This document shows, in pieces, positions 1 to 64,000 of a stretch of DNA of 64,000 nt. The position numbers and the translations under genes were made by a program. Each line of letters opens with the position of its first letter. Positions within the stretch are counted from its first letter, which is position 1. This stretch comes from Bactericera cockerelli (taxonomy: Eukaryota > Arthropoda > Insecta > Hemiptera > Triozidae): NCBI GenBank assembly GCA_024516035.1, contig CM044962.1:7226659-7290658 (forward strand), in the 5' to 3' direction. The notes below the pieces were generated by a model. It had not been told where the DNA came from. It saw nothing but the letters and a program-made list of their open reading frames with translations, and searched no databases.

Positions 1-9
1 ACAACACAA

Positions 10-180
10 AGGGTTGGGTGGAAGAGATTGCCATAGGCAATAACCCCACCCTTTAGTTAGGACATATTATGTATAAGTATATATTTTGTTTATTTTTTTT
101 TCTTGTTTATATTATTAATATTGTCAATTTTTATATTTAATTTTTACCATTATTTGTTTGTATATTTGTTCAACTAATGA
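10..180 (+). mobile_element. Hairpin-core repeat HC1, copy 1
   Basis: It starts GGTTGGGTGGAAGAGATTG with the hairpin ATTGCC-ata-GGCAAT, then CCCCACCCTTTAGTTAGGAC and an AT-rich tail. This is the most frequent family in the window. No tRNA-like head is attached. Confidence 0.75.
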
Positions 181-230
181 ATAGTTTCTAAAAAATAATA
201 ATAAAAATAATAAACTTCTCTCTTCCGCAG

Positions 231-734
231 TCAACAAGAGTGTTCCCTCGATGCTCGACTTTCTCAAGACCAGCTCGTTCAAACCTGCGCCCGCCGCCAA
301 ACGCCGCCCCTCGGGCGTTGAGCCGCCACTACTCAAACCAGCGGCGGCCACCTCTAGGAGCAGTTCCACTGACGAGGGGCGCCCCAGTTCCACTGATGGT
401 GACGGTGCTACGACGAGTTCCACTGATGAAACAACCACTTCTACTGATGTAACAGCTAGATCTACCGATGTAACAGATAGATCTACCGATGTCACCGCTA
501 GATCTACCGATGTAACCGCTAGATCTACCGATGTAACGGCTAGATCTACTGACTTAACCAGCTCCGCTGACGGCACGACCAGTGTTGTCGAATCAGACGA
601 GACCGCTGACCGGGAAGGCAGTGACGATGTGGCCGTCGAAAGCCGTGTTGCCAGGTGTGCCGAGTCGGGAGACGGGGGCGGAGGATTCGGGCTGCGGATC
701 CGGAAGGATATTTTCAGCAAGGATGACGATGAGG
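231..734 (+). CDS. Zinc-finger gene exon 1 of window: Ser/Thr/Asp-rich repeat region
   Basis: The acceptor ttccgcag ends at 230 and the donor gtgagt starts at 735. The exon enters with two bases of a split codon and leaves with one. It encodes a low-complexity, probably disordered segment. A 21-bp coding minisatellite gives about five copies of the heptad STDVTAR (roughly 430-560), preceded by looser S-T-D repeats, then an acidic stretch ending in a KDDDEG-like motif. No zinc finger. The repeat number is likely to vary between individuals. The antisense frame is also open, but that is a by-product of the repeat. Confidence 0.8.
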
Positions 735-3700
735 GTGAGTGAATGTTAATAAATTCTGAAGATATCTTAGAAGCCAAATAAAAATGACTTAGGATGGGTC
801 CTCTGTAGATATAAAATAAATATAAAAAATAAAACTAATGATTTATTTATTATTAGAGAAGATTATTACATCGGGAAGAAAATGAGGAATATGGAAGTAT
901 CAGGAAAGAGAGGCAGAGGTAGAATTAAAAAATCGTGGAAAAGTTGTGTTATAGAGGACATGAGAGAAAAAGGAGTAAGACCAGCTGATGCACAAAATCG
1001 ATTGAACTGGAAGAGACTAACCAGAAATGTCGACCCTGCTTAAGCGGGATAAGACAGAGCAAAAGAAGAAGATTATCTAGTGTTAGACATCATTTAGAGA
1101 TTTAGGTTGCTAAACAATTTAAATCCTTAATGTTCACAGAGATATATAAAAAAAATTTGACAAAGATTTAGAGAGTAAGTTGATAGGTTGATAGAGCGCA
1201 CGAATGGCTCAGTGGTTAAGCACTCGCTTGCCATGCGGAAGGTCCCGGGTTCGAACCCCCGCGCCGACAAAAATTTGTATTCAAAATTTGCTTACAATTG
1301 TTTGTAAGGGATACCTTCCGGTGCGCTCGTGTTGACCCAGCACCTGAATGGGAAGTATTGTGTCACTTCTCGCCCATCAGAGGGGAGGCATACTACGGGA
1401 TGGGCAGGCTACAACACAGACACACGCGTGTACAGTAGCTCCTGTTTCATGACTACGAAATAAAAAAAGGCTGTGAAACGCTCATCTTTAAAAAAAAAAA
1501 ATAGGAAAGAAAGAAATTTCGCTGGGAAGTTGTAAGGACAAATCGCAAGCACCTCAAACTAATAATAATAAATAATAATATCGCCTTATTTATACTGCCC
1601 GATTAGGACTATTCAGTCCCATTATTCCAGCAGTAAGCCTAAGACTTATTATTATGTGGTAAAAATCCCAAATGGCAGGAAAACTTGTCATGTCCCGGCT
1701 GGGTTTCGAACCCGCAACCTCTGGATTCATAGAGTGCCGCCTTTACCACTGAGCTACCGGGACATGTATTTGATGTAACTTTGTAACATATAACGGTACA
1801 TGTAACTTTGATGAACCCACTTTCCCCTCTTATTGGATGTATTTCTTTTATTATCATTTTATATTTTTTTAAATTATTTAACGTTAAGTTTGTTATTGTT
1901 TTTTATTGATACTCTTTTTATTATTATTATTGTTATATTTTTTTCAATCCAATTAATTTCAAATTTTAATTAATCATGCCTCACATCTCTCGTTTTCAAA
2001 TTAACACTTCTTTTTTTTAATGTAAATAAGATATTTTTAATATGGTGAAGCATTTCATTTAACTTTATTTTAATTTATAAAAAATGAAGAAATAGACCCA
2101 AACACCAGCTTATTTGCTGAAATGGGTCTATAAAACTCATTATTATTTTTCTAGGTACTAATTTTATAAATTGTATGTATTATATTCTTTTACTGTTATT
2201 TGTTTGTACCAAATTTAAAACTAAATATATATTTGAGTATGTCAACAAAAAAAAAATCTCGTTGGTGTTTCAGATGCACCCCCCCAGGAGGCTGAGCCGC
2301 AGAGCTCGGAAGAGGCTCAGCACAATGAGGAGGAGCCCGACTTCTGTCCTGTCATATCCAGCGTCACCTCGCTCCACACCACCGCCTTTGTAAGCTCCTA
2401 TCTCTACCCGATCATCTAGCCAGCCTCCGTGGCGCAACGGTTGTGACCTCTGCCCGTGGTCCAGACATCCCGAGTTCGATCCCCGGGTTGGGCACAATTT
2501 TATATAAAAAAATCTAAAAAAAACAAAAAAAAAAATGGTTGGGTGGAAGAGCTCAAGCAATTTGAGAGTTCTGCCATTAAAGCCTAAAAAAAAAAAAAAA
2601 ATCACATCTTTTCTAAGAAGCTTTTCTCATCAGCTTAGGAAAAGAACCTTTGTAAAAATCCAATATTGTTAATAAATAAATGAAATGTTTAAAAAAAAAA
2701 TCTTCCGTCTGAAGTATAGAACACCTGAGTCTGGCATTTCCGGCCCAACGCAGGCTGAGTGAGGTTAATGTGGTCGGTGCTTCAAGTCCGAGTTTGGATA
2801 TTTGTATGTATATTTTATCTATGTTGTCTATCTTCTCTTTTCTTGTTTATATTGTTCTTAATTTTGTATTTTAATTTTTATAATTACTTGTATGTAGTAT
2901 GTACACATGTCCTATTAAAAAATAATTACCTAATAAAAATAATATTACGACATCTGATTTCCCAGACCTCCCAGGATTCAAACCTTGTATGTAGTATGTA
3001 CAATGTACAGTTGTACACATGTCCTATTAATAAAGAATTACCTCATAAAAATAATATTACGACGTCTGATTTCCCAGACCTCCCAGGATTCAAACCTTGT
3101 ATGTAGTACGTGCAGTATACACATGTCCTATTAATAAAGAATTACCTCATAAAAATAATATTACGACATCTGATTTCCCAGACCTCCCAGGATTCAAACC
3201 TTGTAAGTATGTAGTACGTGCAATGTACACATGTCCTATTAATAAAGAATCAGTATAAACAGAAAAGTGAGAAGTTGTACTAGATGTACATGAATATCAG
3301 AACATACCTATCAGAATTACCTAATAAAATATCAGAATTATCAGAATTACCTAATAAAAATAATATTACGACATCTGATTTCCCAGACCTCCCAGGATTC
3401 GAACCCGGAGCCCGCGGGTGCCGCCCCCTCCTGCTTCTCCATCGCCAACCCCCTGGACAGCTCCCAGTCCTCCATCCTGGTGCAGATTCCGGCCCTGGAG
3501 GAACTGGAACAGGAGAGACTGCTCAAGCGCTTGCCCATCCCGGCCCTGGACTACGCAGTGAGTAGTTTTTTTATTATTTTACTTCCGAGAAATTTCTAAT
3601 ATTAGAAATCGGAAGTATTGTGTTCGTTTTTGTAAAAAAAAATAATATATTTTTTTGCTCCGCTTTCAATTTTTTTCATATTTCTGGACGTTTCATAACC

Positions 3701-5439
3701 TCCTGAGCAACTTTGGTTTTGTGTCGGTCTGCTAAAAATATTCCTTGTAAAGCGCAAATCTCGGAAACTACTCAACGGATTTTTATGAAATTTTGCACAC
3801 ATATTATAGGAGACGTTCTGTAGATGGTCCCATTTTAAATTCATCAAATTCATACTAGCGCTTCTGCGTGAAAGAGACCATGCGCCTGACCACTTTTTAC
3901 TTAAACGCTTATATCTCGTGAACGGTACACCAGATTTTGATGAAAATTTGTATGTATATGGATATTATTGTGTTGCATAGGATAGGCTATTAATATTTAT
4001 TTTTAATTTATTGTATTTCAACTCTGATATTTTAGAAAATCCGAAATTTTAAACAAAAAAGTCAAAAAATAAGGTGCCACGACTTGCCGATACAGAATTT
4101 TTTGTAAACAATGTGAAACAATCACGAGGAAGTATTGTGTCCATAATTGGCAGTGTTCTTTTTATTTTTTAAATAACAATAGTGTTTTTGTTATCTATCA
4201 TATTGTGTTAATCACGTGATATCACAACTACTCAAACTCGCTTTACTAAATCTACGCTCAAACCCGGACTTGAACCACCGCGACCTCCAGGTTACAAGTC
4301 CGCCGCCTTATCGATCAAGCTACTAAAAAAAATATAAAAAATGGAAGAGAATGCCGTAGGCATTAGCACCGCCCTTGATCAAGTTTTGTTTAATAATTTC
4401 AATTTTATTTCTTGTAAATTGTATATACTATATTTTGTAAATAAAACTTGATTAAATCTGTTTAATAAAAAAATCAATTGTTTTATTTTTTATTTCTTTT
4501 TTGTATAGTACTAAGATTTTTTCTAAGAGGCTTCTAAAATTATTGTTCACATGTTTCAGATGTTCTCCAAGAACCAGTCGCTGCACAACACAAGCCAGTT
4601 CCCGTCTCATCTGCTCCGACTTAAGTCTCCTGAGACACTCAAGCGCATGCTGGCTGAGTCCCGACTCGTGCTCAACTACAAGTGCAGCGCGGAGACTTGT
4701 GACTTTGCCAGCTCCTCGGCCGAGGAGTTCATTGGTCACTGTCGCGAGCACGTTCGATCCAAGGGCAAGAGTGAGTTTTGTTTACGTTTTCATTTACGGT
4801 TTCCATGACAACCGAAAAATGAAGTTTGACTTGTGTTTACAGTTTCCATGACAACCGAACTTGTGTTTACAGTTTCCATGACAACCGAAAAATGAAGTTT
4901 GACTTGTGTTTACAGTTTCCATGACAACCGAAAAATGAAGATTGAGTTGTGTTTACAGTTTCCATGGCAACCGAAAAATGAAGATTGAGTTGTGTTTACA
5001 GTTTCCACGGCAACCGAAAAATGAAGATTGAGTTGTGTTTACGGTTTCCATGGCAACCGAAAAATGACGATGGAGTTGTGTTTACGGTTTCCATGGCAAC
5101 CGAAAAATGAAGATTGAGTTGTGTTTACAGTTTCCATAGCAACCAAAAAATTAATGTTACGTTGTGTTTACAGTATCCATGGCAACCGAAAAATGAAGAT
5201 TGAGTTGTGTTCACAGTTTCCAACGCAACCGAAAAATGAATATTGAGTTGTGTTTACAGTATCTAATGGGAACTGAGCTTGTGATCCAAAGTGAAGAGTT
5301 AGGCTTGTATGCAGAGACGTTTTTCGATCTCTACAGTGGTCACTATAGCGTTATGTGTCAAAATAGCTGATTTCACTCTGCAGAGACAAATTTTTTGAAG
5401 GGCCTGTGAACTCTTTGACAAACACACTCACTCTCTCTC

Positions 5440-5487
<48 letters not shown>

Positions 5488-5564
5488 TCTCTCTCTCTCT
5501 CACTCTCTCTCTCTCACTCACTCACTCAGTCACTCACTCACTCACTCACTCACTCACTCACTCA

Positions 5565-5604
<40 letters not shown>

Positions 5605-8600
5605 ACACACACAACACTCACACATACATTCAATTATTTTTTTGTTTTACTTTCAGAGCGAGGGCCAGGTTCTTTCAAAGGGAGCCCATGGGAGCTGTGC
5701 TGCTACTGTGGCAAGCGCTACGTGAACGCTCCCAGCGACCTGGTCCTGCATATGAAGATGGAACACGGCTATTGTATCCACCAGTGCGCGTACTGTTTCT
5801 ACCGGGCCTACGCTCAGGCCTCTGTCTACTGGCATCAGGTATGCTTATCTTATTTTGTCTCTATCTATCTATCTTTTATTAGATTATAGTGGTGCATGTC
5901 AACATCTATGGTCATACACACCACTGTAGCTGTAGTAAAGCTACATGAGATCTATGAGATTAGTCTCTTTCAAAAGTGGTATAAGTTTTTCTTGTTGGTC
6001 TACCAGTAGCTGTGAAATTGTGGTGGGTAGTTGTAGTTTTGTTTTGATGTTGTGGAATTTTCTGCATTCGTCAAGAATATGGTGTACAGTTAGTGGTTGG
6101 TTACAAGTGTCACAGGTGGGTGGGTCTGTTTTATTCATGAGGTAGCTATGAGTCAAGTTAGTATGGCCAAGTCGGAGTCGTGTGATGGCTACTTGTTGGT
6201 GACGGGTTAGCTTGGCAGGGAGAACAGTGGTTTTGATATTTTTCTTTATTGCTAGTAGCTTGTTATTTAACTCAGATAGCCATTCTAGTCCTCATTTTTG
6301 TAATATGGTTTTTCGAAGTTCATCTTATTTTGTAATTTGTAATTAATGTAATGAAACAGGAGCTACTGTAGACGCTTGTGGTCTGTGTTGTAGCCTGCCC
6401 ATCCCGTAGTATGCCTCCCCTCTGATGGGCGAGAAGTGACACAATACTTCTTTATACTGTACTGTAAATATTTTTTTTTTTATCTTTGTTAATAATTTGA
6501 TGTTGTTTGTATTGTATAAAAAATAAAGTATATAAAAAAAAATGCTCAATTCAATTCAATTTTCCTAGCGACCTAGTCCTGCATTAACTGCGCGATTCCC
6601 TGCAAAAAGACAGTGATGTTCATGGCCACAACACCCGTAACAGAGGAAAATACGTATATGCAGTCCAAAATGGTTCATAATCAATGGTGGATCTTGTATA
6701 TGAGGTTGTACTGGTTGCACACTTACTCCCTTGTATCATCTACTTAATATTGGATACTTAATGTTTGTTATAATCATAAGATATACCTATATTTATAAGA
6801 TAATTTATTGTCTTTCCTCTATATATCTTAACTATATATTTATGTAGGTATCTTAACTATATGTATATGTATTAATGTCAAATAAACATGGGTTTACCCC
6901 GTCAATTTATTAAAATTAAAATCTATGACCAATAAAATAAAACTCAGCCCGGCGCACTGCCATGCGCTCAGAGATATATTCACCGACAGTGTCCGTTCTT
7001 CTGTGCAGGAATACGCCCACCCGAACCTATTCTATTCTATTCTTTGCAGGAATACGCCCACCCGAACCTATTCTATTCTATTCTATATTTTGCAGGAATA
7101 CGCCCACCCGAACCTATTCTATTCTATTCTTTGCAGGAATACGCCCACCCGAACCTATTCTATTCTATTATTTTGCAGGAATACGCCCACCCGAACCTAT
7201 TCTATTCTTTGCAGGAATACGCCCACCCGAACCTATTCTATTCTATTCTATTCTATTCTATTCTATTCTTTGCAGGAATACGCCCACTGAACCTATTCTA
7301 TTCTATTCTATTCTATTCTTTGCAGGAATACGCCCACCTGAACCTATTCTATTGTATTCTTTGCAGGAATACGCCCACCCGAACCGGCCGATCCGCATGT
7401 TCGCCCTCCCGCCCATGCACGAGGCAGACCTGTACGCCCACCACCCCGACGCCCGCTCCCTCGAGCTGATGAGGGCGTCCCTGTGCGAGCACATCCTCCC
7501 CTACTGGTGCACCGACTGCAAATTTTCCACCTACCTGCTGAAGACCTTCCTCACCCACTTCAGCTCTCAGCACAGTGACCTGGCTCTGTACCAGTGCGGC
7601 CTCTGCAGCAACCAGTCGATGACGCTCTCGGCCCTAGTCCTGGTGAGTGATAATAACTCAAGCTAGTCCTGGTGAGTGATAACTCAAGCTAGTCCTGGTG
7701 AGTGATAACTCAAGCTAGTCCTGGTGAGTGTTTTTTTGTTGTTGCATTGTTAGGCAAGGCCATTCCATACAGCCAAAATGGCAAGGAAGAGAATGCCGTT
7801 GGCATTAGCACCGCCCTTGATCAAGTTTTGTTTTGTTAATTTTAATTTCTATGTATGTGTATATTCCATGTTATTTGTAAATAAAACTTGATCCAACATG
7901 TTTAATAATAATGTTGGGTTGGGTGGAAGAGATTGCCAAAGGCAATAACCCCGTCCTTTAGTTAGGACATATATTATGTATATATTTGCTTATTTTTTCT
8001 TTATTTTTTTATTCTATTATATTGTATTTTAATTTGTAATTATTTGTTTTGTATATAATATGTCCTATTAATAAAGTGTAAATAAATAAATAAATAAGCC
8101 AGCGTCGATGGCATGTTGAATACACCGGTTCCCTTCAGAACACCGAAGTTAAGCGACATCCAGCGAGGTTAAGACTTGGATGGGTGACCATTCAAATTCT
8201 AATTCTCGTGACCCTGGCTTTTCCCGGCCCCACTCAGGCTGGGTGAGGTCAATGTGAGTAGCAGGTTTGTGAGTTTCCTGCGAATGGAGGGTAAAACCCC
8301 CGTCGTGATATGACCATGGCAGTTGAAAGCGACGTTAAACCCCACTTAAAAAAAAAAAAAAAAAAAAAAAAAAATAAATTTTAAATCAAGCTATATACCT
8401 AGTATACAGTCCTGGATTTTTTACATACATTCTTGGACCTTCAGGTACAACAATCGTATCTGGTCAATCGTTAAGAAATTTAAAAAAAATACATGTATAA
8501 GAAATATAACGAGAAAAAAATGTTGCTAACAATCTTTAACTCAGCTAATCCTCATGAGTGTTATTATTATTATTCTATGATTCTTATATATTTTTTAAAA

Positions 8601-9110
8601 TACAAATTCATTAACTCATAGATAAAACTACTCCCACATATCTTCATGGTCCCTAACACACTCGTCATTATTATTCTAACTATCCTATCCTTTATCCTAT
8701 AAAATATATAAGACCTGTTTGACTGCTGGAGTAAAGGGACTTTTCAGTCTTACCTCGGCAGTATAAAACAGGTATATTCTAAAAAAAAAAAAAAAAAATC
8801 TAACTCTTCTGCTCCTCCTCCCCCAGCACTACAAGCACATCCACCGCAACCAGCTGTGGCACTGCTCCTACTGCGCCTACAACTGCGAGACTTTCGACCA
8901 GATCCAGGTGCATCTCATCACCTTGCACCCTCAGCTGGTGCCTCAGTGTGTCATCCGGTGCAACAAGGCGGGCCAGGTGAGTGTGTGTGTGTGTGTGTGT
9001 GTGTGGGGTGTGTGTGTGTGTGTGTGTGGTGTGTGGTGCATCTCATCACCTTGCACCCTCAGCTGGTGCCTCAGTGTGTCATCCGGTGCAACAAGGCGGG
9101 CCAGGTGAGT

Positions 9111-9141
<31 letters not shown>

Positions 9142-9246
9142 GGTGTGTGTGTGTGTGTGAGTGTGGGTGTGTGTGTTGTGCATCTCATCACCTTGCACCC
9201 TCAGCTGGTGCCTCAGTGTGTCATCCGGTGCAACAAGGCGGGCCAG

Positions 9247-9315
<69 letters not shown>

Positions 9316-9501
9316 TGTGAGTGTGTGTGTTGTGCATCTGATCACCTTGCACCCTCAGCTGGTGCCTCAGTGTGTCATCCGGTGCAACAAGGCGGGCCAG
9401 GTGAGTGTGTGTGTGTGTGAGTGTGTGTGGTGCATCTCATCACCTTGCATCCCCAGCTGGTGCCCCAGTGTGTCATCCGGTGCAACAAGGCGGGCCAGGT
9501 G

Positions 9502-9533
<32 letters not shown>

Positions 9534-9556
9534 GGTGTGTGTGTGTGTGTGTGTGT

Positions 9557-9597
<41 letters not shown>

Positions 9598-9678
9598 TGT
9601 GAGTGTGTGGTGCATCTCATCACCTTGCACCCTCAGCTGGTGCCTCAGTGTGTCATCCGGTGCAACAAGGCGGGCCAG

Positions 9679-9742
<64 letters not shown>

Positions 9743-12700
9743 TGCATCTCATCTTCTTGCATCCCCACCTGGTGCAGCAAGGCGGGCCATGTCAGTAAAC
9801 TTTCTTTGAGAAAAAAATGCCCTCTTTGCAAATAACAGAATATAACAATAATCTTTAGTGGAAGGTAACCGTGGTGTAGACTGATCCTGCATTAAAAAAT
9901 TCCTGCATTAGGTGGGATTCGAACCTAAAGATCCCTGTGCTACCTGGATTACCAGACTACAGCCTTAACTTGACTGCCAATGCATCAATGCTGTTGGTTG
10001 AGCATTTATTAGTGTTAACCACTTTCGTCAAATCACAATTACTCAAATTTCTTAGAAGCATTAGCTTAGGAAAAATACCTTTGTATATGTTATTCTGTTA
10101 TTAAATAAATAAATAAATTTAAAAAAAAAATCGAAACTTGGAGCTCGACCCACTGACCTCCACGTTATGAGTCCGTCGCCGTATCGACCGAGCTACTGAG
10201 GTTGGTTAATGGGTAAAAATATACTACTTATAGACTATAATGAGTTGGGTGGAAGAGATATCCACAGGCAATAACCCCACCCTTTAGGTAGGACATTAGT
10301 GTTATTTCTTTTTACTTAATTCTTTTTCATTTGTTTGTTTTTTCTTAATTTTATACTATTAACATTGTACTCTGTCCTCCTAATAAAGCATACTATAATA
10401 ATAATAATATAATTTTGAAAATTTCCCGCTCTTTCTCAGGAGCTGAATCACACACAGGATGATCTCATGGTGATCACGCTGAGCGAGCGCGCGCTCACTT
10501 CGGCAGAACTCGTGACTGTAACCGATGACGTCACCAGGCACTCGGGCAACCTCGGCTCCGACCCGAACACTGCCGAGAGCACTTCGAGCAGCGTCGCCAC
10601 CGCGTCAGAAAAAGATTCGTCCGGCAACAGTGCCAAGGAGGTGGACGTTTTAGACGTGATGGCGCCTTCAACAGTGTCGAAAACGCCTGCAGAAAATGCG
10701 CCGGCAAGCATTCCGACCTCGTCTGATGTGACGGAAGGGGCAGGTGATGGCTTGGTCACCGCTCCACCGGAGAGATTCTCAGTGGCGAAGATTTGTACCG
10801 GTGTGGCAATATAGGTGAGTTGGCAATCATTCTGTTATTTTTTTGGTTTCTGTATAGCGAGGTGACTGGAGTGATACTTGACTTTATAGTCCTCCAGCGC
10901 GACACTGGTCTTCTCCCTGTTTAGCGTCCCCCAGTCGGACTGTCCTTCTCTGTAAAAATAGAAAAAATATTGATTTATTATATACCGGTCTGTCCCGGTA
11001 GCTCAGTCCCGGTAGCTCAGGCGACACTCTGTGAATCCAGATATTCCAGAGGTCGTGGGTTCGAAACCCAGCCGGCACATGACAAGTTATCCTCCCATTT
11101 GGGATTTTTACCTCATAATAATATGTTTTGATACTGCTGGAATAATGTGACTTTAATAATCGGGAAGTATAAATAAGGCGATATGTATCCAGATAGTCCA
11201 GAGGTCGTGGATTCGAAACCCAGCCGGCACATGACAAGTTATCCTCCCATTTGGGATTTTTACCTCATAATAATATGTTTTGGTACTGCTGGAATAATGG
11301 ACTTTAATAATCGGGAAGTATAAATAAGGCGATATGTATAATACTCCCTTGGTATTTTCAACTAGACATTTGTTAAACGTGTAGCAAATACCTTAATTGC
11401 TTCTTTTTTTTAACTTTGTTATGTCAAACTTTTTCTCTATGGGTAACATATTATATAATTTTGCTAAAAGTTATAGTATGTAGATTGTAGAAGTTCACTG
11501 TATCAAATTTATTCCTCATATTTTTTATGTTAATTGCTAAATATTAGTTCCATTTCTTGAATTCTGCATTAGCTTTAAGTGAGTAGCAATGTAATTGGTT
11601 AAAGTCGATACTTGTAACGGCTCTGACTGTTTTGTTTATTCACTATAATAAAATAAAATTGAAATTAATATTTATTATTATTAATTTCCAGGCTGCAGCT
11701 TCGCCGCGGCCAAGGCTCCTCTGCTCCGGGAGCACCTGATGCTGTGCGACCACTTCCGCAACCAGAGCGGGGGCGGGGGCATCCGCTGCCACCACTGCGC
11801 CCGGAGCTTCCAGACCATCCCCCGCCTGCTAGACCATGTGGAGACGCACGGGGCGGCCAGGTGGGTGGAGCCTAGACATTGGATCTGGGCGTCCATATAG
11901 TCCATATAGAGAAACGGAAGGGTTGGGTGGAAGAGATTGCCTAAGGCAATAACCCCGCCTTTAGTTAGGACATATATTATGTATATATTTATTTTGTTTT
12001 TTCTTTATTTTTTTTTTTCTTCTATTATATTGTATTCTAATTTGTAATTATTTGTGTTGTATATAATATGTCCTATTAATAAAGTGTAAATAAATAAATA
12101 AATAGACATGAAAGGAGCCTAGACATTGGATCTGGGCGTCCATATAATTTATTTATTTACACTTTATTTTTTTTACAAAACAATCATCCAACAACAACAA
12201 AAAAATAACAATAAATCAAAAATAAAACTTAGAAGTATGTACAAAAAGAAATAAAAAACGATTTTAATTTGTATTACAATTGTTTTGTAATCCGGGGCGA
12301 AGTGAATGCCTAAGGCATTCTCTGCCACTTAACCTCTCACCACCGTGATTTAGGTATCAATACCCCTCTCACGGACACGGAATTATTATAATAGACTACT
12401 AAATCAAATTTATTTATTTTATTTTTATTTATAAACATTTGGATCAAGCTTTATTTACATCTTTTATATACAATGAACATGGTAACAAGTTAGAAATAAA
12501 TATAAACAAAGCCTGATCAAGGGTGGTGATGATGGCTTCGGCATTCTCTTCCTTTATACATTTTGAAACGGAACAGAGCGAACAGTCTTAATGAAATGCT
12601 CTATTGCTCTCCAAAATCAAATCAAAACCTCTTTACCCCAGATACCTATTCTACAAATATTGGCCAAAACTGTCCAATGAATAGGTTGATGGTAACAGGG

Positions 12701-15700
12701 ACCACATTTTTAACTAGAAGTGACATAGACATTTTTTATCACTCTTTGTAACAAATTAAAGATAAATATTTAAGTAATTTATAGATAACATATTATGTAA
12801 AAATGGAGAAACCCGTTAATTTATAAAAATAAATATAAAAATAAAAAGGTAAACAAAGAGACAAACATTCGTTTCTCCAAAAATAACCGAGTCCCCCCGA
12901 CTCGGTTCTTTTTGGTTGAAACGGATGGTTCTAGCTTCTGATTGGTTCTCATTCTGTGTCCTTTTGATAAATGAACAATTAAATGAGAGCGCCATATTTT
13001 GAATCTGCATTTTAAATTTATTTTTGCAATCAAATGTGCTAAGAACCAATCAGAGAAGACGATACAGCTGATTATAGAAATTTCATCCGTTGTTGTTGTT
13101 CTCTTCTTCTTTCACTCACCTTTTCCCAATTTTATTTGGGGTCGGCGTTCCCTTCTCTAATTCTACCCCGCCACAGCTTCCTGTCTAATGCTTCCTCTTG
13201 CCTCCACAGCCTTTCTCTCTCATATCTTCCTGAACCTTGTCCCTCCATCTCAACTTTGGTCTTCCTCTCTTTCTCTAACTCCTATAAGCTAAGTCTAACT
13301 CCTCAGAAGTTAGACTTAGCTTATAGGAGATGTATTGTTTATAATATCTTTCTTGTATAAATAAATAAAAGTATTCAAATTCAATTCTTCCCTTGTATAT
13401 AAATTTCATCGTTGTTGATCTCACAAATGACCCATTGTGTTTCTCCTCCACGCCACCAGGTACCGCTGCGGACTGTGCAGCTTCCGTCACCCCCGCTCCA
13501 AACCCGTGCACCTCCACGTGAGGAAGAATCACACCTCCCGCTCCGACCTGGTGGAGGAGTCATACCACAAGGGCAAGCCCGACGAGTTCTCCATTGTGTT
13601 CCCCAAGGTAAGGAGACTGCCCCACCCAGGCTGGGTGAGGTTATAGAACACATACCACACGGGCAAGCCCGACGTGTTTTCCATTGTGTTCCAAAAGGTA
13701 AGAAGACTGCCCCCCCCAACCAGGCTGGGTGAGGTTATAGGACACATACCACAAGGGCAAGCCCGACGAGTTCTCCATTGTGTTCCCCAAGGTAAGGAGA
13801 CTGTCCCACCCAGGCTGGGTGAGGTTATAGGACACATACCACAAGGGCAAGCCCGACGAGTTATCCATTGTGTTCCCCAAGGTAAGGAGACTGCCCCACC
13901 CAGGCAGGGTGAGGTTATAGGACACACACCACAAGGCCAAGCCTGGTGAATTCACCATAGTGTTCCCCAAGGTAAAGCCCACCCAGGCTGGGTGAGGTTA
14001 TAGCACACACACCACAAGGACAAGCCTGGTTAATTCACCCTAGTGTTCCCCAAGGTAAAGCCCCAACCAGGCTGGGTGAGGTTATAGGACACACACCACA
14101 AGGCCAAGACTGGTGAATTCACCATAGTGTTCCCCAAGGTAAGGCCCCAACCAGGCTGGGTGAGGTTATAGGACACACACCACAAGGACAAGCCTGTTGA
14201 ATTCAACATAGTGTTCCCCAAGGTAAAGCCCCAACCAGGCTGGGTGAGGTTATAGGACACACACCACAAGGACAAGCTTGGTGAATTCACCCTACTGTTC
14301 CCCAAGGTAAAGCCCCAACCAGGCTGGGTGAGGTGATAGGAGACACACCACAAGGACAAGCCTGGTAAATTATATTATTATATTATTAATATAGTATGCT
14401 TGATTAGGAGGACAGAGTACAATGTTAATATTATAAAATTAAGAAAAAACAAGCAAATGACAAAATAAATTAGTAGGTAAAAATAAATACCTAAAAGGCG
14501 GAATTATTGCCTGTGTCAATCTCTTCCACCCAATCCTTATTCACCCTAGTGTTCCCCAAGGTAAGGAAAACTCCAAAAATTTCCACCTCCAACTGATTTT
14601 TCCTAAGAAACTTTTTCTTTTCAATCTAGAGAGACATAAAAGTTTTGATTTCTGTTGTTCAGAATTTTTTTTTTAACAAATTAACGGGCATAGCCTATGT
14701 TTTATTTTTAGAAAATATTTTAAAGTTCCGTTTTGAATATGATGTTAAACAAAGAGCGGATAACTGAGGCATGGCTTGAGGCTTAAGGTGGGGCGGGAAT
14801 CCCCCCCCCCCCTTGAGGACCTCGCCAGCCCCTGACTTAACCTCAACACACACCACTGATTCAAAACCATAACGAAATAGAATAGAATAAAAGTGAGAAT
14901 AGAATAAATTACTATACCCATAAATAATGTCTAAATCATAAAATTATATTTTATTATAAAATTATATTTTATTATATTAGCATAGGCCTTCAGCCTAGCA
15001 GAATTCAAAAACTGTAAATATGAGTATAATGTAAAATAGGTAGTTTTTAATATTTTGATAATTATATAAGTTTAGATTATTATTTTGTTACTACCTATTT
15101 TGCCACCTAGGCTGAAAAGAGATAACTTTAGTATATTTTTAAACCCTCATGTTTGTAAATTTCTTTAAATGATTAACTCTTCAATAAAGGCTATTTTATT
15201 TTTTTATTTTATTTTATTTTTTATATTAGCATTAAGAAAAAAAATGTACAAACCTGAAAAAATAACGTCAAAATTACAAAACCAATTTTTTTTATATACA
15301 AAAGTAGTGTACTAATACAATCTGTTTATAGTCCCCCAGCCTATAGTTTATAGCCAGACCAGCAGTCTGGCTGGGGACTATAAACAGGGATTAGACCAGT
15401 CTTCTGGCTTAAGTGGCAAGGGGTTAAGTGGCAGAGAATGCCTAAGGCATTAACTTCGCCCCGGGTTACAAAACAATTGTAATTATTATTGATCTTTATT
15501 ATTATTATATTATTTCTGTACATATTTCAAAGTTTTTTTTTTTTAATTATTGTTTTCCTTGTTGATGATTGTTTTGTAAAAATAAATAAAGTGTAAATAA
15601 ATAAAATAAAAATAAATAAATAAATAAACTAATAAAATCTGTTTCGACTTCCTCCACAGTCCATCCGCGACAACTCGCAACTGCCGAGCCGGCGGGGGCG

Positions 15701-18700
15701 GGAGGAGTCGCCCCGCCACAAGGTCGGCTTCTCGCTGGACGATCTGGACACGCTGGCCAAACTCAACCCGACCCCGAGTCTCCCCCTGCTGTGCTCCGCC
15801 TGCGGCTACCGCGCCAACACCACCCTCAACCTGATCCGCCACCTGCGGGCAGGCGCCCACCTGGCGGCGCCCACCAGGTGGGCCGACCTCACGAACGACA
15901 TCCCGAGCCTCGCGTCGGGCGGCGACCTCATGTTCAACAAGATGACGAACCACGCGCTCAGCTCCAATCTGGGCGCCAGTGTGAAGACGTCGCTCGTGAG
16001 TAGTGCCATATTATAAATAAATAAAATAAAATAGCCTTTATTGAACAAATAATTTCAAAACATTTTAAACAGTGTTACATACACAAGTAGAAAACAAGTA
16101 GAAAAATTGTTCTCAACCATGAAATTGTTTTTTTTTTAGGGACAAAAGAGACAAAATTATTTTTTCGTTCTATTTACTGCTCCCTTTTTTTTCTAATTTT
16201 AAGTTGTCACCAATTTCTTCATGCTGGCTGAAGGTTGAAGTGCCATATTATTGAAACAAATTCAGTCAAGTCAACCGACCTCAGTAGCTTGATCGATAAG
16301 ACGGTGGACTAAGACGGCGGATTTCTGAAAGCCATTTCTCGAATGTCAAAAAAAAATCTGACGCTTCCGATTTTTTTATCGAATGACTAGGAATTTTTTT
16401 CCAATGACCGCTATTTCACGTTTTTACATTTTTCGATTTTTTTTTTTCTCTTGAGGATTCTCGACGTTCAAGCGACATTGACGAACTCAGATAGTTACTA
16501 GTACCTACGCAGGGATTTTTACCGGATGACTTGGACTTTTTCTCCAATCACCGGGATTTTTACAGATGATTAAAACCCTTTTTTTGTCAGAAAATTTCTG
16601 ATGGTCAATGTAGGATTAGAACAAATCAGACGGGCCGGTTGGGATTTTCATCAGATGTTTGGTACTTCTTCCAACTACGTATTAGATTTCTTCTCGGCTT
16701 CTTCTTCTATTGTAGACAATTCCGTTGAGTACTAAAAATTTTTACCGACCTCAGTAGCTTGATCGATAAGACGGCGGACTTGGTAACCTAGAGGTCGGTG
16801 GTTCAAGTCCCGGTTTCAGCGTGGATTTAGTAGAGCGAGTTTGAGTGGTTGTGATATCTCGAAAGTGATTAACACAAATATGATATATTTTTTTTAATCA
16901 GTCAAGCTTTTTTTTACAATGAGAGTATACATGGAACCGACCTCAGTAGCTTGATCAATAAGACGGCAGACTTGGTAATCTAGATGTCTGTGGTTCAAGT
17001 CCCAAGTTAAGCATAAAGCTAGTTTGAGTAGTTGTGCTATAACGATTGTGATCAACACTAAAAGGATGGCTTTTTTTCCCTAATATACATACATGGAATA
17101 TTTACAAAGTGAAATTCTTCAAACAAAACCAGGTCAAGGGTAGGGCTAATACCTGCGGCATTCTCTTTCATTGAGCAGAGAATAAGGATATCACGCACGG
17201 TGACGTGGGTTTGATCTTTTTCTGCTCTGTAGTTGAAGATCCGTGGTCAACCCACTCATACTTATCCCGGTAGCTCAGTGGTAAAGGCGGAACTGTGTGA
17301 ATCCAGAGATTCCAGAGGTCGCGGGTTCTAAACCCAGCCGGGACATGACATGTTATCCTCTCATTTGGGATTTTTATCACATAATACTATTTCTTGGGCT
17401 TTCTGTTGAAATAATGGGACTTCATAGTCCTAATCGGGCTGTATAAATAAGGCGATATTATTATTTCACCAGCCGCGACATGACAAGCTATCCTCCCATT
17501 CGTTATATTGACCACATAATAGTACGCCTGGGGCTTACTTGTGAAATAACGGGACTCTAGTCCTAATCGGTCAGTATAAGTCAAGTGGTTAACGTGCTAG
17601 TCTGGTAATCCAGGAAGCGTAGGGATCCGTTGGTTCGGTTTTTTCCTCATTCATTTGAGTTTGTGACCACATAATAAGACTCCGAGGGTTAGGTGGTAGA
17701 AAATACTCTGAGCGTTAACCTCGCCCTGTGGGGTTACCTTCCACTAAAGAGTGTTATTATTATTAATAATTATAATATACCCTTTCGGTCCTCACCTTCT
17801 AATTTAATACCCCTCAACAGGTTGATGAATTTGTGTAATGTTTATTCTAATATGAACTACTCACAAAAAAATGGGGTGCTTTGTAACTGATCTAAAAGAT
17901 ATTATTTACGCATTATGATTTTCTTTATTTAAAATTTATTAGCTTATTCTGACTTTTATTCTTAAAAATGCTGTTATTTTTTGTACCATTATTATTTTAC
18001 TTTAGTCAATTATAAGTGTATTAATGATGGTATAGGTGGAAAACAACTGTTTTGTAATGCACTCTAAATAAAATAAATAAATTGAAATTCAAATATATTT
18101 CTCCCCAGGCCGAGGACTTGAACTTTGATAAGATTCCCAAGTTCGTTCCCATCAACAAGCGGTACGTGTGCACGTTCTGCTGTCCCCAGTACCTCTCCCA
18201 AGACGAGGTCATATTCAAGCACCACTTCAGCTCTCTTCACTCGGACGAGAACATTTACATGTAAGTCTAAGTTCTTTCCATACCATATTCAAGCACCACT
18301 TCCATATCACATTCAAGCACCACTTCCATACCATATTCAAGCACCACTTCAGCTCTCTACACTCTGACGAAGACATTTACATGTAAGTCTTAAGTTCTTT
18401 CCATACCATATTCAAGCACCACTTCCATATCACATTCAAGCACCACTTCCATACCATATTCAAGCACCACTTCAGCTCTCTACACTCTGACGAAGACATT
18501 TACATGTAAGTCTAAGTTCTTTCCATATCATATTCAAGCACCACTTCCATATCATATTCAAGCACCACTTCCATATCATGTTCAAGCACCACTTCAGCTC
18601 TCTACACTCTGACGAAGACATTTACATGTAAGTCTAAGTTCTTTCCATATCATATTCAAGCACCACTTCCATATCATATTCAAGCACCACTTCCATATCA

Positions 18701-21700
18701 TATTCAAGCACCACTTCAGCTCTCTACACTCAGACGAGAACATTTACATGTAAGTCTAAGTTCTTTCCATACCATATTCAAGCACCACTTCCATACCATA
18801 TTCAAGCACCACTTCCATATCATATTCAAGCACCACTTCAGGTCTTTACATTCGGACGAGAACATTTACATGTAAGTCTAAGTTCTTTCCATACCATATT
18901 CAAGCACCATTTCCATATCATATTCAAGCACCACTTCCATATCATATTCAAGCACCACTTCAGGTCTTTACATTCGGACGAGAACATTTACATGTAAGTC
19001 TAAGTTCTTTCCATACCATATTCAAGCACCACTTCCATATCATATTCAAGCACCACTTCAGCTCTCTACACTCGGCTGAGAACATTTACATGTAAGTCTA
19101 AGTTCTTTCCATACCATATTCAAGCACCACTTCCATATCATATTCAAGCACCACTTCAGCTCTCTACATTTGGATGAGAACATTTACATGTAAGTCTAAG
19201 TTCTTTCCATACCATATTCAAGCACCACTTCCATATCATATTCAAGCACCACTTCAGCTCTTTACACTCTGACGAAGACATTTACATGTAAGTCCAAGTT
19301 CTTTCCATACCATATTCAAGCACCACTTCCATACCATATTCAAGCACCACTTCCATATCATATTCAAGCACCACTTCAGCTCTTTACATTCGGATGAGAA
19401 CATTTACATGTAAGTCTAAGTTCTTTCCATACCATATTCAAGCACCACTTCCATACCATATTCAAGCACCACTTCCATATCATATTCAAGCACCACTTCA
19501 GCTCTTTACATTCGGATGAGAACATTTACATGTAAGTCTAAGTTCTTTCCATACCATATTCAAGCACCACTTCCATACCATATTCAAGCACCACTTCCAT
19601 ATCATATTCAAGCACCACTTCAGCTCTTTACATTCGGACGAGAACATTTACATGTAAGTCAAAGTTCTTTCCATACCATATTCAAGCACAACTTCCATAT
19701 CATATTAAAGCACCACTTCCATATCATATTCAAGCACCACTTCAGCTCTCTACACTCAGACGAGAACATTTACATGTAAGTCTAAGTTCTTTCCATATCA
19801 TATTCAAGCACCACTCCCATATCATATTCAAGCACCACTTCCATATCATATTCAAGGATCACTTCCATATCATATTCAAGCACCACTTCCATATCATATT
19901 CAAGCAACACTTCCATATCATATTCAAGCACCACTTCCATATCATATTCAAGCACCACTTCCATATCATATTCAAGCACCACTTCCATATCATATCCAAG
20001 CACCACTTCCATATCATATTCAAGCACCACTTCCATATCATATTCAAGCACTACTTCCATATCATATTCAAGCACCACTTCAGCTCTTTACACTCGGATG
20101 AGAACATTTACATGTAAGTCTAAGTTCTGTCCATATCATATTCAAGCACCACTTCCATACCATATTCAAGCACCCCACTTCCATATCATATTCAAGCACC
20201 ACTTCCATATCATTAGTAGTTTGATCGATAAGGCGACGGACTTGTAACCTGGAGGTCGGTGCTTCTTGGCCCGGTTTCAGCGTAGATTTAATAAAGGAAG
20301 TTTGCATAGTTGTGATATCACGAAAGTGATCAACACAAATATGATATTTTTTTAATTTTTTAATTCAGTCAAGCTTTATTTACCAACACAAATGTGATAA
20401 CAACTCTCTTTCTTTTCAAGTTGCAATATAAGAACTCTCCCCAGAAGTTCGCATAAGCTTAGGATATAATATCAAGAAATATTATTACTGTACAAATAAA
20501 CAGAACCATAATTATTCTATTCAATTCAACGCTCCACCTCTTATTATTACTATGAACCTCTTTATTAGAAGAACATATATGTATACAAACAAATAATGGT
20601 AAAAATTAAAATACAAAATTGACAATATTAATATAAACAGGAAAAAATAAACAAAATATATACATATGTCTTATGCATTAAATAACATCATGGTCTATTG
20701 TGTTCCTCTATAAGTACGGGGTGTACTTTACAGGAACCTGTAGGCTTTTTTTTAAGAAAAGGGCGGGGTTATTGCCTATGGCAATCTCTTCCACCCAACC
20801 CTGTTCTATGCTCCGTCTCTGCCCCCCCCCCCCCCTCAGATGCCCCACTGCCTGCCCGGCACCTCCCCCGATGACCCCATCACCATAGACAAGATCAGCG
20901 TCCACCTCAGGTTCCACGGAGGCAAACTCTTCAAGTGCAGCTACTGCGACTTCGTGCACCACGCCAGGTCAGTCTCGGATAATAATACTTTTTAGTGGAA
21001 GGTAACCACCAGTCTGATAATAATAATAATAAGATCGCCTTATTTATACTACCCCATTAGGACTATTAAAGTCCCATTATTCCAGCAATAAGCCCAAGAC
21101 ATATTATTATGTGGTAAAAATCCCAATTGGGAGGATAACTTGTCATGTCCAGGCTAGGTTTCGAACCCACGAACTCTGGAATCTTTGGATCCACAGAGTG
21201 TCGCCTTTACCACTGTGAATCCAGAGATTCCAGAGGTCGTGGGTTCGAAACCCAGCCCGGACATGATAAATTATCCTCCCATTTGGGATTTTTACCACAT
21301 AATAATATGTCTTGGGCTCACTGCTGGAATAATGGGACTTTAATATTCCTAATCGGGCAGTATAAATAAGACGATATTACTATTATTATCAAACAATTTC
21401 GATCGAACTTTCTTTACAATTTATGGGTACAAAGAAAAGGTATAACTTTGTAAGACTTCTCTTAGAAGCTCTTCAAAGCTTAGGAAAAGTACCTTTGTAT
21501 AAATGTTTCTTTATAAAGAAAATAAATAAATAAACTATAAAAAAAAACTATAGTTAACAAAACCTGATCAAGGGTGGTGATAATGCTTTTGGCCATTCTC
21601 TTTATATGAGAGAGTTCAGCTTATATCTTGTGGACGGTACACCCGATTTTTATTCATTTTTTTTTTTTGGCTTTCTTTTATATGGCATGATTCTCCTTCA

Positions 21701-24700
21701 AGAAGCTCTTCCACCCAACCATAAATACTGATCCAGTTTCTCATAGCTGTTTGAAATACTGGGCCAACGTGTTTTTTAAAATTCTCCAGCGTTGGAGAAT
21801 TTCTGGCCGTTTCTGGTATTTTAGTTTCATTACTTATGTATAATTTTTTTTATTATATACATAAATATTAATCGTTTTTATTTATATGTAAAACAAGGTT
21901 GGAAGCACTGACAATATGCTTCCAGCATTGCCTCTTTGAGTGGCAATGCTGATTTGTTTAATTAGAAATTCACTGGCTCTGCTGTTTCCAGTTTTTTTTT
22001 CTGGTATTGAGTTCCATAGGCGTACTGCAATAACATGAAACGATTTCTCGTACGCAGTCGTACGGTGTAAAGGAACGGACAGTAATTTTTTTAATGTGTG
22101 TTCCCCCCAGACACCTGGTGGACCGTCACCTGGGCGAGAGACACGGGGAGGTGGAGCCCAGCTGGATCCTCGTGAGGGACGTGAGTGACGCCTCGGAGCT
22201 GGGTGAGGACAATAGAGGAGAAGCCTCACGGAGTCAACACCAACGCGAGGACTTCAGCAGCTCTGCGGACAATAAAGGTATTTTTTTTTTTTTTTTTTTT
22301 TAATACATGACAAGTACTGAAGTTTATATAAATAGGATTTGAGTAAAAGAGAGGGACAGTTTATTTATATAAATATAATAATAAAATCTATAACTATGTA
22401 TAAAAAAAAAAATACATGATAAGTAAATGGTTCAAATATATATAACAATGACAGTTTACATAATTCATAATTTTTTTAACTGAACTTATGCTAGTTTCTT
22501 TTGGTTGTCGTCATCTCACACTAAGGGCCACACCTATGTCGTATGATCCTTGTGTCGTCATGTTTCAAGTCCTATTAATAATATGTCCTATTAATAAAGT
22601 GTAAATAAATAAAATAAAAAATAAATGTGTAAAAAAAAACCATTTGTTCGTCAGCAGGGCCGGCTGCGGCTGCGGCGGCCTCGTCTCGCAAGTGGAAGTG
22701 CAACCTGTGCCGCAGCCGCTACCCGGACATTGCGGCCATGCGGCGCCACCTGCGGCAGCAGCACCAGCAGGCCGCACAGTTCAAGTGCATGCTGTGCGGC
22801 TACGCGGCGGACGCGAGTGAGGTGACGCGAGACTTTGACGCGCACTATGCGGCGCTACACCCGGGCGAGGACTGGACGCGAGGCGTCCTGGCGCTCTTCT
22901 CTCTGGTGAGGGTTTTTTTTTTTTTTTTGATACATTTTTTTTTGTTTTTTTTTTTTTATTATTTATCTACAATGTTTAAATATTTATAAATTTCGCATCT
23001 TGTACCTGTATAATAGCATTTATACTGTCATTTCCATCAACACTGTCATTTCTTGTCAACCCATTGTAACAATTTTTTTAAATTAATACAAAAAATATAC
23101 TAATGAATTGAAATTGAATATTTATAAATTTCTCTCTAAGTACTATGTGTACTATGAATCATTTGTTTTATTCTTCATTTCTTTTTTTTTACACTGTATT
23201 TTTTATACAAGACAAACAACAATAAATTATTAACAGATATAATAAAAAAAATTACCAATATTTACAAAATAAGGTATAAAAAAATATTTAATTGTATTGT
23301 AATCCGGGGCGAAGTTAATGCCTTAGGCATTCTCTGCCACTTAACCCCGTATACATTTTTTTTGTAAACAGAGGACCCATTCTAAGCCATTCTCACTTGG
23401 CTTCTAAGAACTTTATTCGTATTTGGATCCAAATTATTACATCCCGTCAATTCTTGTGCAAAAAAAAACCAATAATTAAACACGGTCTCACTTCTCCTCC
23501 CCCGCAGATTGTGAAGGAGGTGGACTCGGGGGGCGGCAGGATGGAGGCGGGGGGCGGGGCCGACATCACCCCCTCCGCTCTGTACAAGCGCCGCGCCGAC
23601 ACGAGTCTCGCCCGCACCATCCGAGGCATTGCCCTGGAGGCCATGCCTCGCTCCGCGGAGAACATCGCCCACCGCACGGTAAGTGGTCTTCACTGGTGTT
23701 GCCTATTATTATTATTATAAACTGGTTGGGGTCCCACAAGAAGAGCCCCAATTATCACACCGACCTCTATTAGATCTATTGTGACCTATCTATGGTGTTG
23801 CCTATAATGTACAAGAATATTAGCCTATAATGTACAAGACAGTCGAATGAAGAACTTCCTGATACAAAAAAATTCTCTCGCCATACAGAGAGGAAATAGT
23901 GCGTGTATCTTGGGTACCATTCCAAGTGGTGCGAAGTTAGAGGAAATATTTTATTTGTAAAAGAAATGAAAATATATATATTTATAACATAGGAGAATAT
24001 TTAGATCATATTTTTTAATAATAAATAACTTACACAAGTCCAATATTTTTATTTTTCTATATTTTTGAGGTACCTATTATTTACATGCATATTTTATTCC
24101 TAAAATGTAAAATAATAAAATAAAATTTTATGGCTGTATGAAATGGCCTTGCCAACCCATGCCAAAAAAAAAAAAAAAAAACTTACACAAGAAATTTATG
24201 ACATTTCTTTTTTTTTAATTCAAAGATAAGAATAACATAAACTCATTTTTTCCCCCTTATTATTAAATTTCTAATCGTTTCTTTAATTCTTTTTATGACG
24301 GATTATTCATAATTATATGTCAAGACCATTTGTCAAGTAAAATAAATAAAATAGGACCGACGTTAAACGCGAAAAGTGATGTTAAACGCGTGTGTATATA
24401 ATAAATACATGTTTAATAATAATTATTATTAGTAAACATGTTTAATAATAAACCCAAATTAAAAAAAAAAATCTGCAATTTGATCGAGTAGGTTCGCAGG
24501 CCAGCCGGATTTCGGTGGCTTCCTCATCCTTTTTTCACTATCTTCCCCTATTCTATGTATATATTTTTTTCCTTTTTGTTTCTTTTTTTTATCTCTTTAT
24601 TGTTATTTTTTTTTTCTTTCATTATATGTTTTTTTCCGCCTTCTTCTATCTTTTACATTAATTTTAGTTAGGCTTTCAAAAGGGTTGGGTGGAAGAGATT

Positions 24701-27700
24701 GCCACAGGCAATAACCCCGCCCTTTATGTAGGACATTAACTTCATTCTCTTTTTTTTTGTATATTTGCTTAATCTTTTTGTTTTTCTTTATATTTCATTG
24801 TATTCTACTGTATATATTTTTTGTTCTACCTAATAAGGCTCCCTCTAATAATAATAATAATACACGATAGCCCCTCATATGTTCTCGCTTTGTTTCGCAT
24901 GGGCGCAGGTGCTGGACACCCAGGACGACACCTATGGGCGGCATGGGGAGCCAGTGGGCGGGCCAGGGGGCAGCACTTCTCCTGTCCGCGGTGCGGGGCG
25001 TTCCGGACGCGGGATGCGGCGAAGCTGCGGGAACACCTCTACCAGGAGAATGAGCACCACAGGTAACCCTATTTTACTCTCGAGTAAACAGGGAGTAGAC
25101 CAGCAGTCTGGCTGGGGGACCATTAACTCTTTGACTGCCATGGCACAACTCGAGTTGTGCCAGTACACTTTCCCACCCGGCCATGGCACAACTCGAGTTG
25201 TGCTGAAAATTCAATCTTTAGGTCGATGTCGCATCAAGAGTTGTGTCACTACAGATTTCTTTTAAGTATATCTAGAAAGCCTATGTCTTGAGGATTCTAG
25301 AACTGTTTTAAATGTATTTTGTCAAATACCATTAGTTGTGCCATGGCCTGTGAGGAAGCAATTTTACAAAACACACACCTCCAGGGCCACGGCACAACTC
25401 GAGTTGTGTCAGACTAGATTACATTTGGCCGGTGGGGAAGTGTACACGTATTTGGCTTGACCGGGTAGGAAACATGTCAAGATTAGCTCTGGCAGTCAAA
25501 GAGTTAACAGGGAGTAGATTAGCAGTCTGGCTGGGGGACTATAAACAGGAAGGAGACCAGCAGTCTGGCTGGGGGACTATAAACAGGGAGTAGACCAGCA
25601 GTCTGGCTGGGGAACTATAAACAGGGAGGAGACCAGCAGTCTGGCTGGTCATAATAAATCTGTCAGTCAGTGAATCAGTGAGTCAATTCGAAATAACCTT
25701 TCTCCGAAAGTGTTTTTGAATTGACTCTTGAAATTTGCAGTGTGTTTTTAGTGGTAGTAAGAGAACATAATATGTGCCAAATTTCATCAGAACCAGAAAC
25801 AGAACCAAAAATTTAAATTTGTGAAAAACCGGGTGAATCGGTTCGTGTAAAGATAGACTTTTTTTATTTAAATATAAAACAGCTCTTCGAAACAGAAGCT
25901 ATCAGGTGCTAAGATAGACTGGCGTGCTCTGAGCGCAGAGCCCCAACCCGCCCTTCGTTTTATGTTATTGAGTTTCAACCGTCGAATAAATAAACTGAAA
26001 ACTCTTCAGGTGGCTGTGTAACCGGTGCGGTCACCGGTGTCTCCACCACAAGGATATGTTGCAGCACCACAGCTCAGAACATCCAGACGCTCTGGAGACC
26101 AACCTGTTCACCAGACTGCCTGAGAACACACTCCTGCAGGGATGGGTAAGATCCGTAGAAACATAATAATAATAATATCGCCTTATTTATACTGCCCGAT
26201 AAGGACTATTAAAGTCCCATTATTCCAGCAGTAAGCCCAAGACATATTATTATGTGGTAAAAATACCAAATGAGAGGATAACTTGTCATGTCCCGGCTGG
26301 GTTTCGAACCCACGACCTCTGGAACCTGTGGATTCATAGAGTGCCTTTACCACTGAGCTACCAGGACAGACTCATTTGTGGAAGGTAACCACCAGGCGAG
26401 GTTAATGCTCAAAGCATTTTCTAACACCTAACCCTCAGAGTCTTATTATCATGTGGTCACAAACTCAAATTAATGAGGAAAAATTCGTGCACTGGGTGGG
26501 ATTCGAACCAACGGATCCCTACGCTACCTGGATTACCAGACCAGCGCGTTAACCACTTGACTACCAGTGTACATATACCAGACTACCAGTGACAATAATA
26601 ATATCGCCTCATTTATACTGCCCGATTAGGACTATTAAGTATTATTATTATATATCTCCCTTGCCTTTATCCCATATTAGATCATGTTGATATTGGGGTC
26701 GGCAGTGTTCAACCTCATGGTTGAGGTTGGTAGGGTGGAGCACTTTTTTAATGGCTGGATGCCCTTCCTAACGCCAACGATTTTATTTGGTTATATTTCC
26801 TGATTAGGACGGCGGGGGTGTTACCCTCCATTCGCTGGGAATCGTACCAGCTACCCACATTAACCACACCCAGCCTGGGTAGGGCCGGAAATGCCAGCCT
26901 CACGTGTTTGGATGGAACAGAATTTTCTTCGAAAAGTCTGCCCCAGCCGGGAGTTGAACTTGGGAACTCTGGACTACGGGCAGTAGTCACAACCATTACG
27001 CCACGGAGGCTGGCTATTAAGTATTATTATTATTGATGAAAAACAATCCCCGCCCACAGGTGGAGCGAGTGATCGAGACTCAGCGCTCGAAGATGCTGGC
27101 GCTGAAGTCCGCTGCACCGCTCACCGCTTCCACCGGCGCTAGTAGCGCGGGGCGCCCGCCGGTGACGTCATCAGAGGACCCCCCCCGCCTGAGGGGGGGG
27201 CCAAGCCTCGGGGCCGCCCGAAGATGGGCGAGAGACGCCGGAGTCTGGACGAGGCTGCTGGCAAGACGAAGAAAGGAGGTGAGTTTCTTTATTTGTTAAG
27301 TTGTTCTTGTTGTTTGTTGTAGCTAGCTTGGCTACAGCTGGAGGGGTGAGAGATGGTCTCCAGCCAACTTTATTTCAAAGTTGGCTCGTCCTGTACCACA
27401 TATTTCTATGTGCGATCAACCATCATGAGGACTTGTACTTTTCTTTATAAGCCATTGAACCCTTAGGAGAGTTTGTTTGTTAAGTGTTTAGTTAAGTAAG
27501 TATTTGTTAAGTGGCAGAGAATGCCTAAGGCATTAACTTCGCCCCGGATTACAAAACAATAATTGTAAATAAAAATTAATATAGATCTTTATTTTATTTT
27601 TTTGTACATACTTATAAGTTTTTTTTTAATTTATTGTTATTAATATTTGTTGATGATTGTTTTGTAAAAAAAAAGAAAAGTGTAAATAAATAAGTAAATA

Positions 27701-30700
27701 TTAAATTGAACATAATAATAATATAATCGCGGTAAACGTAACGAAAAGAATCCTGTTTACAAATTACAACAGTAAAAACAGTAAACATAATATTATTAGC
27801 AAAAATTACTATTGAAAACAGCAATACCATGAGTAAGAGCTTGAGCAATGCCAACCCTCTCTATGTTTGGTAAAAAGCAATATGAAGATGATGACAATAT
27901 AACAATTGTCTGGCTGGAGTATGTTAAGTAGGGATAAGACAAGTGTCTCGCTAGAGGACTAGCCAACCTTAACTAACAAGCAAGGCTAGCTTGCAGTTTC
28001 CCCAAATTTTTATTATTATTATTATTTTAATACATGACAAGTACATGGTTCAAATATATATAACAATGACAGTTTACATATACTGAACTTAGCTAGTTTC
28101 TTTTGGCTGTCGTCATCCCACACCAAGGGCCACCACACCTATGAAGTATGGACCTTGTGTCGTAAATAAACCAACAAAAGTACACCAAACTAGGCTACCG
28201 TTATTACCTTCAAAAGCATGTAAGAAGAAAAAATAATTTGTTCATTTTGTGATTTCCTCTGTGTTAAAACTGCACAAGATGGTCGAGTTTACCGGACAGG
28301 TTCGAGGCAGTACGAGGTCTCCATTAGTTTTTCCTCCATGCTTTCCTTTTACTTTTTTTACAAGTATTTTATTATTATATATAAAAAAAAATTCATTATT
28401 TTTTATATCCTATGGAGTTCGGTGGAAGAGAAAGCCACAGGCTTTAACCTCGCCCCTTGATTCACTACATATTCTATTTTGTTTTTTTTTTTTTTTTATC
28501 ATGTCCTATTTTGTTGAATGTATGTAGTTGACCAATAAAGTGTGAAATAATAATAATGTTTGTATTCCCCTTTCCACAGCGAAACGGAAGCTGCGAGACG
28601 CCAGCCTGGAGAAGGTGCCGCCCACCGCCCCTCCTTCTCTTCCCCCTCTCCCCCCTCCCGGGGCCCCGCCCCCCACCTCCACCTGCGAGGTTATCGACGT
28701 GGAGGATACGAGTGAGGACGATTCCGCCCCCGCCCCCGCCACCCCCGCCCCTAGTCCCAAGCGGGCGAAGCTTAGTAGCGTCCTGCGTGGTGAGCTCACA
28801 CCGTCCAAGTGCGGCGCCCCCCCCGGTCCACCTCCCGCCGCGCTTGTCAAGTCACCGGTGGATGCACCGCTGCGTCTGAAGGCCGCGTTCACACCGTCCC
28901 CGTCCGGTGCGTCGAGCGAGTCCCGCCGCTCCTTGAGTGTGAACAGTGAGGACGATCGAGTTGTTGTGGCGAGAAGTGAGTTGCGAATGGCATTTTTTTT
29001 TTAACAAAATTTTATTTGTTTGTTTTTATTTTTTAGATCCAGTGGTCACCGTGGCAGAGTGAGTTAGCGCGCTAGCCATTGCACGCACGGTGACCTGGGT
29101 TCGATCCCCAGCGGGGCAGAATTTTTTCTGCTCTGTACTTGGGTGTTCGGGGTCCACTCATACCTCGTGAGGAAAAATGAGTAGCTGCTCTGTTAGCAGC
29201 GACCAGTGGCGGAATTATAGGCAAAAATAAGATATTGGGATATTAAAGATATGGAAAAGTCCTATAATTCTGCGCTACCCACTAAAATTGTGATATAATA
29301 ACACAAAGAAGCACATTTATTTATTTAGTTTTAGATCCGAGAAATTAGAAATCCGAAGTATCGTGTTCGTTTTTGTAAAAAAAAAAAAAAATAGTGGAGG
29401 CTATTCCTTGACACGCGTTCTAATGGGAATATCAACCAATCACAGTGCACTATACTAATGGCAATATCAACGAATTACAGTGCACTATAATAATGGGAAT
29501 ATCAACCAACACAGTGCACTATAGTCAGCTGATAGTGTCTATCTACCTTGGATCTAATCCTGTTTCAAATTTCGGCCTAACTAGACACTTTCCCTTAACC
29601 CGAACTATTGACCCTTACACTGGTAGTCAAGTGGTTAACGCGCTAGTCTGGTAATCCAGGTAGCGTAGGGATCCGTTGGTTCGAATCCCACCCAGTGCAT
29701 GAATTTTTCCTCATTAATTTGAGTTTGTGACCACATAATAATAAGACCCTGAGGGTAAGGTGGTAGAAAATGCTTTGAGCATTAACCTCGCTTGGTGGTT
29801 GCCTTCCACTAAAGAGTATTATTATTATTGATCGATAAGGCGGCGGGCTGGTAACCTAGAGATCGTTGGTTCAAGTCCCAAGCTCAGCAAAGTAAAGTGT
29901 GTGGCTGAGATCTACATTAGTCCTATTTTTATCTGAAAAGTGGAAGAAGCCATATGGACATGTTTTAAACTGGGTAAAAGTCAGAACACAGATTGCAATC
30001 ATAAGAGCTGTATCTCTCCGAATACGAGGCACGAGATACAAGCTAATCTCGTATGGATTTGAAGACGGAGCTGCACTTTCGTACATTGAAAATTAGTTGA
30101 TGAGAATGTTCTGTTCTTTTTTTTATATAAAAAATATATCTAACAATATGACCATAAAAAATAGTCCTATTTCATAATGTGGTGACCTCTCTACTCCCCC
30201 AGACCTCTACTCCCAGGATAGCAACACTGGGGAGGCTAACCTCCTCCCGTCCCCTTCACTCCTCACGGCCGCCGCCAAGCGACCTTTCGCTTCCCTGGAG
30301 TCGAACCAGGCGGACTCGACCGGTGCCAAGAAAACCAAGACTCTCTCCTCGCATACCATGGAGCTCGTGAAGAAAAACGGTGAGTAGAAATTGTGTTATT
30401 GTTATTATTAGTTGAATAGGATCTTTAATAGTTGTTGTTGTTGTTGTGTAGCCAGCTTGGCTACAGCTGGAGGGGTGAGTGATGGTCTCCAGCCAACTTT
30501 ACTTCAAAGTTGGCTCGTCCTGAACCACATATTTCTACGTGCGATCAACCCTTAGGAAACTGCAAGCTAGCCTGGCTTCTAAGGGTTGGCTAGTCTGTTA
30601 TCTGTTTATAGTCCTCTAGCGAGACACTGGTCTTCTCCCTGTTTAACGTCCCCCAGCCAGACACTTTTTTTAATAGTCGTCTACACTTGTTATAATAATA

Positions 30701-33700
30701 ATAATAATAATAACACTATTTAGTTTTATTATTATTACCCTTTTTATAATAGTAAAGGTTGGGTGGAAGAGATTGCCATAGGCAATAACCCCTAAATTAT
30801 ACCTTGTAAAGACAGTGGTAGAAGTGCTGAGTCATTCCTCCACTGTCTGGCTACCATCGTTCACGATGACGCCACCCTATGATGGTATACCAAATCACTT
30901 GTATCTTCAAAACAGCTTAACCGATTTTCTCCAAACTTTATTTGCGTGTCTATGACAGAGGCCGTCAAGCAGACTCTGAGTCGGATGATTCGCTGTCGAG
31001 AATGCGGCGGCAGGTTCCAGAGTGTGGCGGGACTGAAGATGCACATCCGGCGACAGCACTACATGCCCAAGCAGCGGAAGTAAGTGACAGCGGCGGTGAC
31101 ACGCAACTCCCTCGCGTCCATTGTGTCTAGATATAAATAATCCCGGTGCCGGGTGTAATCCATCACGGATAGGGCCATTGTACTAAGAAGCAGGCTAATA
31201 ATAATCATAAACTGAGGTCATGATAAATAGAAGAAGAAAAAAAATCTAGCAATGTGTAATGATTTTCTCCGCATACTAGCTAGGATTTGAAAAACCCCAT
31301 CTTTTGTCCTTTTTGTCTGGGAGTGCTTCAGATTAACACAAATATGCGGGGGGTTTTTTTTTGTGGTATAACTATTATTTACCACTGAGCTATTATAATA
31401 ATAATAATAATATCGCCTTATTTATACTGCCCGATTAGGACTATTAAGTCCCATTATTCCAGCAGTGAGCCCAAGACGTATTATTATGTGGTAAAAATCC
31501 CTAGTCATGTCCCTTGTCATGTCATGGCTCGACTGGGTTTCGAACCCGCGACATCTTGAACCCCTGGATTCACAGAGTGCCGCCTTTACCACTGAGCTAC
31601 CGGGACAGACATTATTATTATAATTAATGTATTGCTGTCTGGCCAGGCACTTCTGTCGCTACTGTGACCTGCAGCTAGCCTCGTGTATAATTAGTTACTA
31701 ATATTTACCACTAAGCTATCATAATAATGAATGTATTGCTGTCTCGCCAGGCACTTCTGTCGCTACTGTGACCTGCAGCTAGCCTCGGTATAATTAGGTA
31801 CTAATATTTACCACTGAGCTATTATAATTAATGTATACAAACTTTCATATATATTTAAAAATTATAAAATCAATAAATGTTTAAAAAGACAATTATATGT
31901 TTTATATTCCAGCTCCATCTTCAAAGGGTGTTGAGATTATTCTTCTTCTCGTGCCACGAATTCTCAATGACACAGCTCGAATGAGTGAGAACTGTATGAT
32001 GGTTCTCACCCAAGCTGTGATCATTGAGAATGGCTTTTTCCATTTTTCGCTCAATCTTTCTGCAATTCTTCTTTGAAACTGCTCGTATTAATGTATTGTA
32101 TTGCTGTCTGCCCAGGCACTTCTGTCGCTACTGTGACCTGCAGCTGGCCTCGGACACCACCACTCGCCTCGGCCACTTCAGCGCGGCCCACCCCGGCCTT
32201 GAGGCCCAGGTCAACAGCTACGACCCGCACCAGGGCCAGTTCAACGACAAGTTCTGGGTGACGGTGAGTATTATTATTACTATTATTTTTCTCTCTTTTT
32301 ATTATTACTATTTTTTCTTTCTAATTTTTTTTCATTTTTTTAATTTAATTTAATTTAATTGTTTATTTATGTCATATTTTACAATACATTATACATAAAT
32401 TACATAATAAAACTTGTAGCTAGGGTTTCTAAAAATAACAATTATTTGGAAATATCACATTAAAACAAATACACAATAATATAGTGCAAAAAGAAATGCG
32501 GGAAAAATGGTAATTAATTTTCAATTTCAGAGAGAGAGCAGAGAAATGAGATGAAGGTGGTGGAGAGTTACAGGTTGTTCTGGTGTTTATTAAAAAGATC
32601 AAGGATTTTATTTAGGGGAGAATGTGAAGAAAAAGAATTTGATGGAATGTTAAAAAAAATTAAAACCTACATTACGAATACGACTAGACAGAGTATTGTA
32701 GGTAACTTTAGTTTTAAGATCACAGTCGATTATTTGGTTTAATATTTTAATTGGATACGCATATGTCTGACTTTAATCAGATCAAGGCAAAGTTGCTCTG
32801 ACAGAGATACATAGAATATTAGATTCATATTACAATTACTTTTTATTATTATTATCTTTTCTTTCTTATTTTTTTTCATATTACAATTACTTATTATTAT
32901 TATTATTTAATCGAATACATGTTTTTACTGATTAAAATAGAGAGGTTAGTTGATGGCATGGATAGTCTCAGAACTCTTAATTTGTAATTTTGTAATTGTA
33001 ATTAAATGTATGGTATAAATAAGGAAATAATAATTTTGCTTTTGTATTAGCTTATAAGCTCACATTTTTTGTATTAGCTTAGGAAAAGGGTTGCTTTGTA
33101 AACTATATGTATATTGCTTCTAAATAAAACAATTTATCTTATCTTTCTCAATGGCAGGAGTACGGACTGGGCAGGCATGGCTACGTGTCGGTGCCCACGC
33201 CTGAGCAGCTGGACCGCATGACCAGCGCCCCGGCCCCGAGTAGGCGGGTGAGGAAGCGCTTGAAGAGCCGCAGTGAGAGCGAGGAGGAGGACTCGACCGA
33301 ACCCACTGGTAGGAGCCCTACTACTACAGCTCGCGTTAAACCTAGTGGGGCGAGTACTTCCCGCGCGAGTAGTTCCCACGCGAGTACTTCCCACGCGACT
33401 ACTTCCCACGCGAGTACTTTCCACGACGAGACAAGTACTGATAGCGCGAGTACTTCCGTCGACGGAGAAAATGTTTACGAAAAGTTCGGCTACACGTCGA
33501 CGCCTAGGAGAAGAGACAGTGAGTCTGACCCTCTGGCGGCGGACGGCGGATTCTACGGTGCCGCGGGCGGCGCTCAGAGCCGTGGTGCCCCCGTGGCAGC
33601 GGTGCGCAGCAGCCCCGGTGCCAAGTCGTCTGTGCTAGTGCCCTGCAAGAGCAATGTGTACGATATCGATGGCGAGCTGTTCTACTACCGACGACACGTG

Positions 33701-36700
33701 ACGAGCTTAGGCAAGGTGGAGCTAATCAACGCTGCGGGCAACCGGCAGTGCATGATAGAGGAGAGAGTGTTCCAGCAAATCGCGTGCACGTCCTTGAAAC
33801 GCCACCCCGCCCCAACCCCCGCCCCAGACACCCCCGCGGCACCCGGCGCCCCTGTGACGAGCCAGAGTGGCGCCCCCGTCTCCTGGGGAAAACCACAGAC
33901 AGACACCCCCGCCGTCGAAGTGACTCCAGACCCCGTCAAGCCTCTCCATTACGTGGACATTTCGCCCAAGGTGATGAAACTTCCGCCCCTGGTCAGACTC
34001 TCGGTGCCCTCCCTGGAACGGGGCGGCCTCACCGTGCCTGCTTTGCGTCATGTGGCGACCGCCAAGCCCGCCCCCCACCCGACCAGCAGCGGCGGTCCCA
34101 TTGACGAGACCACCCCTGTGGTGGCTCCGGGCAGTGCCGGCGGGAGTGGTGGCGTGTCCCGCTACGCAGACTCGAATATCCAGGTGGTGCATGTGTTGCT
34201 GGACGAGGCGGCGGGGGAGAGGCAGAGGGGAGGGGAGGAAGACAGCGACGCGGAGGACAGGATGATCATCTCCCTGGACGACTTGGACATGGAATTCCCC
34301 CCCGCCGGGCGGCGACAACAGATGGTCGCTGTGGAAAAGCAGGAGAAGAAATGAGTGGAACAGATAGTCGTGGCAACACTGTCGAGCAAGGTGAGTTTCT
34401 TGTGCTGGATCCTATATCTGGGGAGCTTACTCGTCCAGGTGAAGATGTGATCGATGTTGAAAGTGATGGCGAGACCAATGAAAGAAGGTGGAGAGAAGAG
34501 AACGGATGAGACGCCTGATGAGGAACCAATGAATGATGAACGAGATGACGCGTTGAACGAGCAGTTGGACAAAGACCCCTTCGCTTCGGACCACGAGAGT
34601 GACACCATGTCCGCCGGGGAATTGACTCTGGATGAGAGGGATGATGAAACCGTTCCAAGTGAGAAATCACATGCAACTAGTACCACGGGACAAGACACGG
34701 AAGAAACATCTGAAGCCTTGTCCAGAGTAGAAGACATCCACTTGTGTACGGATGATGAAGGGAGCGACGTCCATTTACTCACGGATAATGAGGAACCAAC
34801 AAGTGACAAACCCGCCGGAAGCGGAATAAGCGATGCTGTCGATGACCCAGAGTCTCGTGAAGACATTCACTCGGTCACGGATCCCGCAAACGTCTCTGCC
34901 CGACTCGGTAGAGAGGATACCCCATTGAAGAGGAACCGCCATTGGTAGAGATACGCCATTGGAAGAGGATACCGCCATCGGTAGAAAGTACAAAGATGCG
35001 CAGAACAGGAAAAAGTCGAATCAGCAAATTCTGGACGAGATATACGGCGACCTTGCCCTTGATGAAGATCCCGTGGAGGCTCTTCTGCTTTCCAGCAATC
35101 CATCTGAGTGCGCCGACAGACTTGCGAATGAAGACGGAACGAGAGGAGTTGGAGAAGGAACCACTGCCGCCAACACTCTAGCAAAGGATATTGACAACAA
35201 AAACATGGGGCCAGGAACTAGTGATACTGCAAAGAATATTCAAAGCGAACATGTAGACCCAACAACATTTCATACTGCAAAGAATACTCAAAGAGAAGAT
35301 ATAGACCTAACTTATAGTGATACTGAGAAGAATTTTGAGAGCGATGGCATAGAAAGCGAATCTGCGAAGAACATAGAAAGCGAAGACATTGACCTAACAA
35401 TGAGCGATACGGAAACGAGAGAAGCGGTTGAGAGCCTCAAACTTATAACCAATGGAAGTGAATTCCCCTCGGCGACAGACTCCCTGGCAGCCAATGAAGC
35501 AGCTACTGTGCAGGGGAGGACATTCCCGGCGTTGATACAGACCCCCGGCACCCGAGACATGCAGAGACACAGTGCGTGAAGCATCCGATGGTGCCGCCAC
35601 GTCTGACGTGAGTGGCGAGGTCGAGAAAGACACACTGGCGCGGGTGCCGTCCAAATAGCAGCATCAATTTCGAGCAGTACCTGGCGGATGAGCCAGACCT
35701 GATGCTGGATGAGTCTGTGGACGGAGGATGTGGCCGCCCGTCCCGAGGAGAAGAGCCAAGGGGACCAGGAGGGAAGGGCTCAGGAGAGAGGAGGTGGCTT
35801 TCGACAGCGAGGACGAGAAATACGAGAGCGAGGATGAGCTGAAGCGAGGCAGCCAGACGGAGCAGTTAAAGCTAACCCCTTTCGTGTTCAAGCGACACCG
35901 ACCGCCCCCCCAGCGCAGTGGACAGAGCCGCCCCGGACAGGACCTGCAGTTGACCCCGCACACCCTGCTCGTGTGCAACCACTGCCGCCTGCAGCTCCGG
36001 TACTCTGCCGCCGCCACCCACCACCAGGCCGCCCACCCCGCCCGCCCCTACGCCCTCACCTACAGTCAGTACAACCACTACACCCCCGACCCCGCCCGCC
36101 AGTGTCTGTTCCACTGCGACTACTGTGCGTTCCGCGCCCGGGCGCCCGCCGACATGAAGCACCACTGGAGCCGCTACCACAGGCCCGTGCTCTACTACGA
36201 GAACAAGTGCGCCCTGCACAACACGGGCGTGCCCCTGCGCTACTCGCCCGTGATGAGTGGCTACCAGGAGGAGCCCGTGCTCGCGTGCCGCACGTGCGAC
36301 CGTGTCGGCACGCAGGCCTACCTCAAGCTGTACAACTGCTTCTGTCCGGACCGCGTGTGCGTGAACCAGAGCTCGGACTGGCTGTGCGTGGCGTGCCAGC
36401 TGGACTTCAGCAGCGTGGTCACCCTGTACAACCACGTGTGCCACCGCCACCAGCACCCTGACCTGGTGGAGTTCACGTGCGGCGCGTGTCAGGCCGTGCG
36501 GGGCGCGAGCGACACGTTCACGTTGCACTCGCTGCTGCAGCACGTGATCCTGCACCACTACGCCGCGTTCCGCTGCAAGCTGTGCGGCGAGCTGTTCCTC
36601 AAGGAGAGCGGGGCCCAGAGCCACCTTACCTTCGAGCACGAGATCACCCGCGGCCAGGCGGCTCATGTGGAGAAGCACATGCTGCGCCTCGACTTTGTCC

Positions 36701-36768
36701 ACTACCTGCAGCGCTTCCTCATCTCCCCGCGCCACCGCCTCAGCGCGCTCTGTGTGAAAGTCACTTGA
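231..36768 (+). CDS. Large multi-exon C2H2 zinc-finger gene (whole locus in window, 5' end missing)
   Basis: Twenty-four exons with GT-AG borders and mostly compatible phases join into about 2,800 residues. About 23 C2H2 fingers are scattered singly or in pairs rather than in one tandem array; an AT-hook (exon 19) and two VIDV-acidic motifs (exons 20 and 24) support a nuclear, DNA- or chromatin-binding protein. Several fingers are completed only across an intron (exons 5/6, 6/7, 8/9, 13/14), which strongly supports the exon chain. The first exon here starts with an acceptor, so the N-terminus lies upstream of the window. The neighbour downstream is the convergent TP53BP1-like gene. I do not recognise a named orthologue, and function beyond nucleic-acid binding is unknown. 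Single-base frame breaks occur at exons 8, 12/13, 17, 19 and in the last exon. Confidence 0.85.
850..1075 (+). mobile_element. LINE ORF2 C-terminal fragment
   Basis: Translation gives KRGRGRIKKSWKSCVIEDM, then a DAQNRLNWKRLTRNVDPA-like end, the familiar C-terminal tail of RT proteins from RTE/CR1-type LINEs. It is followed by tagacagagcaaaagaagaaga-like 3' sequence that recurs at 55465-55505. Confidence 0.6.
1191..1455 (+). mobile_element. tRNA-derived SINE family E (Gly-tRNA-like head)
   Basis: The head contains an A-box-like TGGCTCAGTGGTTAAGCAC and a B box GGTTCGAACCC, with GCC in anticodon position as in tRNA-Gly. The body has CGCCCATCAGAGGGGAGGCA and ends before an A-rich tail. A 3' part recurs inverted at 6343-6450. 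The acceptor stem is imperfect, so it is not a tRNA gene. Confidence 0.75.
1566..1766 (-). mobile_element. tRNA-derived SINE family A
   Basis: Read on the minus strand it begins TGTCCCGGTAGCTCAGTGG (A box), has the B box GGTTCGAAACCC, the body CATAATAATAAGTCTTAGGC-like and ends in GGCGATATTATTATT. A frequent family in the window. Confidence 0.8.
1767..2273. other. AT-rich intron sequence without recognised element
   Basis: Mostly T/A-rich intron up to the exon 2 acceptor. I see no gene, SINE or clear repeat in it. Confidence 0.5.
2274..2389 (+). CDS. Zinc-finger gene exon 2: short acidic linker
   Basis: The acceptor gtgtttcag precedes 2274; the donor gtaagc starts at 2390. Two bases complete the codon left by exon 1, then 38 codons run in frame and end in phase 0. 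The peptide is Glu/Gln/Pro-rich (APPQEAEPQSSEEAQ), followed by EEEPDFCPVISSV. No domain is visible. The frame is fixed by phase agreement on both sides. Confidence 0.75.
2421..2605 (+). mobile_element. tRNA-derived SINE family D head joined to a hairpin-core variant
   Basis: The head CCTCCGTGGCGCAACGGTTG and the B box GAGTTCGATCCC are followed by an A-rich stretch, then GGTTGGGTGGAAGAGCTCAA with the stem CTCAA/TTGAG. The core is that of the HC repeats, with a different stem. Confidence 0.65.
2609..2695 (+). repeat. Short dispersed repeat H
   Basis: Contains AGCTTAGGAAAAGAACCTTT and an AATAAATAAA tail. Other copies are at 10045-10130, 21450-21545, 33045-33140, 54262-54345 and inverted at 41850-41925. 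Confidence 0.6.
2925..3410 (+). repeat. Acceptor array in front of exon 3
   Basis: Three degenerate copies (about 2930, 3040 and 3144) and the real one (about 3350) of TTACCTAATAAAAATAATAT...TTTCCCAGACCTCCCAG followed by GATTC. Each unit also carries an HC1-like tail (CATGTCCTATTAATAAAG), so the amplified unit is a repeat tail plus polypyrimidine tract, AG and exon start. Period roughly 105 bp. Confidence 0.8.
3396..3557 (+). CDS. Zinc-finger gene exon 3
   Basis: The acceptor acctcccag ends at 3395; the donor gtgagt starts at 3558. Exactly 54 codons, phase 0 on both sides. The peptide includes a short helix-prone stretch, IPALEELEQERLLKRLPIP, and no zinc finger. Three decayed copies of the acceptor with the first bases of this exon lie upstream (2930-3210), so the real acceptor was chosen for the only copy followed by an open frame and a donor. 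Confidence 0.75.
3584..4150. repeat. Dispersed repeat with palindromic start (CTTCCGA family)
   Basis: It starts with the near-palindrome CTTCCGAGAAATTTCTAATA/TATTAGAAATCGGAAG at 3584-3620. The same palindrome recurs at 29335, 40515, 44507, 44795 and 51400. The rest holds ACTCAACGGATTTTTATG- and TATCTCGTGAACGGTACACC-like lines also seen near 21615. A non-autonomous DNA element is likely, but the far end is unclear. Confidence 0.5.
4178..4325 (-). mobile_element. tRNA-derived SINE family B
   Basis: On the minus strand: AGTAGCTTGATCGATAAGGC head, B box GGTTCAAGTCC-like, body TTTGAGTAGTTGTGATATCA and AACACAATATGATA end. Confidence 0.75.
4343..4468 (+). mobile_element. Hairpin-core repeat HC3
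   Basis: ATGGAAGAGAATGCCGTAGG with the stem AATGCC/GGCATT, then AGCACCGCCCTTGATCAAG, ending TTGTAAATAAAACTTGATT. The core is shared with HC1 and HC2, but the tail is different. Confidence 0.7.
4560..4770 (+). CDS. Zinc-finger gene exon 4: C2H2 finger 1
   Basis: The acceptor atgtttcag ends at 4559; the donor gtgagt starts at 4771. Phase 0 in, phase 1 out. About 42 residues of basic linker precede a C2H2 finger of the form C-x4-C-x12-H-x3-H (CSAETCDF...HCREH). The intron that follows starts with a 40-43-bp minisatellite immediately after the donor. Confidence 0.85.
4771..5265 (+). repeat. Minisatellite directly behind the exon 4 donor
   Basis: About 11 units of 40-43 bp, such as GTGTTTACAGTTTCCATGGC followed by AACCGAAAAATGAAGATTGA. 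The first unit overlaps the donor region itself. Each unit contains a potential acceptor TTTACAG. Confidence 0.85.
5424..5610. repeat. CT / CTCA microsatellite
   Basis: Compound microsatellite of CT, CTCA and CA runs in the intron before exon 5. Reading frames through it are artefacts. Confidence 0.9.
5657..5838 (+). CDS. Zinc-finger gene exon 5: fingers 2 and 3 (finger 3 split)
   Basis: The acceptor tactttcag ends at 5656; the donor gtatgc starts at 5839. One finger is C-x2-C-x13-H-x4-H (CCYCGKRYV...HMKMEH). A second begins CAYCFYRAYAQ and reaches its first His at the exon end; exon 6 supplies the last His (YWHQ joined to EYAH). This shared finger confirms the splice. Phase 1 in, phase 0 out. 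Confidence 0.85.
5930..6330 (-). mobile_element. Jockey/I-like LINE C-terminal fragment
   Basis: Minus-strand translation gives ITRLRLGHTNLTHSYLMN, PPTCDTCNQPLTVHHIL and DECRKF: the C-x2-C-x(n)-H-x-x-x(n)-C knuckle region that ends many Jockey/I-type polymerases. A related copy lies on the plus strand at 54690-55020. Confidence 0.65.
6343..6450 (-). mobile_element. SINE family E, 3' fragment
   Basis: Inverted copy of the body of the element at 1191-1455 (CGCCCATCAGAGGGGAGGCA, CTGTTTCAT end). The head is absent. Confidence 0.65.
6541..7000. other. Intron sequence without recognised element
   Basis: AT-rich stretch between a SINE fragment and the exon 6 acceptor array. The last 30 bases (TCCGTTCTTCTGTGCAG) look like the ancestral acceptor of exon 6. 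Nothing else recognised. Confidence 0.4.
7001..7385 (+). repeat. Acceptor array in front of exon 6
   Basis: Nine copies of (TATTC)n-TTTGCAG followed by GAATACGCCCACCCGAACC; exon starts at 7009, 7050, 7096, 7137, 7179, 7215, 7276, 7326 and 7367. Every AG and its pyrimidine tract is intact. None of the first eight is in frame with 7367. Confidence 0.9.
7367..7642 (+). CDS. Zinc-finger gene exon 6: end of finger 3, finger 4, start of finger 5
   Basis: The acceptor tctttgcag ends at 7366; the donor gtgagt starts at 7643; 92 codons, phase 0 both sides. The start EYAHP completes the previous finger; a finger WCTDCKFST...HFSSQH follows; the exon ends inside finger 5 (CGLCSNQSM...), which exon 7 completes with HYKHIH. 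Eight further copies of the acceptor plus about 19 exonic bases lie upstream. None is in frame with this acceptor, so this one is the productive site. Four copies of the donor follow. Confidence 0.85.
7633..7735 (+). repeat. Donor array behind exon 6
   Basis: Four copies of CTAGTCCTG-GTGAGTGATAA with about 25-bp spacing. The first is the real donor, and all keep GTGAGT. Confidence 0.85.
7783..7905 (+). mobile_element. Hairpin-core repeat HC3
   Basis: GGAAGAGAATGCCGTTGGCA then TTAGCACCGCCCTTGATCAAG, ending AATAAAACTTGATCCAAC. Second HC3 copy. Confidence 0.7.
7912..8097 (+). mobile_element. Hairpin-core repeat HC1
   Basis: Near full-length: GGTTGGGTGGAAGAGATTGC, stem ATTGCC/GGCAAT, AT-rich middle, ending TGTCCTATTAATAAAGTG and AAATAAATAAAT. 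Confidence 0.8.
8098..8355 (+). mobile_element. 5S-rRNA-derived SINE (SINE3-like)
   Basis: The first 120 bases follow 5S rRNA: GTTGAATACACCGGTTC, then CACCGAAGTTAAGCGACATC and TTGGATGGGTGACC. The body has CTCAGGCTGGGTGAGGTCAA, GAGTTTCCTGCGAATGGAGG and ends GACGTTAAACCCC plus A-tail. The internal 5S promoter region is largely kept. Confidence 0.8.
8356..8826. other. AT-rich intron sequence without recognised element
   Basis: Between the 5S-SINE A-tail and exon 7. The only oddity is a CTGGAGTAAAGGGACTTTTC line also seen near 38460. No gene seen. Confidence 0.4.
8827..8976 (+). CDS. Zinc-finger gene exon 7: end of finger 5, finger 6
   Basis: The acceptor ctcccccag ends at 8826; the donor gtgagtgtg starts at 8977; 50 codons, phase 0 both sides. 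HYKHIH closes finger 5, and CSYCAYNCE...HLITLH is finger 6. The last 69 bases (from 8908) plus the donor are repeated five more times, and a shorter sixth time, in the following intron, separated by GT microsatellites. The first donor keeps the shortest exon and the correct phase for exon 8. Confidence 0.85.
8908..9790 (+). repeat. Donor array behind exon 7 (69-bp exon end plus GT microsatellite)
   Basis: The last 69 bases of exon 7 recur at 9036-9104, 9178-9246, 9333-9401, 9430-9498 and 9610-9678, and shortened at 9742-9789. Each full copy is followed by GTGAGT and a GT run of variable length. Inside each copy, CACCCTCAG can act as an acceptor, leaving a 42-base in-frame cassette. Confidence 0.9.
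9845..9990 (-). mobile_element. tRNA-derived SINE family C (partial)
   Basis: On the minus strand: a head with GGTTCGAATCCCACC-like B box after CTGGTAATCCAGGTAGC, then the 3' end TTACCTTCCACTAAAGA. The middle is shortened. Confidence 0.65.
10045..10210. repeat. Repeat H followed by a family B SINE remnant (minus)
   Basis: 10045-10130: TTAGCTTAGGAAAAATACCT with an AATAAATAAA end. 10131-10208: inverted remnant of the family B head (CAGTAGCTCGGTCGATACG read on minus). Confidence 0.55.
10242..10396 (+). mobile_element. Hairpin-core repeat HC1
   Basis: GAGTTGGGTGGAAGAGATAT with GGCAATAACCCCACCC, ending CTCCTAATAAAGCATAC. The stem carries one mismatch. It ends about 45 bp before exon 8. Confidence 0.7.
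10440..10814 (+). CDS. Zinc-finger gene exon 8: Ser/Thr-rich linker and first half of finger 7; frame break inside
   Basis: The acceptor tttctcag ends at 10439; the donor gtgagt starts at 10815. The frame set by exon 7 reads ELNHTQDDLMVITLSERA and a Ser/Thr/Asp-rich linker, but would stop in TAG exactly at the exon end. The minus-one frame over the last bases reads EDLYRCGNIG, which joins exon 9 to make a perfect C2H2 finger (C-x4-C-x12-H-x5-H). One base therefore seems to be missing between about 10748 and 10796. Sequence error is my preferred reading; a second isoform ending at the TAG, or decay, are alternatives. Confidence 0.7.
   Translation, partial: ELNHTQDDLMVITLSERALTSAELVTVTDDVTRHSGNLGSDPNTAESTSSSVATASEKDSSGNSAKEVDVLDVMAPSTVSKTPAENAPASIPTSSDVTEGAGDGLVTAPPERFSVAKICTGVAI
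10893..11338 (+). mobile_element. Repeat G fragment followed by a partly duplicated family A SINE
   Basis: 10893-10950 has GACACTGGTCTTCTCCCTG of repeat G. 10988-11160 is a family A SINE (GGTAGCTCAG, GGGTTCGAAACCC). From 11165 its 3' two thirds are repeated once more (CCAGAGGTCGTGGATTCGAA), a tandem duplication of about 175 bp. Confidence 0.7.
11339..11691. other. Intron sequence without recognised element
   Basis: AT-rich region before exon 9. I see no gene, SINE or tandem repeat. Confidence 0.4.
11692..11860 (+). CDS. Zinc-finger gene exon 9: rest of finger 7, finger 8
   Basis: The acceptor aatttccag ends at 11691; the donor gtgggt starts at 11861. The exon completes finger 7 (CSFAAAKAP...HLMLCDH), then a Gly-rich linker and finger 8 (IRCHHCARSF...HVETH). 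Two bases are left, and exon 10 supplies the third. The intron start is immediately followed by a dispersed repeat also seen at 12107 and 53023. Confidence 0.85.
11918..12104 (+). mobile_element. Hairpin-core repeat HC1
   Basis: GGTTGGGTGGAAGAGATTGC, stem ATTGCC/GGCAAT with loop taa, and full tail to AAATAAATAAATA. It lies between two copies of repeat I (11866 and 12110). Confidence 0.8.
12107..12395 (+). mobile_element. Repeat I interrupted by an inverted HC2 element
   Basis: Repeat I (GGAGCCTAGACATTGGATCT...CTCACCACCGTGATTTAGGT) is split by HC2 on the minus strand at about 12155-12342. The uninterrupted version is at 53023-53125, which defines the HC2 ends: GTTAAGTGGCAGAGAATGCC at one side and an AATAAATAA tail at the other. 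Confidence 0.75.
12430..12552 (-). mobile_element. Hairpin-core repeat HC3 (minus)
   Basis: Inverted copy: CTTGATCAGG-type centre, GGAAGAGAATGCCGAAGCCA with a diverged stem, and ATAAAGCTTGATCC end. Confidence 0.6.
12553..13095. other. Intron sequence without recognised element
   Basis: AT-rich; it contains a small hairpin CCGAGTCCCCCCGACTCGG near 12887. No gene recognised. Confidence 0.4.
13100..13262 (-). mobile_element. LINE ORF2 C-terminal fragment
   Basis: Minus strand reads EEALDRKLWRGRIREGNADP, a known C-terminal tail of RTE/CR1-type reverse transcriptases. The same sequence occurs on the plus strand at 50790-50935. Confidence 0.6.
13279..13329. repeat. Perfect 22-bp hairpin
   Basis: The arms 13279-13300 and 13308-13329 are exact inverted copies (CTCCTATAAGCTAAGTCTAA and complement), with a 7-base loop CCTCAGA. 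It directly follows a LINE fragment. Confidence 0.85.
13460..13607 (+). CDS. Zinc-finger gene exon 10: finger 9
   Basis: The acceptor cgccaccag ends at 13459; the donor gtaagg starts at 13608. One base completes the Arg codon from exon 9; then YRCGLCSFRH...HVRKNH is a C2H2 finger, followed by a basic tail ending IVFPK. Phase 0 out. The last 50 or so bases with the donor are repeated about eight more times downstream. Confidence 0.85.
13560..14375 (+). repeat. Donor array behind exon 10
   Basis: About nine units of 75-95 bp: CATACCACAAGGGCAAGCCC...TGTTCCCCAAG-GTAAGG followed by CAGGCTGGGTGAGGTTATAG. The unit joins the exon end and donor to a SINE-body segment (GGCTGGGTGAGGTTA is the 5S/D SINE body). 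Copies diverge with distance from the exon. A remnant lies at 14537-14565. Confidence 0.85.
14393..14535 (-). mobile_element. Hairpin-core repeat HC1 (minus)
   Basis: Inverted HC1 (TTGGGTGGAAGAGATTGACA, CAGGCAATAATTCCGCC read on minus), inserted in the decayed end of the exon 10 donor array. Confidence 0.75.
14566..15330. other. AT-rich intron sequence without recognised element
   Basis: It contains a C10 run at about 14803-14812, ATTATATTTTATTATA repeats and an AATAAAGGCTATTTTATTTT tail near 15185. No gene seen. Confidence 0.4.
15331..15605 (+). mobile_element. Repeat G fragment and hairpin-core repeat HC2
   Basis: 15331-15405: AGCAGTCTGGCTGGGGACTA lines of repeat G. 15418-15605: HC2, GTTAAGTGGCAGAGAATGCC, stem AATGCC/GGCATT, then ACTTCGCCCCGGGTTACAAA and a tail ending GTGTAAATAAATAAAAT. 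Confidence 0.75.
15660..15995 (+). CDS. Zinc-finger gene exon 11: finger 10
   Basis: The acceptor tcctccacag ends at 15659; the donor gtgagt starts at 15996; 112 codons, phase 0 both sides. A basic region (SRRGREESPRHK) precedes a finger LCSACGYRAN...HLRAGAH, then a linker without recognised motifs. The antisense frame is open only because of the GC-rich codon use. Confidence 0.85.
16020..16275. other. AT-rich intron sequence
   Basis: Contains an AATAAAATAGCCTTTATTGA line like SINE or LINE tails. No recognised element. Confidence 0.3.
16276..16905 (+). mobile_element. Composite: family B SINE fragment, 410-bp dispersed repeat, family B SINE
   Basis: Family B head at 16276-16322; a dispersed segment 16325-16740 with degenerate lines such as CCAATGACCGCTATTTCACG; a full family B head again at 16743-16905. 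The same segment flanked by family B occurs inverted at 47100-47640. Confidence 0.7.
16936..17172. mobile_element. Family B SINE (plus) and HC3 fragment (minus)
   Basis: 16936-17065: CCTCAGTAGCTTGATCAATA head with TGGTTCAAGTCC B box. 17073-17172: inverted HC3 with AATGCCGCAGGTATT-like core. Confidence 0.6.
17172..17765 (+). mobile_element. SINE cluster: family F fragment, family A (one and a half copies), family C
   Basis: 17172-17265: CACGCACGGTGACGTGGG of family F. 17266-17462: family A (CCCGGTAGCTCAGTGGTAAA). 17463-17580: a second, head-less A-like copy. 17583-17765: family C head and body ending TTACCTTCCACTAAAGAGTG, with the core GAGCGTTAACCTCGCCC. Confidence 0.7.
17766..18108. other. 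AT-rich intron sequence
   Basis: Nothing recognised up to the exon 12 acceptor; the last part has an AAATAAAATAAATAAATTG tail. Confidence 0.35.
18109..18260 (+). CDS. Zinc-finger gene exon 12: finger 11
   Basis: The acceptor tctccccag ends at 18108; the donor gtaagt starts at 18261. It encodes YVCTFCCPQYL...HHFSSLH, a C2H2 finger with slightly long spacing. The exon leaves phase 2, whereas exon 13 is open only in phase 0, so a base or a small exon is missing between them. All fifteen copies of this donor downstream read acat then gtaagt, so a simple missing G at the donor is unlikely. Confidence 0.8.
18240..20215 (+). repeat. Donor array behind exon 12 with nested 24-bp subrepeats
   Basis: Fifteen copies of ACATTTACAT-GTAAGTCTAA, each with 20-30 bases of exon end. 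Between them are runs of a 24-bp unit (CATATTCAAGCACCACTTCC) derived from the exon piece CATATTCAAGCACCACTTCAG. The longest subrepeat run is 19790-20080. Copies differ by substitutions, so this is a real, evolved array. Confidence 0.9.
20210..20345 (+). mobile_element. tRNA-derived SINE family B
   Basis: TTTGATCGATAAGGCGACGG head, AGCGTAGATTTAATAAAG, end CACAAATATGATA. It abuts the end of the exon 12 array. Confidence 0.65.
20553..20803 (-). mobile_element. Hairpin-core repeat HC1 (minus), with an internal insertion
   Basis: Inverted HC1: GGTTGGGTGGAAGAGATTGC read on minus from 20803, tail to CTAATAAAGAGGTTC. About 80 bases at 20670-20755 do not belong to HC1. Confidence 0.7.
20840..20967 (+). 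CDS. Zinc-finger gene exon 13: first half of finger 12
   Basis: A C-rich tract and ctcag end at 20839; the donor gtcagt starts at 20968. The open frame reads a linker (MPHCLPGTSPDDPI) and the start of a finger, FKCSYCDFVHHA, completed by exon 14. The frame is certain because the finger is shared with exon 14, but it does not match the phase left by exon 12. Confidence 0.8.
21015..21385. mobile_element. Head-to-head inverted pair of family A SINEs
   Basis: Minus copy 21025-21215 and plus copy 21213-21385 meet in their tRNA-like heads. The two arms of about 170 bp are near-complementary (GGCGATATTATT ends outermost), giving a long fold-back in the pre-mRNA. Confidence 0.8.
21450..21605. repeat. 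Repeat H (plus) and HC3 fragment (minus)
   Basis: 21450-21545: AAAGCTTAGGAAAAGTACCT. 21555-21603: inverted HC3 core and ACAAAACCTGATCAAGG line. Confidence 0.5.
21880..22085 (-). mobile_element. LINE polymerase C-terminal fragment
   Basis: Minus-strand reading VRLWNSIPE, preceded by SFHVIA and followed by ASEFLIKQ: the R-L-W-N-S-L-P end of CR1/L2/Jockey-type RT proteins. It is directly in front of exon 14. Confidence 0.6.
22111..22277 (+). CDS. Zinc-finger gene exon 14: second half of finger 12, acidic linker
   Basis: The acceptor ttccccccag ends at 22110; the donor gtattt starts at 22278. HLVDRHLGERH closes the finger begun in exon 13. A Trp-containing stretch (VEPSWILVRDV) and a Glu/Asp/Ser/Gln-rich linker follow. 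Phase 2 in, phase 1 out. Confidence 0.8.
22295..22565. repeat. Dispersed repeat J
   Basis: AATACATGACAAGTAC start, TATATAACAATGACAGTTTA centre, GTTGTCGTCATC and CCTTGTGTCGT end. Second copy at 28022-28170. Confidence 0.6.
22658..22905 (+). CDS. Zinc-finger gene exon 15: fingers 13 and 14
   Basis: The acceptor gtcagcag ends at 22657; the donor gtgagg starts at 22906. After an Ala-rich stretch come two fingers: WKCNLCRSRY...HLRQQH and FKCMLCGYAAD...HYAALH. The second has a longer Cys-to-His spacing. The exon ends ALFSL in phase 0. Confidence 0.85.
22906..23345 (-). mobile_element. AT-rich intron, then inverted HC2 (23180-23345)
   Basis: 23180-23345 is HC2 on the minus strand (GTTAAGTGGCAGAGAATGCC, stem AATGCC/GGCATT). 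The stretch before it is T-rich with no recognised element. Confidence 0.65.
23508..23678 (+). CDS. Zinc-finger gene exon 16: linker
   Basis: The acceptor tcccccgcag ends at 23507; the donor gtaagt starts at 23679; 57 codons, phase 0 both sides. The product is a Gly-rich linker followed by a probable helix (YKRRADTSLARTIRGIALEA). No finger. Confidence 0.75.
23679..24679. other. Long AT-rich intron stretch
   Basis: About 1 kb with A/T runs and no gene. Only short lines recur elsewhere (GCCTATAATGTACAAGA twice at 23805-23840). Confidence 0.35.
24680..24855 (+). mobile_element. Hairpin-core repeat HC1
   Basis: GGTTGGGTGGAAGAGATTGC with loop aca, GGCAATAACCCCGCCCTTTA, ending ACCTAATAAGGCTCCC and AATAATAAT. 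Confidence 0.75.
24909..25062 (+). CDS. Zinc-finger gene exon 17: finger 15; frame break at a G-run
   Basis: The acceptor gggcgcag ends at 24908; the donor gtaacc starts at 25063. The frame set by exon 16 reads VLDTQDDTYGRHGEPVGG. From the G5 run at 24966-24970 the finger frame is minus one: HFSCPRCGAFRTR...HLYQENEHH. A sixth G would restore continuity. The exon leaves phase 2, in agreement with exon 18. Confidence 0.75.
25075..25655. repeat. Repeat G tandem units (CAGTCTGGCTGGGGGACTAT) around a TTAA MITE
   Basis: Five or more units of about 38-40 bp: AACAGGGAGTAGACCAGCAG followed by TCTGGCTGGGGGACTATA. The array is interrupted at a TTAA by the MITE at 25123-25507, so the uninterrupted units serve as an empty site. 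Confidence 0.8.
25123..25507. mobile_element. TTAA-flanked MITE 1
   Basis: Ends TTAACTCTTTGACTGCCA and its exact complement TGGCAGTCAAAGAGTTAA. Inside are several palindromes GGCACAACTCGAGTTGTGC. The TTAA duplication fits piggyBac-type transposition. No coding sequence. Confidence 0.85.
25660..26009. repeat. Dispersed repeat with ATCAGTGAGT-type line
   Basis: GTCAGTCAGTGAATCAGTGA at the start, TGTGCCAAATTTCATCAGA in the middle; similar wording occurs near 56815-56880. Probably the 3' end of a LINE or MITE; identity unknown. Confidence 0.4.
26010..26145 (+). CDS. Zinc-finger gene exon 18: finger 16
   Basis: The acceptor actcttcag ends at 26009; the donor gtaaga starts at 26146. One base closes the Arg codon from exon 17; then WLCNRCGHRCL...HHSSEH is a C2H2 finger, followed by a linker ending LLQGW. 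Phase 0 out. Confidence 0.8.
26166..27016 (-). mobile_element. Three minus-strand SINEs: families A, C and D
   Basis: 26166-26371: family A. 26378-26590: family C with core GAAAATGCTTTGAGCATTAA-like read on minus. 26690-27016: family D with head CCTCCGTGGCGTAATGG and body CAGGCTGGGTGTGGTTAATG. A short piece of an A-type tail (26592-26645) separates C and D. Confidence 0.75.
27060..27278 (+). CDS. Zinc-finger gene exon 19: AT-hook; frame break at a homopolymer
   Basis: The acceptor cgcccacag ends at 27059; the donor gtgagt starts at 27279. The entry frame gives VERVIETQRSKMLALKSAAP. After a C8 run and a G8 run (27193-27200) the coding frame is minus one and reads KPRGRPKMGERRRS, a classic AT-hook core (P-R-G-R-P) for minor-groove binding. 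With one added G the exon leaves phase 1, exactly as exon 20 needs. Confidence 0.75.
27318..27695 (+). mobile_element. Repeat G head (27318-27470) and hairpin-core repeat HC2 (27504-27693)
   Basis: Repeat G: GCTTGGCTACAGCTGGAGGG, CTTTATTTCAAAGTTGGCTC. HC2: AAGTGGCAGAGAATGCCTAA, GGCATTAACTTCGCCCCGG. Confidence 0.7.
27696..28410. other. AT-rich intron with repeat J (28022-28170)
   Basis: Repeat J copy at 28022-28170. Otherwise no gene or known element. Confidence 0.45.
28411..28553 (+). mobile_element. Hairpin-core repeat, variant stem
   Basis: TTCGGTGGAAGAGAAAGCCA then CAGGCTTTAACCTCGCCCC: stem AAAGCC/GGCTTT, an exact compensated change relative to HC1. The tail ends ACCAATAAAGTGTGAAATA. Confidence 0.75.
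28580..28975 (+). CDS. Zinc-finger gene exon 20: Pro-rich, nuclear-localisation-like and SIM-like segment
   Basis: The acceptor tttccacag ends at 28579; the donor gtgagt starts at 28976. The start reads AKRKLRDAS (basic, continuing the AT-hook context), then a Pro-rich tract, then CEVIDVEDTSEDD, which fits a SUMO-interacting motif (V-I-D-V followed by acids and Ser/Thr), then PSPKRAKL, a likely nuclear localisation signal. No finger. Phase 1 in and out. Confidence 0.75.
29043..29300 (+). mobile_element. tRNA-derived SINE family F
   Basis: CACCGTGGCAGAGTGAGTTA head, GGGTTCGATCCCCAG B box, GAGTAGCTGCTCTGTTAGCA body, ending AATTCTGCGCTACCCACT. Inverted copies at 37793-38055 and 48520-48745. Confidence 0.7.
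29400..29525 (+). repeat. Three-copy 38-bp tandem repeat
   Basis: Units of AATGGGAATATCAACCAATC followed by ACAGTGCACTATA, three times. Confidence 0.75.
29617..29890 (+). mobile_element. tRNA-derived SINE family C, then family B fragment
   Basis: 29617-29830 is a well-kept family C: CTGGTAGTCAAGTGGTTAAC, GGTTCGAATCCCACCCAG, core GGTAGAAAATGCTTTGAGCA, end CTTCCACTAAAGAGTATT. 29830-29890: family B head piece. Confidence 0.75.
29899..30096 (+). pseudogene. Unidentified transposon-like coding remnant
   Basis: An open stretch reads FLSEKWKKPYGHVLNWVKVR, then IRAVSLRIRGTRYKLIS and YGFEDGAALSY. The W-K-P-Y-G...W-V-K-x-R...RG-R order resembles uncharacterised ORF tails common in animal mobile elements. 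I cannot name the family. Confidence 0.35.
30203..30379 (+). CDS. Zinc-finger gene exon 21: linker
   Basis: The acceptor actcccccag ends at 30202; the donor gtgagt starts at 30380. Phase 1 both sides. The peptide is Ser/Asn/Thr/Lys-rich (LYSQDSNTGEANLLPSPS) with two basic clusters (AAAKRPF and AKKTKT). No recognised domain. Confidence 0.75.
30440..30800 (+). mobile_element. Repeat G (30440-30670) and HC1 start (30756-30795)
   Basis: Repeat G near full-length: AGCTTGGCTACAGCTGGAGG to TTAACGTCCCCCAGCCAGAC. Then GGTTGGGTGGAAGAGATTGC with GGCAATAACCCC only. Confidence 0.65.
30959..31079 (+). CDS. Zinc-finger gene exon 22: finger 17
   Basis: The acceptor ctatgacag ends at 30958; the donor gtaagt starts at 31080. 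It encodes MIRCRECGGRFQ...HIRRQH, the most canonical C2H2 finger of the protein, then a basic tail MPKQRK. The exon leaves phase 2, in agreement with exon 23. In-frame reading through the donor would stop at once. Confidence 0.85.
31398..31607 (-). mobile_element. tRNA-derived SINE family A
   Basis: Inverted family A with CCCGGTAGCTCAGTGGTAAA at its start and GGCGATATTATTATT at its end. Confidence 0.75.
31627..31800 (+). repeat. Two decayed copies of the exon 23 acceptor
   Basis: GTATTGCTGTCTGGCCAG-GCACTTCTGTCGCTACTGTG at 31627-31680, and the same at 31732-31790, about 100 bp apart. Both keep AG and the first 40 exonic bases and then diverge (an early stop or TATAATTAG). Confidence 0.8.
32116..32263 (+). 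CDS. Zinc-finger gene exon 23: finger 18
   Basis: The acceptor gtctgcccag ends at 32115; the donor gtgagt starts at 32264. One base closes the Lys codon from exon 22; then HFCRYCDLQL...HFSAAH is a C2H2 finger, followed by a hydrophilic linker ending KFWVT. Two truncated copies of this acceptor and the first 40 or so bases lie upstream at about 31645 and 31749. Confidence 0.85.
32264..33044. other. AT-rich intron without recognised element
   Basis: Contains TTTAATTTAATTTAATT and a degenerate TTATTATTATTATT region. No gene seen. Repeat H follows at 33045-33140. Confidence 0.35.
33158..36768 (+). CDS. Zinc-finger gene last exon: disordered region and C-terminal fingers 19-23; several frame breaks
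   Basis: The acceptor atggcag ends at 33157. Frame one is open to 34354 (EYGLGRHGYVSV start; Ser/His/Thr repeats at 33350-33430; a long Pro/Ala-rich linker). From 34351 to about 35830 the coding-like sequence is strongly acidic and Ser/Thr-rich and hops between frames at least six times (near 34350, 34495, 34935, 35570, 35645 and 35720-35790); it includes GEDVIDVESDGE, a second SIM-like motif. From about 35790 one frame runs to the stop at 36766 and carries fingers such as VCNHCRLQL, HCDYCAFRAR, LCVACQLDF, TCGACQAV and RCKLCGELF, each with paired His. A donor-like gtgagt at 34391 could end an isoform. Confidence 0.7.
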
Positions 36769-37410
36769 GCCGCCTCCTTCCGAACCTACTGTGATGTCAT
36801 AAGTCCGTCTAACGGTATCCATGGAAACCATAAGGGTCTGTCCTTCGCGAATCTCTGTCCTAGTTTCGACCGAATCTCACGCTGTGTTCTCTCCTGCAAG
36901 CGTCCAGGCATAGAGCTTGCACTCTGGAGGTTGGTCGTTCAACTCCCAAGGAAGGATTTTTTCAGAAACGCGAGTTTGAGTAGCTGTAAGATCACTTTGG
37001 TGATTCACACATCACACAATAAGCTCTTCCTCCCAGAATTTCAAGATGATTCTCGTGACGTGCCACAGTCCTCTGAGCCTAAGCGCGTGGAGGCTGACGG
37101 TGACTCACACGAGCTGTGACGAAATTCTGTCACTTTTCTGGCTTTATTTCATTCGTTGAGAACGAAATTCAATCTCATTTACAAAATATTCAGACTGAAG
37201 TACTTTGCATAAATGAGGAACAGTATGCATAGAAAATGGTAAACTGTTACTTGATGTAAAAATGGAACAATTTTAAAACATCTTAGTTGAAATATGAGCT
37301 GATTTATAAGCTCCCTTCATCAACGTCTAACATAAATCTCTGTTTGACACATCATAATTATATGTGTCACTATTTAAACAACATTGAGTACTGCCTCACT
37401 GACTGATAAA
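36769..37410 (+). other. Region behind the zinc-finger gene with a degenerate family B SINE
   Basis: Probable 3' untranslated sequence. 36895-37020 is a worn family B copy (CGAGTTTGAGTAGCTGTAAG, ATCACTTTGGTGATTCACAC). No clear polyadenylation signal could be assigned. Confidence 0.4.
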
Positions 37411-37661
37411 TATCGCCGCTGCAAACACAAACTGTCGTATCTGCAAATTTTGCCATTTTCAGTTAAGAAGCGCACATAGTGGTTTGAAACTTCCTTTTTC
37501 ACTTCGTATTTGTATCTCAATACCTTCCCGAAGTATTCAATTTTTAAGGTTAGTCGTATATGAGTTTCAAAGATTCTCAGCAAGCACAAACCACTATGTG
37601 CGCTTCTTAACTGCAATGGCAAAATTTGCAGATACGACAGTTTGTGTTTGCAGCGGCGATA
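37411..37661. repeat. Long inverted repeat, 75-bp arms
   Basis: Arms 37411-37485 and 37588-37661 are complementary over their length with only a small mismatch (CATTTTCAG against CATTGCAG); the loop is about 100 bases. The outer ends read ATCGCCGCTGCAAACACAAA and its complement. Confidence 0.9.
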
Positions 37662-37792
37662 TAATACAAGTCGAACCTGGGTATATTAGAACTCAAGAGA
37701 CATGTCTACTATCAAGAGGTTTCTTGTATGGTTAGTTCTCTACGATACATAAACATGTGACCTGAGATTTTTTCTATTATAAATGTGTTTCT

Positions 37793-38055
37793 TTGTGTTA
37801 TTATATCTCATTTTTTAGTGGGTAGCGTAGAATTATAGGACTTTTCCATAATATCCTTATATCTTATTTTTGCCTATAATTCCGCCACTGGTCACCGCTC
37901 ACATTAAAGCAGCTACTCATTTTTCCTAACGAGGTATGACTGGACCCCGAACACCCAACAACAGAGCAGAAAAAATCCTGCCCCGCTGGAGTTCGAACCC
38001 AGGTCACTCTGCGTGCAATGCCTAGCGCGCTAACTCACTCGGCCACGGAGCCTTA
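37793..38055 (-). mobile_element. tRNA-derived SINE family F
   Basis: Inverted family F (CTCCGTGGCCGAGTGAGTTA head and GGGTTCGAACTCCAG B box read on minus). Confidence 0.7.
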
Positions 38056-38479
38056 TTTTTCTATCATAGAGAGTTTTCTATTATATCCCATTCTAATAAA
38101 TCCACGTTCGACTCTGATGTAATTATTTTTAAGTTAATATTTAAGCGTTTTCTCTTTAGTGTAATATTGAATATTTCATGTTGTGATACACCATTGTTTT
38201 GTACATCCTTATCTAGTTTCATGTAAATATGGCTCTGATTATTGTGAACTGTTTGAATCTCACGTATCTGATTACTAGCTGCTTGAGCTGGATTTCTTCT
38301 GAAGTGTTATTAAAATCTCTTTAAAAGAACTAACACCCAAACGTATTTACAACACACAATGTCGACTATCAACCATGATTTCCAATCATTTCATTAGCCA
38401 TGATCGTGCTTGGTCGGTGCAAGATCACACCAAAAAATAAGACTTTGTTTCGACTGTGAGAGTAAAGGGACTCTTTTTT

Positions 38480-38903
38480 TTTTAGTGTAACGTCGCTTTC
38501 AAGTGCATGGTCATATCACGACGGGGATGTTACCCTCCATTCGCAGGGAATTCTCAAATATGCTACCTTCATTAACCTCACCCAGCCTAGGTTGGGCCAG
38601 AATGCCAGCATCACGAAGTCTTCACCGCCCTGGACGTTGCTTAACTTCGGTGATCTTACGAGAACCGGTGTAGTCTCGTGTGTCCCGGTAGCTCAGTGGT
38701 AAAGGCGGCACTCTGGAATAGGTCCCGGGGGTCGTGGGTTCGAAACCCCGCTGGGATGTTATCCTCCCATTTGGGATTTTTACCACATAATAATATGTCT
38801 TGGGCTTTCTGCTGGAATAATGGGACTTAAAAGAGTCCTAATCGGGCAGTATAAATAAGGCGATATTATTATTATTATTCAATGCGCCATCGACGCTGGC
38901 TAG
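38480..38903 (-). mobile_element. 5S-derived SINE interrupted by a family A SINE
   Basis: Minus-strand 5S SINE 38480-38680 and its 5' end 38881-38903 (GCCAGCGTCGATGGCGCATT read on minus). A plus-strand family A SINE (38691-38880, CCCGGTAGCTCAGTGGTAAA to GGCGATATTATT) is inserted between. Confidence 0.8.
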
Positions 38904-39312
38904 GGACTCAATAATCTCATTATTGCAGGATAATTATCTTATAAAGATGTTATTTACCCTTATAGGTTATACCGGCATTTCTTACTAGGCACCTTGAGCA
39001 ATGTCAGTATAGAAGTGGAAACATCAGACATTCATGAACTAGGTTCTGGGGGCCCTTGGTAATTATTAGCCTCCTTGTATAAATTAGATGGAAATATCAA
39101 GTTTGGCGACTATCGAACACGATGATGCTAGACAGTGATGAATGAATTACCCTTAGAGAGGTCATTTTGACCTGAAAATCTTTTTCTTATATCCAGTTCT
39201 CTTATATTCAGATTCGCCTGCATTATACTCTGTATAACTTGAATGTCAAAAGCCCATATTCTGTTCATTGTAATCAGAGTTATATCGAGCTGATTTATTG
39301 CCAGCCTTGAGG

Positions 39313-39440
39313 TAGACCAGTGTCTGGTAATTTAGGTAGCAAAAGGGATCCTCACTTATTTGAGTAATGACCACATAATAATAAGACTGAGTGGTAGAAA
39401 ATGCTTTGAGCATTAACCTCGACGGGTGTTCTTATTATAA
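39313..39440 (+). mobile_element. Family C SINE, degenerate
   Basis: CTGGTAATTTAGGTAGC, ACCACATAATAATAAGACTG, core GAAAATGCTTTGAGCATTAA. Confidence 0.6.
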
Positions 39441-39686
39441 CACCAGCCAAAGCAAGCAAAAACTTTTCACCGATTACTTTCGCTATGATTGGTTGAAAGT
39501 TTGTAGCTAGTAGCATGAGTATCTGAGGCAGGGCCCTAGCTTCATTTGTTTCTTTCTCCTTGTAGAATGATATCAATTTGTAAGAAATTCTAGTACCTAC
39601 CTTTCATTTTTGTGCACCTGGGGAAGAAATAATTTTTACCTTTCTTTTTTCCCCCAGAAAAAAAAATAATTTAAAGAATCCTATTT

Positions 39687-40108
39687 CAGGGTGTCTACTG
39701 GTCAGGGAAAACCTGGAAAACCTGGAATTGTCAGGGAATTTTTTGAGACCGAAAAAGTCAGGGAAAAGTCAGGGAATTTTGTGAAAAAACACCATAAGTC
39801 AGGGAATTTTGTGAAAAAACACCAAAAGTCAGGGAATTTTTTTCAAGATCCAATTTTGTCATGAAAATGAAAAATAAAAAAAATTTGCCTGCGGCGCCAC
39901 TGTTATCCAGCAGTGTGATAATGCTTCTTTGGTAAGAAACACAAAACACTCTTAATCACTTTTTATAAAATTAACAAAATTTTAGCAGGTCTTATATAAT
40001 ATTCATATAATGTCTCCTTAAAAAAGTAGACTGGAGAAACTGGAAAAATGGTCTGGAAAACCTGGAAAAGTCAGGGAATTTTACTTTGACCATTTGGTAG
40101 ACACCCTG
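39687..40108. mobile_element. MITE with CAGGGTGTCTAC ends
   Basis: Terminal inverted repeat CAGGGTGTCTAC/GTAGACACCCTG, flanked on both sides by TATTT (39682-39686 and 40109-40113), a clean target duplication. The inside has repeated AAAGTCAGGGAATTTT lines. No coding capacity. Confidence 0.85.
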
Positions 40109-40113
40109 TATTT

Positions 40114-42425
40114 TTAAGTCTTAAAAGATCTCTATTGTATTAATTTGTAATTTTAAAAATTGTATACTTGTATAGAAAAATAAATTTTTGTAATGCTAGT
40201 TATAAGTTGAATCACCCATCCAGGGCTTTATGTGCCCTTGGAATTTTTGTTGTATAAAAAATTGGAAACCAATTATCTGTCTGTGCCAGTTTATTTTTTC
40301 CTTTCCATTTTTGGAAGAAGATCACGGGAAAATTATTAATTTCTCAAATACTCTTGTCTCACTTTTTTTCAATTCTGATCTTGGTAAAACTGCAAATGAT
40401 TGCACAATAGTTCTCACAATAGAGAAATAAGTACATGGATAAATAAGTAAAATAAAATCGTACATTTTGCTTAGTTTTAACACTGAGTAAATCACAACAA
40501 TAACAAATTAATTTTACTTCCGATAAATTTCTAATACATATTAGAAATGCGATTGTGTTCGTTTTCAAAAAAAAAGTCCAAACTCCAATATTATATTTCT
40601 TCATATTTCCTCTATAAATTAATTGTTCATCTTGATAGGGGGGTTTCCAGTATTGTAATTTATTCATTCCATCCAAAGAGTTATAAAATGAACGGATTCT
40701 TTTAAAATGTTCCTTTTCATGAAATTTTTCTTTACAATATTTACCATGTGACATGGAGGTTTTATAACTTTCTATATAATAACAGCAATGTAAAATTAGC
40801 GATCATAGACAATAGTCGAAACCTTAGTCATGACTTGAGCATTTGTTTTCCCAGTTAAAACAATACCCAAAATCTAGACTTTGCTTCACAGAGGTATTAC
40901 AAAAACTTAAATAAGCTTCACAGAGGTATTACAAAAACTTAAATAGACATTTTTGTAATACCTCTGTGGGGCTAAGTCTTGGATTGCGTTTTGTCTTAGA
41001 TGGGGAAAACTAATTCCAAGCCATGACTTGAGATCGCGATTTTGTCTATTAATTTCGTCCTTAATCATGGTTTGAAATTAAAGCTCTTTATTGAATTATT
41101 TCTGAAATCTACCATTTGTGGTAGTCGCTTTTTACATGCCCATGTACTGTGTAGATGTTTTACACATAAACTGATAAAATAATCCAGAAGAAAGTATTTT
41201 TTTACCAATATCTTAATTACTAATTTTGATTAACTTGAACTTTATAAAAATTAAATTCTGATGGGAGCTGAGCTTATTGAATTCTCCAATTTCTAAGGAC
41301 CATTCTGAGGCATAGTTCTTTTTTTACATTTAGCTCAAAATTGTAGTGATAAAAATTGGGCTAAATGTAATAAAAAAATGATTTAATCTATTCCTTCTCC
41401 ATGTTAAACCAATGCCTCTCTCTCCCTTCTAAACTCATTCTCTTTTGATAACCCAATGCATCCTCCTGTTTCTACTGCTTCTAATGTTCCTAAACCCTTA
41501 CTCCTGAATAACCCTATGCCTCCTCCTCTTTCCACTGCTTCTAGTGTTCCTTAACCCTTACTGGCGTCTCCTCTTGGGCTCAAATCTCAATTTCGGCTAC
41601 TGAGAAGCATCAGCTGGGTATCTTGACTTTCACTTCAACTCTTGAGTACCCACTCTCCGTCACAGAACCTATGAATCCAGACCCTCCCTTATCTATGGTG
41701 AATTCCTGCCATCCTTTTTTTAAGTTTATAAGTTTATTTATTTATTTTCTTTATAAAAAAGTATGAAGTATTCCTTAGGGAGAGAACCACAAAAATTGTA
41801 AAAAAAAAAAACTAAAATAAATCTCGTACATTATTATATTACATTATTACAACAACAACAAAAAACATTTATACAAAGGTACTTCTCCTAAGCTTTGAAG
41901 GGTTTCTGAGAGATTTCGTCAAATCAAATTTTATTGATTAAAATATACAACTACATGGTATAAAGACACTGTCGAAAAAGCACAAAAAAATGTTTTGTTG
42001 AATAAAAGAGAGTAATTATTATATCTGGGGTGTTTCCGTCACCCCTTGCTTTTTTTTCCTAAAAAAAGAAAAAAAAGTAATTTCTGTCCTATCTATACCT
42101 ATTATTTTTTAATCTCATGTAAAAAATGTTTGACTTAATGTTTGGTTTATATTGGGCTATGTCATTAGACGCTTCTATGTGAAACCGTGTTGAAGGCTAG
42201 GATCCTGGAAAATCAGACAGGCTCTTGATACCCTCACTGTTGGATTATTTTTTTAAATGAACATTTATTTTAAGAGAGGGCTACCAGAGGTAACAACCAG
42301 AGTCCTTGCCCGGATAATTTATAATTTCCTTCATTCATCATTTCCTTTTTGTACGATATAATTTCGCAATCCTGAATATGGTAAAAATAAGATATTAATT
42401 TATTTTGTTTGGGAAAAAAAGGTGA
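40114..42425. other. Intergenic sequence, mostly unassigned
   Basis: Contains a CTTCCGA palindrome at 40515-40570, a CACAGAGGTATTACAAAAAC direct/inverted set at 40889-40975, a Pro/Ser-like low-complexity stretch at 41400-41560 and an inverted repeat H at 41850-41925. No gene recognised. Confidence 0.4.
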
Positions 42426-42429
42426 ACAA

Positions 42430-42560
42430 AGGGCGAAATTAATAGACAATTTCTATATCACCAGTCATTGCTAAGCGTCGGTTTTCCCTATCCTACACAG
42501 TACGCAATCCGTGACTTAGCGCCACGGAGGTATTACAAAAACGTCTATTAATTCCGCCCT
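42430..42560. mobile_element. Small MITE with AGGGCGAAATTAATAGAC ends
   Basis: The 18-bp ends (42430-42447 and 42543-42560) are complementary with one mismatch. 131 bp long. A related half occurs at about 41040-41062. Confidence 0.6.
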
Positions 42561-42721
42561 TAAGGATTATTTTGTGAACATTTGAAGTTGTTTCAGTTTA
42601 TTTTCAACCTGAGGTCAGACGGTATATTTAAATAAAGACGTTTACTGTCGAAGAATGTGATATAATTTAATAATGAAAACACCCCTGGGTCTTGCTTATT
42701 TTCATTTCATATTTCAGATTA

Positions 42722-42930
42722 AATGGCCAGCGGCGTCGATGCACCGGTTCTCGTAGGATCGCCGAAGTTAAGCAACGTCCAGCAAGGTGAAGACTTTGTG
42801 ATGCTGGCATTCCGGCCCAACTCAGGCTGGGTGAGGTTAATGTGGGAAGCAGGTTTGTGAGTTTCCTGCGAATGGAGGGTAACATCCCCGTCGTGATATG
42901 ACCATACAGTTGAAAGCGACGTTAAAAAAA
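42722..42930 (+). mobile_element. 5S-rRNA-derived SINE
   Basis: GCACCGGTTCTCGTAGGATC, GCCGAAGTTAAGCAACGTCC, then body CAACTCAGGCTGGGTGAGG and end GCGACGTTAAAAAAAA. Confidence 0.8.
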
Positions 42931-43110
42931 AAAAAAAATAGATTACCTGTAAGGTATAGAAAGTATTGTTCAATAGCCCACATTACTCATTACCCCACAA
43001 AACAAGAGGACTGCATCCCCTTAGTGTGGGGTAGTCGCATTAAATATATGTTACCTATTATACCTATTATGTACAGTAAATTATTAATGGAAATAAATTA
43101 CAAATAGCTC

Positions 43111-43414
43111 TTAACTCTTTGCGGCACGGTGGTCCCAAGGAGGACCACATAAAATGGACCCTTACTGCACGGGCCCTCCTGACTTGTTGTGCCCTGTGAA
43201 AGCTACGACAATGTCCGACTACAGCCGAAAACTTTTATCCAATAGGAAGAAGCTTGAGTGGTCCCTGGCTGAGTGAAGCGTGCTGAGACGATACTAAAGA
43301 CAGCTCTCATATGGACCACCGTGCAGTAAGGTACATTTTCCAAGTGGTCTTTCTGGGGACCACCGTGCCGGAAAGGTTATTAAAAAAAATCCGAGCTGTG
43401 CCGCAAAGAGTTAA
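43111..43414. mobile_element. TTAA-flanked MITE 2
   Basis: Perfect 17-bp ends TTAACTCTTTGCGGCAC and complement. Inside are palindromic TGGTCCCAAGGAGGACCA and GTGGTCTTTCTGGGGACCAC blocks. Confidence 0.85.
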
Positions 43415-43504
43415 CGCATGGTTTGTTAGTTACTTTCATTGTGCTCCTGAAACTTTCCCTACCATAGCTTATAGCTGATTACACAGTAAACAGTACTGTT
43501 GTAT

Positions 43505-43890
43505 GTTGGTGTAGCCAGCTTGGCTCCAGATGGAGGGGGGAATGATGGTTTCCAGCCAACTTTATTTCAAAGTTGGCTCGTCCTGAACCACATATTTCTA
43601 TCTGCAATCAACCATCGCATCGTGAACAGTGGCGTAGCCAGGGGGGGGGTTTGGGGACAATACCCCCCCCCCCCCCCCTGAAATTTCCAAGAAACCCCAG
43701 CAAAGATGGAATATACGTTAGGGGAGATTTCTGAACCCCCCGAAATGTAGGTGTAGATACGCCACTGATCGTGAGGACTTTAACTTTTATAATATAAACC
43801 CTTGGGAAACTGCAAGCTAGTCTGGCTTGTAAGGGTTGGCTAGTCATTTCTCTTGCTAGACACTGTTTAACGTCCTCCAGCCAGACTCCG
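43505..43890 (+). mobile_element. Repeat G interrupted by a hAT-like MITE
   Basis: Repeat G runs 43505-43618 and 43776-43890. The insert 43627-43767 has ends CAGTGGCGTA/TACGCCACTG and 8-bp flanks ATCGTGAA and ATCGTGAG, which fits hAT transposition. G- and C-runs lie inside. Confidence 0.8.
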
Positions 43891-43916
43891 TAGTATGTGT
43901 GGAAGAGATTTGTGAA

Positions 43917-44087
43917 AAGGGTTGGGTGGAAGAGATTGCTATAGGCAATAATTCCGTGCTTTAGTTAGGACATATCTGTGCATATTTTTCCCCCTTTATA
44001 TTGCTTTTATTTTAGTTTATTTCTTTGTAATCATTATTTGTACTGTACATAATTATGCGTCTACATTACCTAATAAAGAATTTAATA
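43917..44087 (+). mobile_element. Hairpin-core repeat HC1
   Basis: GGTTGGGTGGAAGAGATTGC, loop tata, GGCAATAATTCCG, ending ACCTAATAAAGAATTTAAT. Confidence 0.7.
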
Positions 44088-44138
44088 ATAATATGTACTA
44101 GCTAAAGGTACATTGACATCAGGATTCAGCCAATAAGA

Positions 44139-44368
44139 GTAAGCGTTGATGGCACGTTGAATACACCAGTTGTTGTTCTGTCACTGAAGTTAAGCAGCGT
44201 CCAGCGAGGTTAGGACTTGGATTCGAATTCGAACCCTGGTTATTCCCGACTCCACTTAGACTGGGTGAGGTTAAATTTGAGTAGCTGGTTGTAAGTTTCC
44301 AGCGTATGGAGGGTAAAACTCCCGTAGTGATATGAGCATGCAGTTCAAAGGGACGTTAAAACTAAAAA
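44139..44368 (+). mobile_element. 5S-rRNA-derived SINE
   Basis: GTTGAATACACCAGTTG, CACTGAAGTTAAGCAGCGTC, body CTTAGACTGGGTGAGGTTAA, end GGGACGTTAAAAC. Confidence 0.75.
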
Positions 44369-44565
44369 AAAAAGACAAGCATTATTTAAATAGGGTATTT
44401 TTTTATTAACAATATATTATTGACCATGTTGATTCAAAAGTATTTACAAATAACAAAACCATTTATATTATTGATAAAAATATGACCGAGTGTTTTAAAA
44501 AAACACAATACTTCCGATTTCTAATATTAGAAATTTCTCGGAAGTAAAATGGTAGGTACCTGTGG

Positions 44566-44905
44566 TCCATTCCAGAAACACTTTCCACTCTCCCAATCCC
44601 CGAATCTCCGGAAACGCAATCTTATTGTTTAGTTTGAAGGCAATGACCAATTAGATTGCGTTGGGTGATGGTTAAAACGAAAGAGAGAGAGATACAGTTT
44701 TACTGTCAAACGAAGCTGCTCACATATTTGAAGGTTGCAAAAATACACAGCATATCAATCAATACTTGAGTACATCTTCTATTATACACATATTACTTCC
44801 GAGGAATTTTTAATATTAGAAATCTGAAGGAATTTCTTTTTCTTTCTTCAGGTAATAAATTAGTTTTCTATTAGGAGAGAAGAAAGTGTTTCTGGAACTC
44901 TAAGA
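44566..44905. mobile_element. MITE with TTCCAGAAACACTTTC ends
   Basis: The left end CCATTCCAGAAACACTTTCC and the right end GAAAGTGTTTCTGGAACT are complementary. A CTTCCGA palindrome sits inside near 44795. Related to the element at 46708-46885. Confidence 0.6.
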
Positions 44906-45121
44906 AAAATCTTCGGAACTGAACCTGATAGCCCAGATTTTCATGGTTAAAACTGACCTCACTCCCTGAGAAAATTATCTGCTGAAGCAATAAGAAGGCA
45001 CGGTCGTACTTCGGTCCTACCATGAAAAGGCCCACCATACAAGCAACGATAAATTCGTGATTCAGTTCATTATAAATTCAGTTCTGTTGAGGAGTACCAA
45101 GGGAATTTTTTTTTTTAAATA

Positions 45122-45152
<31 letters not shown>

Positions 45153-45155
45153 AAA

Positions 45156-45395
45156 CCAGCGTCAATGGCGCGTTGAATGCACCGGTTCTAGGACCACCGA
45201 AGTTGAAGCAACGTCCAGCGATGTGAAGACTTTGTGATGCTGGCATTCTGACCCAACCCTGGCTGGGTGAGGTTAATGTGGAACTCAAGCTGGGTGAGGT
45301 TAATGTGGGTAGAAGGTTTGTGAGTTTCCTGCGAATGGAGGGTAACAACCCTGTCGTGATATGACCATGTAGTTGGGAGCGACGTTAAACCCAAA
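45156..45395 (+). mobile_element. 5S-rRNA-derived SINE with a small body duplication
   Basis: AATGCACCGGTTCTAGGACC, CCGAAGTTGAAGCAACGTCC, then GCTGGGTGAGGTTAATGTGG twice (45261 and 45289), end GCGACGTTAAACCC. It follows a C-run and an A-run. Confidence 0.75.
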
Positions 45396-45620
45396 TTTAA
45401 AAATCTATATCAATAGAATATACATGAAGTAAAAGGAGTTTAAAATACTTGTTTTAGAATAAATAAACAATCATTTTACGCCGATTTCTTTATTTAAAAT
45501 AATTTAAAAAATAATATTTTAAAAGAAGCCATGATATTCTTTCTTTCAAAAGATTTTTGTCCGTAAAAAAAAAATATGATTTCATCATGCATTAAAATTC
45601 AAATATTTTTAGGGTAAAAA

Positions 45621-46334
45621 ACATTCTTGTCATGAACAAATTTTGAACCCTCAACATTAGGTTCAAATTCAAGCTTTAGGGTAGTTTTTAAAAGTAATTA
45701 CCTTTATTTAACATATCTTTGAACACGACTTCAAAATTCTATATTCTTGTATATAAAGAAATAATCACTTCAAATAAACCGAAATTAATAATATGAAAAA
45801 TCATTTTAAAAATCTATTAAAGTTCAATTTACATTCTTTCTAGAATAAAAAAGGCTCCAATTAAAATGAGAATCTACAAAATTTACAATAAAAAGAAATT
45901 TTTAACATGCATTTTAAAATACATCTATAAGTCTTGTATATCTGTACACACTTTGTGGTACAAAGCAGCAATAAAAAACATTCTTGTCATGAACAAATTT
46001 TGAACCCTCAACATTAGGGTTCAAATTCAAGCTTTAGGGTAGTTTTAAAAGTAATTACCTTTATTTAACATATCTTTGAACACGACTTCAAAATTCTATA
46101 TTCTTGTATATAAAGAAATAATCACTTCAAATAAACCGAAATTAATAATAATGAAAAATCATTTTAAAAATCTATTAAAGTTCAATTTACATTCTTTCTA
46201 GAATAAAAAAGGCTCCAATTAAAATGAGAATCTACAAAATTTACAATTAAAAAGAAATTTTTAACATGCATTTTAAAAATACATCTATAAGTCTTGTATA
46301 TCTGTACACACTTTGTGGGTACAAAGCAGCAATA
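45621..46334. repeat. 357-bp tandem duplication
   Basis: Copy 1 45621-45977, copy 2 45978-46334. The copies differ only by six single-base indels, most in short homopolymers, and by no substitution. No gene in either. Confidence 0.95.
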
Positions 46335-46407
46335 AAAAAATCGGTAGAAAAATAAAATTATAAATATTGAAACTTTTAATCAGTTGGTCATATATTGTAA
46401 TAATAAT

Positions 46408-46612
46408 AATACTCTTTAGTAGAAGGTAACCACCAGGCGAGGTTATTGCTCAAAGCATTTTCTACCACCTAACCCTCAGAGTCTTATTATTACGTGGTCA
46501 CAAACTCAAATTAATGAGAAAAAATTCGTGCACTGGGTGGGATTCGAACCAACCGATCCCTCCAATACATGGATTACCAGACTAGCGCGTTAACCACTTG
46601 ACTACCAGTGCA
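46408..46612 (-). mobile_element. tRNA-derived SINE family C
   Basis: Minus: CACTGGTAGTCAAGTGGTTA, GGTTCGAATCCCACCCAG, core TAGAAAATGCTTTGAGCAAT, end CTTCTACTAAAGAGTATT. Confidence 0.75.
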
Positions 46613-46707
46613 CAATATTATGTATGAATAAGACTGAGGAAACAAAAAGTAACATGATAAAGTTTAAAATAACAGTGCAAAAAAGCGCACACAATTAGTG
46701 CAGTGAT

Positions 46708-46885
46708 CAGTGGCCCGTTCCAGTAATACTCTCCACTCTCTCCATCTCCCTTTCAACTGTCACACAACGTACTCTGATTGGTTAATGGTAATTTAACTGT
46801 CAGTGGTTAATGTGAAATCAACTGTGTGACGGTTGAAACGGAGATTTGGGGATTTTGAGAGTGGAGAGTGTTCCTGGAACATAAC
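46708..46885. mobile_element. MITE with GTTCCAG...CTCCACTCTC ends
   Basis: The ends CCGTTCCAGTAATACTCTCC and GGAGAGTGTTCCTGGAAC are complementary over about 24 bases with a few mismatches. 178 bp, no coding. Confidence 0.7.
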
Positions 46886-47099
46886 ACAGGTCCCCCGCTT
46901 ATCATACGGAAGATCTCAGATTCAAATTCCAAACCCAATATTTTTATTTTTTTATTACAGATGGGTATTGAAATTTTCGATTTTTATGGGAAGCCCGCAA
47001 GAATTTTAATAACGTGAGATTTCTCATTTTGCGAGAGAAAAAAATTCCTCATGCGAGAAAAATCCATATCCTGTAATGGAATTGAAAAGTTAAAGCTAT

Positions 47100-47975
47100 C
47101 ATATTAATTTGTGTTAATCACTTTCGTGATATCACAACTACTCAAACTCGCTTTACTAAATCTAAGCTGAAATCGGGACTTGAACCAGCGACCTCGAGGT
47201 TACAAATCCGCCGCCCTATCGATCAAGCTACTGAGGTCGGTAAATTTTTTTAGTACTCAACGGAATTGTCTACAATAGAAGAAGAAGCCGAGAAGAAATC
47301 TAATATTTGGAAGAAGTACCAGACATCTGATGAAAATCCCAACTGGCCCGTCTGATTTGTTCTAATCCTACATTGACCATCAGAAATTTTCTGACAAAAA
47401 AAGGATTTTAATCATCTGTAAAAATCCCGGTGATTGGAGAAAAAGTCCAAGTCATTCGTTGAAAATCACAGCGTTCTAGTCTATCTGAGTTCGTCAATGC
47501 CGCTTGAACATCGAGAATCCTCAAGAGAATAAATCGAAAAAATGTAAAAACGTGAAATAGCGGTCATTAGAAAAAAATTCCCAGTCATTCGATAAAAAAT
47601 CGTTAAGTGTCAGAATTTTTTTGACTCGAATGTCGATGGCTTTCAGAAATATTTGGGCCATTATCGTTCAATAAAAGAAAAACAGACCCAAGGAAAATCC
47701 AAATCATTGGAGAAAAGTCCCAGAGATACCGAAAACATCCTGGTCATTGGAGAAAGATCGTACTTTACGTAAAAACTACGGTCATTAGAAAAAAAATCCC
47801 ACGATAAAAAATTTGGAAGTGTTAGAGTTGTGTTGACACTTGAGTGATATGTCTTTGAGAGAAACTCATCACAATATCTGGGTCATTGGCGGTCAAATAA
47901 GGATAATCCCGTGTATATCCAGAAAAAAATCCCACAGGTCCAAGGTAAATCCCGTTCATTGGGGGAAAGTCCCGC
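47100..47975 (-). mobile_element. Family B SINE and dispersed repeat (inverted relative to 16276-16740), then degenerate short repeats
   Basis: 47100-47246: family B on minus. 47250-47640: the dispersed segment. 47640-47975: lines such as AAATCCCAGTCATTGGAGAA repeated every 25-35 bases. It ends right at the stop codon of the TP53BP1-like gene. Confidence 0.65.
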
Positions 47976-47978
47976 CTG

Positions 47979-48199
47979 CTAGTAGGTCTCCGAGTTGTTC
48001 AAAGCAGCCGGGGGGGTGGCGACCTTCTCCCGATAGGCGGGATGGGCGTGGAAATCCCTCGCCTCGGCATGGATCAGACTCTGTACGACCCAGGTGGGCA
48101 GGATGCACTCGTAAGGCTGGGTGAGGATTTCGGGTGGGATGTCGTCGTCCACAAGGATGGCTATGGTCATGTTCTGGCCCTGAGTCACTAGTGTGTCCC
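47979..48199 (-). CDS. TP53BP1: TP53BP1-like gene, last exon: end of second BRCT repeat and stop
   Basis: On the minus strand the acceptor cacccccag precedes 48199; the stop TAG is at 47981-47979. The exon completes a Trp codon from the previous exon, then gives MTIAILVDDDIPPEIL and ILPTWVVQSLIHAEARDFH, ending HPAYRE plus a short tail. The TWVVQSLI segment is the conserved Trp helix of a BRCT repeat, and the position next to an HP-Y end is typical of the vertebrate 53BP1 C-terminus. The known role of 53BP1 is in DNA double-strand-break signalling and repair-pathway choice; this is inferred here by homology. Confidence 0.85.
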
Positions 48200-49482
48200 C
48201 TGGGGGTGGGAAATGAGAGGTTAGTGAACTCAAGAAAGTAATAATAATAAATAATTCAATACGATATTCTGTTTATCCTTTACCAAGAGTCCCTTTACCC
48301 TCACGGTCTTGTGTTTAATCATTTAGAACTTTAATACTTTAAAGTACTCTAAACGACAATACTAATGTCCTAACAAGGCATACAAACTAAAGGTTATAAA
48401 TAATACAGACTTAACTTATACATTTTTATACAGACATTCTCTGCTCACATTCCACCCGGAACAGATCACTAGAGAGATTATAGTGATCATGGTCCAGCTG
48501 AAGTGTGTTGCAGAGTATTATTATATCACAATTTTAGTGGGAAGCGAAGAAAAGAATTTTTTCGTATCCTTAATATCCAAAGATATTGTTTTTGCCTACG
48601 ATTCCGCCCCTGGTCGCTGCTCATATCAAAGCAGCTACTCATTTTTTCCTCACGAGGTATGAGGTATGAGTGGACCCCGGACAAATCCTGCGCAGCCCTG
48701 CTGTGGTACGGTAAATGACTCGGTCACGTTGACTACCTATATTTAATTAGGTTTTTATATTTTATCATCATATTGTAGGTACAACCTTATCATACACGTA
48801 AATGAAATAGTATTATTGCGTGTGTGTGGATGAAGAAAAAGGTAAAGTATCACTTGAAGAAAATAATAGCCACATAGCCAAAACCACTTAATAATAATAC
48901 TCTTTAGTGGAAGGTGACCACCAGGCGAATTTAATTCTCAAAGGGAGAAGGGTTGTATGCAGAGTCCTCACTGTATTGGGTGGAAGAGATTGCCATAGGC
49001 AATAACTCCGCCCTTTAGTTAGGACATATGTTTTTTTATATATTTTCTATTCTTTTTAATTTTTATTGTTTCCATATTGTTTCCATTTTTTTCATTGTTA
49101 AAATAATTATTTTTACTGTACATAATTATGTCCATTTATATCTAATAAATAAGTGTTGAATAATAATAATAATAACATTATTCTCATCCACTAGACTACG
49201 GTTTTGTGATGATATCTTATAATACGCCTACAATAATAATAATAAAATATTGTATGTTATGCAATATGTGACACTTCATAGATGTCAGAAAATAAACAAA
49301 ACAATAAATAATTTTAATTCAATCTTGAACTTCAGTAAAAAAAAATATTTTTTTTTTTACCAATTTTGAAATTGTTACCACATAGTAATAAGACTCTCAG
49401 GCTTAGGTGGTAGAAAATGGTAGAAAGGCTTAGGTGGTAGAAAAGGCGTATTATAAGATATCATCACAGGTGTGTCACTTAC
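48200..49482. other. Intron of TP53BP1-like gene with SINEs
   Basis: Family F (minus) at 48520-48745, family C fragments at 48888-48945 and 49375-49440, HC1 (plus) at 48976-49160 with stem ATTGCC/GGCAAT. The rest is AT-rich. Confidence 0.65.
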
Positions 49483-49699
49483 AGTCGAAACCCGGTTTCC
49501 ACCGCTTCACCGAGGCGCCCGCGAACTTGAGCACCTTCTCCCAGAACACGAGGGCGTGGCTGCGGGCGGACATGGCAATGACGATCATGTGGTCGCCCAG
49601 GATGTTGGCGGAGGTCAGGTTTCGGTCCAGGAAGCACTTGTCCTCCAGCGAGTAGCCGCTGGACATCTCCGGGAGGCGGTACTTCTTGATGTGACACTT
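49483..49699 (-). CDS. TP53BP1: TP53BP1-like gene, exon encoding the inter-BRCT linker and start of BRCT2
   Basis: The minus-strand acceptor ccctcacag precedes 49699 and the donor gtaagt lies at 49482. The product reads KYRLPEMSSGYSLEDKCFLD, then ANILGDHMIVIAM and LVFWEKVLKFAGASVKRW. The YRLP...GYSLE...LD pattern between the two BRCT repeats is, as I recall the family, characteristic of 53BP1. Phase 0 in, phase 1 out, matching the last exon. Confidence 0.85.
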
Positions 49700-49789
49700 C
49701 TGTGAGGGGGAGATAGAGAGATGTGTTTATTAGGAGTTGTGGGTGTATGAGGGATATATTATATAGATGGGGTTCGATGGAAGAGAATT

Positions 49790-49995
49790 CCGCCGAGGAG
49801 GTTACAAGTCCGCCGCCTTATCGATCAATCTACTGATGTCGGTTTTACCGAGGCGGACATTTATTATTATAATTATAGTCTGGCTGGGGGACTATAAACA
49901 TAGAGTAGACCATCAGTCTGGCTAGGGGACTATAAACAGGGAGTAGACCAGCAGTCTGGCTGGGGAACTTTAAACAGGGAGTAGACCAGCATTGA
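49790..49995. repeat. Family B fragment and repeat G tandem units
   Basis: 49795-49846: inverted family B head. 49870-49995: three units of GGGGACTATAAACAGGGAGT. Confidence 0.6.
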
Positions 49996-50137
49996 CTTGG
50001 TTCTGGGGGCCCTTGTCAATTATTAGTCTCCTTGTGAAGACAGTGGTAGAAGTGCTGAGTCATTCCTCCACTGTTTGCCTACTATCGTTCACGATGACGC
50101 CACCCTATGATGATGATTATAATTCGGTGCGAAAAAC

Positions 50138-50545
50138 CCACTGAGATCATACAACATAGAGGGAACCCGATGTATCAAGATTTGCATCCAAGAGGGACCA
50201 TCAGCTGATTTCAAAATCAGTGCCGGAGTTGTAGTAATTTTTCTCTCGCGAAAGAGTGGGTACCTAAACTACCTAATTCTTCTAAGATAATATTTTTACT
50301 TTATTCATACTTACCTATCAGTTAATTTTTTTCTTTGCTACGACTTTTAATATAAGATTTGGTATCTGACGTGAAAATTAAGGATATTTAGATACCCGCC
50401 ACTGCATGAGGTAAACAAAAATTCAAATAAATTGAACCGATCAGAAGCCGGGCTTTGTTCCATCAGCTGTTCAAAGTTGGACGCGTAAATTTGTTCAGTT
50501 CGAGATAGGTAAGGTTCCCTCTATGTTATAATATGATCTCAGTGG
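50138..50545. mobile_element. MITE with CCACTGAGATCATA ends
   Basis: The left end CCACTGAGATCATACAACAT (50138 on) and the right end to 50545 are complementary over about 30 bases with a 3-base indel, including AGAGGGAACC. Confidence 0.7.
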
Positions 50546-50560
50546 ACAAACCCCAGCACA

Positions 50561-50690
50561 CGTGACTCACGTTGACACAGCACTGGACCACGTGGTAGTA
50601 GTGCAGCACAGGCACACGCATGGCCAGAGCCAGCACGTGGTGCTGGGCCGGTCAGTGATGAGCAGGCAGTGCTGGGGTACACCGTGCCCA
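50561..50690 (-). pseudogene. Pseudo-exon: partial copy of the TP53BP1-like BRCT1 exon
   Basis: It matches the 3' half of the exon 51670-51878 and its GTGAGT donor, with two internal deletions (about 10 and 30 bases), so it cannot replace the exon. A further fragment with donor lies at 51604-51665. Confidence 0.8.
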
Positions 50691-50789
50691 AGCTTTATTT
50701 AGCTCAATACACGGGCGGACCCTATACTATCTAATTTTAATTTTACCTGAACTATCAAAAAAATAAACTATTAAACTTAATACTAATGG

Positions 50790-50935
50790 AGGGACAAGGT
50801 TCAGGAAGATGTGAGAGAAAAAGGCTGGAGGCAAGAGGAAGCATTAGACAGGAAGCTGTGGCGGGGTAGAATTAGAGAAGGGAACGCCGACCCCAAATAA
50901 AATTGGGAAAAGGTGAGTGAAAGAAGAAGAAGATT
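50790..50935 (+). mobile_element. LINE ORF2 C-terminal fragment
   Basis: Plus-strand reading EEALDRKLWRGRIREGNADP, the same family as 13100-13262. Confidence 0.6.
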
Positions 50936-51042
50936 AAACTTAATACTAATAAACAATTTTAAATATAACAATGTAAAAAAAAAACAGTTTAAAGTAAATA
51001 AAACAGAGAAAGAAGCGAAAGGAATCAAAGAGCGATATAGTA

Positions 51043-51103
51043 AGAGAGAGAGAGAGAAAGAGTGAGTGTAAAAGTGAGTGAGTGAGTGAGTGAGAGAGAG
51101 AGA

Positions 51104-51158
<55 letters not shown>

Positions 51159-51345
51159 AGAGAAAGAGAAAAAAGAAAGAGAAAAAGAGAAAGAGAAAAA
51201 GAGAAAGAGAGAGAGAGAAAGAAAGAGAGAGAGAGAGAGAGAAAGATAAAGAAAAAGAGAGAAAGAGAAAAAGAAAAAGAGAAAGAGAGAGAGAGAAAGA
51301 AAGAAAGAGGGAGGGAGAAGAAAAAGAGAAAGAAAAGATGATGTT
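51043..51345. repeat. GA / GAAA microsatellite
   Basis: Purine-only tract of about 300 bp. Reading frames through it are artefacts. Confidence 0.9.
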
Positions 51346-51429
51346 CAATGGTTAAGGTAGACTAATTGTTTGATGGAAGTTACAGTAGTACAGAAAAAAT
51401 CGAATATTAGAAATTTCTCGGAAGTAAAA

Positions 51430-51501
51430 TAAATAAAATATATACATATGTCCTAACTAAAGGGCGGGGTTATTGCCTATGGCAATCTCTTCCACCCAAC
51501 C
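51430..51501 (-). mobile_element. Hairpin-core repeat HC1 (minus, short)
   Basis: GGTTGGGTGGAAGAGATTGC, GGCAATAACCCCGCCCTTTA, GTTAGGACATATG only. Confidence 0.7.
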
Positions 51502-51669
51502 GTTGATAATTGAATGGGTGAGTAGAAGAACCAGGAATATCAAAAATCGACTTTTCAGGAAAGCAAAAATAAGACCTATATTATCATGCTAATGAGTATG
51601 CTACCACGTGGTAGTAGTGCAGCACAGGCACACGCATGTAGTAAGAGAGAGAGAGAGAGAGAGACTCAC

Positions 51670-51878
51670 ATTGACACAGCACTGGACCACGTGGTAGTAG
51701 TGCAGCACAGGCACACGCATGGCGAGGGCCAGCACGAAGTTGCACGTGGTGCTGGGCCGGTCAGTGATGAGCAGGCAGTGCTCGAGCTTCTCGTGCGGGA
51801 CCCGGTTCAGGCTGGGGTACACGGTGCCGCCCCCCTTGTGGAGCTGCTCCTCCAGACGGCGCCGCTGGAACGGGAACT
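51670..51878 (-). CDS. TP53BP1: TP53BP1-like gene, exon encoding most of BRCT1
   Basis: The minus-strand acceptor tttccccag precedes 51878 and the donor gtgagt lies at 51669. It encodes FPFQRRRLEEQLHKGGGTVY and CLLITDRPSTTCNFVLALA, then VPVLHYYHVVQCCVN. The Gly-Gly-Gly turn, the LITDRP strand and the final helix fit a first BRCT repeat. A partial, deleted second copy of this exon with its donor lies at 50561-50690, and a third small fragment at 51604-51637. Confidence 0.85.
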
Positions 51879-51894
51879 CTGGGGAAATGAAGAA

Positions 51895-51985
51895 AAAAAA
51901 AGGAAATTGAAAAAAAGGAAATTGAAAAAAAGGAAATTGAAAAAAAGGAAATTGAAAAAAAAGGAAATTGAAAAAAAAGAAGAAA
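51895..51985. repeat. 15-16-bp tandem repeat
   Basis: Five units of GGAAATTGAAAAAAA directly before (in minus reading) the BRCT1 exon acceptor. Confidence 0.85.
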
Positions 51986-52015
51986 AGAAAATAGAATCTT
52001 GAAAGCTGAAAGTTA

Positions 52016-52327
52016 TTAACCCGTTGCCTACCATGGGTAGCACATTTGCAAGACACTGGTATTGCCTGAGGTACCGGGCTTGCATATATGCTAGACACGT
52101 TTGAACCTTCTTGGGTACCATGTATAATTGTATAGCATATATGCAAGACAATTTGTTTAGCACATATGCTATACAGTCTATACACGGTCCCTAGTGACAA
52201 GGAAAAATGGGTTTTTTGTCTGGGGGACCGCGTATTGCACATATATGCTAGACAGGAGATTTTGAGGAAAATACCCTTGGTCCCCAGGGCAAGTTTCATA
52301 AAAATGGCTTGGTAGGCAATGGGTTAA
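52016..52327. mobile_element. TTAA-flanked MITE 3
   Basis: Ends TTAACCCGTTGCCTACC and GGTAGGCAATGGGTTAA (one mismatch). Inside are repeated GCATATATGCTAGACA lines in both orientations. Confidence 0.85.
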
Positions 52328-52544
52328 AATAGAGAGAAAATTCAACTGGTTTGACATCCAATATGTAACAATTATACAGGGTTAGCCAAAAAATAAATAA
52401 AAATAAGCCACAAAAAATAAATAAAAATATCCTAACTTGAAAAAATAAAATAAAAATAGTATTATTTATTTATTATAATAGTATTATTATTTAGCTGTAA
52501 TACTATGTTACAAAAAAAAAGATTATTCATAAGAAAAAAAATAA

Positions 52545-53125
52545 TAATAATAACACTCTTTAGTGGAAAGGCGTGGAAGGTAACCACCAGGCGAGGTTAA
52601 TGCTTAAAACATTTTCTATCACCTTACCCTCAGAGCCTTATTATTATATGGTCAAAAACTCAAATTAATGAGGAAAAATGCATGCACTGGGTGGGATTCG
52701 AACCAACGGATTCCTACGCTATCTGGATTACCAGACTAGCGCGTTAACCACTCGACTACCAGTACACTGGACTACCCAGCCTCCGTGGCGTAACGGTTGT
52801 GACTACTGCCCGTAGTCCAGAGATCCCGAGTTCGATTCCCGGTTGGAGCAGACTTTTCGCACAGAAGATTCTGTTCTCTCCGAACGTGTGAGGCTGGCAA
52901 TTCCGGTCCCACCCAGACTGGGTGAGGTTAATGTGGGTAGCTGGTACGATTCCCAGCGAATGGAGGGTAAAATCCCCGTCCTGTCTACCTCAAGTCAGGA
53001 CGTTAAAACCAAATAGAATCAATGGACATGAAAGGAGCCTAGACATTGGATCTGGGCGTCCATACAATCCTCTCACCACCGTGATTTAGGTATCAATACC
53101 TATCTCACGGACACGGAATTATTAT
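52545..53125. mobile_element. Family C (minus), family D (plus) and repeat I
   Basis: 52545-52767: family C. 52772-53012: complete family D, CCTCCGTGGCGTAACGGTTG head, GAGTTCGATTCCCGG B box, body CAGACTGGGTGAGGTTAATG and GCGAATGGAGGGTAAAATCC, end CAGGACGTTAAAACC. 53023-53125: uninterrupted repeat I. Confidence 0.75.
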
Positions 53126-53229
53126 TATACCAGTACACTAGCCACAAACACAAAAAAAAAAACAATTAAAAATATCTCACGTCGAGTGAGATATTTTTTT
53201 AAATTTTTTGAAAATTAAATAAGATTCAT

Positions 53230-53470
53230 ACCGACCTCAGTAGCTTAATCGATAAGGCGGCGGACTTGTAACCTGGAGGTCGGTGGTTCAAGTCCGGGTT
53301 TCAGCGTAGATTTAGTAAAAGCGATTTTGAGTAGTTGTGACATTACGAAAGTGATTAACACAAATATGATAGCTTGAACTTTTCAATTCCATTGCAGGAT
53401 ATTGATTTTTCTCGGATGACCAATTTTTTTTTCTCTCGCAAAATAAGAAATCTCACGTGATTAAAATTTT
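53230..53470 (+). mobile_element. Family B SINE with extended 3' part
   Basis: CCTCAGTAGCTTAATCGATA head, TGGTTCAAGTCCGGG B box, CACAAATATGATAGCTTGAA, then an extension CATTGCAGGATATTGATTTT also found (inverted) at 46990-47100. Confidence 0.7.
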
Positions 53471-53480
53471 TGTCACTCAC

Positions 53481-53713
53481 TCGACGTCAGCTCAGCATAC
53501 TGCTGATCGCTCTGGTTGCCGTCGCTCTCGTAGGTGAGGGCAGCGCTGGAGTGGGACACCACAAACACGTAGCCGGAGAAGAGGTCCTGACCCGGGGAGG
53601 GCACAGGCCCACACAGCTTGTCTATGTTGCAGCTCTCACTCAGGGGGGTCCCTCGGTCTGTCTCTGACTGCACGAAGTCCATGTCGAACCCGAGCATGTT
53701 GATGTTCTCCAGC
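53481..53713 (-). CDS. TP53BP1: TP53BP1-like gene, exon encoding the start of BRCT1
   Basis: The minus-strand acceptor cccccctcag precedes 53713 and the donor gtgagt lies at 53480. It reads LENINMLGFDMDFVQSETD, then CGPVPSPGQDLFSGYVFVVS: the G-x-P-x(4)-LF-x-GY-x-F strand that opens the first BRCT in the 53BP1 family. Phases agree with both neighbours. Confidence 0.8.
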
Positions 53714-53744
53714 CTGAGGGGGGACGGAGATTCACACGGTAATC

Positions 53745-53985
53745 AGTATCAATAATAATACCCAACACATGTCTTTTGACACATTGGGAAATGGATAGTT
53801 GAAAATAATAATCCCCAACACATGTCTTTTGACACATTGGGAAATGGATAGTTGAAAATAATAATCCCCAACACATGTCTTTTGACACATTGGGAAATCC
53901 TTTACTAATACTTTCCTTTACTACCCCACAAAACAAGAGGACTGCATCCCGTTAGTGTGGGGTAGTCGGCGTAGTCGCATTAAAT
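53745..53985. repeat. 62-bp tandem repeat and a short dispersed repeat
   Basis: 53750-53905: CCCAACACATGTCTTTTGAC units, 2.6 copies. 53925-53985: ACAAAACAAGAGGACTGCAT, also at 42995-43050. Confidence 0.7.
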
Positions 53986-54398
53986 ATATGGGTCATTTTC
54001 ATTTTTTTTTTTTTTTTTTTTTTAAGATTTTTTTTTTAAAATAATTTTAAAAATATTTGGTGTCGTTTTTCAGGCTACATTGACTCTTCAGTTTTCAAAA
54101 CTTTTATCTGTTACCAACTTTTTAATCATGTTTGTCACTTTTTTAGGGTCTTTTTATTCGCCCATCTTAAATGTCATCATAGATGATGTGAAAATATTCA
54201 TTGTCTTTTAGACAAATTAAGAAATATATTAGAAGCACAAATTTAGCATAGTATTTCTTAGAAGCTTTAGCTTAGGAAAAATACCTTTGTGTATGTTATC
54301 CTGTTATTAAATAAATAAATAAATTTAAAAAAATAAAATAAAAATGTAACTTCCGCATTTCTTAAAATAGACTTGAAAAAAGAAATCTAGGATCTTAC
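53986..54398. other. AT-rich intron with repeat H
   Basis: T-run at 54001-54025; repeat H at 54262-54345. Nothing else recognised. Confidence 0.4.
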
Positions 54399-54663
54399 TC
54401 AAGTTCGGAATCACTGGACGGACAGTACTCCTCCGCCACGTCTATCTCCCAGCGCGAGAAGTAGCGGTGCTTGCTGCTGTTCTCTCTGTCCCGGGGGCCC
54501 TGCTTGGAGCACGAGGGCTGGGGGGAGGCGGGCGCCCCGCCACCGCCGCCGCCCTTAGATTTCCGCCGCCGCTTAGCGGGCGGAGGGCCGGAGGAGGTGC
54601 AACTCTTGGCCCCGCCCCCCGAGCTCGAGCCTCCTCCTCCTCCTGACTTGGATTTGATTTGAG
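54399..54663 (-). CDS. TP53BP1: TP53BP1-like gene, Gly/Ser/Lys-rich linker exon
   Basis: The minus-strand acceptor ttattctag precedes 54663 and the donor gtaaga lies at 54398. The product is low complexity: Gly runs, AKRRRKSK (a nuclear-localisation-like cluster), then RYFSRWEIDVAEEYCP and an acidic end SSDSELE. It sits between the Tudor and BRCT regions. No enzyme or binding motif is visible. Confidence 0.75.
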
Positions 54664-54689
54664 CTAGAATAAATAAATACAATTGTATT

Positions 54690-55020
54690 ATTTTGGGGGT
54701 CCAAAATCAATCAAACTCACTGTCAATGAGTGGAGTTCAAGTCACAGAAACACGCGCATGGAAGAGGTTGTCTTGACTCGATTGAGGATCGGACATACAA
54801 GACTAACCCACAGCTATTTGTTCAATCGAAAACCTCAGCCTTCGTGTGACTGTGGTGAGAACTTGACTGTTCGACACATTCTAGTCTGCCTTTTACACTC
54901 GCGGATCCGTGATTCGCTCCCTGTTCCTCCTACGCTCTCTGACTCTGTTGAGAACGTTGATTCTTTATTCATCTACCTCACGAATATAAAAACTTACAAC
55001 ACTATTTAAAAAGGGGAAAT
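54690..55020 (+). mobile_element. Jockey/I-like LINE C-terminal fragment
   Basis: LTRLRIGHTRLTHSYLFN, then PSCDCGENLTVRHILVC, ending in a stop at about 55007. Same domain as 5930-6330, different copy. Confidence 0.7.
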
Positions 55021-55282
55021 CGGCACGAACGACCTGTTGCAACACAGAGTTAAAGTGCCTAATTAGAGAAAGAAAAAAAAGAAATTGGAAAAAAAGCTCA
55101 TAGAAAGAACTGGAAACACTAGGGCCAGTGAATTCACTGGGCGAACAAGCCAGCTAATCAAATGAACCTCACCCACTCTGAGTAGAGCCGACAATATCCA
55201 ACGATTTTTTTTTAACTTTGAGAAAGGGTACCATTCTCTAATTACTAATATATTTATATTATATAATTATAATAAAAACACT

Positions 55283-55760
55283 AGGACCTACCCAGGCTGG
55301 GTGAGGTTAATATGGGTAGCTGGTACGATTCCCAGCGAATGGAAGGTAAAACCCCCGTCCTAATCAAGGACGTTAAATCCAATAGAATCGTTGGCGTTAG
55401 GAAGGGCATCCAGCCGTAAAAAATGTGCCAAAACCAACCAATCTCTACCATGAGGTTGAACAACGTCGACCCTGCTCGAGCGGGATAAGACAGAGTAAAA
55501 GAAGAAATGCCAGCGTCGATGGCATGTTGAATACACCGGTTCCCTTCAGAACACCGAAGTTAAGCGACATCCAGCGAGGTTAAGACTTGGATGGGTGACC
55601 ATTCAAATTCTAATTCTCGTGACGCTGGCTTTTCCCGGCCCCACTCAGGCTGGGTGAGGTCAATATGAGTAGCAGGTTTGTGAGTTTCCTGCGAATGGAG
55701 TTTACCCCCGTCGTGATATGACCATGGCAGTTGAAAGCGACGTTAAACCCCACTTAAAAA
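55283..55760 (+). mobile_element. Family D body, LINE tail and 5S-derived SINE
   Basis: 55283-55383: CCCAGGCTGGGTGAGGTTAA to AGGACGTTAAATCC, head missing. 55465-55505: GTCGACCCTGCTCGAGCGGG LINE tail. 55509-55758: 5S SINE nearly identical to the copy at 8098. Confidence 0.75.
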
Positions 55761-55862
55761 AAAAGAAGAAAATAATATTATAAATCGGAAGTATTTTAAA
55801 ATCTGTTATAACCAAATGTAATAAATACATGGAATGAAGGCAGCAAGCATAACAGCACTCAC

Positions 55863-56173
55863 CTTTGCTACTGCCGGCGTTGGCGGCGTCAGCCCCGAAA
55901 ATCTTCTGGCGGCACCTGGCGCCCCGGTTCCCACTGTTGTCCACCTTCTCCTCCAGAATCTTCTTCTTCTTCTTTCCCGTGGTGGCCGCCCGGGGGGCCG
56001 CTCTAGCCGTCGTGGGGGCGGCCGCTCTGGGCGACGTCGCGTTGAGTCGCTCCTCAACGTCCGGCAGCGTCCGCTTCGATCGCTTGGCGCCGCTACTGAC
56101 GCTGCCGGCGCTACTTGAGGAACCTGGCGTGAGGGGGCCGCGAGACGAGCAGGAGAAGCTGGAAGAGTAGCCA
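55863..56173 (-). CDS. TP53BP1: TP53BP1-like gene, Ser- and basic-rich linker exon (first one in window)
   Basis: The minus-strand acceptor tgtgttgcag precedes 56173 and the donor gtgagt lies at 55862. It encodes YSSSFSCSSRGPLTPGSSSS, then AKRSKRTLPDVEER, Ala/Thr-rich repeats and GKKKKKILEEK. This resembles the Ser/Thr/basic linker behind the tandem Tudor domain of 53BP1. No Tudor exon is found up to the window end, so the upstream part lies beyond it or across the retrotransposon. Confidence 0.7.
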
Positions 56174-56195
56174 CTGCAACACAACAGCGACAATA

Positions 56196-56665
56196 ATAAT
56201 AATATCGCCTTATTTATACTGCCCGATTAGGACTATGAAAGTCCCATTATTCCAGCAGTAAGCCCAAGACATATTATTATGTGGTAAAAATCCCAATTGG
56301 GAGGATAACATCTCATGTCCCGGATGGGTTTCGAACCCACGACCTCTGGAGTCTTTGGATTCACAGAGTGCCGCCTTTACCACTGAGCTACCGGGACAGT
56401 GTATTCCCGGTGTATTCTTTATTTTTTATATTATTTCCCCCTAAAAATACAAAAGATGTTGTACTTCAAGGGGATTTTGAAATAAGAATGAATTTGAAAG
56501 AAAATAAGAAAGTCCTTCCTACCTCAGTAGCTTGATTGATAAGGCGGTGGACTTGTAACCTGGAGGTCGGTGGTTCAAGTCCCCGGTTTCAGCGTAGATT
56601 TAGTAAAGCGAGTTTGAGTAGTTGTGATATCACGAAAGTGATTAACACAAATATGATAACTACTA
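56196..56665. mobile_element. Family A (minus) and family B (plus) SINEs
   Basis: 56196-56399: family A. 56516-56665: family B, complete from CCTCAGTAGCTTGATTGATA to CACAAATATGATA. Confidence 0.75.
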
Positions 56666-57025
56666 GCGGGCTGTCGCCCGCTTGCGGGCCGAGCATGCCG
56701 TGAAAGCAAAAAATCCTTTTCGCCAATGGCAGTGTTTAGTGGTAATTTCGAAAAATCCCGTCTTATTGCACATCTAGACTATAAGACAAAGCTACCTACC
56801 AAATTTCAGCTTCCAGGACTTACCAGTTCGGAGAAACAGTGATGAATCAGTGAGTGAGTCAGTCAGTCAGTCAGTGAGTGAAACTCTCTTTTATAAGTAT
56901 AGATAATAATACATAAATAAATGTGTATTTTTTAATATTATTTTTCCTAAAAGTACAAAAGATGTTGTACTTCAAGGGGATTTTGAATTAAGAATGAATT
57001 TGAAATAAAAATAATAAAGTCCTTC
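56443..57025. repeat. Direct repeats of about 80 bp around a SINE and a hairpin repeat
   Basis: ACAAAAGATGTTGTACTTCA to GTCCTTCCT occurs at 56443-56520 and 56946-57025. Between them lie family B and a repeat starting GCGGGCTGTCGCCCGCTTGC with CAGTCAGTCAGTGAGTGA and ATAAGTATAGATAAT end. Confidence 0.7.
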
Positions 57026-57029
57026 CTTC

Positions 57030-58517
57030 ATTGTATTATTGTATCACAATTTAAGTGGGTACAGCCGTAAAGCGCAGAATTATAGGACTTTTTTCAGAGA
57101 AACGGAAGTTCTCTGAAATTATCATATTATTAACCGAACACAGTGAGGTTCTGTTTTAATTTGCATACTGGACGATTTGGCTTTCGTTTATCTGTATATC
57201 TGTTTGTTTGTTTGTCTGTCTGTCTGTCTGTTCCGCGATAACTCTCGACCGGATTCTTCAAAATTGTTGAAATTTAGTATACATATTTATTAGTGTTCTA
57301 AAATTTTACGTATAGTTTTTGGGCCGAATTAGGCCACTCGGGGCCAAATGGGTCCGTTTTGGTGAAAATTAAAAACGATTTTTCTATTTTTATTGAAACA
57401 AGCAAGGCTTCTGAAATTTTGTAGAGTCATTGAGAAAATAAATTTGAGTTCAGTAGTGAAATTTGGTGATCGTGAAAGCTAAAGGGGCCACACTGTGGTA
57501 AAAAATCAAAGAAGGGCCAAAAATAAGGGCCGGTTGATTTTTTTTAAATTACAACCTATCGAGTGGGGTATTGAATGAAAGATCTCGATGTCCTTATGTT
57601 TGATTGAACATTTATAATGCGATAGTTGAATCAGTGTGAGGTTTACAGTTCACAGAACTACTAGTTATTTAGTTTATTCTTCATAACTTATACACAGGGG
57701 AAGATTCGTTCTATCTGCATATCAGTGTTGTTAAAAATATTAGGATAAAATATGTGTAGGAAATTGTGTTGGGCGTAAAGGATGGGTGGAAGAGATTGCC
57801 ATGGGCAATAACCCCGCCCTTTAGTCTAGGACATCTGTATATGTTTTATCTATGTTCATTTTTTTCTTTTCTTGTACCCCTGATTGAAACAATGCTTTAC
57901 AACACTTTGCATTCAAAATTCGAGAGAAACTGTTGCGAATTGTTGCACTCAGTGGCAACCTGGCTTCAAATGTTGAACTTTCCCGATCATTTTTCAAAAG
58001 CCGTGTAAAAATCTTTTGAATTTTAAATTACCACTGAAATTAACCGATTGAATTGGTACGAGAGTAGAACTCAATAAATGTCAAGGCGAGTTTTAACAGA
58101 TGCTTTCAATCATCAGCTGATACCTAACCGCGAAATTTGAAATTTGGCGGTGTTACTGTTATCACAACGCAATTTCAAAACGCAATAAAAATCGACTCCC
58201 GTCTTTGATCAAAGTTTATTTCATAACTGCCAAAAAGTGTTGAAAGTAGTAAATTAAATGGAAAAAAAATACATCAAGAAGTGACAGTTTTAATTGCAAA
58301 CCTATTTTTTTAGAGAAGTAAAACAATTTCTATGATAATAAACAAGATATCACTAAAAATTCACTGTGCACAGTGCAGCATAACCACTCCAAGTTCATTC
58401 AGCCTAATCAATAACGAGCTCTCATCGGTGGTCTACACTTTCATCTGTTTATACTGAGTCCTTGTTTCCCTTAGATCGTTGAATACAAATTGGTCTAGGT
58501 ATTGATTCAAAAACAAC
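57030..58517. other. Region between the TP53BP1-like exons and the unidentified frame
   Basis: Family F fragment at 57048-57100, a GTTTGTTTGTCTGTCTGTC stretch at about 57200, an unassigned repeat to 57600, and a short HC1 start at 57779-57865. 57866-58517 has no recognised element and could hold a promoter; no clear motif is visible. Confidence 0.4.
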
Positions 58518-58826
58518 ATGGACAAAGAAAATCAAACTCTGAATGAACAAGAGCTTGAGTCCTGGGACAGCGAGCTTGAAGATGAAGAAGCCATAGACGA
58601 GAAAGTCAATGAGGTTGATGATAAGCTAGATCAGTGTAAAATAGATGATACTGAAACTGCTGATGAAAATGGTGATAATGGTACAAAAGAAAATAATGTG
58701 ATGGAAGTCAGAGAGGCTAAGAAAAAAATTCGGAAAGAGCAGAGGCAAGAGAGGAAACTGAATGAAGCTGTGGGTTTTGATAGTGCAGAAGGATCTTCTA
58801 AATCTAAATCAACCAAAAGAAGGTGA
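58518..58826 (+). CDS. Unidentified charged reading frame, possible first coding exon
   Basis: ATG at 58518 opens 102 codons. The first half is acidic (MDKENQTLNEQELESWDSEL, then E/D-rich), the second basic (REAKKKIRKEQRQERKLNEA), ending KSKSTKRR. The terminal TGA lies inside AAAAGAAG-GTGAGA, a good donor at about 58822, so this may be a first exon spliced onward. I do not recognise the protein. It lies about 550 bp before the retrotransposon. A spacer or 5' part of that element is an alternative. Confidence 0.4.
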   Translation: MDKENQTLNEQELESWDSELEDEEAIDEKVNEVDDKLDQCKIDDTETADENGDNGTKENNVMEVREAKKKIRKEQRQERKLNEAVGFDSAEGSSKSKSTKRR

Positions 58827-59409
58827 GAATATGTTTAATGAATAAATTCAAAAGTGTCTTTATGTGTGTCTCATGTGGCCTATAAGTCACTTGTGAATAG
58901 GGTCCCTATGTAAACCTGATGGTGTTTACAGCCAGTTAGTGAATTTAATCCTACTTTTTATGAATTTTTTTAAACTATCTACAATATCATGAGATACTTG
59001 AGGTAATTGTGTGATAATCGAAAAGTTTTTAGCTCGTGATTATTTTCAATAAATCAATTTGTATAGTACATATCTTCAATTTAAAAAGTGAAAATTATGT
59101 GTATTCGGACACCAGGAACATAACCCAGGATCTATTATACAGATAAGTCCTAAAAGAACCATTTTTAAGATTTTTTTACAATCTAGTACATTCACTAAAT
59201 AGAGAAGTGTCTATGAACACTCAGTACTTTTCAGTACCTAACTTTTAATAGTATGCCCAACTAGCTTGTAGAGAAGTATCCCTTTCACTACTATTTTCAT
59301 AGTTTATAAAATAGAGTAGTACTGAGAACATTATGAATCTCAAAAAACAAGAAATCAAAATAAATTCATCTTAAATTCCTTCATCCCAAAGGAGGAATAT
59401 AATGACATT

Positions 59410-59830
59410 TACCTGTCTTTAAAAACACAGATTGACGCTCTAGATCAAAAAAATACTGATACCAATGAGTTAGTTCAGGCTATAGGGCATCTGCTAAATA
59501 AACTCAACAATATATACGAAGAGTACGAAAAAGCTATCGCAGATCTAGATATTTCCAATCAAAACTTAAAGGAAACTTATGATAAATGCTCAGCTATGGA
59601 AGAAAAACTCAAGGTTAATGATGAAAGAGTACAAGTAATCATTGATGATAATACTGAACAAATATCCAGCCTGAATGCTGAAATACTTCAATTGAAGCAG
59701 AAATATGGAAATCTGTGTCAGGAAAGGAACAATATGGAGCAGATATCCTAGATAAAGCCGAATTCATGGAGGAGCTGAAGGAGTCATATAGGAGCTTTGT
59801 CAACATGTATGAATTGCAAGAAAAGTACAA
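59410..59830 (+). pseudogene. Retrotransposon ORF1, coiled-coil part
   Basis: A frame from about 59410 reads TQIDALDQKNTDTNELV and continues with heptad-like Leu/Ile spacing through EEYEKAIADLD and AEILQLKQKYGN to a stop at 59751. The next frame then continues with EFMEELKESYRSF and ELQEKYK to a stop near 59834. Coiled coils in ORF1 of LINEs mediate trimerisation and RNA binding; here this is inferred from heptads only. Confidence 0.6.
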
Positions 59831-60287
59831 GTAAAGACGCACATATCAGTAAGAGTCTATTAGTGGAAATAAATGAGACTTTTTCTCAGTCTTCAGCCTG
59901 TATCCAAGAAATACTACCGAATGACACCAATGGAAAAGACACTAATGATGAGTCCATAACAGAAGCCACATCAGCATCACAAAATATATTCGATGAAAGT
60001 CAGGAAAGCAACATTCTTGAATACATAACACCAAATGTTATTATAATTGAACCAGCTAAAGGTAAACAACCCTCTCAAACACCAAAACAAGTTAATACCA
60101 TACAACTAATAAAAATATTAACAAAAAAGTCAATCACAACGCAAGCAACAAACCCCAACAAGAACAGATGGAGGATGCTATAACTAAACTGTAGTAATGT
60201 AGAAACAATAACCAAAGATAAAGGTACTAGCCAAATAACAAAACTATTTGAAAAACAATTAAACAACCCAAAACAAAACCTTTCATT

Positions 60288-60760
60288 ATAGGCGACAGTA
60301 TTGCCGCTAGCATCAAACTTGCCCTAGCAACTAAATGTCCCACTAGCGTTAATATTGTTGACTATACGCGTGGAGGTATTGGCTTTGAAAAGGCGAACCA
60401 GATATTTAATGAGGAAGTGTCTGAATCAGACCTAGCAATCTTACTTCTGGGTACGAACGACTTGTTCAAAACATCATGGTATACAATTAAACATGCCCTA
60501 GATTCCCTCTTACTAAAGCTTGAAAAGTGTAAAACAATTTATATTGTTCAGATTTTAAAACGATTTGACGTGCCTAAAATTAATAAACACATAAGTAATC
60601 TAAATACTCGTATAAAACACTACATAAAAAATTGGGTGATAAATGTAAAATTATAAACACAAACTTGGTTAGATATAATCAACTAGCTGAAGATGGTATT
60701 CATCTCAACACATCTGGTAAAAACAAACTAATACATAAAATCGCAATCCACCTTGTTTGG
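60288..60760 (+). pseudogene. Retrotransposon ORF1, SGNH/GDSL-type esterase domain
   Basis: The first block, IIGDSIAASIKLA, carries the GDS nucleophile motif. Block three is ILLLGTNDLF (G-x-N-D). The last block, LAEDGIHLNTSGKNKL, has the D-x-x-H pair. A frame change near 60650 separates the last block from the others. The family hydrolyses esters; its job in LINEs is not settled. All four catalytic positions are still visible. Confidence 0.7.
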
Positions 60761-61809
60761 TCATTACCACCCAAATCAAAGCCAGAACAGAATTACTATC
60801 AAACCCACTGGTAATGAAAGGCTATTACCACAGAGGAAGATAGACAATAAGAGGGGAAACTATAAAATCAATTCCAACTTTCAATCAAATACTGGGTTTT
60901 CCTAAACATGAGAACAGACAAACCAGAATGATTAGGACTACTTACTCGAACCCTCAAAAAGTATTTTCATACAACCGCAGGGAATATATGAGCAAGACTG
61001 GACAGTCTAACAACATTGGTCCCCATCAAAGTCCCCTCATATGCCCAGGTGACCAGTGGACAGTGTCCATGTATGTTTTCTACACTCTCAACCTAAAAAT
61101 TGGAGTCAATCTTTCGGAGTTATGACTCCGGATCAAACCCCTGTTAATACAAATAAATCTCACTACGTACCAATCGCCCAGCCATACAACTTCCAACCTG
61201 CTGCTAGAAGAATCACTCCCCTCCCGCAAGGAGGTGACCGACGCGGGCCATCTATACAGACCCCACCCATGGGAACAACTTTGACCGTGCTGAACATAAT
61301 ATAACCTACCACCACAATAGCAGTAAACATCATGATTCCCACAAACACTATGCTGATACTACAAGACAAGCCTCAGTACCTCAATGTCAGCCAATACATC
61401 CTGTATATAGAAATTTTCACCATACCAACATAATTCAGACCCAAGTATAACACGTGAAGATAATGAACGATCAACCAATAACAATATCTCCACATGCATG
61501 ACCAGGGTTCAGTACTCAATGAAGTCACATTACTCCCCTTACACTAATGCCACTGGTGTTAATAATAATATACATAATATATCGGGAGATCTGGTTTGAT
61601 TGTTCAATGCCTTCAACAGATTACCAAAATAATAAACCTAGTATTAAATTAGATTTAAGCGCAAACCGCAACCGATCTATCACACCCACGATAACGCGCT
61701 AAGTACACCTATACCCGTTATAAATATCAATGAAAGAAATTCAGGGAATACCAAAGAAACTCGAAAAAGAAATTTAATCGAAATCAACTTAGATAAAAAA
61801 TTTGTTAAA

Positions 61810-62560
61810 AACCAAAACAAAATACACAAAAAACTCCCTGGAGATAACTTACCAAAATGTACGTGGTCTCAGAACAAAGACTAATACATTCTATCAAAAT
61901 ATAATTAATCAGGACCAGGATATAATAGCTATTACTGAATCTTGGCTTGAAGATGATATCTTTGACGCGGAACTGATAGATTCTCGTTATCAAATCTTCA
62001 GACAAGACCGTGATAGATCGGTTGATGGCAAAACACGTGGAGGTGGATTGATCCTCGCGATTAAACCAGAACAAAAACCTATGATTAGGGAAAATAAGTG
62101 TGTCAGCTCATCCCCCCTATTTGAACTACTATGGGTGCATATTACCCTTGGGTTTACTGGATTAGACATCTGCCTGGTCTATATCTTTCAACCCTGTCAA
62201 AATTAACTCCATTCAATCTATCCTAAAACATCTAGAAGAGAGTCCAAAATTTGATCAGAAAAGTATACTATTAATAGGAGACTTTAATGTACCGACTTTC
62301 CCATATACAGACTTAATTACGCAAGATCTCTTAGCAACTGAATTGGTCAATTTTATAACCCAGTATTCATTTACATCATACAATAATATACCTAACGTAA
62401 AAAAAAGAACACTTGACCTTGTTTCTTTTCAAATCAAATAGTAGCTTTAATAGTAAAAAATCACACAATGTCATGTGACCAGAGGTGAAAACCTAGGTAG
62501 TAAAGTAGACTCACATCATCCACCTCTCAACATCACTATTAAATATGAAAGGAAAAACAA
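61810..62560 (+). pseudogene. Retrotransposon ORF2, AP-like endonuclease domain
   Basis: Motifs in order: LEITYQNVRGLRTK (N-V-R-G-L), IIAITESWLEDD (T-E-S-W-L), GGGLILAI, LLIGDFNVP (G-D-F-N) after a frame change near 62190, and DSHHPPL near 62510 (the S-x-H end motif). This enzyme nicks the target DNA for target-primed reverse transcription. At least two frame changes and one stop interrupt it. Confidence 0.75.
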
Positions 62561-62859
62561 AAAAATCTAAAATAATTAAAGAAACATCTACTCCTAACAC
62601 CATACCCACTGGTCACAAAGAAAACTGTGAAAATTCAGAATTTATTGACTTAGGGTGCAAAAACTATAACTTTAGCAAAGCGGATACACAAAAACTCCAA
62701 ACAGATATAGCTAACATTGACTGTTCACCCTCTCTTTGAATCGCAATGCCCAAACGCATCCCTATCAGTTTTTTATCAAATCCTATACAATGTGCTGGAC
62801 AAACATGTTCCTTATTATGACCCGAAACAAAAAGAGGAAAAATAAACAAACATTCCCAT

Positions 62860-64000
62860 TTTGGTGGTCAGAATATACTATTAAATTGTTCAAAGAAAAA
62901 GAAGCACTAAGGAAAAATGTAGGAAATAAAGGAAATAAATTGAAACAGTTAAAACAAGAATGTAAAAGAACTATAAAATCAGATCACCATAATTATATAA
63001 AAGAAGTTGAAAATGATAATCTCAAACGGCAAAAAAACTTTTTGGTCATACTATAAATCGAAAAAGAAAAATTCCACAAAACTCTCCTATTCATTTAAAG
63101 ATCAAATAATAAACGTTCCCCAAAATATAGCGGATGCGTTTGCAGAGCATTTCCAATCAGTGTATAGTACAGAAAGTTCCTCGTACATATGTGATTTCTA
63201 TGATGAACAGCATACAGACGATGTGGATTTGTTTACCTTAAGTGAGAGGGATCTTAGGGATAGTCTGAAGGACTTACCGGAAAATAAAGGTCCAGGTGCT
63301 GACAATATACCAGCCCATCTACTAAAATTATTCTCTAGCTCTCTAATTCAGCCTCTCGTACATATCTTTAACTTGTCATTATCGCAAAAAAAATTCCCGG
63401 ATCTCCTTAAGTTTCACTCTCATCACAGCGGTTCCCAAACTACCTGGGACCAGCCAGATTAGTCTACACAGACCCATAGCTCAGCTTGGATCACTGAGTA
63501 AACTGTATGAGACCTGTATATTTAATAAAATAAAGAACCATGTTTATCGTAACATTAATAGTCAACAACATGGTTTTTATAACACAACGCTCCACCACAA
63601 CGAACTTATTAGAATTTCAACATGAAATAAGTCATAACTTGAACACAGGGTGTAGTCAAGTGGATGTAATTTATACTGACATACTTAAATGTTACGATAA
63701 AATCAACCATGACGTACTACTTAAGGAAATGTACAAATTTGGTTTTTCAAAGAACATTTTAATATTTTTTGCATCATTTCTCAAAAATCGCAAACAGCAA
63801 GTAGTATACAAAAATGAACGAGGCGATAAGTTTTATTCTTTTACCTATGAACCTAGATCCTCGGTACCCCAAGGCTCAAAGCTAACTGTTTGCTGTTCAT
63901 CATGGTAATTAATGATATAGATAGCGTTATCCGTAACTCGTCATATTTATTATTTTGCAGACCATTTTAAGTTATTCAAAAAAATCAAAAACACTGATGA
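62860..64000 (+). pseudogene. Retrotransposon ORF2, reverse transcriptase domain (incomplete)
   Basis: After PFWWSEYTIKLFKEKEALRK the palm begins: DLPENKGPGADNIPAHLLK (K-G-P-G-x-D), then after a frame change SLITAVPKL and RPIAQL, then VDVIYTDILKCYDKINH (motif A Asp kept), SSVPQGSKL (motif B) and YYFADHFKLF (motif C, second Asp replaced by His) at about 63947. The window ends directly behind it. Confidence 0.75.

Follow-up and report, generated by a model that had tools for sequence, protein, structure and literature searches.

Why do tandem repeats in an insect gene lie precisely across its splice sites, and is such placing more frequent than chance would allow? The question is raised by a zinc-finger gene in a 64,000-nucleotide stretch of Bactericera cockerelli DNA (the window), the exons of which (1–24, + strand) we mapped by reading frame and splice consensus. 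A tblastn search with a distant insect homologue backs several of these exons, for example 4, 5, 6, 7, 9, 11 and 12. The acceptors of exons 3 and 23 were placed by frame and consensus only, and the repeat unit at exon 3 takes in both of its candidate AGs, which lie nine bases from each other. One protein search gave no match and another gave four distant matches.

Anatomy of the junction arrays

Arrays were detected with TRF and single copies were aligned. We confirm that the arrays at the splice junctions of the zinc-finger gene are real: seven junctions are arrayed, with 3–15 copies each, and each copy comprises the splice site and about 9–69 bp of exon. The features are as follows (window positions; / marks the boundary).

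2900–3405, + strand: acceptor array before exon 3 (exon C, 3387–3557), 4 copies of TGATTTCCCAG/ACCTCCCAGGATTC
4793–5260, + strand: 43-bp array directly 3' of the exon 4 donor (exon D, 4560–4770), from TRF, alignment and donor match
6998–7384, + strand: acceptor array before exon 6 (exon F, 7367–7642), 9 copies of ...TTTGCAG/GAATACGCCCACCCGAAC
7631–7731, + strand: donor array behind exon 6, 4 copies of CTAGTCCTG/GTGAGTG, 26-bp unit
8908–9742, + strand: donor array behind exon 7 (exon G, 8827–8976), 6 copies
13562–14371, + strand: donor array behind exon 10 (exon J, 13460–13607), 9 copies, 84–94-bp unit
18204–20213, + strand: donor array behind exon 12 (exon L, 18109–18260), 15 donor copies
31613–32153, + strand: acceptor copies before exon 23 (exon W, 32116–32263), from TRF and alignment
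50564–51780, − strand: copied donor of exon e4 (51670–51878) of a TP53BP1-like gene, from protein matches and alignment

Counting the genuine site, the acceptors of exons 3, 6 and 23 occur in 4, 9 and 3 copies, and the donors of exons 6, 7, 10 and 12 in 4, 6, 10 (one detached) and 15. The AG or GT is intact in all 51 aligned copies, which bears out the first-pass annotation in its description of units at exons 3, 6, 7, 10, 12 and 23 as an intact splice site with the neighbouring exon end. Its range of 2925–20215 was too narrow, as the copies at exon 23 and in the TP53BP1-like gene fall outside it.

Three of the exon 3 copies form a tandem array of 104–112 bp units, and the fourth is at the genuine exon. 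Before exon 6, (CTATT)n lies between the copies, one of which reads ...CTGTGCAG. The exon 7 unit consists of the final 69 bp of the exon and GTGAGTG(GT)n; that of exon 10 has 46 bp of exon end, GTAAGG and intron, with the detached tenth donor copy at 14523–14566. The exon 12 array has 98–122-bp units that are built with 24-bp subunits. At exon 23, two 104-bp copies (at 31628 and 31732) are located 283 bp upstream of the genuine acceptor (32097–32153).

The minisatellite behind the donor of exon 4, previously described as donor-adjacent, is indeed there but is more than adjacent, as its unit descends from the donor region itself: its best alignment to its own donor needs 5 edits over 28 bases, whereas none of about 400 random 28-mers did better than 8 edits and none of 22 other donors better than 9. 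The GT has been lost: in place of the GTGAG of the donor, the copies have TTGAG. A probe search agrees with derivation from exon ends. Among 30-bp exon probes, 33 of 513 near exon ends recur in flanking introns versus 7 of 1311 from interiors; all 7 of the latter come from exon 7 or e4, whose end-near probes recur too, and the recurring pieces continue from an exon end.

The neighbouring TP53BP1-like gene is real, and its nearest proteins are from psyllids (Diaphorina citri, 70%; Cacopsylla melanoneura, 65%), on which ground we rejected amphioxus as the origin of the window. Besides the genuine e4 donor (51780–51663) there is a fragment from 51637 and one complete extra copy (50671–50564), so the earlier statement that junction copying extends to this gene holds. 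Psyllid TP53BP1 homologues have no extra residues at the e4/e5 junction, a weak indication, as those species may or may not carry the array. With exon 4 and e4 counted, nine junctions are arrayed or copied in the two genes.

If the frame is continued beyond the exon-attached donor at exons 6, 10 and 12, it runs into a stop codon, and the donor at the exon edge is therefore the usable site at these exons. Elsewhere in the units, exon 7 copies hold a CAG upstream of the donor that could delimit a 42-bp mini-exon in phase, and at exon 12 the 30 bp that separate an internal AG from the donor would be phase-compatible, both on our reading of the sequence. Functional preservation of the copies was considered and set aside: the four arrays tested show no significant excess of conservation at splice columns relative to the rest, and hence no sign that function maintains the copies.

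Junctions compared with random positions

Within the zinc-finger gene, 7 of the 15 intronic minisatellite arrays span a junction, against 1.3 expected (P = 7.4e-5). This bias hinges on how much intron was added after array formation: P is 0.013 with non-array intron halved and 0.23 with it quartered. The seven strongest arrays in the gene (TRF score 300 or more) are all junction-derived, exon 4 counted (P = 3.8e-7 without adjustment; 0.0059 after cutting introns to a quarter); counted as six of seven, P is 2.2e-5 and 0.056, respectively.

For an external background we used 20 random stretches of one chromosome, in which 52 arrays in 194.9 kb correspond to 0.0209 per junction. From this genome sample 1.17 of 56 junctions are expected to be arrayed; 7 are (P = 1.6e-4). 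The zinc-finger introns are not simply repeat-rich, because their non-junction arrays (3 arrays, 1.3 per 10 kb) are no denser than those of the genome sample (2.67 per 10 kb). GC-rich open frames in the random stretches were rejected as an exon set, as the 329 candidates were too noisy.

Elsewhere in the genome, the check suggested by the first-pass annotation, junctions against random positions, also gave an excess; the separate sample used was small, 12 myosin exons hand-picked from the top 22 of 77 matches. With the same caller, 3 of their 24 junctions are arrayed (two donors and one acceptor), the same rate as for the 56. By itself this sample is weak (P = 0.013), and without exon L043, whose near-copy L032 looked odd in the table, it gives 2 of 22 (P = 0.077). 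Pooled, the samples have 10 of 80 junctions arrayed against 1.67 expected (P = 6.9e-6); were the true background rate tripled, the joint excess (11 of 80 in that calculation) would be reduced to P = 0.011. The non-random placing seen in the first-pass annotation is thus upheld by both the arrays in the gene and the pooled junctions, and, within the caveats of background and sampling, junctions are not covered as random points would be.

Locus copies and the assembly

The assembly contains three copies of the zinc-finger locus, which may be alleles or paralogues, and array presence and copy number vary among them. Other copies carry arrays at the same junctions with other copy numbers, and the exon 12 array is present in one copy and missing from two. 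Because arrays differ among locus copies, their turnover is fast. The two copies without the exon 12 array share a different intron there, for which one gain or one loss suffices.

Coding-frame breaks at exon 8 and the last exon, and the many genes that appear as two near-equal copies on one chromosome (in the kinesin PF00225 scan as well), could suggest that the assembler made repeat copies that the animal does not have. We regard such an artefact as extremely improbable. Copies differ by shared substitutions that form subfamilies, the same junctions are arrayed with different copy numbers in the other locus copies, and unrelated genes are built likewise.

Origin of the arrays

Minisatellites that span exon–intron junctions are known from amphioxus as 'mirages', in the genes for Adh3, the globins BflGb6 and BflGb9, troponin C and PGBD5, with undisturbed normal splicing counted among their traits (PMC3087553, PMC3902484). 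The phenomenon itself is therefore already known, and the earlier view that minisatellites usually avoid such precise placing overlooked these cases. As described there, mirages are minisatellite-like tandem units across either boundary, many of which keep the AG or GT. The psyllid arrays have the same form: units cross the boundary at the seven zinc-finger junctions, at TP53BP1-like e4 and at the three myosin junctions; three acceptors and four donors are involved in the zinc-finger gene; and splice signals are retained in every aligned copy, with the exon 4 array as the exception. Amphioxus units are given as 10–160 bp, with copy number varying between haplotypes; in the psyllid it varies between the three locus copies of one assembly, which may be alleles or paralogues. 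The psyllid differs in being an insect rather than a cephalochordate host, in having nine junctions affected in two neighbouring genes and about one in eight in two samples, in reaching 15 donor copies and in the recurring (CTATT)n form before acceptors.

We therefore consider it probable that these arrays are psyllid mirages, that is, junction-straddling duplications tolerated via an intact exon edge, combined with some bias towards junctions. A tandem duplication whose breaks flank the splice site, in the exon end on one side and in the intron on the other, would copy the site along, and unequal exchange or slippage would then multiply the unit. The gene would survive because at the array's edge a whole exon, its own splice site included, is left in place; the additional copies would be removed with the intron. 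Tolerance alone is insufficient, because in the samples junction arrays occur at about six times the rate of randomly placed minisatellites; the excess calls for a bias at junctions, either in mutation or in retention.

That tolerance might nevertheless suffice, with random minisatellites surviving at exon ends just as in introns, seems unlikely to us. The genome sample is rich in minisatellites, the within-gene excess fades if ancestral introns were a quarter of the present non-array length, and splice columns lack significant extra conservation, all of which would suit it; but the random sample, in which repeats can mostly persist unhindered, already represents a neutral rate, above which junctions stand six-fold in both samples, and the strongest arrays, with exon 4 counted, are all junction-derived. 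Retention, in which duplications start anywhere and those at exon ends last by splice buffering or because the selected exon copy serves as a gene conversion template, would explain why junction arrays in the window hold more copies than intronic arrays (p = 0.020) or intronic and intergenic arrays together (p = 0.007; Mann–Whitney, hand-entered copy numbers). It is no less doubtful, as splice columns are not significantly more conserved, the exon 4 array persisted after losing its GT, and the exon 12 array, present in one of three locus copies, hardly suggests long persistence, although its polarity is not settled.

A mutational process directed to junctions, in which splice-site sequence (pyrimidine tracts and GT-rich donors) or transcription-linked breaks seed duplications, is a real possibility that falls somewhat short of probable. 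Slippage at GT or CT tracts, as the first-pass annotation proposed, fits GT runs at exon 7, CTATT at exon 6 and CT at TP53BP1-like e4, within or beside the units, but not exons 3, 10, 12 and 23, whose units lack runs of this kind. Wherever (CTATT)n was met in the window, p2, p3 and small extra stretches, it preceded a 3' splice site on the sense strand; three genes or gene copies had such runs, and none of the 20 random stretches did; with TTNCAGG, the pattern is found 166 times and its backward form, a control not matched in composition, twice. Array-bearing donors are also closer to the splice consensus (5 of 5 score 8–9 of 9, versus 9 of 23 others; p = 0.019, uncorrected). R-loops, another proposed cause, are disfavoured, as the sense strand of array-bearing exon ends is rich in C instead of G (median GC skew −0.23 vs 0.00, p = 0.012, uncorrected for six measures), the opposite of the R-loop expectation. 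The first 50 bp of intron at arrays have higher GC (0.42 vs 0.32, p = 0.022, uncorrected), but these bases belong to the arrays; array and other junctions did not differ significantly in exon GC (p = 0.92), intron skew (p = 0.94), exon–intron contrast (p = 0.071) or intron length (p = 0.063; all uncorrected).

The remaining proposal, intron gain caught in progress, has a counterpart in a report in which an AGGT-type tandem genomic duplication is said to have yielded a new intron (PMC4974935). Both systems involve tandem duplication touching splice signals, but the psyllid units lengthen existing introns. An idea akin to intron gain has been published for amphioxus globins (PMC3087553), and the CAG in the exon 7 units would bound an in-phase mini-exon. 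We nonetheless find intron gain very unlikely: no former exon holds a new intron equipped with a donor and an acceptor, and because each unit brings a single kind of genuine splice site and sits within an existing intron, the claim is not supported. Human alternatively spliced introns have reportedly been traced to tandem arrays (Zhuo et al. 2007, cited in PMC3087553), a likeness, by title only, in that tandem arrays are linked to introns.

Beyond the mirage reading, we suggest tentatively that psyllid splice junctions may be genome-wide hotspots of tandem duplication, where a mutational process drawn to junctions acts beyond tolerance, leaves about one junction in eight with spare sites and supplies units (exons 7 and 12) that could become cassette micro-exons, a recruitment also suggested for globins of amphioxus. 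In the open-access literature searched, we found no insect reports of junction-spanning arrays, and within it the psyllid is a second, distant lineage for arrays otherwise reported from amphioxus only. Annotation is affected too, as gene predictors can go wrong on repeated exon ends. With about one in eight sampled junctions hit in a second lineage, the process would become measurable, through break positions, and the arrays would let one ask which among many identical splice sites the spliceosome chooses, and whether arrays ever become new exons or introns.

Junction arrays in two psyllid genes

The window is psyllid DNA, as judged from its TP53BP1 homologue, which shows 70% identity to Diaphorina citri and 65% to Cacopsylla melanoneura. 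This minus-strand gene occupies 48–56 kb of the window and matches solved TP53BP1 structures (best E value 4.4e-17); a second gene, on the plus strand, runs from the start of the window to 36.8 kb, and its product is a large zinc-finger protein distantly homologous to proteins of Timema and Armigeres. We mapped 24 exons in the zinc-finger gene and six in the TP53BP1 gene. Homologue alignments back several borders, for example those on either side of exon 9 and, near 18258, the exon-12 end; the exon-3 and exon-23 acceptors were placed by reading frame and splice consensus. The coding frames of exons 8 (10440–10814) and 24 (33158–36768) are interrupted by apparent small indels, perhaps assembly consensus errors.

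The first-pass annotation had listed tandem repeats whose unit spans an exon–intron border (junction arrays), and both TRF and aligned copies bear this list out.

Junction arrays of the zinc-finger gene (plus strand). Window copy numbers include the genuine site; p2 and p3 are the surroundings of two other copies of the locus in the same assembly.
Exon 3 acceptor: window 4
Exon 6 acceptor: window 9; p2, the genuine site and one long copy that includes about 118 bp of exon
Exon 23 acceptor: window 3; p3 6
Exon 6 donor: window 4; p2 7
Exon 7 donor: window 6; p3 5
Exon 10 donor: window 10; p2 6; p3 3
Exon 12 donor: window 15; p2 1; p3 1

In the aligned copies from these seven junctions, AG or GT is intact in 51 of 51, each with roughly 9–69 bp of exon. 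The exon-4 array derives from the exon-4 donor and has lost the GT; its best match has 5 edits of 28, compared with a minimum of 8 for about 400 random 28-mers and 9 for 22 other donors. Splice-site copying had also been claimed for the TP53BP1-like gene, and the donor of its exon e4 indeed has one additional complete copy and one fragment. When exons were tiled with 30-bp probes, which miss units that hold little exon sequence (exons 3 and 6), recurrence in a flanking intron was seen for 33 of the 513 probes lying no more than 40 bp from an exon end and for 7 of 1,311 interior probes; all seven came from exon 7 and e4, the end-near probes of which recur too.

Short tandem repeats also lie within exons of the zinc-finger gene (plus strand; TRF):
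440–549
33350–33430
34916–34985
35219–35333
Their units (21, 15, 36 and 48 bp) are all divisible by three. The presence of such repeats in coding exons points to a general tendency of the gene to tandem duplication. Tandem copies of a dispersed 38-bp repeat, AACAGGGAGTAGACCAGCAGTCTGGCTGGGGGACTATA, are present at several places, including:
window 25506–25648, 3.8 copies
window 49877–49991, 3.0 copies
p3 29796–30187, 10.3 copies
Dispersed intronic and intergenic elements (for example, 8100–8345, 42720–42930 and 55510–55760) resemble, judged by eye, tRNA- and 5S-derived SINEs; the exon-10 array unit contains a piece that resembles one of them.

Exon-end duplication and turnover

The arrays probably stem from duplications whose two breaks fell in the exon end and in the intron, respectively. 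The complete exon with its own splice site would stay at one array edge and the remaining copies would become intron, so that protein coding would be unharmed. At exons 6, 10 and 12, read-through of the donor attached to the exon leads into an in-frame stop. In psyllid TP53BP1 homologues no residues are added between e4 and e5, a weak pointer, as their introns may or may not carry arrays. Splice columns showed no significant extra conservation in the four arrays tested (variable columns, splice versus other: exon 10, 2/9 versus 32/81; exon 12, 0/9 versus 21/89; exon 7, 0/9 versus 4/69; exon 6 acceptor, 4/12 versus 5/17), and the copies are therefore not visibly kept for splicing. In small, uncorrected tests, copy number was higher in junction arrays than in other arrays (P = 0.020 and 0.007), and array-bearing donors fitted the consensus more closely than did the 23 others (P = 0.019).

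Arrays differ among the window, p2 and p3; the latter two contain only part of the zinc-finger gene and may be alleles retained in the assembly or incomplete paralogues. The same chromosome holds two further copies of exon 11, at 96% identity. In the exon-12 intron, p2 and p3 have a common, different sequence that matches that of the window only at the edges, so either gain in one branch or loss in the other would explain the difference. Two copies of a gene on a single chromosome, with the same or almost the same score, are common (for example, C1, C3, C5, C6 and C8); such pairs may be unpurged haplotypes or recent segmental duplicates.

Excess over chance

Of the 15 minisatellite arrays in introns of the zinc-finger gene, 7 lie across a junction, with 1.29 expected (P = 7.4e-5). 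This value depends on intron size: P rose to 2.8e-4 when the arrays were taken out, to 0.013 when the remainder was halved and to 0.23 when it was quartered. For the seven strongest arrays, P was 3.8e-7 (0.0059 with introns quartered) if exon 4 is taken as junction-derived, and 2.2e-5 (0.056) if six of the seven are. The TP53BP1 gene by itself showed no significant excess (one of three arrays at a junction; P = 0.25).

For the host assembly (565 Mb; 1,032 contigs), the background came from twenty 10-kb stretches of chromosome C8, spaced by 1.5 Mb with one step near the window omitted. Their 194.9 kb hold 52 minisatellite arrays, which corresponds to 0.0209 per junction-like point. A Pfam scan for the myosin head yielded 77 exon matches. 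Twelve of the top 22, hand-picked so as to sample a range of genes, were taken with 160 bp on each side; they were chosen before their sequence was seen, some share one gene, and every one of the 24 borders could be read. Three of them carry arrays built in the same way:
L038, donor: 20-bp unit, 7.8 copies before the stretch ends
L042, acceptor: 38-bp unit, 3.1 copies
L043, donor: 83-bp unit, 2.1 copies
The first-pass annotation had proposed comparing junctions elsewhere with random positions, and the myosin sample does show an excess over background (3/24; P = 0.013), as does the window (7/56; P = 1.6e-4). Pooled, with exon 4 and e4 left out, 10 of 80 junctions carry arrays versus 1.67 expected (P = 6.9e-6); with the background doubled or tripled, the joint P was 5e-4 or 0.011 (for 11/80, one more case included). 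L043 is a near-copy of L032, itself fetched because of a repeated partial exon in the match table, and the myosin sample minus L043 gives 2/22 (P = 0.077). Further clear cases, left uncounted, are L032 (acceptor) and the kinesin exon L045 (donor), chosen from 85 kinesin matches for a repeated partial exon in the table.

Sequence runs and likeness to amphioxus

In some but not all units, GT, CTATT or CT runs act as seed or filler. Among the stretches examined, (CTATT)n runs were seen only before acceptors, always in the sense orientation, and in three genes or copies of genes:
Window 7027–7319, exon 6
p2, exon 6
p3, exon 20
Myosin L032
None of the 20 random chromosome C8 stretches has such a run. 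Genome-wide, there were 166 matches to a CTATT run with TTNCAGG after it, versus 2 for the backward pattern, a control not matched for CTATT. Among the 100 of the 166 matches listed, there were 70 distinct ends at 28 places, at least five of which, including the exon-6 array, had four or more ends spaced by 29–288 bp.

In excerpts of the amphioxus reports, mirages are described as minisatellite-like repeats across either boundary, many with AG/GT, that are length-unstable and reportedly leave splicing undisturbed (PMC3087553, PMC3902484). As far as those excerpts describe mirages, the psyllid arrays are of the same kind: repeats that span either exon–intron boundary, with splice sites kept. 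The duplication process may be junction-directed. Searches of the open-access literature showed no junction-spanning arrays in insects and, as far as could be seen, the psyllid lineage and the rate are new for such arrays.
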